Made by a program: the position numbers and the translations under genes
Assembly: GCF_964204645.1 (NCBI RefSeq)
Contig: NC_134030.1
Location: 22,201,210 to 22,265,209, forward strand
Source of the DNA: Tubulanus polymorphus
Taxonomy: Eukaryota; Nemertea; Palaeonemertea; Tubulaniformes; Tubulanidae
DNA length: 64,000 bases
Direction: 5' to 3'
In this document: positions 1-64,000 of the stretch, one piece after another
Position numbering within the stretch: the stretch's first letter is position 1
Layout of the letters: every line of letters starts with the position of its first letter
Notes under the pieces: model-generated
What the model was told of the DNA's origin: nothing
The model's input: the letters and a program-made list of their open reading frames with translations, nothing else
The model's database searches: none

Positions 1-1248
1 AAATTTGTATTTATATCGATATGTGCTCTTCTTGTTTTTCATGCATGTGACTGTACGAGTCCAGGGTTCCTACAACTCCTTGATTCCTTAGAAATCCTAG
101 ACTGAAAATGCCTTTAAAAATCCTTCAATTTTGATAAATACCTATTAGAAATGTTTGTATAGTTTAAGTTGTACAGTAGACTATTACCTAAATCAGTACA
201 GTTAGGAACACGATTTGTGTTTTCCCTAATTTTAGGTGGTTACGGAATTATGAACTGACTTTAGTTAGTGTATGAAAATTAGCTTTTAAAACCACTGAAT
301 TAACAATTAACGGATATAAACAGTACTGATTTAGGAGGAGTCTGCGGTTATTGGGATATGAAAGTGATGCAGACACTTCTCGAAATTTGAAATTCCGCGA
401 AAACTCCACAAATCCAGGAATAATGAACGATCTGTAGGGATCCTGGAGTCACATGCGCCTGTAGACGTCACATGTGCCTGTAGATGTCACATGTGCATGT
501 ATGACATACATGCGCATGTTTGTTAGTGTAATGTCCGTGTACATGTAAAAAACCTGCACCCGGTTCCACAGTTGTGAGGTGACGATTGACTACGAGTTAA
601 AAATAATTAAGAATTGTAAACTCAAAACCTCTCTCAAGCTGCCGAACTGTCACTCTGCCGGACATAAGCATTTAAAGTCGTTATAGTATGTTTACGTTGT
701 TGCCTAGCAACCTGCAATAATCTTCGTAAACTGTTAGTAAGTTTTGAATCTCTGGTTTCAGTTTTTTGTTTATCGTGAATTTCCTTTCGAAAAAATTCGA
801 GTAAATTCGCTAGAAATTTATTGTTATGTTCCTTCCACGAGTACTTTTAGATATAGCTAGTTACTGAATTCCGCTATGAGAAATGTTTACCATTCAATGG
901 CATTTTAAGGAATTCATTCATTGCGGGATTCAGTTCCACAGTTGAATCGTGGAACTGTGGAATTGTGGAACTGTGTCTCGGCTATACTGTAGTGTTACTA
1001 TAGTCCGTTTGTAATTTATTGAATCGCTTCATTCTACTTAAAAGATTAATCTATTGTATGTATATCATATAGACTATATTGTATGCGGTATGCTGTATAC
1101 TGTATGCTGTATGCTGTATGCTGATTGTTGAAAATGTAAATACTTTACAGAAAATATCAAAACTATATTTATTTCATAAGAATTGATAGTCGTTTGGTAT
1201 TTATTGGTTTTTTGGAGTCTCGGAAATTATTTATCGAATATTGGATGG

Positions 1249-1404
1249 GTGTCCCGGGTTCGAACCCAGTAATTACTGGGAGATTCTGATACTGAGTGGT
1301 CCTAGTGTGAATAGAGGATGTACAGGGTTGTCCCGGGTTTGAACCCAGTGAGTTGCTGATACTGATTGGAGAGTGGCCCTGGTACAGGGTTGTCCCGTGT
1401 TTGA
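1249..1404. repeat. Degenerate tandem repeat with tRNA B-box-like motif
   Basis: About two and a half imperfect copies of a roughly 80-base unit, each containing GTCCCGGGTTYGAACCCAGT. The core resembles a tRNA B box, but no flanking cloverleaf or A box can be drawn. It may be the tail of an old tRNA-derived SINE. Confidence 0.4.
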
Positions 1405-2793
1405 AGTAGTTGATTGTTTACCATTCAACTTTCGAAAGTAGTTTAGAATTCACGTTTAGAATTGAATGCCGAAGGTTTCAGAGCATTACGCTGCCTTAGA
1501 TGTGCATACTCAAGCTACCCGGCGCAACAGCCCGCAGCTTTATCTAGTTCGATAAAATTCCGCCAGGGGACCGTACGATTTTGCCTGAAACCGCTATAGT
1601 GGCAGTCGAGGATTCTACCTCTGGCAGTCGGAGTTCGCGGCGTATAAGAAAATCCGAGAAATGTCAACAAAACGTGATTTTTCACTTTTGAAATTTCATA
1701 ATGAACTCTAAATAAAGTGAAACTCGAAATATAAACCGAAAAAGCTTTTTAAAAGAAATGAATTTCAATGTTTTTGTAGTATTTATAGTCGTGTCCACGG
1801 TAACCATCGCTGCGGGACTTATGTTGCTGATCATGTGACCAGAAATTTTAATGGCGGCCAAAACAACGAAATAAAAACTGAAAGAATTTCGAGAAAACAA
1901 TTCGTCGAGATGGGATCTTAAACAGGTCAGAATTCTGAAACTGATAACTGGAAATTGAACTCGAGCATTTCACACGACTGATTAAAGGTTTTGTAAGGTT
2001 CCTCTTCGAGTAACGGTTTCGTGTTTGAGCTAAGAGGAGAAAGATTTTTAGTGGGCCTATTTTTTTTGGAGAAGGCAAAAAAAGGCACAATCTTTCTTTC
2101 CTTCTCAATTATCAGTAACCTGGGGTTGAGTGTCATGATCGGATATTTTCACAAACCACATAATAGTGCAAGCCCATCCGATTAGCTTTTAAGTTTCCAC
2201 CAACGATTGTCACTTCTCCAGGCTCGCGTCCCATCATGGTATTGGTAGGTGTGGTAATGTATGAGAACTGTCCAGTCTTGGACTCGGTTGAGTGAGAAGA
2301 GAATGTGTTGTCTCCAACCCCAAACTTTTGTCTAGGCCTTGGTAAGAAGGGAGAGCAAGATGGAACCTGGAACTAAGAGAACCAGGATCTCAAATTCACC
2401 TTACCATTACACTAGGCAAACCACGGGGGCTTGTCCCAGTATCCTAGGACTACTAGGTACCACATTAGAAAAGGTTCTTTTTTATAGGCGGTACCTGATA
2501 CTGGGTTGAATCTTTGATTTTGGACCCCCAGCTATCGCGTCGAGCCGCTGTTGTGAGGCAAACAGGTTTGTCGCTGACCTGGAAAACTCTTGGAATTTGA
2601 CAAATTTGACGAAGAGAACTTGGCACACTCGGGGAGTTCTGATAACGCTATTGACCGTGGGTTTCTTTATCAATACGTGATTCAATGAAAAATGAATTTT
2701 TTAAATCTAGAAATTTCTCTGATTCATTCTGGAAATTTTGTGTAATCACATGGAAAACTCATTAGTAAATGGTCAGAGTCAAATCGTAACTCA

Positions 2794-2923
2794 GGGTCCA
2801 GTTCCACAGTTCCGAGTTAAGATTTGACTCTGGGTTAACTCATTGAAAATGAACTAACTTTAACTCAGAGTTAACTCTAACTCACAACTGTGGAACTGGG
2901 CCCTGAACTGTGGAACTGGACCC
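2794..2923. mobile_element. MITE with GGGTCCAGTTCCACAGTT termini
   Basis: An element of about 130 bases whose ends are perfect 18-base inverted repeats (GGGTCCAGTTCCACAGTT on the left, its reverse complement on the right). The interior contains palindromic GAGTTAACTC runs. There is no coding capacity, so this is a non-autonomous DNA element. The right terminal sequence is present twice in tandem (2887-2903 and 2906-2923). Confidence 0.65.
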
Positions 2924-3257
2924 AGGGGATGAGTAAGTGGTCAGAAACTAGCCGCTCAGCTGTCAAAGTATTCGCGCATTTTTATTGCTAACCGAGGTTA
3001 CGTATTTGAAGTCAAAATTTTTTTTTATAAAAAATATGTAAAATATGACTCTAGAAGGTATTTATAACTGATATAACATGATTTCAAGTGTTAAAAACGA
3101 TAAGGAATAAATAAATATGTTATATTTAATTTCATCTCGGTTGATCTCAGCTGTCCGCGCAATTAAACTATTAAATATTTTCTTGCAGAGAACGAAAGAA
3201 ACAACAAAAAAATCAACGAAAAAATAGTATTTCAACCGAAGCGTTGATTTATTGATT

Positions 3258-6200
3258 ATGTCCCGTTCGAGCCTTCGCTCGCCGATCTTACTGACCTCGT
3301 ATTACAGACCGTCGCTACCGACGACCGCAATAATGCCGACCAGTTCGACGTATCGCTCGACGATATCCAACAATAAATACAACTCGTCGGTTACGGGGGC
3401 GCGTCCGTTACCGCCCGGACCGGGTCCGATTTACAACAGCAGCCTGACGAGACTGCGCCAGAACCGCGCGTCGGATCTACCGTCGCTGAACGCGGGTCCG
3501 GTACGCGCCAATCACGCCACCACCACGTACAGTTCCAGTTACGGGTCATACGCCGCGCCAAAAAACACCGATTATACGTCGTCGCTCGGCAACCGATTGT
3601 CACGGCGGTCGCTTAGTTACGACAATCTGACGTCGTCGATCGGATCGCTGAAGGTCGCCGTTGGTGGTGGCGCCGCCGATTACACGTCGAAGACTCGTCA
3701 GCGTCGGCTGTCGTCGGAGAGTTCGACCGACACTAAAACGCGGGTATCGATTTACAGTCCGATCGAACGGCGCGGCTCACTTACCGGATACGACGCGACG
3801 CGGACTCAGACGCGGCGCGACTCCGTACATGACTCCACACGGACTCCGGCGCGGCGCGATTCGCTCAACGGATACGACTCCACGCGGACTCCGGCGCGGC
3901 GCGACTCCGTACATGACTCCACCTCCTCGACTCAACGGATCCGACGAGACTCACTTGGTTCAAACTCATCTACGGTTAGTATAAGTTTGATGATGTCATA
4001 GGGGGATTCATGTAGGCAGCCATTTTCTATAGAATGGTCTACTAGACAATTTGACGATGTCATAGGGGGATTTATGGAGGCAGACATCTTTTCTAGAAGT
4101 GTCTATAGATGAAATCATTGGTAACTAATTTGATGATGTCATAGGGGGATTTATGGAGGAAGACATCTGGAAATGTCTATAGATCCAATCACTAGTAGAC
4201 AATTTGATGATGTCATAGGGGGAATATGGACACAGCAATCTTTTCTGGAAGTGTCGATAGATTAAATCAATAGTAGACAATTTGATGATGTCATAGGGGG
4301 ATTTTTGAAGGCAGACATCATTTCTAGAAGTGTCTATAGATGAAATCATTAGTTACTAATTTGATGATGTCATAGGGGGATTTATGGAGACAGAAGAAGG
4401 TTCTATTGTATGTGTGTATTGTATTGTAGAGTCGAGTGATCTCCGGGACTGAATTCAAGTCTTCCAGTTCAATAACGAAATCTTCCACGGCCGCGCGTGA
4501 ACACAACGGACTGACCGGACTGAAAAACCTTGGAAACACGGTACGAAATATTTCATTACTCATTCGTTCAGTCGCGTACTCCCCACCAGAGGGCGTGTGG
4601 CTGCCCGGTTCTAAGATGATAATAGTTTACAGTGCCCAGTTTCACAAAAACGATTAAGGCCTAAATCGATTTAACATAAACTGAATTAATGAAGAAATTA
4701 AATCGATTTAAGAGATAAACCTTTTTGTGAAACTGGGCCCAGGATTTAAGGTCCTGTCAGAGACAAAAATGTTCACCATAGAACAGAGCTGGGGTTAACA
4801 AATAAAAACAGTTAGATCTATAGAAACAGAGTTTATTGTGAGGTTTAGTTTTAACCTCGAAACTCTAAGGAAATAAACTGTTTCTATACAGATCTAACTG
4901 TGGGTTTTTATTCGTTAACCCTACAGTGAGATTTATATCAGTTCCCTGCAGTCAGAGCTGGTTCAGATTCAGATCCTGTGACGTTAGTTTAGTCAGTAAA
5001 GTCTGTACTGAGGGGATTAAGGAATTCCATAAAAATGCCTTTATTTTCTGTTTTTCTATAAAATCATTTGAAATAGTCTTCCATGTACAATTGAAATGAC
5101 TGGAGCCAGTTGCTCAAAGGTTGGCTAGAGTTAACCAGTGGATAGTTCACATAGTAACAATTAAAACTTCATTGTTACGATGGTATTTATCGGCCGGTTA
5201 ACTTTAACCAACTTGTCAGCAACTGCAGCCCCAGAACTGTAAATAAATTCATGATCGATGTTAATTTTGATTTTCAATTGAATATCTTTTTTTCAGTGTT
5301 TTATGAACAGTATTACGCAGTGTTTGAGTAACTGTCGTCCATTGTTGGAATATTGTCTTAACGACGACTATCATTTAGACATCAACACGACGAGCTCCAC
5401 GATGAAGGGAGCACTATTTAAAGGTCAGTAGTACCGGACTCCACTCCGGTTAGTAGTATCCTCGGTAGTTAAGGGAAAAACGGGATTCTTACGGGGTTTA
5501 GAAAGTTGCAGAAGATAGGAATGTTTTTTTCCAAATTAATGAAAAGCTCAGGAAATTTTACCTTTTTTCTTTAAAAGGCTATGGAAAAGGTACAGAAATA
5601 TTAGAAAATAGTCTTAAAATGAACATTTTCCTTCTATTTTGAATTTTAGTCTATGCGCCTAAATGTCTACCTTTGACAAAAAACTTTATGAAAACACTTT
5701 GTCAATGGTATTGATAATTGGCGCCTATTTACTTTGAATGGACCTAGACATCGCATGTTCTAGGTTGGCGATGTGTAACTTAGGGCTTAGGAAAATTTAT
5801 GGAAAATGAAATTGCGAAACCCTTAAAAACCCTGGAAAAAAAATTCATTACAATTCACGAAATAGATCTTACATGGATTAGGCCTTTAGAAGAGAGGAAA
5901 AGTTTTTTTTAGAATTTATGATTTCCGTTGGCATTTCATAGAATTTTACAGCAACAAATAAGTCTAGTTGTTTACTTTCGATGGAATGAATTGAATTGTG
6001 TTTTACACGTATTTTCAGCCTATGCAAATCTGATGAGTGAAATGTGGTCCGGGCAGACGTCGTCTACGTCTCCAAATACGTTCAAGAGTAAAATGACTCG
6101 TTACGCTCCGCGTTTTAGTGGATACGGGTAAGTAGTCCGTCGCCGCGGGCAGACGGCGTTTTACTAGAACGGGGTAATGGTGGCGCCACTGACCCGGAAA

Positions 6201-6591
6201 ACTCAGGGAATCAGAAAATTTATATCGGCAATGCGTTTCTTTATCAAAACGTGATTCATTGAAAAATGAATGAATTATAAACATATTACAAGGTTTCCAG
6301 CCGTCCTTCCAAGTCCTCTTTTGGAAAAAGTTCGGACAAACATCATCTTCGTCCTTCTTTTTGACTCTTAAGTCCTTCCTTTCGATTAAAAAAATCCTTG
6401 AAAATTTTATTTTTATATATTTTCGCCACAATTTTGTCGCGAATTCCGACCGTTGAATTATTTCATTACTCAGACCCGGTAATTAAATTGTCGGTAAGAT
6501 TGAATATACAGGAAAGTGTCATGGAATTACACTGAAATATATGACTTGTCTACATGACTAGTATTCCGGCAGAGAAATTGCGAAAATGTTC

Positions 6592-6645
<54 letters not shown>

Positions 6646-9600
6646 AAATCGATATATACTGATGTAAAATAACAGCAGGGCAACCCGAAAAAAGCAAAGC
6701 TTGTAGTATCAGGCACCCTACGAAAATGTTCCCTTATTTTACTGGAAAGTACTTCTTGGTATTTCTTTTTACCCTGGTTTAAAACCTTCGCATTTGTTTT
6801 CTAGTCAGCACGACTCTCAGGAATTTTTACGCTACGCGTTGGAAGGACTTCACGAGGACGTGAACCGCGTCGGCGAGCGAGTGAGACCGGAATTGCCGGA
6901 CGACGCCGCCGAGGACAGAATGAAAGACTCGGAGAAATCTCTGCTTTACTGGAAACGTTACCTGAGACTCGGAAACAGTAAAATTATCGGTCAGTAATCG
7001 CTCGATATAAATTTTACTCATTTTAACGTAAACTTTCATCTAGATTTTTTATCTCTTGCTTAAAAATCTTTGACAAAATCATTAATGATCACTTGAAAAC
7101 TAATCTTTAGGGTTCAAATATTGCATGGTTTTTTCGGCACTTCGTAGAATTTTAGAAATTATGAGTATAATTTTAATTGAATCTGAGAAAAAATGTTCTA
7201 CTGTGCGCTTGTGACATATGGTGGATCCTCACTTCCCACAAGTGGAATCCTCTATTGCCGCAGTAGTTGATGTCCTACTGCACACTAGCGACACCTGGGG
7301 GATCCTCACTTGCCACTAATGGTATCCTCTATTGCGGCAGTAGTTGATGTCCTACTGCACACTAGCGACACCTGGGGGATCCTTACTCGCCACCAGTGGA
7401 ATCCTCTATTGCCGCAGTAGTTGATGTCCTACTGCACACTAGTGCCACCTGGTGGATTCTCACTTGCCACAAGTGGAATCCTCTATTGCAGCAGTAGTTG
7501 ATGTCCTACTGTACACAAGTGACACCTGGTGGATCCTCACTTGCCACAAGTGGAATCCTCTATTGCCGCAGTAGTTGATGTCCTACTCCACACTAGCGAC
7601 ACCTGGTGGATCCTCACTTGCCACAAGTGGAATCCTCTCTTGCAGCAGTAGTTGATGTCCTACTGCACACTAGCGACACCTGGTGGATCCTCACTTGCCA
7701 CAAGTGGAATCCTCTAATGCCGCAGTAGTTGATGTCCTACTCCACACTAGCGACACCTGGTGGATTCTCACTTGCCACAAGTGGAATCCTCTATTGCAGC
7801 AGTAGTTGATGTCCTACTGCACACTAGCGACACCTGGTGGATCCTTACTCGCCACAAGTGGAATCCTCTCTTGCTGCAGTAGTTGATGTCCTACTGCTCA
7901 CTAGCGACACCTGGTGGATTCCTAATCTATTCTTCATTTGTTTTTACCATTTCAATGAAGTATTTTTTGATTTAGAAGCGGATTTAACTGATTTCCCTTT
8001 TTGCTGCCGTATATTTACAGATTTATTTGTCGGACAGTTGAAGAGTACTTTACGCTGCACCGAATGTGGATATTGCTCAACTACCTTCGATCCGTTCTGG
8101 GATTTATCCTTACCCATACATAAAGTAAGCGTCCTCTTACCGCGCTTATCTTACCCTTACCCCTCTCGCTTACCCCCCCCCCTCTCGCTTACCCCCCCCC
8201 CTCTCGCTTACCCCCCCCTCTCGCTTACCCTTTCATACGAGTGTACTTAAAATTTCAGAGAACGACGAAAGTTCAGCTCAACGAATGTTTTCGACTTTTT
8301 ACGCAAGAGGAAATTTTGGACGGAGACGAAAAGCCTGTGAGTATCGTTCCGTAATCCCTAGATCCAGTTCCACTAGTTCCGTAATCCCTAGATCCTGTTC
8401 CACTAGTTCCGTAATCCCTAGATCCAGTTCCACTAGTTCCGCAATCCCTAGATCCAGTTCCACTAGTTCCGTAATCCCTAGATCCAGTTCCACTAGTTCC
8501 GTAATCCCTAGATCCAGTTCCACTAGTTCCGTAATCCCTAGATCCAGTTCCACTAGTTCCGTAGTCCCTAGATCCAGTTCCACTAGTTCCGTAATCCCTA
8601 GATCCAGTTCCACTAGTTCCGTAATCCCTAGATCCAGTTCCACTAGTTCCGTAATCCCTAGATCCAGTTCCACTAGTTCCGTAATCCCTAGATCCAGTTC
8701 CACTAGTTCCATGGTCTCTAGATCCAGTTCCACAAGTCCTCTTTAGAATCAAACTTAACCAACCCGCTTTTAATAATTAAAAAAAAAGACTGATTTAGCA
8801 GGTTGCAGAACTTAGTCATTCTCAGTTAAATACATCGACTACAGGTCGCGAGATAGAATTTTGAATGATATTCAAAATGAACTAGTTATAGCTGAAACTA
8901 AACTCAAAACTGTGGAACTGGGTCCAGAACTGTGGAATTTAGTCCAGAACTGTGGAACGGGGTCCAGAATTGTGGAATTTAGTCCAGAACTGTGGAACGG
9001 GGTCCAGAACTGGAGAACTGGGTCCACAGTAACTGTGGATTTGGTTCAGAACTATGGAACTGGGTCCAGAACTGTGGAACTAGATACAGAAATGTGGAAC
9101 TGGTTCCAAAACTGGAGAACTGGGTCCACAGTAACTGTGGATTTGGTTCAGAACTATGGAACTGGGTCCAGAACTGTGGATCTGGGTCCAGAACTGTGGA
9201 ACTGGGTCCAGAACTGTGGAACTGGATCCTGTTCCACGGGAATCGTAGAGTTCTGATGTAAACACAACAATTTTCGCTCAAGTTTGTTTTCAATGTTTCA
9301 ACTGCCTTGAATCTTAACTTCTTGAATGTTTGATATTTAACTGTAAAGTTTAAAGTATTTATTTTCTCGTTTCAGACGTGCGCCAAGTGTAAAACACGAC
9401 GGAAATGTCTGAAAAGTTTTTCTATACAAAGATTTCCGAAGATTCTAGTATTACGTATCCTTGAATTATTATTTACATCGGTCCCAACACGCTACCGAGT
9501 TCCCTGATTCTCAACGCTACTGAGTTCCCTGATTCTCAACGCTACCGAGTTCCCTGATTCTCAACGCTACCGAGTTCCCTGATTCTCAACTCGGTGAAAT

Positions 9601-10658
9601 ATTTACAGCAGTCCCAACTCTACCGAGTTCCCTGATTCTCAACGCTACCGAGTTCCCTGATTCTCAACTCGGTGAAATATTTACAGCAGTCCCAACTCTA
9701 CCGAGTTCCCTGATTCTCAACTCGGTGAAATATTTACAGCAGTCTAAACACGCTACCGAGTTCCCTGATTCTCAACTCGGTGAAATATTTACAGCAGTCC
9801 CAACACGCTACCGAGTTCCCTGATTCTCAACTCGGTGAAATATTTACGGCAGTCTCAACACGCGACCGAGTTCCCTGATTCTCAACTCGGTGAAATATTT
9901 ACAGCAGTCTCAACACGTTACCGAGTTCCCTGATTTTCAGCTCTACCGAGTTCTCTGTTAACTGTTCTCAATATCTGTTATCGACTTTAATTGTATTTCT
10001 TCCGCTCAGATTTGAAGCGTTTTTCTCAGGATCGATACCGCGGTAAATTAGCGACGCTCGTTGACTTCCCGATTAACGGTTTAGATCTCAGTTCGTTCGC
10101 TGCTGATTCAGGTCAGTCGCGCTCGGTAACTTTACGGCCGATTTCGCGTACAAGGGATTGAAAAATTCGAATTCGTACGTAATAAATACGTGAACGATCT
10201 GTTTGTATATTTATTCAGGATCGAAGAGCGGGGCGCGTTATGATTTGTTCGGTGTTTCGAATCACTCGGGTACGACGTACTCGGGACACTATACGGCGTA
10301 CTGTAAACATCCATACACGGGTATCTGGCACGAATACAACGACGCAAGGTAAATATCAATCCCCCTATGACATCATCATTCCTGATATCGATCCCCCTAT
10401 GACATAAAAACTACACATGTAAACACTTAAAGAAAAGATGTCTGCCTTCCATAAATCCCCCTATGACATCATCTATCATCAACCATGCTTGGAATGTTAT
10501 CCATGAATCCCCCTATGACATCATCAAATCCACTGGTAATTAGAATACCAATAAATGTTGGTTAAATTGATTGTTATTTTAGAGTAAGCAGTATGTCGTC
10601 TCGTGAGGTCGTCTCTTCAGAAGGATATGTATTATTTTACGAACTGCTGACTCATTGA
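3258..10658 (+). CDS. USP2: Ubiquitin carboxyl-terminal hydrolase, USP2/USP21 type, 11 exons
   Basis: Cysteine protease that removes ubiquitin from substrates (peptidase family C19). Exons: 3258-3974, 4430-4540, 5297-5423, 6019-6127, 6805-6989, 8021-8124, 8259-8336, 9376-9454, 10010-10111, 10219-10348, 10583-10658. All junctions are GT-AG and keep frame, giving 605 aa. Cys box: GLKNLGNT at the end of exon 2, then catalytic Cys277 as the first codon of exon 3 ([12 protein letters not shown]). QHDSQEF box at 356-362. Zinc-binding CxxC pairs at 429/432 and 479/482. LHLKRF at the exon 8/9 join. His box YSGHYTAYC with His561; Asn578-Asp579 completes the triad. Exon 1 encodes a disordered Ser/Arg-rich N terminus with seven R-R-x-S sites and a repeated TRTPARRDS unit. 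The ATG at 3258 is chosen because the frame has no earlier ATG after the acceptor. Family length (human USP2a is about 605 aa) agrees well. USP21 is the alternative assignment. Confidence 0.95.
3986..4395 (+). repeat. Minisatellite in USP2 intron 1 (GATGTCATAGGGGGA family)
   Basis: Six imperfect copies of a unit of about 62-81 bases, each with the core TTTGATGATGTCATAGGGGG followed by ATTTATGGAGGCAGACATC-like sequence. The core includes TGATGTCA, close to a CRE/ATF octamer. The same core in the opposite orientation fills intron 10 and recurs in intron 2 of the Ig-receptor genes. Confidence 0.85.
4583..4595 (+). promoter_or_regulatory. CTCF-like motif in USP2 intron 2
   Basis: CCACCAGAGGGCG matches the conserved bilaterian CTCF core (CCASYAGRKGGCR) at every position. 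Binding is inference from the motif only. Confidence 0.35.
4634..4740. mobile_element. MITE family A, copy 1 (GCCCAGTTTCACAAAA termini)
   Basis: A 107-base element with terminal inverted repeats CCCAGTTTCACAAAAA and an AT-rich palindromic core built around AATCGATTTAA. It lies in USP2 intron 2. A second copy with the same ends and core lies at 12811-12921. Confidence 0.75.
4791..4922. mobile_element. Foldback/MITE-like inverted repeat in USP2 intron 2
   Basis: Arms of about 45 bases (starting GGGGTTAACAAATAAAAAC on the left, mirrored by GTTTTTATTCGTTAACCCT on the right) surround a loop of about 40 bases. No second copy was found in the window. Confidence 0.55.
5106..5225. mobile_element. Short inverted-repeat element in USP2 intron 2
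   Basis: The left end CCAGTTGCTCAAAGGTTGG is mirrored by the right end CCAACTTGTCAGCAACTG; an inner pair GTTAACCAG/GGTTAAC and a GTAACAATT...CATTGTTAC hairpin fill the middle. About 120 bases and non-coding: MITE-like. Confidence 0.5.
6595..6643. repeat. (TA)n microsatellite in USP2 intron 4
   Basis: Uninterrupted TA dinucleotides over about 49 bases. Confidence 0.95.
7203..7920 (+). repeat. 77-bp minisatellite in USP2 intron 5
   Basis: About nine head-to-tail copies of a 77-base unit containing GATGTCCTACTGCACACTAG, CGACACCTGGTGGATCCTC and CTTGCCACAAGTGG. The unit includes CCACCAGGTGTCGC on the opposite strand, one mismatch from the CTCF core. Two further arrays of the same family lie in intron 3 of both peptide genes (19366-19860 and 24540-25085). 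Confidence 0.95.
8165..8232. repeat. C-rich simple repeat in USP2 intron 6
   Basis: Four repeats of CTCTCGCTTAC separated by runs of seven to nine C, filling most of a 134-base intron. Confidence 0.85.
8346..8738 (+). repeat. 30-bp minisatellite in USP2 intron 7
   Basis: Thirteen near-perfect copies of a 30-base unit containing TTCCGTAATCCCTAGATCCA. The period is a multiple of three, so open frames cross the array on both strands; these are artefacts, since the array lies between donor 8337 and acceptor 9375. Confidence 0.95.
8905..9233 (+). repeat. 20-bp minisatellite made of MITE-terminus sequence
   Basis: About sixteen copies of a 20-base unit AACTGTGGAACTGGGTCCAG with variants, in USP2 intron 7. 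The unit is essentially the terminal inverted repeat of the MITE at 2794-2923. Confidence 0.85.
9478..9955 (+). repeat. About 55-bp minisatellite in USP2 intron 8
   Basis: Repeats of GCTACCGAGTTCCCTGATTC-TCAACTCGGTGAAATATTTA-type units of about 51-56 bases; the first part uses a shorter 25-31-base subunit. The same family forms the 430-base filler at 20752-21181. Confidence 0.9.
10357..10530 (-). repeat. CCCCCTATGACATCAT repeat in USP2 intron 10
   Basis: Four copies of AATCCCCCTATGACATCATC-like sequence, the reverse complement of the intron 1 minisatellite core. Confidence 0.8.
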
Positions 10659-10673
10659 GCGTGCAGAACCACA

Positions 10674-10715
10674 CCACCAGGCGGCGTTCTACCGTTCACG
10701 AACACCAGGGGGCGC
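10674..10715 (+). promoter_or_regulatory. Pair of CTCF-like motifs just after the USP2 stop codon
   Basis: CCACCAGGCGGCG at 10674-10686 and ACACCAGGGGGCGC at 10702-10715, both close matches to the CTCF core, in the same orientation 16-57 bases after the stop. Confidence 0.35.
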
Positions 10716-11543
10716 TGTTACGTACTACATCAACCAATCACTGGACAGGGTATTCCGATTACATAATGCAGCGAATTATGAGACACACTTTCCGTCAAAT
10801 TCTGTAGAAATGTTGTATTTTAAGTTTTCCGACTTTTTTCATGACCTGTTTCTGACATGTACCTGTTTCCACCATGTTACATGTTTTCACCATGTTCTGA
10901 CCTTTTGGGGACTTGTACGATAAAGGTCTGTTTGCTAGAATGTGTTACATGTACATGTTTCTGACCTGTTTCATGTACCTACTACTGACATTTTACATGT
11001 GCTCTTACTTGTTACATGTACATCTTTCTAACATGTTGCATGTTTTCCGCATGTTACATGACACACATGTATCTGTAGATATAATCATTGTTTTTAATTG
11101 TTCTAGGCTAAAACACTAATTTAGAATGATTTTAGAGTCGGTTAGGGTTTTTTTTTTTTGGAACCGACAAGTTGCGTAGACCGGTGAATCTATAGATTCA
11201 GAATACAACCCAATCTTGGACCAAGTGGTTGAGTTTTCTAGAAGTTTACCATCTATTCTAGAGACTAGACAACTTCTGCACTTCGGCTCCTAGTGCACGG
11301 GGAGTAGTTTTATCACTAGGATATTTTCAAACTCAAAATGAAAACTATTCATTTCTTCATAATTAGGAGTTCAGTCATTTTGGTACTGAAGAAATGTTGG
11401 TATTCATATTTAGCGTGTATCTTCAGGACCCACTCACGCAGATATTGTTCGAGTTTTAATCATTTTAAAACGATCATGATTTCGCTGAGCCTATTGTTGT
11501 ATTGTGTTCATGACTTATCGAGCTACCATGTAATATTTATTAG

Positions 11544-11791
11544 GGCCATCCCAAAATAATGGTCTGTTAGCCGTAACCCGACCGACCCGACTTCAAAGGA
11601 ACCGAGTGAAAACTTTTTTTGTGACTCATTGAAATAGATTTTATTGCTGATATTGTTTCCATATCAAAAAGGTGTCAAATTTGTTTTTATGCCCTAAAAT
11701 TTTGCAAAAAAAATATTTCTTCCTACCTACCGACTCATCCTGAAAACTTGAGTCGGTGTTACGGCAAACAGACAATGATTTTGGGATGGCC
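11544..11791. mobile_element. MITE with GGCCATCCCAAAAT termini
   Basis: A 248-base element with inverted ends of about 34 bases: GGCCATCCCAAAATAATGG... on the left and ...CAATGATTTTGGGATGGCC on the right. It has no coding capacity. Confidence 0.7.
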
Positions 11792-11862
11792 TTGTTAGTA
11801 ATCTGTTAATTGCTTTGTTAATTAATTTATGATGTTTGTTATTGGTATATGTATGTTTTTAG

Positions 11863-12032
11863 TACGGTTATTGAGTTCGACGTTGGACTGGTTTTCAGCC
11901 GATGATGTGGACTGGTTGCCGGTGTTATTCAATCAAAATGATGTTCGTAATTTTGTAGTCAAACCCGCTGAAGGAAGACTTGATTTATGTATCGTTAAGA
12001 CTCACCTTTTAAGATCTGCACAATCAGTTTAA
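11863..12032 (+). other. Possible orphan or terminal exon
   Basis: A pyrimidine-rich acceptor (TATGTTTTTAG) ends at 11862 and is followed by an open stretch to TAA at 12030-12032 that encodes a plausible acidic/hydrophobic peptide with DWFSADDVDWLP and a terminal KTHLLRSAQSV. The frame needs a preceding phase-1 exon, so it cannot follow USP2 exon 10 (phase 2). I do not recognise the protein; it may be chance or a displaced exon. Confidence 0.2.
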
Positions 12033-12059
12033 TACTGGTATCCCTCTGCAGCCAGGACC

Positions 12060-12380
12060 CAGCACACTTTCAAAAACTGATCGTCCACACTTCACATGTG
12101 TTCAGTGCTTCACCTGAGACATTTTTAATTGAAAATGAACTACAAACACCAGACATTAGACATTTTATCAGCACACTTTCAAAAACTGATCGTCCACACT
12201 TCACATGTGTTCAGTGCTTCATCTGAGACATTTTTGATTGAAAATGAACTACAAACACCAGATATTAGACATTTTATCAGCACACTTTCAAAAACTGATC
12301 ATCCACACTTCACATGTGTTCAGTGCTTCACCTGAGACATTTCTAATTGAAAATGAACTACAAACACCAGATATTTTATC
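12060..12380 (+). repeat. 109-bp tandem repeat, three copies
   Basis: Three head-to-tail copies of a 109-base unit containing GCACACTTTCAAAAACTGAT, CACTTCACATGTGTTCAGTG and GAAAATGAACTACAAACACC; the third is truncated. Confidence 0.9.
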
Positions 12381-12810
12381 AAACTTCACCTGGCAAATTG
12401 CTCCAGGCTGCAGAGTTTCTGATGGGCTCCTGGCTGCCGATTGATAGCTGTATTTTCTATACGATGAAAAGATGAATTTTAGAAGCAAATATTGTGATAT
12501 TTTAATTTCGTTTGAATTATTGAAATTCATAGTAAAACGTAAAAACAGTATTCGAAAATATATTTCAATTCAATCCCGCCACAGTTTGTAAACGCCACTT
12601 TAGAACTACGTATTTTAGTAAACAATCTTTTTTATTAAGACTTCAGTCCGCTGATCTGAACCGAATTCCACAGTTTTGATTTTAAAATGTATTGAAGTCC
12701 TACAGAACTGCATGCACTCCACAGATGTTACATTTAGTTCAGTGTCCAGTGTTTGAACTCGTAAGTCTTATCGTTACTAAGAAACTGAACATTTCTGACT
12801 CGGAACTCTG

Positions 12811-12921
12811 GGCCCCAGTTTCACAAAAAGGATTAAGGCCTTAATCGATTTAATCGATAAACTGAATTAATGAAGAAATTTAATCGATTTAAGAGATAAA
12901 CCTTTTCGTGAAACTAGGCCC
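12811..12921. mobile_element. MITE family A, copy 2
   Basis: Same ends (GGCCCCAGTTTCACAAAAAG / CTTTTCGTGAAACTAGGCCC) and same AATCGATTTAA core as the copy at 4634-4740, with a few substitutions. Confidence 0.75.
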
Positions 12922-13231
12922 TGAACATTACTGACTTCAGATTAAACAGACTTCGTCATAAAAGTCGTCATCAGGTGAAGTCATTTCACGTTCAACAGAA
13001 GTCGTCTTCATTTTAAGTCCCTTTCGAAACATATATACATTTAAGTCGTCATTTCGATAAGTCCCAATTTGTATTTCTAGTTCAATTTTCATATTAAGTG
13101 TTGGTCATCATGTGATGACTAGAAGCGATTTCTAGCTGAATCTCCTTAAAATGGATTTGCCAAAACTCTGAAACCCTGAACCCCTCTTTTGTAAATAGAT
13201 ATAAATCTGTGAATAAAACTGCTGGTACGTA

Positions 13232-13245
13232 CCACCAGGGGGCGC
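13232..13245 (+). promoter_or_regulatory. CTCF-like motif at left boundary of duplication A
   Basis: CCACCAGGGGGCGC, a full match to the CTCF core. A second, inverted match (GTGCCCCCTGGTGG) lies at 13382-13395. The same pair is present in copy B at 21185 and 21330. Confidence 0.4.
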
Positions 13246-13861
13246 AGAAACCGTTATTTCAAATTTATTTATCAAATTTTAAATCCTTGTTGAAAATGGT
13301 ACTCGCGAATAACTTAATTAATCAGAGAGGCCGATCTTAATCTACACCTGACTGAGGAATGAGTGTGTACCTATAAACTGTGTGCCCCCTGGTGGTTATT
13401 TTTGGAACTATGAATCATGTAAATTGTTGAATTGTTTTATACTGCAGCTAAAGCGTGTTTATATATTTAAATGTTTACATGACGTAATTCATTTTTTTGT
13501 CGTGTTGTTGTTCGACTTTTTTCATGATAATAAGAGAGATGTCAGCGGCCATCTTGGATTGTTTTTTCACTGCAATAAAATATTGTAGAAATAGAGAACG
13601 TTCTGAATTTTGTTGTTTTTCGGGACAATTCGATCGTTCCCTTTCTGGTCGATATAAAATCGAACTAGAGCATGCCTCCTCCAGAAAGCTGCAACCGGAC
13701 ATCTCGTAATCGCAGTATTTGACAGTCAGTCACCCAGTCATCCAAACATCCGGCGGTCGTCCGGTCATCCCAGTCACCCAGATCCAGTCATCCAAACACC
13801 CAGTCGTCCTCATCCAGTCACCCTCACCTAGTCGCCCTGACATCTTGACATCCAGTCATCC

Positions 13862-14940
13862 ATCTATTGGAGTGATAAATTAGTTAACAAGTAGTTTGCA
13901 TAACGGGAAGGAAGCCAGAGTTCAGGGCAGTGGCTGAAGTTAGTAAACAACCTACGTAGATACTTACGTCGCGCACAAGACACTGAATAGAAGATAGGTG
14001 AAAGTGACGTGAGTATCTGCGAAGGGTTGCTGGTTATAGCGGCAGCCTTGAGCTCTGGTATGGCTAGGAAGTAAACAAGTAATAAACTCGTCACGTATAA
14101 CATATGTAGAAGTATACGTCGCGAGTAACTTGAAATAGTATAATAAGGGAGGGTCAGCACAGTAAGGGGGTTGAGAGATTCGAGAGTGGCGCGGAAAAGC
14201 TTAAGATACGACCTGTAGGAAGGAATAAGCATTTTAATGGCAGAATAAAGAAAGAAGATCCACAAGAAGTGTTATTATTATTCTGGAGTCAGAGGAATAT
14301 CACGAATGGGACTAACCCTAATACTCGGAGAAATTAACCAACAACAACACGCGAGTGGAGAACGCAGATCAACCCCACAAAACATTGATGGAGAACAGAG
14401 GTGTATCCTGCACCTCTCGCTGCCAAGCGATCGTGTATATTTGGTGAGTGATCACGGGTGAAGTAAAAGTGTAAGATGAACGTAACAATCCGTAACCGTA
14501 ATAATAACATAAAATACGGGTTAAAATAAGTTGAAATATCGCGGATAACTCGATCTGTGTATAAAAATCATTTCCGTCTGGATTTAATAGCCGTTTGTTT
14601 GTCTTATTCGAGAAATATGTAATCTTCATATCGTCAGATTCAGTTGAAATGAATTATAGAGCTTCTAGTGTGGAAAGTGATTGTTTCTTTCGATATTTAA
14701 ATTAATCGAATTAACCGATTTTGTTTGGCGTTTTCGTAAGATCGTGTTTTGGACACTACGTTTTACATGGCAGCAAATTGGATTTACGACTCCGAATTCA
14801 TAGATTCGTGTGAATTAACGGACATGATGGCGTTCGGAAACGGCGATTCTGCGATCATAACGCGATAAATGAAAAAAAAACAGTGGAGTATTAGAAGCAT
14901 TATACAAACGCATTTCATCATCGGACAGTTCATAGATCTG
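13862..14940. other. Block present in copy A only, inside a minisatellite
   Basis: About 1.08 kb interrupts the CATCCAG-type minisatellite and has no counterpart in copy B. It has an AATAAAG signal near 14244 and GTTATTATTATTCTGG near 14271, which could suggest a solo LTR, but I could not define matching ends or a target-site duplication. No coding frame is convincing. Confidence 0.35.
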
Positions 14941-15590
14941 CACCCTCACCTAGTCGCCCAGACATCCAGTCATCTAAACACCCAGTCCCCCAGTCATCCA
15001 GACACCCTCACCTAGTCGCCCAGACATCCAGACATCTAAACATCCAGTCTCCCTATCATCCAGACACCCTCACCTAGTCGCCCAGACATCCAGACATCTA
15101 AACATCCAGTCCCCCAGTCATCCAGACACCCTCACCTAGTCGCCCAGACATCCAGACATCTAAACATCCAGTCCCCCAGTCATCCAGACACCCTCACCTA
15201 GTCGCCCAGACATCCAGACATCCAGTCCCCCAGTCATCCAGACACCCTCACCTAGTCGCCCAGACATTCAGACATCTAAACATCCAGTCCCCCAGTCATC
15301 CAGACACCCTCACCTAGTCGCCCAGACATCCAGACATCTAAACATCCAGTCCCCCAGTCATCCAGACACCCTCACCTAGTCGCCCAGACATCCAGACATC
15401 TAAACATCCAGTCCCCAAGTCATCCAGACACCCTCACCTAGTCGCCCAGACATTCAGTCATCTAAACCAGTCCCCCAGTCATCCAGCCACCCTCACCCAG
15501 TCATCCAAACCACCACCAGTCACCCATTCGTCCTGACATCCAGCCGCCCTCATCCAGCCGCCCTCATCCAGCTGCCCATAGACACCCAGT
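14941..15590 (+). repeat. 62-bp minisatellite upstream of peptide gene A
   Basis: About ten copies of a 62-base unit containing CACCCTCACCTAGTCGCCCA and ACATCTAAACATCCAGTCCC. The equivalent array in copy B has a 30-base unit, so the two arrays have evolved separately since the duplication. Confidence 0.9.
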
Positions 15591-15998
15591 CCTGCAGTCA
15601 CAGTATACTATTTCGCACCTGTACAACAGTCGGTGGTTCTTCTTCGAATTACGTTAAAATTGAGAACCGAATCACTGATGTTCATACACTCTCATAACCA
15701 CGTGTATCACTTAGACCGTGATGACAATAATTGAATGAGATTTAAAGATATTCATGATAAAGCACAATAGAACCACGTCATAAAACTGATCGCTGGTATA
15801 CGATGATAAAAACCGCGAGAGATTTTACGAGGAAATATATCGTCGAGCGATATCTTTCTTCAGTTCAATCAGAGTTAACTGATAGTTTAGAAAGTTTGAA
15901 CGTGTCTTATCAGATTTTCCGGCGTAATTCATCGATTTGTAAGCATTATGCTAATTATATGCAAATTACTAAGTGATAAGTCAGACAAATGTAAAGTG

Positions 15999-16006
15999 TA
16001 TATAAA
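15999..16006 (+). promoter_or_regulatory. TATA box of peptide gene A
   Basis: TATATAAA lies in a block conserved with copy B, about 75 bases before the first splice donor (16078). The 5' UTR exon should run from about 16030 to 16077. Confidence 0.65.
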
Positions 16007-16149
16007 CACCAGTGAAATCCTAGTGAAACCGAATTGAAACATTTCAACACAAACGACATAAAAACTCTTCTATCAAGGTAAGTGTGTCTGAATCATAGTG
16101 TCGTCTCCATAGTCAATATCAATCTGTTTATATCGCTCTACTTTCTCTC

Positions 16150-16430
16150 TCCCCCCTCTCTCTCTCCTCTCCATCACCTCTCTCTCCTCTCCATCACCTC
16201 TCTCTCCTCTCCATCACCTCTCTCTCCTCTCCATCACCTCTCTCTCCTCTCTCCATCACCATCAACTCTCCTCTCCATCACCTCTCTCACCTCTCTCCAT
16301 CAACTTTCTCTCCTCTCCATCACCTCTCTCTCCTCTCCATCAACTCTCTCTCCTCTCTCCATCACCATCAACTCTCTCTCCTCTCCCCATCACCTCTCTC
16401 CTCTCCATCACCTCTCTCCCTCTCTTTCCC
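16150..16430 (+). repeat. CT-rich microsatellite in intron 1 of peptide gene A
   Basis: Repeats of CTCTCTCCTCTCCATCACCT. The matching array in copy B is at 23345-23770. Confidence 0.9.
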
Positions 16431-16523
16431 CCATGTCTTTCTGTCTAGCCCCATTTGACCATTTGATGTCACTAATTTGATGTCAATGTCTAATGATGTT
16501 TGTTTGTTTCTGAATTATTTCAG

Positions 16524-19500
16524 ATGTTTTCCAAACAGTTTCTGGTTTTTGCTCTGTTGTTGATGATGATTTCTGTGACGCTCGCTTCAAAAGGTAAATG
16601 TACAGCGGTAACAAGGTTTAGATCTAAGACCAGCCCGGTATAGTCCGCACCAGTCCAGATCAGTTCAGTCCGGTCCGTTCAGGTCCGGTTCAGTCCTGTT
16701 TCGAAGAGTTCATTCAATTTTCACTCTGTTTTTACTTTTGTGTTTCATATAGTGAAGAAAACTCGAGCAAAACGACAATGTGGAAATAACGGAAACGGAA
16801 ATGGAAACGGAGGTGGAAACAATGGAAATGGAAACGGAGGTGGAAACAATGGAAACGGAGGTAAGTTTAGCGGCATTGACACGATATTCCGCGTTCATTA
16901 TGTACGCGTATGGTGCCGATCAATAAATCAGAATACGGCGCTTACACAAGATTTGACACGTAGTAAGACCGCTTTAATTATGCGGATATTCAATGAATCC
17001 AAGATGGCGTTTTCATGTTATCGAATCTTTTTCGTGTTAATCACATTTATCATCAGTCAATCAGCGTGCTATATTTAGTTCTATTACGCGGCTAGTGTCC
17101 GAGGTTTCCCAATTATCCATTATTTCCAAAGTTCATTGGTCTTATTATGCGTTAGTGACACCTGGTGGATCCTCACTTGCCACAAGTAGAAATCTTCTAT
17201 ACGGGATAACGACACAAATTCAAGTTCTTGAATTACTCGTTTGATGGCGCTAGTCAGAACCGGAAATTGGAACCTAAATCCACCGGAATTGGCTATTTCG
17301 GATGACTCAAAACCAGGTTCCTATTTTTCGTTTCGTCTGTAATAGTTCGGATTTTATACCATCAACAAATGAACTTGAACTTTAATTTTATTGATCCATA
17401 TAATATACAAACGGAAGATCTCATTGGATTCGAGTCCCACTTACCTCAGTGTACTCTGGATTGATTTTTTAGGTCCGATTTTAAAAGGGCTTTCCCTGGA
17501 GGGAAGGGAGGCGACTTACAAATCCCAAAATTCCACACAAGCCTTTGTAAAATTAGAGAAAGAAAAAACAAGAGACAACAGAAAAGAAAAACTATATTGG
17601 CATATATTTATTTTTTGCTTCAGTGAAATAGATTTGCACAACAAACAAACAACAGTCACTGGGTAGGCCCTACCGTACCAACAAGTTTGAATAAAAATAC
17701 TACTTAGAATCATAATTACTACAGTCTGAATGTGAGTTAAGGCTAAACAATAATGATACCTTGTTTCTCCGCAGCGGTCGGGTCATTTTTGTAAAATATG
17801 ATAAAATTTGTAAACAGTTCATTTCTATAGCGGCCGGGTCTGTTATGGTTAAATTGATCACTATTTTAAAAAATGTAATGTATAGGGTAGATAGGCGGCC
17901 GGCCGGGTCAACATTTAAGCTCAGCAGAGCGGAGAAACAAGGTATCAATTTTTTTTTGCCTAAAATATACTGTTTACCGGTATCTATAATAAACAGAATT
18001 CAATAGTCACATTACTAATACAGAGTACTTTCAAGCATCAATACCAAAGACAATTAGGCCTACAACTACATGTTAAGACACATTCAGTCCTCGAAACATT
18101 TTGTTAGAGATAAGCACGGCGCTAGTATGTACGACCACATATTGCAGGTAACAAATTATTGCAACACCTAATGCTATACTCAATAATTGCATCCCGGGTG
18201 GCCTTAAAATCACTACAGTCAGTAGATGACAGCGCAGACAATGTCGAATAGTCCGCCATACATATGTCATTCAACATGCTAATGTAAAATGCTAATCCGT
18301 TATACTATCTGTAGACGAACTTGAACTTGAACTTGAACTTATATTTATTGCGCCGTATATAACATTTATACATAGGATAAGACATGCAATAAATTTACAG
18401 GACAAAACATTGAAGAATGACATTAAATAGAGAATACATAATACATAGTAGCATAAACAAAAAACAAAAAACAAGAACTTATACAAGAAATAATGAGAAA
18501 AGCGCCCTCAGTCGCAAAGCTGAGGAACGGTCTGGTTTTGAGTCATCTGAAATAGTCAGTTCCAAATCCACCATGCTCTAGTTCATTTCAATGAAAATCT
18601 CTCGCTTCAAGTTTTCAACTAGCGATATTTTACTAACTATACATCGTCACGCATAATCCTTGAAATGTGTTATCCTACCGCTACATTGGATATGATAAAA
18701 CTTCACTGCAAAGGCTAGAAATCACTATAAATGTCCTATAATTATCAAAAAACATTTTGCAACGGCTGACGATGTAAAGACTGGTTGCCAGGTATCACAT
18801 GGTGGCAGCGTATGTAAAGACTGGTTTGCCAGGTATCACATGGTGGCAGCACTTGACGGCCCAATTAAGATTGTTGGTTCGAGTCCTGGTACTTTTCATA
18901 TTTTTATTATGAATCTACGAGTTTAGTCCTTCTAAAATCAACTTTAATTTTATATCATGATTTTATTTTCATTATTTCCTATCTATCAGTGTAGCCTGCA
19001 AAAAATTTACCTTAGAGTCTTGAAATCAACAACAAAGTGATGCCACCCGGCACCAGTCATTACTTCCGTTAGCTGCTTCGAGCGTCATCGCTAAATTTGT
19101 TATTTTTGGTAGTTGTTTGACATTTCTAGTAATCTTGAGCGTTCGGAGTGAGGTTTTATCGAATTCAACACATTGTCAGGATATCATACTCAAAGGGGTA
19201 TGCGTGCCGTTGTATGGTAAGTAAAATATCGCTAACCAAAAACTTGAAGCGAGAGATTTTTATTGCAAATGAACTAGAACATGGCGGATTTAGGTTACAA
19301 TTTTTCTGACTATATAGCGCCATCAAACGAGTAATTCAAGAACTTGAATTTGTCGATATGCCGTATTGCCGCAGAAGTTGATGTCCTACTGCACACTAGT
19401 GACACCTGGTGGATCATCACTTGCCACAAGTGGAATCCTCTATTGCCGCAGAAGTCGATGTCCTACTGCTCACTAGTGACACCTGGTGGATCCTCACTTG

Positions 19501-19951
19501 CCACAAGTGGAATCCTCTATTGCCGCAGTAGTTGATGTCCTTCTGGACACTAGTGACACCTGGTGGATCCTCACTTGCCACAAGTGGAATCCTCTATTGC
19601 CGCAGTAGTTGATGTCCTACTGCACACTAACGACCCCTGGTGGATCCTCACTTGCCTCAAGTGGAATCCTCTATTGCCGCAGTAGTTGATGTCCTTCTGT
19701 ACACTAGTGACACCTGGTGGATCCTCACTTGCCACAAGTGGAATCCTCTATTGCCGCAGTAGTTGATGTCCTACTGCACACTAGCGACACTTGGTGGATC
19801 CTCACGACAAGTGGAACCCTTTTTCATTGATGTACACCTAGCGACACCTGGTGGATACTTGTTGATCTAAATAATTTGATTAATGTTCCTTAATGTTGTA
19901 GGTACTACTTCACCTGGATGTAGATTTGGGGGATTGTTGTGTGGAAGATAG
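16524..19951 (+). CDS. Secreted Gly/Asn-rich Cys-loop peptide precursor, copy A
   Basis: Coding exons 16524-16593, 16753-16860 and 19902-19951, preceded by a non-coding exon ending at 16077; 75 aa. The ATG follows directly after the acceptor CAG at 16521-16523. Residues 1-22 form a classic signal peptide (MFSKQFLVFALLL...TLAS). Next come a basic segment (KVKKTRAKR) with an R-x-K-R furin-type site before Gln-Cys, a (Gly-Asn)n tract coded by GGAAAC/GGAAAT hexamers, and a tail with PGCRFGGLLC followed by Gly-Arg-stop. Gly-Arg at the end fits C-terminal amidation after Arg removal. The C-x6-C spacing could make a disulfide loop like that of allatostatin-C/somatostatin peptides, but the sequence is not a known member. 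Copy A has a third Cys after the furin site. Intron 3 (3.04 kb) contains a transposon and a 77-bp minisatellite. Neuropeptide or glycine-rich antimicrobial peptide are both possible. Confidence 0.75.
17754..17945. mobile_element. Third-level nested MITE
   Basis: 192 bases bounded by GATACCTTGTTTCTCCGC and its exact reverse complement, with CGGCCGGGTC repeats inside. Confidence 0.7.
18316..18480 (-). mobile_element. Retroelement 3' end with (TTCAAG)n tail
   Basis: Read on the minus strand it ends ...GCGCAATAAATATAAG followed by TTCAAG repeats, the usual form of a LINE or SINE 3' tail. A shorter end of the same style lies at 17372-17400. Confidence 0.45.
19366..19860 (+). repeat. 77-bp minisatellite in intron 3 of peptide gene A
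   Basis: About six copies of the USP2-intron-5 unit, ending 40 bases before the last exon. Confidence 0.95.
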
Positions 19952-20015
19952 GCTACCGGCAGCTAGTTAGAACAGATTACTCGAAATTTATTGTCTCTAC
20001 AACAAAACTTGTGAA

Positions 20016-20021
20016 AATAAA
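20016..20021 (+). promoter_or_regulatory. Poly(A) signal of peptide gene A
   Basis: AATAAA 65 bases after the stop codon; the same position is conserved in copy B. Confidence 0.5.
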
Positions 20022-20326
20022 CAAAATTTACGATCCATGAAACTAACATCAATATTGTTCAGTATAAAGCGGCATGTTGCATTCACCGATGATCGAACGA
20101 AGCTACAATATGTGGGTTCGAATCCCACTAGCTGTGCTCGTACAGCCAGGGCCAAATTCGGTTTTCGGATCTAGTCACTAGTGGTCGGAACCAATAACTG
20201 AATGCGCTCAATTTCCGATTTCCGGAATATAGTTCCGACTTTAACTTACAACATTCGGTTTCACTAAGTTCGGCTGGTCGACTAACTCAGATAACCGAAG
20301 TTGGCCCAGGACGACGATACTCAGAA

Positions 20327-20748
20327 TTATCCGCCATGTTTACCAGCTTTGCCCACGCAGTTTAAAGCGCCAGCTCTGACATCGTTACGGAATGAACTGC
20401 TGCATATGAATATGAAAGCGTTGATCCAGTGATTGATGCTGGCGACGTAGAATGCAGCCAATTCTCCCAAATTTAAAAACTTCGCGTAATTCTGATAAAC
20501 ACAACTCGTCAAATAGAACATGTACGTTTCCACAAGACTTCCTTTCTCGAACATCAGGAGATAGATGAGGCGTTTTAGAAACGACAAGAAGAAAAAAGCG
20601 ACCGATGTAGAAACGGCTAAAACTGTGATCTTTTTCGCGGCTGCTTTTTTCTTATCGTCTGCGCCCTGTTGGTTTGACATATTCGCCGAGCCGCGAACCC
20701 CGTATATGATCGCCCCGTTAGCGATGGCCATCACGAATATCGGTAGAT
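20327..20748 (-). pseudogene. Truncated GPCR (3' part of the 25551-26543 gene)
   Basis: Near-identical to residues from about 191 to the stop of the intact receptor: end of TM5, third loop (KKKAAAKK), TM6, TM7 and C-terminal tail. All upstream sequence (N terminus to TM5) is missing. At 20748 the homology ends and a short repeat of ATCACGAATA, then the GCTACCGAG minisatellite, follows. The remaining frame is open but cannot make a seven-helix receptor. It arose because the duplicated tract ended inside the gene. Confidence 0.9.
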
Positions 20749-20751
20749 CAC

Positions 20752-21181
20752 GAATAGCAGTCTCAACACGCTACCGAGTTCCCTGATTCTCAACTGGGTG
20801 AAATATTTACAGCAGTCTCAACACACTACCGAGTTCCCTGATTCTCAACTCGGTGAAATATTTACAGCAGTCCCAACGCTACCGAGTTCCCCGATTCTCA
20901 ACTCTGTGAAATATTTACAGCAGTCCCAACACGCTACCTAGTTCCCTGATTCTCAACTCGGTGAAATATTTACATCAGTCCCAACACGTTACCTAGTTCC
21001 CTGATTCTCAACTCGGTGAAATATTTACAGCAGTCCCAACACGCTACCGAGTTCCCTGATTCTCAACTCGGTGAAATATTTACAGCAGTCTCAACACGCT
21101 ACCTAGTTCCCTGATTCTCAACTCGGTGATGTATTTACAGCAGTCTCAACACGCTACCGAGTTCCCTGATTCTCAACTCGG
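20752..21181 (+). repeat. Minisatellite filler at the duplication junction
   Basis: About eight copies of the GCTACCGAGTTCCCTGATTC family, the same as in USP2 intron 8, placed exactly between the broken GPCR and the start of copy B. Confidence 0.9.
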
Positions 21182-21718
21182 GGCCCACCAGGGGGCGTGG
21201 AACCGTTATTTCAAATTTATCAAATTTTAAATCCTTGTTGAAAATGGTACTCGCGAATAACTTGATTAATCAGAGAGGCCGATCTTAATCTACACCTGAC
21301 TGAGGAATGAGTGTGTACCTATAAACTGTGTGCCCCCTGGTGGTTATTTTTGGAACTATGAATCATGTAAATTGTTGAATTGTTTTATACTGCAGCTAAA
21401 GCGTGTTTATATATTTAAATGTTTACATGACGTAATTCATTTTTTTGTCGTGTCGTTGTTCGACTTTTTTCATGATAATAAGAGAGATGTCAGCGGCCAT
21501 CTTGGATTGTTTTTTCACTGCAATAAAATATTGTAGAAATAGAGAACGTTTTGATTTTGTTATTTTTCGGGACAATTCGATCGTTCCCGTTCTAGTTGAT
21601 GTTAAATCGAACTAGAGCATGCCTCCTCCAGGACCACTCATAATCGCAGTATTTGACAGTCAGTCACCCAGATCCAGTCATCCAAACATCCAGTCGTCCT
21701 CATCTAGTCGCCCAGACA

Positions 21719-22830
21719 TCCAACTTCCCTCACCTAGTCGCCCAGTTATCCAGCTTCCCTCGCCTAGTCGCCCAGACATCCAGCTTCCATCGCCTAGTCG
21801 CCCAGTTATCCAGCTTCCCTCGCCTAGTCGCCCAGACATCCAGCTTCCCTCGCCTAGTCGCCCAGTTATCCAGCTTCCCTCACCTAGTCGCCCAGACATC
21901 CAGCTTCCCTCGCCTAGTGGCCCAGACATCCAGCTTCCCTCACCTAGTGGCCCAGACATCCAGCTTCCCTCACCTAGTGGCCCAGACATCCAGCTTCCCT
22001 CGCCTAGTGGCCCAGACATCCAGCTTCCCTCACCTAGTGGCCCAGACATCCAGCTTCCCTCGCCTAGTGGCCCAGACATCCAGCTTCCCTCACCTAGTCG
22101 CCCAGACATCCAGCTTCCCTCGCCTAGTGGCCCAGACATCCAGCTTCCCTCGCCTAGTGGCCCAGACATCCAGCTTCCCTCGCCTAGTGGCCCAGACATC
22201 CAGCTTCCCTCACCTAGTGGCCCAGACATCCAGCTTCCCTCGCCTAGTGGCCCAGACATCCAGCTTCCCTCACCTAGTGGCCCAGACATCCAGCTTCCCT
22301 CGCCTAGTGGCCCAGACATCCAGCTTCCCTCACCTAGTCGCCCAGACATCCAGCTTCCCTCGCCTAGTGGCCCAGACATCCAGCTTCCCTCGCCTAGTGG
22401 CCCAGACATCCAGCTTCCCTCGCCTAGTGGCCCAGACATCCAGCTTCCCTCACCTAGTCGCCCAGACATCCAGCTTCCCTCGCCTAGTGGCCCAGACATC
22501 CAGCTTCCCTCGCCTAGTGGCCCAGACATCCAGCTTCCCTCGCCTAGTGGCCCAGACATCCAGCTTCCCTCGCCTAGTGGCCCAGACATCCAGCTTCCCT
22601 CACCTAGTGGCCCAGACATCCAGCTTCCCTCGCCTAGTGGCCCAGACATCCAGCTTCCCTCACCTAGTCGCCCAGACATCCAGCTTCCCTCGCCTAGTGG
22701 CCCAGACATCCAGCTTCCCTCGCCTAGTGGCCCAGACATCCAGCTTCCCTCGCCTAGTGGCCCAGACATCCAGCTTCCCTCACCTAGTGGCCCAGACATC
22801 CAGCTTCCCTCACCTAGTCGCCCAGTTATC
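21719..22830 (+). repeat. 30-bp minisatellite upstream of peptide gene B
   Basis: About 37 copies of a 30-base unit CAGCTTCCCTCGCCTAGTGG + CCCAGACATC, with G/A and C/G variant positions. The period is divisible by three, so long open frames occur in several frames on both strands; I do not regard them as genes. Confidence 0.95.
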
Positions 22831-23255
22831 CAAACATCCAGTCATCCAGTCACAGTATACTTTTTCAGTGTGTACAGTCGGTTGGTTTTCGAATCATATC
22901 AAAATTGAGAACCGAATCACTGATGTTCTAACTCTCTCATAACCACGTATCACTTAGACCGTGATGACAATAATCGAATGGGATTTAGAGATGTTCATGA
23001 TAAAGCACAATAGTACCACATCATAAAACTGATCAGAGTTGAAAACAGCGAGAGATTTTACGAGTAAATTTATCGTCGAATTATCCGTTCAATTATAGTT
23101 TCAGAGATATCTTTCTTCAGTTCAATTACAGTTAACTGATAGTTTAGAAAGTTTGAACGTGTCTTATCAGATTTTCCGGCGTAATTCATCGATTTGTAAG
23201 CAATATGCTAATTACATACAAATTACTAAGTGATAAGTCAGACAAATGTAAAGTG

Positions 23256-23263
23256 TATATAAA
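23256..23263 (+). promoter_or_regulatory. TATA box of peptide gene B
   Basis: TATATAAA in the same conserved context as at 15999; the UTR exon donor is at 23335. Confidence 0.65.
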
Positions 23264-23344
23264 CACCAGTGAAATCCTAGTGAAACCGAATTGAAACATT
23301 TCAAGACAAACGACATAAAAACTCTTCTATCAAGGTAAGTGTCT

Positions 23345-23770
23345 CTATCTCTCTCTCTCTCCGTCACCTCTCTCTCCTCTCTCCATCACCATCACCTCTC
23401 TCTCCTCTCCATCAACTCTCCTCTCTCCATCACCTCTCTCTCCTCTCTCCATCACCTCTCTCTCCTCTTTCCATGACCTCTCTCTCCTCTCTTCATGACC
23501 TCTCTCTCCTCTCTCCATCACCTCTTTCCATCACCTCTCTCTCCTCTCTCCATCACCTCTTTCCATCACCTCTCTCTCCTCTTTCCATGACCTCTCTCTC
23601 CTCTCTTCATGACCTCTCTCTCCTCTCTCCATCACCTCTTTCCATCACCTCTCTCTCCTCTCCATCGCCATCAACTCTGTCTCCTCTCTCCATCAACTCT
23701 CTCTCCTCTCTCCATCACCTCTCCTCTCTCTCTCTCCTCTCCATCACCTCTCTCCCTCTCTTTCCCCCTG
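23345..23770 (+). repeat. CT-rich microsatellite in intron 1 of peptide gene B
   Basis: CTCTCTCCTCTCTCCATCAC-type repeats, longer than in copy A. Confidence 0.9.
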
Positions 23771-23856
23771 TCTTTCTGTCTATAACAGGCCCATTATCTC
23801 GAAAAAAATTTGTTGTCAATGTCAATAATACATGTTTTGTTCCTAAATTATTTCAG

Positions 23857-25181
23857 ATGTTTTCCAAACAGTTTCTGGTTTTTGCTCTGTTGTTGGTGAT
23901 GATTTCTGTGACGCTCGCTTCAAAAGGTAAATGTACAGCGGTGACAAGGTTTAGATCTAAGACCAGCCCGGTATAGTCCGCACCAGTCCAGATCAGTTCA
24001 GTCCGGTCCGTTCAGGTCCGGTTCAGTCCTGTTTTGAAGAGTCCATTCGATTTATTTACACTCTGTTTCTACTTTTGTGTTTCATATAGTGAAGGAAACT
24101 CGAGCAAAACGAGGAAACGGAAACGGAAATAACGGAAACGGAAATGGAAACGGAGGTGGAAACAATGGAAACGGAGGTGGAAACAATGGAAACGGAAACG
24201 GAGGTAAGTTTAGCGGCATTGACACGATATTCCGCGTTCATTATGTACGCGTATGGTGCCGATCAATATATCAGAATACGGCGCTTACACAAGATTTGAC
24301 ACGTAGTAAGACCGCTTTAATTATGCGGATATTCAATGAATCCAAGATGGCGTTTTCATGTTATCGAATCTTTTTCGTGTTAATCACATTTATCAATCAG
24401 CCAATCAGCGTGCTATATTTAATTCTATTACGCGGCTAGTGTGTGTACGTTTTTTTATCATGAATTCTATTGCTTCTTCAACTCTAATTGTCCGAGGTTT
24501 CCCAATTATCCATTATTTCCAAAGTTCATTGGTCTTACTATGCGTTAGTGACACCTGGTGGATCCTCACTTGCCACAAGTATAGATCTTTTATTGCCGCA
24601 GTAATTAATGTCCTACTGCACACAAGTGACACCTGGTGGATCCTCACTTGCCACAAGTATAAATCCTTTATTGCCGCAGCAATTAATGTCCTACTGCACA
24701 CTAGCGACACCTGGTGGATCTTCACTTGCCACAAGTATAAATCCTTTATTGCCGCAGAAGTTAATGTCCTACTGCACACTAGTGACACCTGTTGGATCCT
24801 CACTTGCCACAAGTATAAATCCTTTATTGCCGCAGAAGTTAATGTCCTACCGCACACTAGCGACACATGGTGGATCCTCACTTGCCACAAGTGGAATTCT
24901 CTATTGCCGCAGAAATTGATGTCCTACTGCACACTAGTAACACCTGGTGAATCCTCACTTGCCACAAGTGGAATCCTCTTTTGCCGCAGTAGTTGATATC
25001 CTACTGCACACTAGCGACACCTGGTGGATCCTCACGACAAGGAGAACCCTTTTTCATTGATGTACACCTAGCGACACCTGGTGGATACTTGTTGATCTAA
25101 ATAATTTGATTAATGTTCCTTAATGTTGTAGGTACTACTTCACCTGGATGTAGATTTGGGGGATTGTTGTGTGGAAGATAG
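23857..25181 (+). CDS. Secreted Gly/Asn-rich Cys-loop peptide precursor, copy B
   Basis: Coding exons 23857-23926, 24090-24203 and 25132-25181 after a UTR exon ending at 23334; 77 aa. The signal peptide differs from copy A at one residue (Val for Met in the core). The basic segment is KVKETRAKR; the furin-type site is followed directly by Gly-Asn repeats, so the Gln-Cys of copy A is absent and only the two loop cysteines (CRFGGLLC) remain before Gly-Arg-stop. The Gly/Asn tract is two codons longer than in A. All splice sites, the TATA box and AATAAA (25246-25251) are intact, so it looks functional. It lies tail to tail with the GPCR, 369 bases apart. The gene is not recognised as a known family. 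Confidence 0.8.
24540..25085 (+). repeat. 77-bp minisatellite in intron 3 of peptide gene B
   Basis: About seven copies of the 77-base family; the first units carry an AAGTATAAATCCTTTATTGC variant not seen in USP2 intron 5. Confidence 0.95.
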
Positions 25182-25550
25182 GCTACCGGCAGCTAGTTAG
25201 AACAGATTACTCGAAATTTATTGTCTCTACAACAAAACTTGTGAAAATAAACAAAATTTACGATCCATGAAACTAACATCAATATTGTTCAGTATAAAGC
25301 GGCATGTTGCATTCACCGATGATCGAACGAAGCTACAATATGTGGGTTCGAATCCCACTAGCTGTGCTCGTACAGCCAGGGTCAAATTCGGTTTTCGGAT
25401 TTAGTGACTAGTGGTCGGAACCAATAACTGAATGCGCTCAATTTTCGATTTCCGGAATATAGTTCCGACTTCAACTTACAACATTCGGTTTCACTAAGTT
25501 CGGCTGGTCGACTAACTCAGATAACCGAAGTTGGCCCAGGGCGACCAGAA

Positions 25551-26543
25551 CTATCCGCCATGTTTACCAGCTGAGCCCACGCAGCTTAAAGCGCCAGCTC
25601 TGACATCGTTACGGAATGAACTGCTGCATATGAATATGAAAGCGTTGATCCAGTGATTGATGCTGGCGACGTAGAATGCAGCCCATTCTCCCAAATTTAA
25701 AAACTTCGCGTAATTCTGATAAACACAGCTCGTCAAATAGAACATGTACGTTTCCACAAGACTTCCTTTCTCGAACATCAGGAGATAGATGAGGCCTTTT
25801 AGAAACGACAAGAAGAAAAAAGCGACCGATGTAGAAACGACTAAAACTGTGATCTTTTTCGCGGCTGCCTTTTTCTTATCGTCTGCGCCCTGTTGGTTTG
25901 ACATATTCGCCGAGCCGCGAACCCCGTATATGATCGCCCCGTTAGCGATGGCCATCACGAATATCGGTAGATATATATCCATGATATTGTTGTAATGGAA
26001 ATACCACAAGTAGACAGTGTCGTAAGGTATGAGACAGTTTGTGACCGTTCCGTCCATGATGTCCCGTCCTTCGTGTAGCGCCGACCAGACGAGTTGGATT
26101 ATGATCAGTACAGCACTCGTAACGGCTATCGCTCGCTTAGCTCTACCTACAGTGCACAGAGTGGCCGCTTGAAGAGGTTTAGAAACGGCTACAGCGCGAT
26201 CAACCGTCATCAGAACCAGGATCCAAACAGCTATCTGTTTCGGGCAGATAGTATGAAACACTTTGATGATACAACCAGCGCGATTCGATTTGATATGGTA
26301 CAAGTCAATCAAATGCGTTACCGAAATACAGACCATCGCGTACAAGTCAGCCCCGCCCAGAAATAACATGTAGAAATGACCGGCACTGGACGACGCTTTT
26401 TTGTACGTCCCGAAAGCGATCAGAACCAAACCGATCAAACTCAATATCGGGAACGAATAATCTAAGGCGTACATCAATGGATCCAGGTAATGAGTCATCC
26501 AACTCAGGTCTAACATTGGACATCTTGCAGTACTGTTTGCCAT
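25551..26543 (-). CDS. Class A (rhodopsin-like) G-protein-coupled receptor, 330 aa
   Basis: A single coding exon. Seven hydrophobic segments at about 29-48, 56-80, 91-120, 137-155, 185-209, 231-257 and 285-311. Cys91 at the top of TM3 and Cys170 in loop 2 give the conserved disulfide. The DRY motif is Asp-Arg-Ala (115-117); the NPxxY motif is degenerate (Asn-Ala-Phe-Ile-Phe, 300-304). N-terminal NST is an N-glycosylation site. The third loop carries KKKAAAKK; the tail is short. An acceptor (ATTAAACAG) lies six bases before the ATG on the minus strand, so a 5' UTR intron is likely. It belongs with the divergent peptide-receptor-like GPCRs expanded in lophotrochozoans; the ligand is unknown. 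The neighbouring peptide precursor is a candidate by position only. Confidence 0.85.
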   Translation of the reverse strand: MANSTARCPMLDLSWMTHYLDPLMYALDYSFPILSLIGLVLIAFGTYKKASSSAGHFYMLFLGGADLYAMVCISVTHLIDLYHIKSNRAGCIIKVFHTICPKQIAVWILVLMTVDRAVAVSKPLQAATLCTVGRAKRAIAVTSAVLIIIQLVWSALHEGRDIMDGTVTNCLIPYDTVYLWYFHYNNIMDIYLPIFVMAIANGAIIYGVRGSANMSNQQGADDKKKAAAKKITVLVVSTSVAFFFLSFLKGLIYLLMFEKGSLVETYMFYLTSCVYQNYAKFLNLGEWAAFYVASINHWINAFIFICSSSFRNDVRAGALSCVGSAGKHGG

Positions 26544-26617
26544 TTCGACCTGTTTAATGAGAAAGCGAGGGATTTTAAATTCAACTGCGATTTGTCAACT
26601 TTCTACCATTACATAAA

Positions 26618-26838
26618 TACGGTAGATTCCACATAGCTGTCAAAGGTAGATTCCACATAGCTGTCAAAGGTAGATTCCACATAGCTGTCAAAAGGTGGAT
26701 TCCACATAGCTGTCAAAGGTGGATTCCACTTAGCTGTCAAAGGTGGATTCCACTTAGCTGTCAAAGGTGGATTCCACTTAGCTGTCAAAGGTGGATTCCA
26801 CTTAGCTGTCAAAGGTGGATTCCACATAGCTGTCATAG
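26618..26838 (-). repeat. 23-24-bp minisatellite upstream of GPCR
   Basis: About nine copies of GGTGGATTCCACWTAGCTGT + CAAA just upstream of the GPCR start, related to the larger array that follows. Confidence 0.9.
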
Positions 26839-26939
26839 CTAATTGTTGTAATTGTTATAGATTTTGATTTTGTTTTTTTTTGTTGCTCAAAGCAATTGTA
26901 TTTTGTCGAGCAATAAAACATATTTTATATTCTATTCTA

Positions 26940-28825
26940 TGTGATAGATGGATTCCACAGCAGTGATAGATTGATTCCACAGCAGTGATAGATTGATTCC
27001 ACAGCAGTGATAGATTGATTCCACAGCAGTCATAGATTGATTCCACATAGCTGTGATAGATTGATTCCGCATAGCTGTGATAGAGAGGTGGATTCCACAT
27101 AGCCGTGATAGAGAGGTGGATTCCACATAGCTGTGATAGAGAGGTGGATTCCACATAGCTGTGATAGAGAGGTGGATTCCACATAGCTGTGATAGAGAGG
27201 TGGATTCCACATAGCTGTGATAGAGAGGTGGATTCCACATAGCTGTGATAGAGAGGTGGATTCCACATAGCTGTGATAGAGAGGTGGATTCCACATAGCC
27301 GTGATAGAGAGGTGGATTCCACATAGCCGTGATAGAGAGGTGGATTCCATATAGCTGTGATAGAGAGGTGGATTCCACATAGCTGTGATAGAGAGGTGGA
27401 TTCCACATAGCTGTGATAGAGAGGTGGATTCCACATAGCCGTGATAGAGAGGTGGATTCCACATAGCTGTGATAGAGAGGTGGATTCCACATAGCTGTGA
27501 TAGAGAGGTGGATTCCACATAGCTGTGATAGAGAGGTGGATTCCACATAGCTGTGATAGAGAGGTGGATTCCACATAGCTGTGATAGAGAGGTGGATTCA
27601 ACATAGCTGTGATAGAGAGGTGGATTCCACATAGCTGTGATAGAGAGGTGGATTCCACATAGCTGTGATAGAGAGGTGGATTCCACATAGCTGTGATAGA
27701 GAGGTGGATTCCACATAGCTGTGATAGATTGATTCCACATAGCTGTGATAGAGAGGTGGATTCCACATAGCTGTGATAGAGAGGTGGATTCCACATAGCT
27801 GTGATAGAGAGGTGGATTCCACATAGCCGTGATAGAGAGGTGGATTCAACATAGCTGTGATAGAGAGGTGGATTCCACATAGCTGTGATAGATTGATTCC
27901 ACATAGCTGTGATAGAGAGGTGGATTCCACATAGCTGTGATAGAGAGGTGGCTTCCACATAGCTGTGATAGAGAGGTGGATTCCACATAGCTGTGATAGA
28001 GAGGTGGATTCCACATAGCTGTGATAGAGAGGTGGATTCCACATAGCTGTGATAGAGAGGTGGATTCCACATAGCTGTGATAGATTGATTCCACATAGCT
28101 GTGATAGAGAGGTGGATTCCACATAGCTGTGATAGAGAGGTGGATTCCACATAGCCGTGATAGAGAGGTGGATTCAACATAGCTGTGATAGAGAGGTGGA
28201 TTCCACATAGCTGTGATAGAGAGGTGGATTCCACATAGCTGTGATAGAGAGGTGGATTCCACATAGCTGTGATAGATTGATTCCACATAGCTGTGATAGA
28301 GAGGTGGATTCCACATAGCTGTGATAGAGAGGTGGATTCCACATAGCTGTGATAGAGAGGTGGATTCCACATAGCCGTGATAGAGAGGTGGATTCAACAT
28401 AGCTGTGATAGAGAGGTGGATTCCACATAGCTGTGATAGAGAGGTGGATTCCACATAGCTGTGATAGAGAGGTGGATTCCACATAGCTGTGATAGAGAGG
28501 TGGATTCCACATAGCCGTGATAGAGAGGTGGATTCCACATAGCTGTCAAAGGTGGATTCCACATAGCTGTCAAAGGTAGATTCCACATAGCCGTGATAGA
28601 GAGGTGGATTCCACATAGCTGTCAAAGGTGGATTCCACATAGCTGTCAAAGGTAGATTCCACATAGCCGTGATAGAGAGGTGGATTCCACATAGCTGTCA
28701 AAGGTGGATTCCACATAGCTGTCAAAGGTAGATTCCACATAGCTGTGATAGAGAGGTGGATTCCACATAGCTGTGATAGAGAGGTGGATTCCACATAGCT
28801 GTGATAGAGAGGTGGATTCCCTGTT
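26940..28825 (-). repeat. 28-bp minisatellite, about 67 copies
   Basis: Unit GGTGGATTCCACATAGCTGT + GATAGAGA, with interspersed shorter variants (GATAGATTGATTCC) that recur at regular spacing, showing a higher-order repeat. Three units make 84 bases, so long frames appear on the minus strand; they are composed only of the repeat and are not called as genes. Confidence 0.95.
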
Positions 28826-28829
28826 CATT

Positions 28830-30423
28830 TTCAATCATTTCTTCAACTCATGTCTGGTCAATGAAACCAATTCTAATTAACTTACTAATTATTACTTCAA
28901 CTAAGAAATTATCACCTCTTAACTAATTCGATGACTTATTTCTAAACGATTTTAGGCACATTCTTTGTAATTCCCTGTTATAATACTATCATCGCTCCGA
29001 TCAAAGCAGTCGATTAAAGATAGAATCCGTGTAAACTGTGAGATGAATTTAGAAATGGAAATTCACTAAAACTCAAACAGTCATCGTCAGGTGGAAATGA
29101 TGATGCTTGTTTAGTCACTTTAGGCCGAAACGTTGTGGTCTCGTTTTTAAATCAGCAATGATTGATTATCTAATTACCTTAATTATAAATAATTCAACTA
29201 TCCCCGATGATTCCTTAACTGAAAAACATCTTTTCAAATTTTGAAACTGATAATAAATTTGGATTTCGTCCATAGCACAGCAGTTTACACGGAGTCATCA
29301 CTGATATTTTCTAAAAGTACAAAATCTACTCACAACAACAAGTTTTCTCTTGAATTCCTATAAACACTTGCAATACGAAGATTCCTGCTGCTGTTAATAT
29401 CTCAGATATCTCGAATCTCTGTTTATCTCGATTATGAACCGTTCCTGTCTGTAAGGCGTTGTTTTATAATCAGTTTTTCAACCAATCGGTGAGCCGGATT
29501 ATCACAATACTAACTGAACTGGACAGATCTAAACCATTCTATCGATGAATACTCGACAAACAAAAAGGTTTCGAGTCCGAGCTTGAGAGTGTGCCGGATC
29601 ATGGCTAAGACTATGCAGGCTAAGGCCGGGGCTGCAGATTCCAGGCTGAGAGGTCCTGCAAGACATAGGCCGAGTGGGGTTATAGACTCTAGGTTGAGGG
29701 GTTTTCTGGCTCCAGGCCGAGGCGGGTACAGACTCCAGGCCGAGAGCTGCAGGCTCGAGACTTAGGGGGTACACTGTCCAGGTTGAGGGGCTGTAGGCTC
29801 GAGACCCGAGAGGGGTACACTGTCCAGGTTGAGGGGCTGCAGGCTCGAGACCCGAGAGGGGTACAGACTTCAGGTTGAGGGGTTTGCCGGCTCCAGGCTA
29901 AAGGGGCTCAGGCTTCAGGTGTTGAGGTGGTTAAACACGTCTAAAGGAGTGAATAGGTTGGCTGCATGTTTCCGGTTATCTGGTCGAGTTAAGGCTGTTT
30001 ATTCAAGTTGTGTCAGGTAGATCGTAAGGGGAACTGAGCTGTGTTTAACGATGAAATCTTTGATTGAGTGTTTGTGTGTGTGACCCCACCTCGAAATAAT
30101 CAATAACTAGTCACGTCGTTTCGTCCATCAGTTAGCAATCTAACACAGGAAGTGACGAGATAATTCAAACAGTAGACCGCACACGTGAACGCAGAGACAG
30201 CTTTCAATAAAACACGCCATACACATTTTATCGACAATAAATCTCAATTAGCGATTTATTGCTGCATCGATTTCCGCTCATTTTTAGTCACGAAACAGAA
30301 AAACAGATCGATAGAGATTTTTTAAAACAACGCGCCCAGTATCCATACTTCACTTTATTTCTGCATCTTAAACAAGCACTCGATATTATCGACTTTATTT
30401 TCACCGTTAGTTAAAAGGAAAAC
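28830..30423. other. Non-coding interval between GPCR and Ig-receptor cluster
   Basis: AT-rich DNA with no supported exon. A CCGAAACGTTGTGG motif at about 29132 resembles flanks of Penelope-like elements. The 5' UTR exon and promoter of the GPCR may lie here. A GC-rich degenerate repeat occupies 29590-29920. Confidence 0.4.
29590..29920 (+). repeat. GC-rich degenerate repeat of about 46 bp
   Basis: Five to six diverged units with the pattern GGGTACASWSTCCAGGTTGA and GGGGCTGCAGGCTCGAGACC, in otherwise AT-rich DNA. Confidence 0.7.
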
Positions 30424-30492
30424 GCCTTTATTTCATTATCAATACCAGTACATCCATCGTAGTTTGAAAAGTTCATTTTCATTTAGAAAATA

Positions 30493-30641
30493 CCCCCAAT
30501 GAAGTTCATTACTTGTTCCTTATTCCGTTACTTAATGAGAATTCATCTCCCAATAACTTGTTCCTTGTTCCTTATTGGGAGATGAATTCTAAATAATTAA
30601 CGGAATAAGGAATAAGGAACAAGTAATGAACTTCACTGGGG
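30493..30641. mobile_element. Foldback element, unit 1
   Basis: A near-perfect palindrome of about 149 bases with arms built from AGTGAAGTTCATTACTTGTT and its complement, and nested TTGTTCCTTATTGGGAGATG repeats. Equivalent copies lie at 37580-37745 and 43867-44014. Confidence 0.7.
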
Positions 30642-32023
30642 TTTGGAAAATTACGTTTTCGACGACAAAAAATGTTGTTCCCAAAAGAAGCGGTGAAGTT
30701 TCGGGAAACACGTTTTTCTGTTCGGTGTTTTGTTTTCTGACTCCAGCAGACACGGCAAAACAAAACACATCGCAAAAGTTTTTCACCAAGAAAAAAACGT
30801 CTAATTCGTCTGTGGGCTGGCCGCACCATCCTGTGCACACCATCGGACTCTGGACACAGTATCATGTCTAACTGGTTTTAATCGATCTTCGCTCTTTAAA
30901 CTGCGGGTCTCTACTAAAAATCAATCCATTATTCACCAAAAGGAATTATTGTAATATGTTAACTTACAAAACGTCGCTAAAAAAATCTTTAATTCCGAAA
31001 TAATTCAAACAAAGCTGCAGAATATAGTTATAGAATATTCTTTTATTTAGTCTTTCACTCGGAGCGTGAAGTAAAAATACCGATCTCTTTACAAATATTG
31101 CCTATATTTAAAACGTCGGACCTTAACTAAATCCTTGGTTATTTATATATTTCTAAAATGTATTTCTATCGGTAAGGTCATTGTGCTGCTCCTGTGAACA
31201 TCATATAATTGTAGTCCAAACATTCTAAAAGGTGTTACGTGTTTGCGACAAGTTGAGAATCAATAATTCAATAATTTATCAGCTTCATCTTCGTCGTTGT
31301 GTCGATTGTGATGTTCACGGTGTTGTTCCAGCACTAGAGGTTATATTCCTTTGACAAATCTATTCACAAACTGTCCTAAAATTACGAATCCTATCTGATC
31401 TCTTCAAAACAATCCTTATCTCATAACTCCCTTTTCTCTAAAAATCTCACGAGTACTTACAAAAAAGAATCTAGTTATTTGCTATAAATGACTTAAGCTT
31501 GTACAAAAAAATCTAATTAACCTACATATTACTATTTGTCTTCGCGCTTACTCATTAAAGTAAAACAATTTTAGAGGTTTAAGACCTATTAAGTTAAGAA
31601 TCCTGATCAATTCAAAATAATCCTTATACATAGTTTAGTGCCGATTACGATGTTATGGGCGTTTTCCCAGCACTAGGTTTATATACCTAATACAATTAAA
31701 CCTATTTACAAACCATCCTAAAGTTGAGAATCCTATCTTATCTATTCCTAATTAACTCAATAATCATTACGAGATTTCACCCGAAAGCTCGTTATACTTA
31801 CAAAAAACAAACTTACTCATTAAACTAACAATTTAAAAGGTTAAATCTGTGCAGATTAACATTTTCTATTTACGGTTTGAATACAATTCTTCCATATCTA
31901 TTCAGGAGTTGTGTCTTTGCCCTTCGCGGCTTTCATATCCATATATGGAGTTGTATATTGCACAGAAGCATACGAATAAAGTTAATTATCATCTTCCAGA
32001 GGTTCATCGGTATCTTCCACCAA

Positions 32024-35000
32024 CTAAGGATACGTCGTCTTCTTCAAGGCTTCAGGATTCATGTATTGATCTGTGTCTGTATCTCCACCGGCGCTAGGAG
32101 TTGTCACGTCTATCGCGCCTTCAGTGCTCCTGTACGTGTCCTCTTCTATCCCAGGTCCCATATCCATATAAGGAGTTGTATCTTTGCCCTTACCGGCTTC
32201 CATAGCCATGTGAGGAGCTGTATCGTTTTCATTCTCGGCTCTCATGGCTTTATGACTTTGTTGTAATCCAGTTACAGTATTTCTCAAAAGTTTTCTTTTT
32301 GAAACATTCTCGGGATTTCTGTCGTCGTCCGGGTCTTCGTAGATGTTCAACTCGTCATCTGTTGTTTCAAGCTGTTGCGGTTGTTTTGAAGTGTCCACAT
32401 GACCTTCACCGGTTTCAAGCTGTTGCGGTTGTGTTGAAGTATCTACATGACCTTCACCGGACGAACGTCGTCTGCATCTGAAATGTGTAATTTATGCAGC
32501 ATTTTTTACAGTTAATTTCAACGTATTTCGAAAAGGTTGTGAACTGCAAAATAACAGAAATCTAGTACCGATTTTGCACTATTCCACAATTGGTGCCAAA
32601 CGTACAACCAAACATTTTAAGGACAAATGGTATTACGTTGAGTGCTCTCTTTTAAGCTCTGATTTTCATAAAAGTCTTGACACAGACACATAAGATCTCT
32701 TCGCAAAAACTGGTTGTGCACAGTAGGTTCGAGTCCCGATCTCGCGATCCCGGCATTTATTTTTAAAAGTAAACATCGTTAACTGTTTAAATTAACCCAC
32801 CGGTCGGTTTGATTTTTATCATCATCCAGACTTACTGGCAGCAAACTCACTGATCTGGCACTCTGTATTATAACATGTTTAATTTTTTTCATCTTCAACT
32901 TACAACGAATTCGATGTTGTATTTAGATAATGTCGATGGCGATAGAAGGAGATTGACTTAGATCTAGCTGAAGTTTAGTCAAAACTTCGAAACCGTCAAA
33001 ATATCAACTGTGGGTTTTCCCATCAACACCGAGTTCATACCGGGAGGGGGGGAGGGTATGTCGAGTTCATACCTGCGAATAGTGATAACAGCGATAGCAA
33101 CGATCAAAAAGGATCCAGCCGCTCCACCGACGATGTATGAGGGGTCCGATGTAGTCTGAAAGATGTAACAATGATGAAATTACTATCACGAACGACCATT
33201 TAATCGCATATTTGTTACTGCGATCATCAACAATATTCAACCCGTAATGATTTAAAACGTGGTATCCTATATGAAAATAGCTTATACTGTGTTTAATTCA
33301 CGACAGATTTAGACGTGGATCAAGAGTGTTCCAAATCGCATAAGGGCACTCAATATTACGGGCTGCTTTATCCTTCACCGAGTGTCTGATGTTAGACTAA
33401 GATCGTAGAGCGACGGGGATTTTTGTGGAGGCAACCACTGCCAGAGAACTGTATCCATGCCTCACGAGCGCGGTAGCCACTGACATGGCTTTTGGGCACC
33501 TCCTTCGGAAATGTAGGTAGGAATTAAAGACAATTTTAGGCCATGCAAAATAAAAACAAACAACTGAATAAATTGACATCCAGCTCGACTATCTATACAA
33601 TAAAACAACTAGATATTCACCTTTGGTGGATCAGTATTTGCTTTGTCTGAAACCAAAAGTGAAAAAGAAATTCAGGCTTCGATCTCTGAACCTCACGTCT
33701 AACAGTTGACAATTCTACCACTATTAGTTCGATTATAGGGACCTGAACAGAGCCGTAAAGGCTGTGACATCACTAGGACGTTCGGGCCAGTTGAAAAAAA
33801 GTTTATTATGACATGTGGTAATTGAAATAGAAATAGTCATATTAAAACAGTCCTTGTTTTATATCTGATGATGGAAAATGATGTTTGTTTTGTGTTTTAC
33901 GCTTTTATGGTTGTTCAACTACCGCAACTTTCTACTGAAGATTTATATATACATATATTTACATTACGATTTTATTTTACACTCCAACCATTTCCATTGA
34001 GGAAAACATTATACATCGACACTAGTTCCCCCTAGCGGAGAACTAGTGTCGATATTATATTCTAACTCTTACTCCTACCTGTTTCGCTATTTTCCACGAC
34101 AGTGCTGCCATCTTTACCGATTTTAAAGGTAAATTCTCTTTCCATGCTGCGGGTTTCTGCGCCATGTTTCCACGTGAATTTCACCATAACTGCCACTTCT
34201 CCCGCCATATTTGTCGGAAACGTCAAATTTAAACTCATTTGATCGTTAACAGCTTCGCTCGCGACATTTCCGTCGCTGATGAATCGATTGTTAGCTTTAA
34301 AACGATGGGCAACATTGAACACGATTCCAGGTTGTTGCGCGGTCCATTTCACCACTCGACCTTCAACTCGCCAGTTCTTGAAATATTGACCAGTATCATC
34401 TGAAAACATAAACAAATCAGCACTCCTAGCGGTCATTCGAGAACTATATATTCAGAATAATAATCATGTACAAACCTTTGTTTTCGATGTCTATATTAAA
34501 GTTATCAGTGCATTTATACGTGCAGGTTTTATCGGGGATCTGAATAGACCACGTGTTTCCGGTTAGTCTAGTAGCATGCATTGCGTCATCGTCACCACAT
34601 TTACACGTGACAGTTGTTTGTACATTGTAATTGTATATCATATGAACAGTCGTGTCGTTTACTCGACTCCAGCTCCCAGCCGCACCTAGAAACATTATAC
34701 ACTTAAACATGCTTAATCGTGTTAATGACGTCATAGGGGGATCTATAAACTGCTCTCCCGCTTTTTACACTTACCAGTAGGGTCCGCCGGTGTAGTTTTA
34801 GGTTTGGGAATAACTGTTACTCTTAAATTTTCTTTCGATTTCTTGAGGTTCGTACGAGAGACGCATCTGAACTGTGAGTTGTTGAGTGTCATATCGCCAC
34901 GGATTGTTAATTGTTTCTCGGATGAATAAAGTTTCCACTGATCATCATTTTCTAATAGATAATCCCAGTGTATTCTCCCTTTATCGTATTTACACATGTA

Positions 35001-36868
35001 AGTTTTTGATTCTCCTTCATTCAATTTCACCTCATAATTCATTAAATCATTCCCCGATGCATTAACTATCACTGGAAAACCGTCTGTAAATAAACATATT
35101 CTGATTATGTCAATCGTTCAGTTACTGGTTTTATATTTCAACCTAAGTAATGATGATAAAAATCTTTCAATTTGTATGAAAAAATTGTTCATAGTAAAAA
35201 CTGCATCATGGTTACAAAAATCACAATGTGTTTAAATTTGTTCAGATCAATTTTCCGATCGAAGAGTTCCACAAAAACGTGGAGACAATAAATCGGATGC
35301 AACGTCCGCCTTATGTTTTAATAACGATTGGGAATTTTAACCTAATTTTAACTGAATATTAATTGAGTAAGTCTCCCGGGTTTAAGTTAATACCACCCCT
35401 GGGGGTATAAACAGAGCGGTAATTCACCACACAAAGAATTTTAGTATCCACGCTATGTTTGGGCCCCAAACATTAAATGATCTGGCAGATTGTGTTTAAA
35501 CTCATCTCTCTGTCTCTCTACCTTCGCTCCGTCTAGTAATGTGTATCTCTTCTTCGATGATCTCCGGGATAACGAGGGCATTGTGGAGCCGTGACGTCAG
35601 ATATCTGGACTTCATTCGCGGTGGTTTCACAACTAAATATAAAAAACAGTTTTCCAGAAAAAAAATCGTTAAAAATCGATTATTAGAAAACGCGACGCTC
35701 TCCTTAGAATTTGAAACTAATGTTCTCTTATTTCTAGTCGATTGAGATTGGAAAATTAAACAACATTATTCTAAATTGTGGACGCCTTAGAATTACTAGA
35801 TCATCAGAAACCATCGGAATCTATCCTATTTGAGTTTAGGGAAGGGTATAAGACCCTCTAGAAGTATGAAAACCCGTCATTTTTTGAAAATATTCTTTTT
35901 GAAATTAAGTTAGCACGATCTGAAATTAAGAAAGTTAGCACGTAAAGAGTTAAAAACACTCGTTTATGAAAAGACGTCTGTAAGACAAGCTGGCCTCTGC
36001 TGTGAGAGAATAATGTTTACAGCTTAATATCGGATTGACAATATCAGCTGATATTATTCATATCTGATACGTGAGACTCGTGGAACTTCCTTTTCATATT
36101 TATTGGTTTAGTCGCATACCAGGGACGGTGTCGTCCATTAAAATGACGTGTTTGTTGGAGAGGTTAAGATATTTTTTTTATGTTTTTCTCTACGTTCGGT
36201 TGGTTTATATTTTACAGAAAGCCGTATCAACATCGTGATTTAGGGTCCCGCTATAGTACAGAACGAAATACGAAGCAAAATGTAACGAAATGGTGATATT
36301 TCAAATACGACCGCACTTCAGTCCAAAGCTAGTTATAACACCAGCCACGGGACTGCGGTGGAAGGAATGTGGCGGTTTTAACGAAACGTCGAGCGTGAGA
36401 ATTTACGGTGTAATATTCTCACTCCCTGTTGCGCGGACGTAGGCCTACTGTAGAAATATATATAGAATATGGGAAAAACCGGGACTGCCCAAGCGATGGC
36501 ACCGAACACTCCGAAAAGACTAGCAAAAAACCCGAACAATAACATCCCAAAATCCACACCAAAAAAGAGTTGAACGTTTTATCAAGATAGCAAATTAGAA
36601 AAGGCAAGATTTTAGTGACCTGTGATACTGAACTCCCCTAATCGCTTAAAGATAATATTAGCCTTTGGGAGGGTACATCGGTTGCCTGACAGGGGTGGGA
36701 AAAAGGGGACCCCTCAACGGATCGCAAATCCGATAGAAACATAATTACTAAGACGAGTAATGACAGCCGCAGTTACTTACTTATAGCTCCAGATGTTTCT
36801 GTAGTGTATAAATCCCCCAGTAGAAATAAAACCGTGCAGATTATTAAGAACAAACTTGTCCTCGTCAT
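32024..36868 (-). CDS. Ig-type single-pass receptor 1, 496 aa, seven exons
   Basis: Exons (minus): 36781-36868, 34775-35083, 34476-34685, 34079-34399, 33621-33646, 33073-33155, 32024-32477. All are GT-AG and in frame. Order: signal peptide ([17 protein letters not shown]...), Ig-like domain 1 (TYMCKYD...IHWDY...FRCVS), a Cys-rich Ig-like domain 2 (CKC...CTYKC), a Cys-free beta-rich domain 3, a short DKANTDPPK stalk, one transmembrane helix (YIVGGAAG...VITI), an Arg-rich stop-transfer (RCRRRSS), then a tail with two [18 protein letters not shown] repeats and tyrosine motifs NIYEDP, PYMDMG, DTYRSTE and [11 protein letters not shown] after KKTTYP removes the terminal [11 protein letters not shown] segment present in the two paralogues. 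Extracellular exons 2-4 are phase 1-1 as in Ig-superfamily genes. No specific family is recognised; a cell-surface immune, adhesion or allorecognition receptor is inferred. Confidence 0.8.
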
Positions 36869-36869
36869 C

Positions 36870-37363
<494 letters not shown>

Positions 37364-37364
<1 letters not shown>

Positions 37365-37500
37365 CAAACTTGACTGTCCTACAAGTCAATATTCATAGTC
37401 TTACGTGTAAATTACAAGAATTAATAATCGATAATCTAGCGAAGCAAATAATAGTTCTAGATATCATCATGATCTGTGAAACCTTCATAAATGACAAAAT
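37364..37500 (+). mobile_element. LINE endonuclease-domain fragment, unit 1
   Basis: Translates to an APE-endonuclease N terminus ([18 protein letters not shown], then VLDIIMICETFINDK), typical of non-LTR retrotransposon ORF2. It is truncated at both ends. The same fragment ends unit 2 at 43646-43795. Confidence 0.65.
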
Positions 37501-37579
37501 GCTTCATTATGCCTTTATTTCATTATCAATACCAGTACATCCATCGTAGTTTGAAAAGTTCATTTCCATTTAGAAAATA

Positions 37580-37745
37580 CCCCCAGTGAAATTCATTACT
37601 TGTTCCTTATTCCGTTACTTAATGAGAATTCATCTCCCAATAAGGAACAAGTAACAAGTAACTTGTTCCTTGTTCCTTATTGGGAGATGAATTCTAAATA
37701 ATTAACGGAATAAGGAATAAGGAACAAGTAATGAATTTCACTGGG
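37580..37745. mobile_element. Foldback element, unit 2
   Basis: Same palindrome as at 30493, with an extra AACAAGTAACAAGT insertion at the centre. Confidence 0.7.
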
Positions 37746-39086
37746 TATTGGAAAATTACGTTTTCGACGACACAAAACGTTGTTCCCAAAAGAAGCGGTG
37801 AAGTTTCGGAAAACACGTTTTTCTGTTCGGCGTTTTGTTTTCTGACTCCAACAGACACGGCAAAACAAAACACATCACAAAAGTTTTTCACCAAGAAAAA
37901 ACGTCTAATTCGTCTGTGGGCTGGCCGCACCATCCTGTGCCCACCATCGGACTCTGGACACAGTATCATGTCTAACTGGTATTAATCGATCTTTGCTCTA
38001 TAAACTGCGGGTCTCTACTAAGAAATCAATCCATTATTCACCAAAAATAGTTATTGTAATATGTTAACTTACAAAACGTCGCTGAAAAAATCTTTAATTC
38101 TGAAATAATACCAACAAAGCTGCAGAATATAGTTATAGAATATTCTTTTATTTAGTCTTTCACTCGGAGCGTGAAGTAAAAATACCGATCTCTTTACAAA
38201 TATCGCCTATATTTAAAACGTCGGACCTTAACTAAATCCTTGGTTATTTATATATTTCTAAAATGTATTTCTATCGGTAAGGTCATTGTGCTGCTCCTGT
38301 GAACATCATATAATTGTAGTGCAAACATTCTAAAAGGTGTTACGTGTTTGCGACAAGTTGAGAATCAATAATTCAATAATTTATCAGCTTCATCTTCGTC
38401 GTTGTGTCGATTGTGATGTTCACGGTGTTGTTCCCTCACTAGAGGTTATATTCCTTTGACAAATCTATTCACAAACTGTCCTAAAATTACGAATCCTATC
38501 TGATCTTTTCAAAACAATCCTTATCTCATAACTCCCTTTTCTCTAAAAATCCCACGATTACTTACAAAAAAGAATCTAGTTATTTGCTATAAATGACTTA
38601 AGCTTGTACAAAAAAATCTAATTAACCTACATATTACTATTTGTCTTCGCGCTTACTCATTAAAGTAAAACAATTTTAGAGGTTTAAGACCTATTAAGTT
38701 AAGAATCCTGATCAATTCAAAATAATCCTTATACATAGTTTAGTGCCGATTGCGATGTTATGGGCGTTTTCCCAGCACTAGGTCTATATACCTAATACAA
38801 TTAAACCTATTTACAAACCATCCTAAAGTTGAGAATCCTATCTTATCTATTCCTAATTAACTCAATAATCATTACGAGATTTCGCCCGAAAGCTCGTTAT
38901 ACTTACAAAAAACAAACTTACTCATTAAACTAACAATTTAAAAGGTTAAATCTGTGCAGATAAACATTTTCTATTTACGGTTTGAATACAATTCTTCCAT
39001 ATCTATTAAGGATTTGTGTCTTTGCCCTTCGCGGCTTTCATATCCATATATGGAGTTGTATATTGCACAGAAGCATACGAATAAAG

Positions 39087-42000
39087 TTAATTATCATCCT
39101 CCAGAGGTTCATCGGTATCTTCCACCAACTGAAGATACGTCGTCTTCTTCAAAGCTTCAGGATTCATGTATTGATCTGTGTCTGTATCTCCACGGGCGCT
39201 AGGAGTTGTCACGTCTATCGGGCCTTCAGTGCTCATGTATGTATCCTCTTCTATCCCAGGTCCCATATCCATATAAGGAGTTGTATATTTGCCCTTACCG
39301 GCTTCCATAGCCATGTGAGGAGTTGTATCGTTTTCCTTCTCGGCTCTCATGGCTTTATGACTTTGTTGTAATCCAGTATTTCTCAAAAGTTTTCTTTTTG
39401 AAACATTCTCGGGATTTCTGTCGTCCGGGTCTTCGTAGATGTTCAACTCGTCATTTGTTGTTTCAAGCTGTTGCTGTGCTGTTGAAGTGTCCACATGACC
39501 TTCACCGGTTTCAAGCTGTTGCGGTTGTGTTGAAGTATCCACATGACCTTCACCGGACGAACGTCGTCTGCATCTGAAATGTGTAATTTATGCAGCATTT
39601 TTTACAGTTAATTTCAACGTATTTCGAAAAGGTTGTGAACTGCAAAATAACAGAAATCTAGTACCGATTTTGCACTATTCCACAATTGGTGCCAAACGTA
39701 CAACCAAACATTTTAAGGACAAATGGTATTACGTTGATTGCTCTCTTTTAAGCTCTGATTTTCATTTAAGTCTTGACACAGACACATATGACTCTCTTCG
39801 CAAAACTGGTTGTGCACAGTAGGTTCGAGTCCCGATCTCGCGATCCCGGCATTTATTTTTAAAAGTAAACATCGTTAACTGTTTAAATTAACCCACCGGT
39901 CGGTTTGATTTTTATAATCATCCAGACTTACTGGCAGCAAACTCACTGATCTGGCACTCTGTATAATAACATGTTTAATTTTTTCATCTTCAACTTACAA
40001 CGAATTCAATGTTGTATTTAAATATATATCGATGGCGATAGAAGGAGATTGACTTAGATCTAGCTGAAGTTTAGTCAAGACTTCGAAACCGTCAAAGTAT
40101 AACAACTTTGGGTGTTTCCTATTAACACGGGGGGGGGGGGTATGTCGAGTTCATACCGGGAGGTGGGGGAGGTTATGTCGAGTTCATACCTGCGAATAGT
40201 GATAACAGCGATGAGAACGATCAAAATGAATCCAGTCGCTCCATTCGTGATGTAGAGTACTGTAATGGTCCAGTGATTGGGGTCTGATGTAGTCTGAAAG
40301 ATATAATAATGATGGAATTGCCATCGCGAACGACCATTTAATCGCATATTTGTTACAGTGATCATCAACAATATTCAACCCGTAATGATTTAAAACGTGG
40401 TATCCTATATGTAAATACCAAACTGCGTTTAAAATCGCTACGGGTTCAGGCGTGGATGGAGGGTCCTATCTCGAGGGAGCTCCATGCCTCACGAGCGCGA
40501 TAGCTATTGAGGGGGTGTGGGGACCTTCCCCGCCAAATGGTAACGATTAAAGATTTGGGCCATTCTGGTCGATTTTGGAGGCTTGAAAGCTTAAAAACAC
40601 TGGACATTGTTGTAAAATTCTAACCCAAGACTGAGAAGAAAGGGACTTTTTTCCAAGTGATAGGATAATGAAGTTTTCACGGATATCTCCCAAAGTAAGA
40701 TTCTATACTAAACTTGTAATACATGTTATGCAAAATACAAAACAAATGAATTGAAATTAAATTTCAAATTGCTTTTATGGTAAATATCGCATTGTCATTG
40801 ACAAGAAAGTCTGTATACAATGCGCAGTATACAATATAAACTTGAAATGCATGTAATGCAAAATAAAGACAAACAACTGAATAAATTGACATCCAGCTCG
40901 ACTATCTATAGAATAAAACAACTAGATATTCACCTTTGGTGGATCAGTATTTGCTTTGTCTGAAAGGAAAAATGGAAAAGAAATTCAGGCTTCGATCTCT
41001 GAACCTCACGTCTAACAGTTGACAATTCTACCACTATTAGTTCGATTATAGGGACCTGAACAGAGCAGTAAAGGCTGTGACATCACAGCCTTTCAGAATA
41101 ATAATCATGTACAAACCTTTGTTTTCGATGTCTATATTAAAGTCACCAGTGCATTCATACGTGCAGGTTTTATCATCGGGGATCTGAATAGACCACGTGT
41201 TTCCGGTAAGTCTAATAGCATGTATTGCGTCATCGTCACCACATTTACACGTGACAGTTGTTTTCACATCGTAATTGTATATCATATGAACAGTCGTGTC
41301 GTTTACTCGACTCCAGCTCCCAGCCGCTCCTAGAAACATGATACACTTAAACATGCTTAATCGTGTTAATGACGTCATTGGGGGATCTATAAACTTCTCT
41401 CCCGCTTTTTACACTTACCAGTAGGGTTAGCCGGTGTAGTTTTAGGTTTGGGAATAACTGTTACTTTTAAAACATTTACTGACGTTTTCAGGGAATGTCC
41501 GATACTGGAGAAACATCTGAACTGTAAGTTGTTGAGTGTCATATGTCCACGGATTGTTAATCGTTTCCCGTATGAATAATATTTCCACTCATCATCATTT
41601 TCTAATCGCTTTTCCCACACTATTCTCCCTGTATCGTGTTTACACGTGTAAGTTTTTGATTCTCCTTCATTCAATTTCACCTCATTATTCATTAAATCAT
41701 TCCCCGCTGCATCAACTATCACTGGGAGACCGTCTGTAAATAAACATATTCTGATTATGTCAATCATTCAGTTACTGGTTTTATATTTCAACTTAAGTAA
41801 TGATGATAAAAATCTTTAAATTTGTATAAAAAACTTGTTCATAGTAAAAACTGCATCATGGTTACAAAAATCACAATGTGTTTAAATTAGTTAAATTAAG
41901 TTAGCACGATCTGAAATTAAGAAAGTTAGCACGTAAGGAGTTAAAAACACTCGTTTATGAAAAGACGTCTGTAAGACAAGCTGACCTCTGCTGTGAGAGA

Positions 42001-42851
42001 ATATTGTTTACAGCTTAATATCGGTTTGAAAATATCAGCTGATATTATTCATATCTGATACGTGAGACTCGTGGAACTTCCTTTTCACATTTATTGGTTT
42101 AGTCGCATACCAGGGACGGTGTCGTCCATTAAAATGACGTGTTTTTTGGAGAGGTTAAGATATTTTTTCATGTTTTTCTCTACGTTCGGTTGGTTCATAT
42201 TTTACAGAAATCCGTATCAACATCGTGATTTAGGGTCCCGCTAAAGTACAGAACGAAATACGAAGCAAAATGTAACGAAATGGTGATATTTCAAACACGA
42301 CCGCACTTCAGTCCAAAGCTCGTTATAACACCAGCCACGGGACTGCGGTGGAAGGAATGTGGCGGTTTTAACGAAACGTCGAGCGTGAGAATTTACGGTG
42401 TAATATTCTCACTCCCTGTTGCGCGGACGTAGGCCTACTGTAGAAATATATATAGAATATGGGAAAAACCGGGACTGCCCAAGCGATGGCACCGAACACT
42501 CCGAAAAGACAAACCCGAACAATAACATCCCAAAATCCACACAAAAAAAGAGTTGAACGTTTTATCAAGATAGCAAATTAGAAAAGGCAAGATTTTAGTG
42601 ACCTGTGATACTGAACTCCCCTAATCGCTTAAAGATAATATAAGCCTTTGGGAGGGTACATCGGTTACCTGACAGGGGTGGGAAAAAGGGGACCCCTAAA
42701 CGGATCGCAAATCCGATAGAAACATAATTACTAAGACAAGTAATGACAGCCGCAGTTACTTACTTATAGCTCCAGATGTTTCTGTAGTGTATAAATCCCC
42801 CAGTAGAAATAAAACCGTGCAGATTATTAAGAACAAACTTGTCCTCGTCAT
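39087..42851 (-). CDS. Ig-type single-pass receptor 2, 410 aa, lacks domain 3
   Basis: Exons (minus): 42764-42851, 41419-41733, 41117-41329, 40934-40959, 40190-40293, 39087-39573. Signal peptide as in receptor 1; Ig domain 1 (TYTCKHD...IVWEK...FRCFS), Ig domain 2 (CKC...CTYEC), then directly the DKANTDPPK stalk. Exon 4 of the paralogues is deleted; because that exon is 321 bases and phase 1-1, the frame survives and the receptor simply loses its membrane-proximal domain. The transmembrane exon is longer and different at its start ([18 protein letters not shown]...). The tail keeps NIYEDP, PYMDMG, DTYMSTE, DQYMNPE and the terminal [13 protein letters not shown]. It looks functional. Confidence 0.8.
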
Positions 42852-42934
42852 CGTGATATCGAAAGGATTGATTCACATCTAAAAAATAATCGCTCTGATT
42901 GAGGAAGTGATATACATATACAGATACATATACC

Positions 42935-43225
<291 letters not shown>

Positions 43226-43645
43226 CACTAATATTGTAACAATTCAACTTCAAATAGTCAGATATTTTATATCACACGATTTTTGCGATTTTCCTTTTTG
43301 ATATGTAAAGTGTAAAGTGCGCCATCATTTAAGGAAAGCTTTAACGGAAACAAATCTTCCGCAGAAAGGAATTAATTACTCATTATATATTGTTAGCTAA
43401 GTTTAGCTATTGTTGTCTCGGAGACACTCTGGTGCTATTATGCTGCAAGTAGTTGACACCGTGTCATTTTTCTCCTGTATTATGTGTCTCGGTAATGCAG
43501 ATTTAAAAAACAAATTTGTTGGTCATGCGAATGATCAAGATTTATACTTAATAAGTATAATAGATGATTAACAGTCATTTGATAATGAACGATGTCCCTA
43601 TGTTGAACTTAATGAACTTGGTAGCAAATTTAAGATTAATCCATC

Positions 43646-43795
43646 AAACTTGACTGTCCTACAAGTCAATATTCATAGTCTTACGTGTAAATTACAAGAA
43701 CTGAAATTAATGATCGATAATTTAGCGAAGCAAATTATAGTTCTAGATATCATCATGATCTGTGAAACCTTCATAAATGACAAAAATGCTTTATT
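43646..43795 (+). mobile_element. LINE endonuclease-domain fragment, unit 2
   Basis: Same APE-type fragment as at 37364 (SLTCKLQELKLMIDNLAKQ...), at the junction between units 2 and 3. Confidence 0.65.
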
Positions 43796-43796
43796 A

Positions 43797-46700
43797 TGCC
43801 TTTATTTCATTATCAATACCAGTACATCCATCGTAGTTTGAAAAGTTCATTTTCATTTAGAAAATACCCCCAGTGAAGTTCATTACTTGTTCCTTATTCC
43901 GTTACTTAATGAGAATTCATCTCCCAATAACTTGTTCCTTGTTCCTTATTGGGAGATGAATTCTCAATAATTAACGGAATAAGGAATAAGGAACAAGTAA
44001 TGAACTTCACTGGGTATTGGAAAATTACGTTTTCGACGACACAAAACGTTGTTCCCAAAAGAAGCGGTGAAGTTTCGGAAAACACGTTTTTCTGTTCGGC
44101 GTTTTGTTTTCTGACTCCAACAGACACGGCAAAACAAAACACATCACAAAAGTTTTTCACCAAGAAAAAACGTCTAATTCGTCTGTGGGCTGGCCGCACC
44201 ATCCTGTGCCCACCATCGGACTCTGGACACAGTATCATGTCTAACTGGTATTAATCGATCTTTGCTCTATAAACTGCGGGTCTCTACTAAGAAATCAATC
44301 CATTATTCACCAAAAATAGTTATTGTAATATGTTAACTTACAAAACGTCGCTGAAAAAATCTTTAATTCTGAAATAATACCAACAAAGCTGCAGAATATA
44401 GTTATAGAATATTCTTTTATTTAGTCTTTCACTCGGAGCGTGAAGTAAAAATACCGATCTCTTTACAAATATCGCCTATATTTAAAACGTCGGACCTTAA
44501 CTAAATCCTTGGTTATTTATATATTTCTAAAATGTATTTCTATCGGTAAGGTCATTGTGCTGCTCCTGTGAACATCATATAATTGTAGTGCAAACATTCT
44601 AAAAGGTGTTACGTGTTTGCGACAAGTTGAGAATCAATAATTCAATAATTTATCAGCTTCATCTTCGTCGTTGTGTCGATTGTGATGTTCACGGTGTTGT
44701 TCCAGCACTAGAGGTTTATATTCCTATGACAAATCTATTCACAAACTGTCCTAAAATTACGAATCCTATCTGATCTTTTCAAAACAATCCTTATCTCATA
44801 ACTCCCTTTTCTCTAAAAATCTCACGAGTACTTACAAAAAAGAATCTAGTTATTTGCTATAAATGACTTAAGCTTGTACAAAAAAAATCTAATTAACCTA
44901 CATATTACTATTTGTCTTCGCGCTTACTCATTAAAGTAAAACAATTTTAGAGGTTTAAGACCTATTAAGTTAAGAATCCTGATCAATTCAAAATAATCTT
45001 TATACATAGTTTAGTGCCGATTGCGATGTTATGGGTGTTTTCCCAGCACTAGGTTTATATACCTAATACAATTAAACCTATTTACAAACCATCCTAAAGT
45101 TGAGAATCCTATCTTATCTATTCCTAATTAACTCAATAATCATTACGAGATTTCACCCGAAAGCTCGTTATATTTACAAAAAAACAAAAACAAAAAATAA
45201 AATCTATTTGAATAAAAACCCACACATTACTATTTGTCTTCGCACAATTAAATCTAACAATTTAAAAGGTTAAATCTGTGCAGATTAACATTTTCTGTTT
45301 ACGGTTTGAATACAATTCTTCCAAATCTATTAAGGATTTGTGTCTTTGCCCTTCCCGGCTTTCATATCCATATATGGAGTTGTATATTGCACAGAAGCAT
45401 ACGAATAAAGTTAATTATCATCTTCCACAGGTTCATCGGTATCTTCCACCAACTGAAGATACGTCGTCTTCTTCAAAGCTTCAGGATTCATGTATTGATC
45501 TGTGTCTGTGCCTCCACCGGCGCTAGGAGTTGTCACGTCTATCGGGCCTTCAGTGCTCATGTATGTATCCTCTTCTATCCCAGGTCCCATATCCATATAA
45601 GGAGTTGTATCTTTGCCCTTACCGGCTTCCATAGCCATGTGAGGAGTTGTATCGTTTTCCTTCTCGGCTCTCATGGCTTTATGACTTTGTTGTAATCCAG
45701 TATTTCTCAAAAGTTTTCTTTTTGAAACATTCTCGGGATTTCTGTCGTCGTCCGGGTCTTTGTAGATGTTCAACTCGTCATTTGTTGTTTCAAGTTGTTG
45801 CTGTGCTGTTGAAGTGTCCACATGACCTTCACCGGTTTCAAGCTGTTGCGGTTGTGTTGAAGTATCCACGTGACCTTCACCGGACGAACATCGTCTGCAT
45901 CTGAAATGTGTAATTTATGCAGCATTTTTTACAGTTAATTTCAACGTATTTCGAGAAGGTTGTGAACTGCAAAATAACAGAAATCTAGTACCGATTTTGC
46001 ACAATCCCAAAATTGATGCTAAACGTACAACCAAACATTTTAATGACAAATGGTATTACGTTGAGTGCTCTCTTTTAAGCTCTGATTTTCGTAAAAGTCT
46101 TGACACAGACACATAAGACTCTCATAGCAAAAACTGGTTTTGCACAGTAGGTTCGAGTCCCGATCTCGCGATCCCGGCATTTATTTTTAAAAGTAAACAT
46201 CGTTAACTGTTTAAATTAACCCACCGGTCGGTTTGATTTTTATCATCATCCAGACTTACTGACTTTTCATCTTCAACTTACAACGAATTCGATGTTGTAT
46301 TTAAATATATATCGATGGCGATAGAAGGAGATTGACTTAGATCTAGCTGAAGTTTAGTCAACACTTCGAAACCGTCAAAGTATAACAACTGTGGGTTTTT
46401 CCTATCAACACGGGGGGGGGGGGTATGTCGAGTTCATACCGGGAGGTGGGGGTGGGGGAGGGTATGTCGAGTTCATACCTGCAAATAGTAATAACAGCGA
46501 TAGCAACGATCAAAAAGTATCCAGCCGCTCCACCAACGATGTATGAGAATATGAGGCCGATAACAATCCAGTGATTGGGGTCTGATGTAGCCTGAAAGAT
46601 ATAACAATGATTAAATTACTATCACGAACGACCATTTAATCGCATATTTGTTACTGCGATCATCAACAATATTCAACCCGTAATGATTTAAAACGTGGTA

Positions 46701-49380
46701 TCCTATATGCAAATAGCTTATACTGTGTTTAAATCACGACAGGTTTAGACGTGGATCAAGAGTGTTCCAAATCGCATAAGGGCACTCAATATTACGGGCT
46801 GCTTTATCCTTCACCGAGTGTCTGATGTTAGACTAAGATCGTAGAGCGACGGGGATTTTTGTGGAGGCAACCACTGCCAGAGCTTGGTGAACTGTATCCA
46901 TGCCTCACGAGCGCGGTAGCCACTGACAGGGGTTTTGGGGACCTCCTTCGGAAAATGTAGGTAGGAATTAAAGACAATTTTAGGCCATGCAAAATAAAAA
47001 CAAACAACTGAATAAATTGACATCAAACTCGACTATCTATACAATAAAACAGCCAGATACTCACCTTTGGTGGATCAGTATTTGCTTTGTCTGAAACGAA
47101 AAATGAAAAAGAAATTCAGGCTTCGATCTCTGAACCTCACGTCTAACAGTTGACAATTCTACCACTATTAGTTCGATTATAGGGACCTGAACAGAGCCGT
47201 AAAGGCTGTGACATCACTAGGACGTTCGGGCCCCTTGAAAAAATGTTTATTATGACATGTGGTGATTGAAATAGAAATAGTCATATTAAAACAGTCCTGG
47301 TTTATACCTGATGATGGAAAATGATGCTAAAATTTGTGTTTTACGCTTTTATGGTTGTTCAACTACCGCAACTTTTAACTGTTAGTAGATAGGTACTAGT
47401 TCCCCCTAGCGGCCAGTATTCTAACTCTTACTCCTACCTGTTTCGCCATTTTCCACGACAGTGCTGCCATCTTTACCGATTTTAAAGGTAAACTCTTTTT
47501 CCATGCTGCGGGTTGTTGCGCCATGTTTCCACGTGAATTTCACAATAACTGCCACTTTTCCGGTCAAATTTGTCGGAAACGTCAAATTTAAACTCATTTG
47601 ATCGTTAACAGCTTCGCTCGCGACATTTCCGTCGCTGAGGAATCGATTGTTAGCTTTAAAACGATGGGCAACATTAAACACGATTCCAGGTTGTTGCGCG
47701 GTCCATTTCACCACTCGACCTTCAACTCGCCAGTTCTTGAAATATTGACCAGTATCATCTGAAAACATAAACAAATCAGCACTCCTAGCGGCCATTCGAG
47801 AACTATATATTCAGAATAATTATCATGTACAAACCTTTGTTTTCGATGTCTATATTAAAGTTATCAGTGCATTTATACGTGCAGGTTTTATCATCGGGGA
47901 TCTGAATAGACCACGTGTTTCCGGTTAGTCTAATAGCATGTATTGCGTCATCGTCACCACATTTACACGTGACAGTTGTTTTCACATCGTAATTGTATAT
48001 CATATGAACAGTCGTGTCGTTTACTCGCTTCCAGCTCCGAGCCTTACCTAAAAACATTATACACTTAAACATGCTTAATCGTGTTGATGACGTCATAGGG
48101 GGATCTATAAACTGCTAGCTCCCGCTTTTTACACTTACCAGTAGGGTCACCCGGTGTAGTTTTAGTTTTGGGAATAACTGTTACTTTTAAAACATTTGCT
48201 GACGTTTTCACGGAGTTTCCGTCGATACTGGAGTAACATCTGAACTGTGAGTTGTTGAGTGTCATATTTCCACGGATTGTTAATCGTTTCCCGTATGAAT
48301 AATGTTTCCACTCATCATTTTCTAATCGCTTTTCCCAGTTTATTCTCCCTTTATCGTGTTTACACGTGTAAGTTTTTGATTCTCCTTCATTCAATTTCAC
48401 CTCATAATTCATTAAATCATTCCCCGCTGCATCAACTATCACTGGGAGACCGTCTGTAAATAAACATATTCTGATTATGTCAATCATTCAGTTACTGGTT
48501 TTATATTTCAACTTAAGTAATGATGATAGAAATCTTTAAAATTGTATGAAAAAATTGTTCATAGTAAAAGCTGTATCATGGTTACAAAAATCACGTTAGT
48601 TCCAATCAATTTTCCGAAGAGTTCCACAAAAACGTGGAGACAATAAATTGGATGCAACGTCCGCCTTAAATGTTTTAATAACGATTGGGAATTTTAACCT
48701 AATTCTAACTGAATACTAATTGAGTAAATCTCCCGGGTTTTAGTTAATCCCACCCCTAGGGGTATAAACAGAGCGGTAATTCACCACACAAAGAATTTTA
48801 GTATCCACGCTTTATTCGGGCCCCAAAACATTAAATGATCGAGCAGGTCGTCTTTAAACTCATCTCTCTGTCTCTCTACCTTCGCTCCGTCTAGTAATGT
48901 GTATCTCTTCTTCGATGATCTCCGGGATAACGAGGGCATTGTGGAGCCGTGACGTCAGATATCTGGACTTCATTCGCGGTGGTTTCACAACTAAGAAAAT
49001 AAAAAACAGTTTTCTAGAAAAAGTCCATAAAAATCGATTATTAGAAAACGCGACGCTCTCCTTAGAATTTGAAACTAATGTTCTCTGATTTCTAGTCGAT
49101 TGAGATTGGAAAATTAAACAACATTATTCTAAATTGTGGACGCCTTAGAATTACTAGATCATCAGAAACCATCGGAATCATCCTATCTGAGTTTAGGGAA
49201 GGGTATTAGACCCTCTAGAAGTATGAAAACCCGTCATTTTTTGAAAATTCTTTAAAAAAGAATTAAGTTAGCACGATCTGAAATTAAGAAAGTTAGCACG
49301 TAAGGAGTTAAAAACACTCGTTTATGAAAAGACGTCTGTAAGACAAGCTGGCCTCTGCTGTGAGAGAATAATGTTTACAT
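43797..49380. repeat. Ig-receptor tandem unit 3
   Basis: Homology with unit 1 runs to about 49380, then breaks. Exon 1 of receptor 3 (50888-50984) lies beyond, in a homologous but isolated patch at about 50800-51030, so foreign DNA occupies intron 1. Confidence 0.8.
43867..44014. mobile_element. Foldback element, unit 3
   Basis: Same palindrome as at 30493 and 37580. Confidence 0.7.
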
Positions 49381-50984
49381 TTCATCATCCAAGCATTGTA
49401 AGACTCGATAATGAAAAGACGACTATTAGAACAGCCGGTCGCTGAACTCGAATCGTCTCTAGAAATATGTTTTAGAATTTGTAGTAAATCTGTGATTGAC
49501 GGAATGGAATATAAGAGAATCCTTTAATAAATCAGTAAATGTTACGCAACGCATGTTTCTAGGATTTCGGGTCTTTCAGGGAGTTCAAACACCAGTCTTC
49601 CGCTAACTAAACGTGTCCCGTGCTCGGTGGAAGCCACAGTAGTGAAACTATAGCAAAAGATAAGCAGTATTGGTGAGGAGAGAAGAATCTATTGCCTTAA
49701 CTAGAGGATTTTTGCACTTAATAAAGTTATAAGTCATTGGAGGAGATATGGCGATATATTTTCAGAGTTTATCACGGGCCCCCTATTTGTTTCAAATGAC
49801 AAAATAGACTTTGGATATTTCTAACAGCTAGCTAAGTGCAAGATAAATCATCACGAATAAATACAGTAATCTCCGCTAATCGCGTCATTAGTTTGCCCGC
49901 ATTCTTGACACATAATCAGCGGATAAATCGAGGAAGTATTTACTTAAAACCGTATCAATATATTTCTTGAATTATGAAAATTCCAAAATCGTTCACAATG
50001 ATTTTGCCCCATATCTACTGATGACGGAGCCCATTCACCGAATCTGTCAAATAAACACCACTTCTGGAGTTTCCCTTTGGCATGGTCCCCTTAGGGCCAA
50101 AGGAAAAAGTAAATCCATAGATTCAATCGAGATCACCCCTTACATTTGAAATATTGCGGTTTTTCAATATGACCACCATCGTCATTACTGATGATGGCTG
50201 TTTATCAACAGCCGAAACGTTGTGGTTTCAAAATGATAAATTCTATCAGTACAATTTAGAAGTTTGAGATTTCTTCAATTATCGTAATTACTGCTTCACC
50301 CAGCCCTGATACTGGTTGTTTCTAGGGATATCTCTGAAGCTCTACGATCCTGTGTAACCATCAGATTCTTGGTGAAAATTACTGCACGAATATCACATTT
50401 TCAAGCCCAATTTTGCAACCACGTAACGTAGGCTTGTAAAACCATTGTCTTTACCAACTAAATCACAGTCAAACTACCATATAAAATTGTTGTTATTCAA
50501 TATACGTTGGTTGTTTTTAATGTGACCGCCGCTGCTATTACTGTAAATCAAATTTTAGTCTCGCATGCCCTTATTGGCAACTACTGTCTGTCACACCTGC
50601 TCTTCGTGCGACGTTTTGGTCCGTTATTTCGTTAATAATTACGTTTGCGGTCAAATCAGCGAGTCAGACCTCCGAGCGATTATCTAACTTAGATTAGATA
50701 ATTGCTCGTAGGAGTCAGACAGACTCTCCGCCATAGTTTGTAAATCTTCTGATTATCTTTTGTCAGTAACATTTAATAGGGCCTGTGACAAATCTCTACG
50801 GCACTGACTCTGACGTCATCGGTTGAATTCGCAATTCCGATAGAAATATAATTACTAAGGCGAGTAACGGAGGCCGCAGTAACTTACTTATTTCATTCGT
50901 ATTAGCTCCAGATGTTTCTGCAATGTACAAGTATCCCAATAGTAAAACTGTGCAGATTATTAAGAACAAACTTGTCTTCGTCAT
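45411..50984 (-). CDS. Ig-type single-pass receptor 3, 524 aa, seven exons
   Basis: Exons (minus): 50888-50984, 48139-48453, 47835-48047, 47438-47758, 47065-47090, 46479-46591, 45411-45900. Signal peptide [17 protein letters not shown]..., with a longer first exon (ETSGANTNEI). Ig domain 1 (TYTCKHD...INWEK...FRCYS), Ig domain 2, domain 3 ([16 protein letters not shown]...), stalk, transmembrane helix at about 333-360, then cytoplasmic RCRRC. Tail tyrosines: Y408 (NIYKDP), Y463 (PYMDM), Y475 (DTYMSTE), Y498 (QYMNP) and Y509 (TTYLQL). This is the most complete of the three. YxxM, YxN and TxYxxL are known SH2-docking patterns in other receptors; the partner is inference. Confidence 0.8.
49400..50780. 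other. Foreign DNA in intron 1 of receptor 3
   Basis: Not present in units 1 and 2. It holds TGATGATGGCTGTTTATCAA-CAGCCGAAACGTTGTGG at about 50187-50225, a signature seen at ends of Penelope-like elements, and a hairpin GAGCGATTATCTAA...TTAGATAATTGCTC at 50672-50708. No gene is seen. Confidence 0.45.
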
Positions 50985-51289
50985 CGTGATATCGAAAGGA
51001 TCGATTCACATCTATTACAATAATCGCTCTGGTTGAGGAAGTTTAACAGAATACTTCGATGATGGATTGATAATGTTTAATATATCCGAGTGTTTAAGCA
51101 AACGGAGGAAGCGAAAAGTAAAAACGTTTGATGAAAAAAAGTGTCGGACCCTTCTGAGCTGATCGTAGCAGCCGATAGTTCCTTTCATGAAGTCATGAAT
51201 GATATAACCGCGATAAGGCCTGCAGTTATATTGATTTAAGTTAATTATTCTTTCATTATTATTCAAACAATATTAAAAGTTAAGTTATT

Positions 51290-51700
51290 CAAAACACTCA
51301 ATTTGTTTTAATAATTATTTGATTTGAATTAGTTATCATCTCAATTGATTTAGAAATAATAAAGTTTTCAAATTTAAATTCAGAAAAAAATGAGTTCGCT
51401 AAAACTACATGCTCTAAAATATTTCTTACGTTTATTGGAATTATTTATCAATTATAAATTTCGATTAATAAATAATCGATTATCTATGAGATTTTGAATT
51501 AAAATGGCTGTTAACTGTTAGTTGTTTTAGGTAGAAGAAAATAATTTACTTATCAAATCAAACTAATTGCAGGCCTTGTAATATCGCAGAAATATCTTCG
51601 ATTTAAATTAAAATCATCAATTCTTTCACTCTTCATTTTATCCTCGTTGATAACTGTGAAAAAAGCACAAAAAAGATTAATTTCTATAATACTTTAAAAA
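51290..51700. other. AT-rich non-coding DNA
   Basis: Nothing recognisable apart from very high AT content. Confidence 0.6.
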
Positions 51701-51711
51701 ATACATTACGT

Positions 51712-52141
51712 TATGTTGGGGAAACTGGTTGGAATATTAAGGAACATATTAAAGAACATAAACGCGATGTATTCAATGGGGTTAAATTAGAAAGTGGGAT
51801 AGTTTCTCATTCTTTGGTTACCTGACACAATTTTGATTTTTCTGGAGCCAATATTATCTTTCCCAACAGTGGTCGCACTAAACGACATATAGTTGAATCT
51901 GCTTTGATTACAACCCATTCCGATCGTTCTGCGAACCTCAATAATGGTTTCAGCCCCCATAATAAACTTCTTTCAAGTTATGTCAGTGCTCTAGTCCCCG
52001 TAACGTAATGTGCAGCGATTCGTGTCCTATTTCATATTTCATGTATTAATACCGTGTGTTTATTTGGCAAGTCATTTTAGACTGAAGAAGGTTGGTAGTA
52101 ACCACCCGAAATATTTCTCATATGTTTTAAATAAACATTTA
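51712..52141 (+). mobile_element. Penelope-like element 3' remnant (GIY-YIG endonuclease)
   Basis: Reads YVGETGWNIKEHIKEHKRDV, then HIVESALITTH and NKLLSSYVSALVPVT-stop at 52006-52008: the C-terminal half of the GIY-YIG endonuclease of Penelope-like elements. It is inactive: an in-frame TGA at 51820-51822 and a Trp where Arg is usual (both explicable by CpG decay) and no upstream reverse transcriptase. CTGAAGAAGG and CCACCCGAAATATTTC at 52082-52115 are the usual terminal motifs. Confidence 0.8.
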
Positions 52142-52646
52142 TCATTTAATACATTTATTGTGGGATTTTACTCGTAAGGATAGTTCTATCACTTTAAAAG
52201 CTGTATTTACGGATTATTCTGAACAATGAGGTGTAAGCTGACACTTCTATGTTTTGAAGTAAGCTAGCGTTGAACGGTAATGATAACGAAAATATCTGTA
52301 TTCCTCGCATGCCACAGTAGAATAGCGGGGGCTGTGTTAAATTAGAACCGTTCAGTGCTGCCCCTATGAATAACGATAGCGGAATTTCTGTGAACTAAAA
52401 TAACAGCGCATATTAACCGCCGGAATATGAAATAACTGATGCACAGTTAAGATTCATGTATGATTTGCGACAAAGTTTTTAAGTCGAAAATTCGCCTTAG
52501 AAAAGAAAAATCTTACGGCCGCAAAAATGCTCTTCCAAAATATGTTGTCAGTAGTGGTTGCTATAATGCTGACCGTGAACTATATAATATTGTAAACGTG
52601 TCTGTATAAAATACAATCAGTTACAACCACTCCTTTGCATGGCAGT

Positions 52647-52782
52647 TAGACTGGTTGCCTGTCCCATTGAATATGGCGTTGAAGATAGAGACCGGTAACC
52701 AGTCTACATGGCAGTTCGTCTCGGGAATAGACTGGTTACCGGTCTCTATCTTCCATATTGAATGGGAAAGGCAACCAGTCTA
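52647..52782. mobile_element. Foldback element with 55-bp arms
   Basis: Arms TAGACTGGTTGCCTGTCCCA...ACCGGTAACCAGTCT and their reverse complement, spaced by about 25 bases. No coding content. Confidence 0.75.
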
Positions 52783-53085
52783 GTCTCGGGAAATGTTCTC
52801 TGATCCGGCGAAATCAGGTTCGAACCCCACTTTTCTTTATTATCCGCGCACTTTGAAGATGACAAGGTTTAGATCTGATCGCATTCATCATTTTATTTAC
52901 GTATATCCTTCGAAACAAATTCATCCACAGAAAAGTAAGACAGATAACATTTAGAATCATAATTAACTTATTTTATTGAAAGTATAGCCTACTGATACAA
53001 ACTATGTATATTGTCGATTTTGATGAAAGATCGAATGGAATCGTCAGTCAAAATACTGCCTAAAACAGTCGAGACAAACACGTCT

Positions 53086-53380
53086 CATTCTGTTTGAATT
53101 CCAAAAATAACTCGTTTTTAAACTTCATTTTTCACAAAGATTACATCATAAACTTTGGAACTCCTTACCAGATGCAATTAAATCTAGTCCTTCTACTGAT
53201 GTTTTTAAATCGCAACTTAAAACTCATTTGTTCACTAAAGCTTTTATCTGATGATGTAAATTGTTTTTTCTATCTTTATGTTTAAATTGTGTCTTTATAT
53301 TGTAAAGCCAATGAGCATATTTTATATGGATTTTAGGCTCAATAAATTATTATTATTAATTATTATTATTATTATCGTTG
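53086..53380 (+). mobile_element. LINE 3' end (reverse transcriptase C terminus)
   Basis: The frame around 53151-53251 encodes LWNSLPDAIKSSPSTDVFKS and QLKTHLFTKAFI-stop, the conserved C-terminal end of CR1/L2-type reverse transcriptases. An AATAAATTATTATTATT tail follows. 5' truncated; an upstream in-frame stop shows decay. Confidence 0.85.
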
Positions 53381-53879
53381 CCGTGGCAACAACTGGTTGG
53401 AATTAACCTACATATCTAAAGTCAGGTTAATGGTAGTTACAGTCACTGAGAATTACCTAAACTTTTACTGAAATCGCTAATATATTATCGATTTATTACA
53501 CTTATCGGTTTATCAATGTATTACATGTACTTATGATATTTTCGGACTGCAAAATAAAAATGCTGACACAAAATAAAACTCGAATCAATGAAAAAACCAT
53601 TTTTGCTTCGTCAAATTAGTTAGATATCATTTCATTATTGGTCGTAACAGTGGCTTTTTAGTGCACAATTCAAATATCAGTAAAACATAATTATTTTCAT
53701 TCTTATTCAACATTATTTTGAAAGCTTGCAATTCTGTGATTCCTTTCTACCAAATCAATTCAAATTACTATGATAGCTCATAATTTGAAATTTAACCTCT
53801 AAACACAAGAAATAAAATATAGATTCACCTAAATTCTATTGAAAATAAACAAACTAGTTTAATACAAAACACGTTATAA

Positions 53880-55290
53880 AACCACCCATTCTAATATATG
53901 TCAGTGGACGCCTTGATTTGCGTTGGCTAGTGTTTAGTAAACCTTGCTCATCTTCAGGTCGGTGATATCCTGACTTTTGGCTCCCTACAAAATAAAACAT
54001 TCGAAAAGTTGAAGCCTTTCTGGAATACAAAATAACAATGGTTTTGTAAAACGTAGTTTAAATCTAGTGAAATAGTTGCGTTGTATCATTGATGAGGTGT
54101 ATCCAGATACCTTAGTTTCCTATATACAAATAACAGCTAAAATATCTGCTCACCGATTTATGTTTAGCTTTTGGATTATCTTTTCCTCACGAGGAGATTA
54201 AGACTGGAGTCATCTTTTATCGGACCGCGCATATTCAAACTGCAGTTTATACGCCCAGCATGACAGCAATCAGATCCCGAAGAAGTGAGGAAGGTGTGAA
54301 GTCAACTAATTTAGTATCCGTTGGTTTAGTCAGCACTGACAGCAATCAGGTCCTGAGGAAGAAGAGCTGGTTCTGAAATAAAAACGTAACGATCACTATT
54401 AGAACTTTTAATCTTACTTGATACATGTAACACATTATAATCTGGTCATCACCGATTTATTTCTGCACATTGTAATCTGTTATATCCAGTATTAAACGTC
54501 TATCCGGTCGGGTTGGTTTCGTCAGCTCGTATTGGCAGCATTCAGGTCCTGAGGAAAGAAGAGCTCATCTGAAAAAATTGCAACTATCACCATCAGGATT
54601 TGACTCGATACAAGAACATTGTAGTCTGTGCAATACCTACAATGTACAATGTAGTTCATTTCTAATGTGTTTAACCAATAGATGAGCGGTCTCGATCCAC
54701 AGACATTTGATATTTCATCACCGCCCTCTAATCCCGATCATGCAGAGTTTCACTTTCATGTTCAGACAGCCTTTACTTCCAAAACTGGTTTGCAACAAGT
54801 ACCTGAAATAAGACATTTTCAGAGTGTTTTTAGCAGCGCTTTCTAGAAGAGAGGAAATTACTAACACATGCAGTAGAAATTAAAACCTCAATAACTCACC
54901 TTTATTAAGCTACATCTTGTATTTAGTTGATCTTACATATTCACAAAGGGTAAGTATAGATATTTTGTCTGATTTTATGGACGATATGTTCAAACACCTC
55001 TCGATGTGAAGACATACGTACCGGTGGCAAAACAGGTCCATCGTACAATTCACCCAGTCCTGGCAGTGTGATTGTAACCACAGAGATCTGCGTCGCTCTA
55101 CAATCCCAGTGCAACCAACACTGCGGTAACTTCGTGGTGAATGGTACAGCGCCACGTTAAACAATAATGGCCGAACAACCAAGTGTCGCGTTTCACCGGG
55201 ATCAGTGAACTTACATACGTCAATCTTCCCTCTATAAACTGCGGGTTTCTACTAAAATCAATCCATTCTCCGCCATGCATAAAATTTATA
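53880..55290 (-). other. Possible spliced transcript or duplicated exon-like modules
   Basis: Several good minus-strand splice consensus sites occur (acceptors near 54805, 54572, 54376 and 53988; donor AAAG|GTGAGT near 54900). Three imperfect copies of CAGGTCCTGAGGAAGAAGAG, each next to an acceptor, encode a PQDLxA-type peptide ending in a stop within about 15 codons. I cannot assemble a convincing protein. The stretch 55222-55275 resembles 30880-30940 in the Ig units. Confidence 0.2.
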
Positions 55291-55839
55291 ACAGAGATTT
55301 CAATTTAAACATTTGAATCCATCAAATTGATTTGAGAATTGAATACTAATGCTTTATATATTAGAATATTTATCCATTTTAAACTCAGAAAAATATGGAA
55401 TCAACTCTAAAAAATATTTTTAAAAGAAATTGTAGGTTGTTTTTAATTTGTGACTTATCCTCCACCAGAAAACGCTGTTCACTTGATTTTACCCCAGCTG
55501 CAGTTAACACAAGAACATCTCTATAGATAAATTCTTTTTATTTAAGCGAATAAAATAATCACGTTACATTATTAGCAATTTCTAGCAGCACATTCTAACC
55601 AGGTTTTACCAGGAGCCCGCGATTATGATAATTATTATTATTATCATCATTATTATTATTATAGATTTAATAGATTTTTACAGTTAAGATATATTGTAAT
55701 ACATGTATAGCTAGACCGTAAACCAGTTACATTGTATCAAAATACAGTTCTACATTGTAAGATTGAGGTAAGACCGACCGCTGATATTTTGGTAAACAGT
55801 TATTACAATAGTAGATTGATCTTTGCTCGCTATAATTAC

Positions 55840-56060
55840 AAACTACATTTCAACTACGCTACAATAATTCACTTACACTGTATTTTATCTACGCTTATAA
55901 AGTTACACTGTATTTCAGCTACACTAATAGTCAGTTACACTGTATTTCAGCTACACTATAATTCAGTTACACTGTATTTATCTACACTAATACAGTTACA
56001 CTGTGTTTTATCTACACGAATGCAGTTACACTGTATTTCAGCTACACTATAATTCAGTTA
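55840..56060 (+). repeat. About 32-bp tandem repeat
   Basis: Six to seven imperfect copies of CAGTTACACTGTATTTCAGC + TACACTATAATT. Confidence 0.8.
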
Positions 56061-56937
56061 CACTGTATATTTCAGCAGTCAGTTTAGCACATTTCAGTAT
56101 TTGACTGATAAAAGTCATACAATCAAATCTGAACCTCCGCCGACTGAAGGACTGCGTAAAAACAGTTTAGACGCGGAAAACTAGAGTATGTAATTCGTTT
56201 CATTTCATGAAGATGAAAGCATAAAATATAATATAAAATAACCATGTTATGTTATTACAATTAATTGATTTATCAAAAGAATAGTGATTAAATAGTGCAG
56301 AAATAACATTTTAATACAATGATTTCATTTGAAAACATATTCATCTCCTTTCAATGAATTTCTTTTTCTTTTCTTATGAAATCGCACTTGATTCAAGCAC
56401 ACAAAGATTGAAAAAGTGCAGTGCAGTGCAGTATATAGGAAAATATCATATAAATCGTATATTATTTGTCAACATCTCTGAGGTTATAGAATGATAATAT
56501 AATATATATTCAATTATCACAGAGGGTCTATTTTTCTCCGTAGTCTCACAATAAACCGCTAAGCTAAAATATCATCTTCATTAAACTAGATATACATGGT
56601 AACATACGATGAACCTCGAGTACGAGTTAAGAAGGGGAAAATACGTTAATAAGAAGTCAGAAAAGTGATTTATGTTTTTGTCGCAGTTACTCAAAAGTCT
56701 AACGAGGAAGGCAAGGTTTGCTCATACCTGTAATATCCAAGGAAGACGTAAAGAATATGATATGAATTATTGTCATGTTTTTAATGAAATGCATAGAATT
56801 AATTGTATAGAATGAATTGTTAAACTCGATGTTAATCGAACAGATAGAATTATCATAAATGGGCAGTTGAATGCGTGTAGTTTCAATTTAAACCGGTTTA
56901 ATCTCTGGCTATGTTCTGTTCTGTTCCGTTCCGTTCT

Positions 56938-57350
56938 AGATTCAATTCAATTCAAAGTTTATTGCTCAACAAACGACATTGCACAAAGCAGATAAATACG
57001 AAAAAAATAAAACAATACAGGAAAATGATAGGCTTAAGTGTACACAATTCGACAGTGAAAGAACATCATGATTAAGTTACTATAATGTTATTTAATACAA
57101 GGTCATGCCTTTTCTGATATAGCTAACTCGAGCAAACGCGTATTAACAGAGGAATTCAACAGTATTTGAAATCTTACTACACTAGGGTTCCTTATAGTAT
57201 TCTTTTATGTAGGTCTACCTAATATTTTCCAAAAAGGGCATACTAAGATGAAGTGGTATTCATCACAAACAACAGCCAGCTGGCATTTCGTGCACAGACT
57301 ATCCTCCCTTAGGAAGACGTTGTTTTTTATTCCTCTACAGAAACTAAGAT
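56938..57350 (-). mobile_element. LINE 3' end abutting the NLR gene
   Basis: On the minus strand it encodes FLREDSLCTKCQLAVVCDEY and then HFILVCPFW, the C-terminal zinc-knuckle region of LINE ORF2 proteins, with several in-frame stops, and ends GAGCAATAAACTTTGAATTG with a (TTGAA) tail. It starts within a few bases of the predicted NLR stop. Confidence 0.75.
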
Positions 57351-60300
57351 AGCAATAAATGTACACTCACTCTTTTTTTGAGTTTGTTAAGTTCTGAGTC
57401 GATGCGGTTTTTCATCATAACTCGGTTGCTGGCTTGGCAACGGAAATACAGGTGAGATAGGTGCGGAAGATTTTCGATTAATTCGACGATTGATTTGACG
57501 AATGGATCGATATCTTCCTGTGTATCAAAGCTCTCTTCGAAAACGTTGAACTCTAACAGACGAAGCAACGAGACGTTTTTAAGAAGTCGTAAGATTTCAC
57601 AATGCTGTTCGGTGCTTTTAAGTGAGCTTGTGATACCGATATTTTTCAGCTGATTTACCGCGTCTGATGATAGATACTGAACAAGTGCTTGGTAATCAGA
57701 CTCTATCTTTACATCTACCGATAAAACAGTCAGCCGCCGCAGGTGAGGCAGAATGCGGCTTTTTTCTAAACTAGATCTGTGACAAGAAAGAAGCTTTAGT
57801 TTCGACATTGAAGCGATGCAATCACTGATTTTTGTCGATTGATCTTTGGTTAGTTGAATCTGATCAAGATGAATTGTTTCGATCTTTGAAGATCTTAAGG
57901 TGCTGTTAAAATCTTCCAAATCTGTATCGGTCATTTCTTCATTGAAAATTCTCCCATAAGGCTTGGATTTCTCTCCGCCTCGAAGATGAATAGCTTTCAA
58001 GTCCGGAATTATCTCTGTCAGCCCGATATGTATAGGTTCATTCGGAGGCACACGGAGATATAGATGCTTTAGGGATGGAGAGAATTTGCGAATATTGCCA
58101 AAAATTTTCCCACTAGCCTCGGTTTTGATGTACAGAATTTCCTCTTTGTATTGTGTGGATGGATCACGAGTGATCGACTGAACGTCATCTTCAGATTCAA
58201 TCAATCGACTCGTTTTTATCCAGTCACAATCGAGTTTCTTGTAACCGATACGGAATTCTCCTTTCAATAGGTCCTCAAACCAGTACATACTGTTGCTCTT
58301 CTGACACAATGCCAAGTACGGATCACTGTCTATTGAACAACACGTCTCCCGTGCGATAATCATACCCTGAAGACGAGTGTTACTCGCTATGGCTGTTTCA
58401 AATGCGCAGTATTCGCCAGTGCCGGATTTCAGTTCGTAACTCATAACTCTTAGATAAACTACCTCGATCGGGCATCGTTTGTGTTCGAGTATTTTTGCTA
58501 GTACATTTATTTGCACGTCGCTAGTTATATTTACAATCAACATTTTTCCGATGTATTGAAATATTTCACTAATGGCGTCGTCCGGACAGTCGGCTTCATT
58601 CAGGTAGATTGACAACTGATCAGATAACCAATAGCTTTCAGATTTGAGTTCGATGTAGCGTTCGTAATCGGGAAGGGCCGCCATCTGGAAACTTTTATCA
58701 TCGTTGATTATATCATCGAAACCTTCCTCATCAATAGTGACTGCTTTTAAATGTTCATCTATTAAAGTCTTGAAAAGTTCACCGAGGCCGCGGTTATACT
58801 TGTAACGATACAGCAGCCCTGCCATGAATCTCGGGTATAATTCACCATATTTCTCAAGTTTGTCCGGTAGTTGTTCAAACGCGCATTTGTCCCAGGGTAT
58901 TTCACCACTGTTGTTGAATTGCACGACCGAGTGTACCGCCGCCAGAAATTCCTGCACAGATTTGTGTATGAACCGTAGCTGGACGGAGCTGTCTGATTTC
59001 CGTCGCGGCGACATCTCTTCGCACGTCAAAGCCGTCCTCTTCGATTCGTCGAGTTTGAGACGATTTTCGCTGAAACTGTTTTGATGCGCGATGAGCGTCT
59101 CATACGCGACTTGACAAATTTCTTCAAGCGCCTCTGAATTTGCGATGTCGCCAAAAAAACATTCCTTCGACAACTTGAAGCCCTCACGTTTACTGATTAG
59201 AAAACATGTCAAATCGATGTAGATATCGGTGAGTTTTGATGGTATCGTAATTTCTTCCTTTTCCATATACAGAAAACAAAACATATGTAGTATCAGCGGG
59301 TTGTAGTAGATACTTTCAAATAAAGGTGGCGCTGCGGTTTTAAGCATGTTGAATAGCTGTTTTGGATCGCGCTTGGGGAATTTTCTCCTCATAATATCGA
59401 TGACTTCTTCCTGTTCGAAGCCGGATATCGATACAACGGTGAATTTGGGATCAGTGACGATCTTGCTGCCCCCGGACTCACGTGTTGTTATGACGATATG
59501 CGCTTTCGGTAATTCTTTGGTCACGTGTACGATGTCTTCCTTCGCTTTATCGTTTTTCAACTCGTCGAAGCTGTCAAGCAAAAATATCGATTTTTCTGCA
59601 TTTTCCTGAACGAATTCTTTAAAACCATCAAACGGCGGCCCGTCTTTTTCGATTACTCGATTCAAAAGATGTTTGTAAATGTACGTATAAATACAAGCGT
59701 TATCAGCGGGCAGTTCATTTAACGGTATATAGAATAACATAGGAAATCTTTTAAGAAACGGTGATCGCTCCCATGACAACACTTGATTAACAATCTGTGT
59801 AGTTTTACCCATACCGGGTTCACCCACGAGGCACACGCGATTCATAGCACGCACGTCATAAGTGAAAAGCTTCTCAAAATCATCGGGTAAAATCACCGAC
59901 TGCTCCTCACTTCCTTGTTTTCGGGGTCGAATTTTTGCGTGTTCTTTGGTAAAAATGTCGTTGAAATTGATAAATTTATCGCTCCACCAAACCTCTTTGT
60001 ACTCTTCAACATCGATCATTCGTTTATAAGTTTCTTCCAGATACCTCCGAACTCGAGTAACATCTGTAAAAACAAAATCAGTTAAGGATTTTTGAAGTTT
60101 AGAGTGATATTAGACATCATGTGTACAAAGTGTAAGATATTGATCAACAGTTGCTATGCTGTTTTTCCCTGGTGATACGCGGGATTTACGCGAAGCAGTA
60201 GAACGCGACCATGGCCACATATTCATTATGTACAGGATATGGAATGAATTTCAATTATTTCAGATGTTAGTGTTTCAATGCACAATATAACTAGATGGTG

Positions 60301-63300
60301 TGATATGGCGAAGTAAATAAATGATAATAAAGCTGAGGGCAGTAAAGCTGATGAAGTGTACAGTAGTCAAAAACATATAAAATGGCGTAGTTAGTTACAT
60401 ATAACTATGTGCAGTGAATTGCAGACGAAACATGATGCCTTAATGGCCGTTTACAAAACAGATTATAGCAATCACAATAGATACGCTTTTAATTTGGATG
60501 AACAGTCAACAGTCGACAAGGATTCGCGCCTAGGATTTCGTCCAACCGACTGTGACGGGTACATTTTAAATGAGGGAGAATTGTAAAATAAAGTTGAGAT
60601 AGAACCTTAATCAAAATTCTGTCCATTTCTAAATTTGTTTCGACGTCCTATTTTACTAATTTGTAGTCGTTGTTTTGTAAGAACAATGAGGGGTGGCAGG
60701 TTGTCGTAATAATAAACCAAAAATAAACCTTACTGTCCGTGCCAGTCAAAAGCTATCCAGTGGCGGTTTTAGGATACATCACATGCCTCGCGCGAGGCAC
60801 TCGAAAATCCGAAATTCCCTTCTTGGACCAAGGCAGAAGAAATTCGAAATGGATTTGAAAAGTTTTCAAATGTCAGGCAAAATATCCCGAGTGTTTCGAA
60901 TATTCAATCGCAGGTTATTCGGAGTATTTTATGCCGTAGTGCGTTCGCATAAAAAACCTGCTCAAATAAACCGAATTCTTGAATAAAACTCAAACAAATC
61001 CTCTTTCGTAAAATTCTCAAAAATATGAAACCCACGGCTTTCAACTTTGCGTAACATTCAGAAAAATAGATTACGAAATAATTTTTTCAGTTTTCAATTT
61101 GCCCATTAGTAGTAAAATAACAGGCTATTGAAATTGCGTGTGAGTGCGCTAAAAATAGCTTTTAGCGTAGTGTATCAAGCATAGGAATGATTATCGATCG
61201 GCCAGACCGTTGACATGAGCTACAAATTTTCAATTGATTTCGGTTACAAAATGTCCTCTGGGGGAGTGTATGTATGTGTCCTATGACAGTGCTAATACTT
61301 AACAAATACCAAGACGATAAGTTAAAATCACTTGAAATCTTCTTCCAAAACCGCTTAAGATAAAATTATCAATGATAATAACCTAGAAGATTGACTGATC
61401 AAAAAACCCGTCTGATATGCTAGAGAACCCTTCCCAAAGAATACCCATGATCAATTTCAGCCGTTTTGATTCTGATCGGGCCAGATTTTGAGCCACAGAT
61501 GTTAAACAAAATATTAGTTTGCTCAAACACGAAGACCGTTTTAAAATCCATGGCTCGACGAAAAAATTCAAACTTCATTTTCCATCCTCATTTTCATATC
61601 ATTTATCAAAAAATGTTGATCATGCGTTTAACTGTTCAGTAGAGATAACAGATTAGAATCATAAATACCGGATTAACCTAATCAGGATAAGTTAAATCCG
61701 GGTTTTGACATTTCATTCTGTTACGACTCTTTATCAATTTGTATCTAACAGAATACGATTTTAAATCTGGATTTCTCATAAACCGGATAAATTTCACCGG
61801 TTCCCCCAGTAATCCGGATTAAACCAGTTTAATCATACTTAAAACCACAATTCAACCTTACGAAAATGAAACTTAATTTCATTGAATTGAAACCGGTAAA
61901 AAAATTAATCTTAATTTCATCTCAATCTCGTGGATTAACTTCCCAAACTGTTTAATCTTGATCTTGGATTAAATCAGAAAGTGACGACTGTATAATTTAC
62001 TTACTCGACTCCTCTACCAGGAAACCGAGCTTTTTTAATTCGCCTGAAAAATGAAATGAAATTCATTAATTAGGAATATCATGATAACACTAAATCAACT
62101 TCAAACTTCAACTAGGGGTCCAGGTACACCATGCCCACCTGCGAAGTGGTTTCAAAGCATCCACAATCAATATTCAATATTCAATGCCCCCTGCCGACCA
62201 TACACAAAAACCAATGACATTGAAACTCACCACAATCATAGAACATGTCAGCAGCTTCGATTTTGTAATTGATCGTGATAACAAAATATGCCTGGGTACC
62301 AATATAGGCCTAATAAGGAAATACTAAGTTATTCTACTATTCAACACCCCCTGATAACCATATGTAAAAACTAATGACCTTGAAACTCACCACAATCATA
62401 GAACATGTCATGCGCTACAACTTTGCAATTGATTATGGTAACAAAATATGCCTAGGTACCAATATAATATGGAAAAACATTTTTTTTACCTACGAATGAG
62501 TACTGATGACACCAATATGGCCGCCAATCGTCATAATTGCCTCATCAAATATACCTGTCTCGGGTATAAAACATACCTTTCCAAAGAATACCCATCACAA
62601 ATTGCAATGAGAAATGGCAAACCAGTAGGAAGCTACAGGACTACATTGACATTTTTGGGCACTAAAAAGGTCATAGGACGGCAATCTTGAGTCTGATCGA
62701 CCAGATTTTTCTCATGCTGATGAACCCTTGGGGAATTCAAATATATACGAAAGATCAAGGTTATTGATGAAAGCGTCTTCAAAATTTCCCTCGAAAACTT
62801 CAAACATGTGTAAAAAGTGCTGATTTTGGCGAACAACAATGGCTGCCAGTCGGCCATCTTGATTCTGACAGGGCCAGTATTTAGTGTGAAGATGTGTCTA
62901 GGGTAGATAGATGTGTAACCCAAATATCAAGACATTACCTTGAAGCTTCTTCAAAACCTCCCAAAATAACTGGATTCCGTCTACGGACGGACGACGGACG
63001 AAAAGTGAACGCAATAGCCCGCTGAAGTCCCAAGTGGGCTAACAAGTAAAGCTTCTACAGACATCATTGATTGTTCCTACAAGTGTTGCATGTATACTGC
63101 TTGTATACAAGGCAAAATGCCCAATCCCTCGAAGAGAGGTACTCATGAGATGTACCAATGAGATGTGCTCATGAGATGTACTCATGATATTTACTCATGA
63201 GAGGTACCCGTACTCACTAGCGCTATGACTCCTCACTATTTCAATGCAATCACCCAAACATTTGTCAACTGAAATGAAAACAAATAGATAAGTAAATAAT

Positions 63301-63744
63301 TTAAGTTGATACGAACTGTGACCAAAGAGTGACGACTTAAAACACTCATTAGTTTAACTCTTAAAATCTGTGTCCACGTGTATTATGTGCAAGGTGCAAT
63401 ACAATTACATACATATGTTGATCTAGGTGTACATTTATATGTCATGATTGATGAATATAATCTTCAATGAATTCAACGCCACAGTTTTCTTAATCTGAAA
63501 AATGAGTTGTTATTGTATTGATATTCACCTGTTTCTGTCAGTTCAGTTGTATTTGTTTCACTGTCAATTTCATCTCCTATTCAAACAGAACAAACAATTA
63601 TTATTCAAAACCTGAAAATCAGATCATTTAATAAAACGTTCAGTGAAACAAAAATTCACTATTTACCGAAACATTCTTGGACTTGTTTCCAATAACCTGT
63701 GTTTGTCTTTAAAGTTTTACTGGTAAATTTACTGAGTTCAGACA
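57344..63744 (-). CDS. NACHT-domain NLR-type protein, 5' partial
   Basis: Exons (minus): 63667-63744, 63529-63576, 62005-62043, 57344-60063; more lie beyond the right edge. All join with GT-AG in phase 1. Upstream exons encode a small helical, possibly death-fold region (SKFTSKTLKT...YWKQVQECF) and a linker (GELKKLGFLVEE). In the last exon, numbered from the ATG at 60019, the P-loop is GEPGMGKTT (66-74), Walker B FLLDSFDE (146-153) and sensor 1 VITTRE (176-181), followed by a winged-helix-like region (YNPLILHMFCFLY). The C-terminal third has irregular leucine-rich repeats (LKHLYLRV, LKAIHLRG, IETIHLDQ). NLRs sense infection or stress and oligomerise through the NACHT ATPase. A strong donor (AGA|GTGAGT at 57370) lies just before the stop, so the last eight residues may be intron or LINE sequence and a further 3' exon may exist. 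Confidence 0.85.
60064..62004. other. Long NLR intron with repeat debris
   Basis: A stretch with CCAGTGGCGGTTTTAGG at 60758 and CATCACATGCCTCGCGCGAG downstream looks like a DNA-transposon end. No exon was identified here. Confidence 0.45.
62195..62470 (+). repeat. Two tandem copies of a repeat of about 170 bp in an NLR intron
   Basis: The shared core AACTCACCACAATCATAGAA-CATGTCA and AACAAAATATGCCTRGGTAC occurs twice (62225-62310 and 62388-62470). Confidence 0.7.
62640..63055 (+). mobile_element. Dispersed element ending in GGACGGACGACGGACG
   Basis: The right part (62985-63045: GGACGGACGACGGACGAAAAGTGAACGCAATAGCCC...) is the end typical of an interspersed repeat I recall from mollusc and other lophotrochozoan genomes. 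Family assignment is from memory and unverified. Confidence 0.4.
63135..63215 (+). repeat. ACTCATGAGATGT short tandem repeat
   Basis: Six imperfect copies of a 13-14-base unit. Confidence 0.75.
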
Positions 63745-64000
63745 CTATATGTAATAAACAATAGACAAGTTTTTATACAATAGAATTCTATTATAAATCA
63801 CAAACTGATTTCACTGTGGGTTAGCGGTAAAAATCCCCTTGGTAAAAATTCCCTCCTTTTGAATGCAGTCTAAGTAGATGCAATCATATTTCATATAATT
63901 GATACATAGATCGAATTTATTCATATTTTATTGTGAAACACCATTAGGATATCGTGAGCATACAAACTATTGTATATACTATTTGAATTAAAACATAAAA
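63745..64000. other. NLR intron at the right edge
   Basis: AT-rich; no exon seen. The start of the NLR gene must lie to the right of the window. Confidence 0.5.

What the first reader, a model, noticed from the sequence alone, without database searches (positions are those of the whole stretch)
32024..50984. Tandem triplet of Ig receptors with CD28/SLAM-like tyrosine tails
Three paralogous genes, each with an intact hand-built reading frame across all splice sites, encode signal peptide, two or three extracellular domains, one helix and a long tail. The tail combines YMDM (YxxM, the pattern bound by PI3K p85 in vertebrate CD28/ICOS), QYMNP (YxN, a Grb2-type site) and TTYLQL (TxYxxL, close to an ITSM). 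Finding this set on an invertebrate receptor family I do not recognise, next to an NLR gene, suggests an undescribed immune or allorecognition signalling system.
Basis: partly seen in the sequence, partly recalled or inferred. Interest (0 to 1): 0.9.

Follow-up and report, generated by a model that had tools for sequence, protein, structure and literature searches.

The report
Paired immune-like receptors with repeated PI3K tails
Three neighbouring genes in an invertebrate chromosome belong to a large family of cell-surface receptors whose inner tails carry from one to nineteen copies of a likely docking site for a growth and immune signalling enzyme, and which are often encoded beside a short-tailed sister receptor, suggesting a home-grown recognition system built like the paired immune receptors of vertebrates.

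Summary
Three paralogous genes lie on the minus strand (A, B, C) and their exons splice in frame. B has six exons and lacks domain 3. A ends at TTYP and lacks the TxYxxL site. The set is a truncated branch of a larger family: the same tail occurs at 40 loci on four contigs (grouped), with 1 to 19 YMDM-type PI3K p85 sites per tail in the 34 read. The 14-residue repeat changes less in its YMDM core than in its linker at the protein level. Ectodomains are weakly Ig-like. A second Ig class (29 loci; no YMDM tail in the three read) lies 5.4-9.1 kb downstream of a long-tailed gene in 15 of 29 cases. NACHT genes cluster with the family (7 of 27 within 50 kb; 0.29 expected). A Hox cluster with Lox-type genes suggests a spiralian. 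Best reading: a paired, PI3K-coupled innate recognition complex. No expression, binding or phosphorylation evidence exists here; immune versus allorecognition use is inferred.

The parts
50888..50984 (-). gene C exon 1, signal-peptide-like
48139..48453 (-). gene C exon 2, domain 1 (Ig-like)
   Evidence: 8 loci in the genome
47835..48047 (-). gene C exon 3, domain 2 (short, Cys-containing, weakly like the D2 of the partner receptors)
47438..47758 (-). gene C exon 4, domain 3 (no cysteine, no relative found)
47065..47090 (-). gene C exon 5, stalk mini-exon
46479..46591 (-). gene C exon 6, transmembrane helix
45411..45900 (-). gene C exon 7, tail with YMDM, QYMNP, TTYLQL
45330..45410 (-). in-frame remnant after the gene C stop codon, a segment still coding in other family tails
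42764..42851 (-). gene B exon 1, signal-peptide-like
41419..41733 (-). gene B exon 2, domain 1
41117..41329 (-). gene B exon 3, domain 2
40934..40959 (-). gene B stalk mini-exon (domain 3 exon absent)
40190..40293 (-). gene B transmembrane exon (in a diverged segment)
39087..39573 (-). gene B tail exon with YMDM, QYMNP, TTYLQL
36781..36868 (-). gene A exon 1, signal-peptide-like
34775..35083 (-). gene A exon 2, domain 1 (diverged more than its flanking introns)
34476..34685 (-). gene A exon 3, domain 2
34079..34399 (-). gene A exon 4, domain 3
33621..33646 (-). gene A stalk mini-exon
33073..33155 (-). gene A transmembrane exon
32024..32477 (-). gene A tail exon, YMDM and QYMNP, stops at TTYP
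57344..60109 (-). single-exon NACHT (NLR-type) gene, 921 aa
   Evidence: linkage

Best explanation
The genes are members of a lineage-specific family of type I Ig-like cell-surface receptors in a probable spiralian. Shown: spliced frames with a signal-peptide-like start, two or three ectodomains (one or two Ig-like exons in the other tail genes looked at), one helix, and a tail whose hallmark is a 14-residue repeat [14 protein letters not shown], its YMDM-type site present 1 to 19 times in the 34 tails read; close linkage to a second receptor class and to NACHT genes. Inferred: on ligand binding a Src-family kinase phosphorylates the tail, YMDM sites recruit PI3K through p85 (encoded in this genome), YMNP recruits a Grb2-type adaptor, and TxYxxL or YATV sites recruit further SH2 proteins. 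Array length, which changes by repeat gain and loss, would set PI3K output. Short-tailed partners would act as ligand, co-receptor or decoy. The most likely role is haemocyte-type innate recognition of non-self or altered self.
For: Splice-consistent models. Tail at 40 loci on C6, C9, C11, C19. 135 Y[MIV][DN]M in 34 of 34 tails read, shuffle mean 0.36, up to 19 in one tail. Core pN/pS 0.065 against linker 0.50 when units are chosen by the core; 0.28 against 0.62 when chosen by the linker alone; Tyr is kept in 111 of 129 distinct units while its codon is split TAC 66 / TAT 45. Partner class: 29 loci; 15 of 29 lie 5.4-9.1 kb 3' of a long-tailed gene on the same strand, 4 more are convergent within 2.8 kb, 0 of 29 have a known tail within 8 kb 3' on the same strand. 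NACHT linkage 7 of 27 within 50 kb, 0.29 expected. A-B D1 exon differs at 46 of 309 sites against 24 of 1030 in the intron before it. A p85 iSH2 domain is encoded on C2.
Against: No transcript, protein, phosphorylation or ligand data. Diversifying selection is not shown for the family: D1 pN/pS is 1.28 with bootstrap 0.84-2.19, B-C shows no D1 excess, and two 10-copy Ig sets give 0.47. 10 of 29 partner loci have no tail gene within 15 kb, and the window triplet itself has no partner gene in the window. Window tails are truncated, which may mean decay. The immune role rests on linkage and analogy.
Confidence: 0.6

Rival explanations
1. The family is a lineage-specific adhesion or neural-type IgSF set; the tails recruit PI3K for motility or survival in development, with no role in immunity.
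For: No immune readout exists; PI3K coupling is used by many non-immune receptors (general knowledge). Two 10-copy Ig sets have pN/pS 0.47.
Against: At least 40 tail loci, tandem arrays, linkage to NACHT genes, long/short-tailed pairing and D1 exons diverging faster than their introns in 2 of 3 pairs are typical of recognition families.
Confidence: 0.2
2. It is an allorecognition (self/non-self fusion) complex in the strict sense, like Hydractinia ARC or Botryllus fuhc.
For: Linked multigene Ig receptors with tyrosine-motif tails and short-tailed partners resemble Botryllus FF/FcoR pairs (PMC12065747, passages).
Against: No polymorphism data from one genome; an ordered Hox cluster of about 316 kb with Lox-type genes suggests a spiralian, most of which are solitary (general knowledge).
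Confidence: 0.15
3. The YMDM array is a coding minisatellite that expands passively; motif number has no signalling meaning and some copies, including the window triplet, are decaying.
For: 42-bp repeats of variable copy number; stop codons shorten tails in the window branch (4 of 7 tails of this branch have an early TAG; remnants after the stops).
Against: Protein-level conservation of the YMDM core with free synonymous change at Tyr; tails on two chromosomes stay open over 301-682 aa.
Confidence: 0.15

Closest known systems
Botryllus fester (FF) and fester co-receptor (FcoR) pairs
   Same: Linked pairs of a receptor without signalling motifs and an Ig receptor with a long tyrosine-motif tail (PMC12065747, passages read)
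   Different: FcoR tails carry ITIM/hemITAM and the ectodomain has a sushi domain; here the tail carries YMDM arrays and no sushi domain showed in the proteins scanned; the animal looks spiralian, not a tunicate
Hydractinia Alr family
   Same: Clustered Ig-like family (41 genes, PMC11999971 passage), with ITIM/ITAM-type motifs on candidate genes (PMC12065747 passage)
   Different: Cnidarian; PI3K-site arrays are not mentioned in the passages seen; no Alr match in the PDB sequence searches made
Oyster CgIgIT2
   Same: Spiralian IgSF receptor with a tyrosine signalling tail (PMC11999971 section 15)
   Different: Five Ig domains and an ITAM according to that section; YMDM arrays are not mentioned there
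Vertebrate paired receptors (KIR, LILR, PIR) and CD28/ICOS
   Same: Clustered long- and short-tailed Ig receptors; YxxM-PI3K coupling (recalled)
   Different: No sequence kinship found; of three short-tailed partners read, two have no charged residue in the helix and one has an Arg at its outer edge; many sites per tail instead of one
Chicken BG genes
   Same: Clustered Ig receptors with repeat-bearing cytoplasmic tails (recalled; PMC4046983 seen only in a search listing)
   Different: BG repeats are heptad coiled-coil type (recalled), not phosphotyrosine sites

Membership tests
Immunoglobulin superfamily | Ig fold detectable by profile or structure | tested here: inconclusive
   Pfam ig E 0.0038, below its cut-off (1 of 8), C2-set_2 E 0.0013 (best of 2 of 8; cut-off not shown); no hit for gene A D1 or gene C; structure prediction unavailable
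Immunoglobulin superfamily | B- and F-strand cysteines with Trp/core pattern | tested here: met
   Invariant Cys, Trp, Cys in D1 (8 sequences); two invariant Cys and an invariant Trp in the other Ig type (8 sequences); the profiles align over this core, probability 65.9
CD28/ICOS family | CD28-type V domain related in sequence | tested here: not met
   No CD28-family match in Pfam or PDB sequence searches
CD28/ICOS family (works like) | YxxM PI3K-type site in the tail | tested here: met
   Y[MIV][DN]M in 34 of 34 tails read; binding itself untested
SLAM family | ITSM TxYxx[VI] with V-C2 ectodomain | tested here: not met
   TxYxx[LIV] in 11 of 34 tails, with L in window genes B and C; no SLAM match
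Hydractinia Alr | Sequence homology to Alr V/I-set domains | not tested
   No Alr sequence was compared directly; none appeared in PDB searches
Botryllus FcoR | V-type Ig, sushi, two C2 Ig, ITIM/hemITAM tail | tested here: not met
   No sushi or V-set match in the proteins scanned; tail motif set differs
Paired receptor system | Related long- and short-tailed receptors adjacent in the genome | tested here: met
   15 of 29 D2-type partners 5.4-9.1 kb 3' of a tail gene, 4 more convergent; Ig domains about 50% identical; short tail read in 3 of 29. Not met for the window triplet itself: no partner in the window
Paired receptor system | Opposite signalling outputs of the two partners | not testable with these tools
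   needs expression and signalling assays

The most novel reading that the evidence does not exclude
A spiralian animal evolved its own recognition complex of paired Ig-like receptors interleaved with NLR genes, in which signal strength is set genetically by the number of PI3K docking repeats (1 to 19) in a coding minisatellite, so that unequal crossing-over tunes receptor output while exon exchange renews the outer Ig domain.
Probability: 0.4. Interest if true: 0.9.

Novelty: new variant of a known kind. Interest (0 to 1): 0.74.

Why it matters
Clustered Ig receptors with tyrosine-motif tails are described for vertebrates (recalled), a tunicate and a cnidarian (passages). A further invertebrate case, from a probable spiralian, with ectodomains that match no known family and a PI3K-array tail, would argue that this signalling logic is reinvented repeatedly. 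The variable number of docking sites also gives a natural dose series (1 to 19) to test how many PI3K sites a receptor needs.

Tried and rejected
CD28 or SLAM kinship: rejected, no profile or PDB sequence link in the searches made. The profile of the second Ig type drew PDB repeat-toxin chains at low whole-sequence E-values (1.6e-09 at best); in the two alignments printed each single repeat scored i-Evalue 49 or worse, so I treat this as summed chance similarity and did not follow it. Positive selection across the D1 exons: not significant. A mitochondrial COX1 search for species identity found nothing; a search for a matching genome note found none. Prior description: eight paper searches, of which seven bore on it; the titles and abstract starts listed (8 to 15 per search, of up to 2,559 papers) showed none about tandem YMDM tails in an invertebrate receptor. 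I read passages or one section of two papers only. The library lacks most subscription journals, so this is weak evidence of absence.

Rows dropped before counts: 34 of 40 tail loci were read (five C9 tails and one C6 fragment not fetched); loci L029, L030, L032, L035 duplicate others and were left out; the C5 hit with E 2.0 was left out of the 29 partner loci; matches were grouped into loci by hand. The arrays were chosen by the YMDM core, which biases towards core conservation; one search repeats the test with units chosen by the linker alone, with a consensus that I set after seeing the units. For A-C and B-C the first intron aligns poorly (0.679 and 0.477 identity), so the D1 comparison there uses nearby intron only. 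Tail truncations are only described; no frame was restored.

Full report
Observation. The window is C6:22201210-22265209 of a 268 Mb genome in 77 contigs. Three paralogous genes lie on the minus strand. Gene C (50984-45411) has seven exons and 524 aa; gene A (36868-32024) seven exons and 496 aa; gene B (42851-39087) six exons and 410 aa, lacking the domain 3 exon. All borders in these models are GT-AG and the D1, D2 and D3 exons are phase 1-1, so a domain can be lost without breaking frame, as in B. The 3' flanks are 98.0-98.5% identical, which points to a recent tandem triplication.

What the tail is. Searching the genome with the gene C tail gave 107 matches, which I grouped by hand into 40 loci: 30 on C6, 8 on C9, one each on C11 and C19 (tally); the tool says that counts are lower bounds. 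I read 34 of the 40 tails. They carry Y[MIV][DN]M 135 times, in 34 of 34 tails, against a shuffle mean of 0.36, with up to 19 in one tail (L033). The unit is 14 residues, [14 protein letters not shown]. Other recurring sites are Y[ED][ED][PL] (29 of 34), YMNP (10 of 34), TxYxx[LIV] (11 of 34) and YSYAxV (17 of 34). The reading of these as Src-type, Grb2, ITSM-like and YxxV sites, and of YMDM as a p85 site, is recalled motif knowledge, not a test; YMDM is, from memory, the p85 site of PDGF receptor beta and Kit.

Is the array maintained? In arrays chosen by the core, core pN/pS is 0.065 and linker 0.50. That choice is biased, so I chose units by linker alone: of 129 distinct units Tyr is kept in 111 (10 Phe, 7 His, 1 Val) although its codon is split between TAC (66) and TAT (45); core pN/pS is 0.28 against linker 0.62 over all distinct pairs, and 0.47 against 0.77 within tails. 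The protein motif therefore appears constrained beyond the DNA repeat. One 682-residue tail (L062) has mixed units: PFMNM or PFMDM alternates with YMNV, YMNM or YMDM, giving 10 YxxM and 13 YxN, so arrays also change type.

Window tails are truncated members. After the stop of genes B and C the same frame continues [18 protein letters not shown] before the next stop, a segment that is coding in other tails. Four of the seven tails of this branch, A among them, have an earlier TAG before TxYxxL. This is either stepwise loss of motifs or decay; the data do not decide.

Ectodomains. The window type of D1 has 8 matches, D2 8 and D3 7, all on C6. Four other tail genes examined upstream (L054-L057; read by eye from frame lists, not spliced) have a similar signal-peptide-like exon and one Ig-like exon of another type, and a fifth on C9 (L061) has two; this type has 66 matches on C6, C9 and C19. 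Ig identity is marginal: ig E 0.0038, below its cut-off, and C2-set_2 E 0.0013; the two Ig types align over the Cys-Trp-Cys core at probability 65.9. D2 and D3 matched nothing convincing in Pfam or PDB.

A second receptor class. At L058-L060 an Ig exon is followed by a D2-like exon, a helix and a short tail with no YMDM. Its D2 has 29 genomic matches, leaving out one chance hit. 15 of 29 lie 5.4-9.1 kb 3' of a long-tailed gene on the same strand, including all 10 copies of a tandem array at C6:21.75-22.09 Mb and one pair on C9; 4 more at C6:20.43-20.52 Mb are convergent, 1.9-2.8 kb away; the other 10 have no tail locus within 15 kb (three of them lie 15.7-16.4 kb 3' of one); 0 of 29 have a known tail within 8 kb downstream on the same strand. 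The long/short pair thus recurs on two chromosomes. The window triplet itself has no such partner in the window.

Linkage to NLRs. NACHT gives 27 matches. 7 of 27 lie within 50 kb of a family locus (0.29 expected) and 8 of 27 within 100 kb (0.44 expected); without the window copy 6 and 7 of 26. The other 19 are further away or on other contigs. The expectation treats copies as independent, which tandem duplicates are not.

Evolution of the outer domain. Between A and B the D1 exon differs at 46 of 309 sites, the preceding intron at 24 of 1030 and the tail at 18 of 487; A-C is similar against nearby intron (41 of 306 against 19 of 387), B-C is not (16 of 312 against 5 of 89). D1 synonymous divergence A-B is 0.17, also above the intron, so an old D1 lineage has probably been swapped into A by exchange rather than made by selection alone. 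Pooled D1 pN/pS is 1.28 (bootstrap 0.84-2.19), D3 0.70, and two 10-copy Ig sets 0.47 each: diversifying selection is at most suggested for the window branch and is not significant.

Organism. Ten homeodomain matches lie on one strand of C6:5.318-5.634 Mb; of nine read, one has a Lox5-type C-flank and two look like Lox2/Lox4 (signatures recalled). The animal is therefore probably a spiralian; species and phylum are unknown. A PI3K p85 iSH2 domain is found at one place on C2, as two neighbouring exon matches.

Mechanism and standing. The best-supported reading is a paired, PI3K-coupled recognition receptor family. Shown: gene structure, tail array, constraint on the motif, pairing, NLR linkage. 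Inferred: phosphorylation, p85 recruitment, dose by array length, immune use. It works like CD28-type PI3K coupling and like paired receptors but is not shown to be a member of any named family. Closest systems are Botryllus FF/FcoR pairs (PMC12065747, passages), Hydractinia Alr (PMC11999971, passage) and oyster CgIgIT2 (PMC11999971, section 15).

Noticed in passing
L062 (C6:22784801-22787300): A 682-aa tail in which units with Phe in place of Tyr (PFMNM or PFMDM) alternate with YMNV, YMNM or YMDM units: possibly phospho-dead spacers and a switch of SH2 type.
   Followed up: partly
36969-37183 and 42944-43219: Long TA dinucleotide arrays begin about 100 bases upstream of the start codons of genes A and B; no TA run of 30 bases or more lies near gene C.
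   Followed up: partly
C6:5318228-5634750 (L089-L097): Compact Hox cluster on the same chromosome as the receptor complex, ten matches on one strand.
   Followed up: partly
C6:20.43-20.52 Mb: Four diverged short-tailed-type partners (51-53% identical in D2) sit tail-to-tail with long-tailed genes instead of downstream on the same strand.
   Followed up: partly
25551-26594 and 20327-20770: A rhodopsin-type GPCR gene (Pfam 7tm_1 E 7.3e-19) and, by eye, a near-identical partial copy of its C-terminal part.
   Followed up: partly
6707-6997: Fragment like a ubiquitin carboxyl-terminal hydrolase (UCH), just below the Pfam cut-off.
   Followed up: partly
21616-28697: Several long minisatellites with open frames of several hundred residues in more than one frame; no sign of coding use was sought.
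   Followed up: no
C6:18204454-18205054 (near L053): A D3 and a D2 exon of the window type on the minus strand, right beside a plus-strand copy of the gene: an inverted partial duplicate.
   Followed up: no
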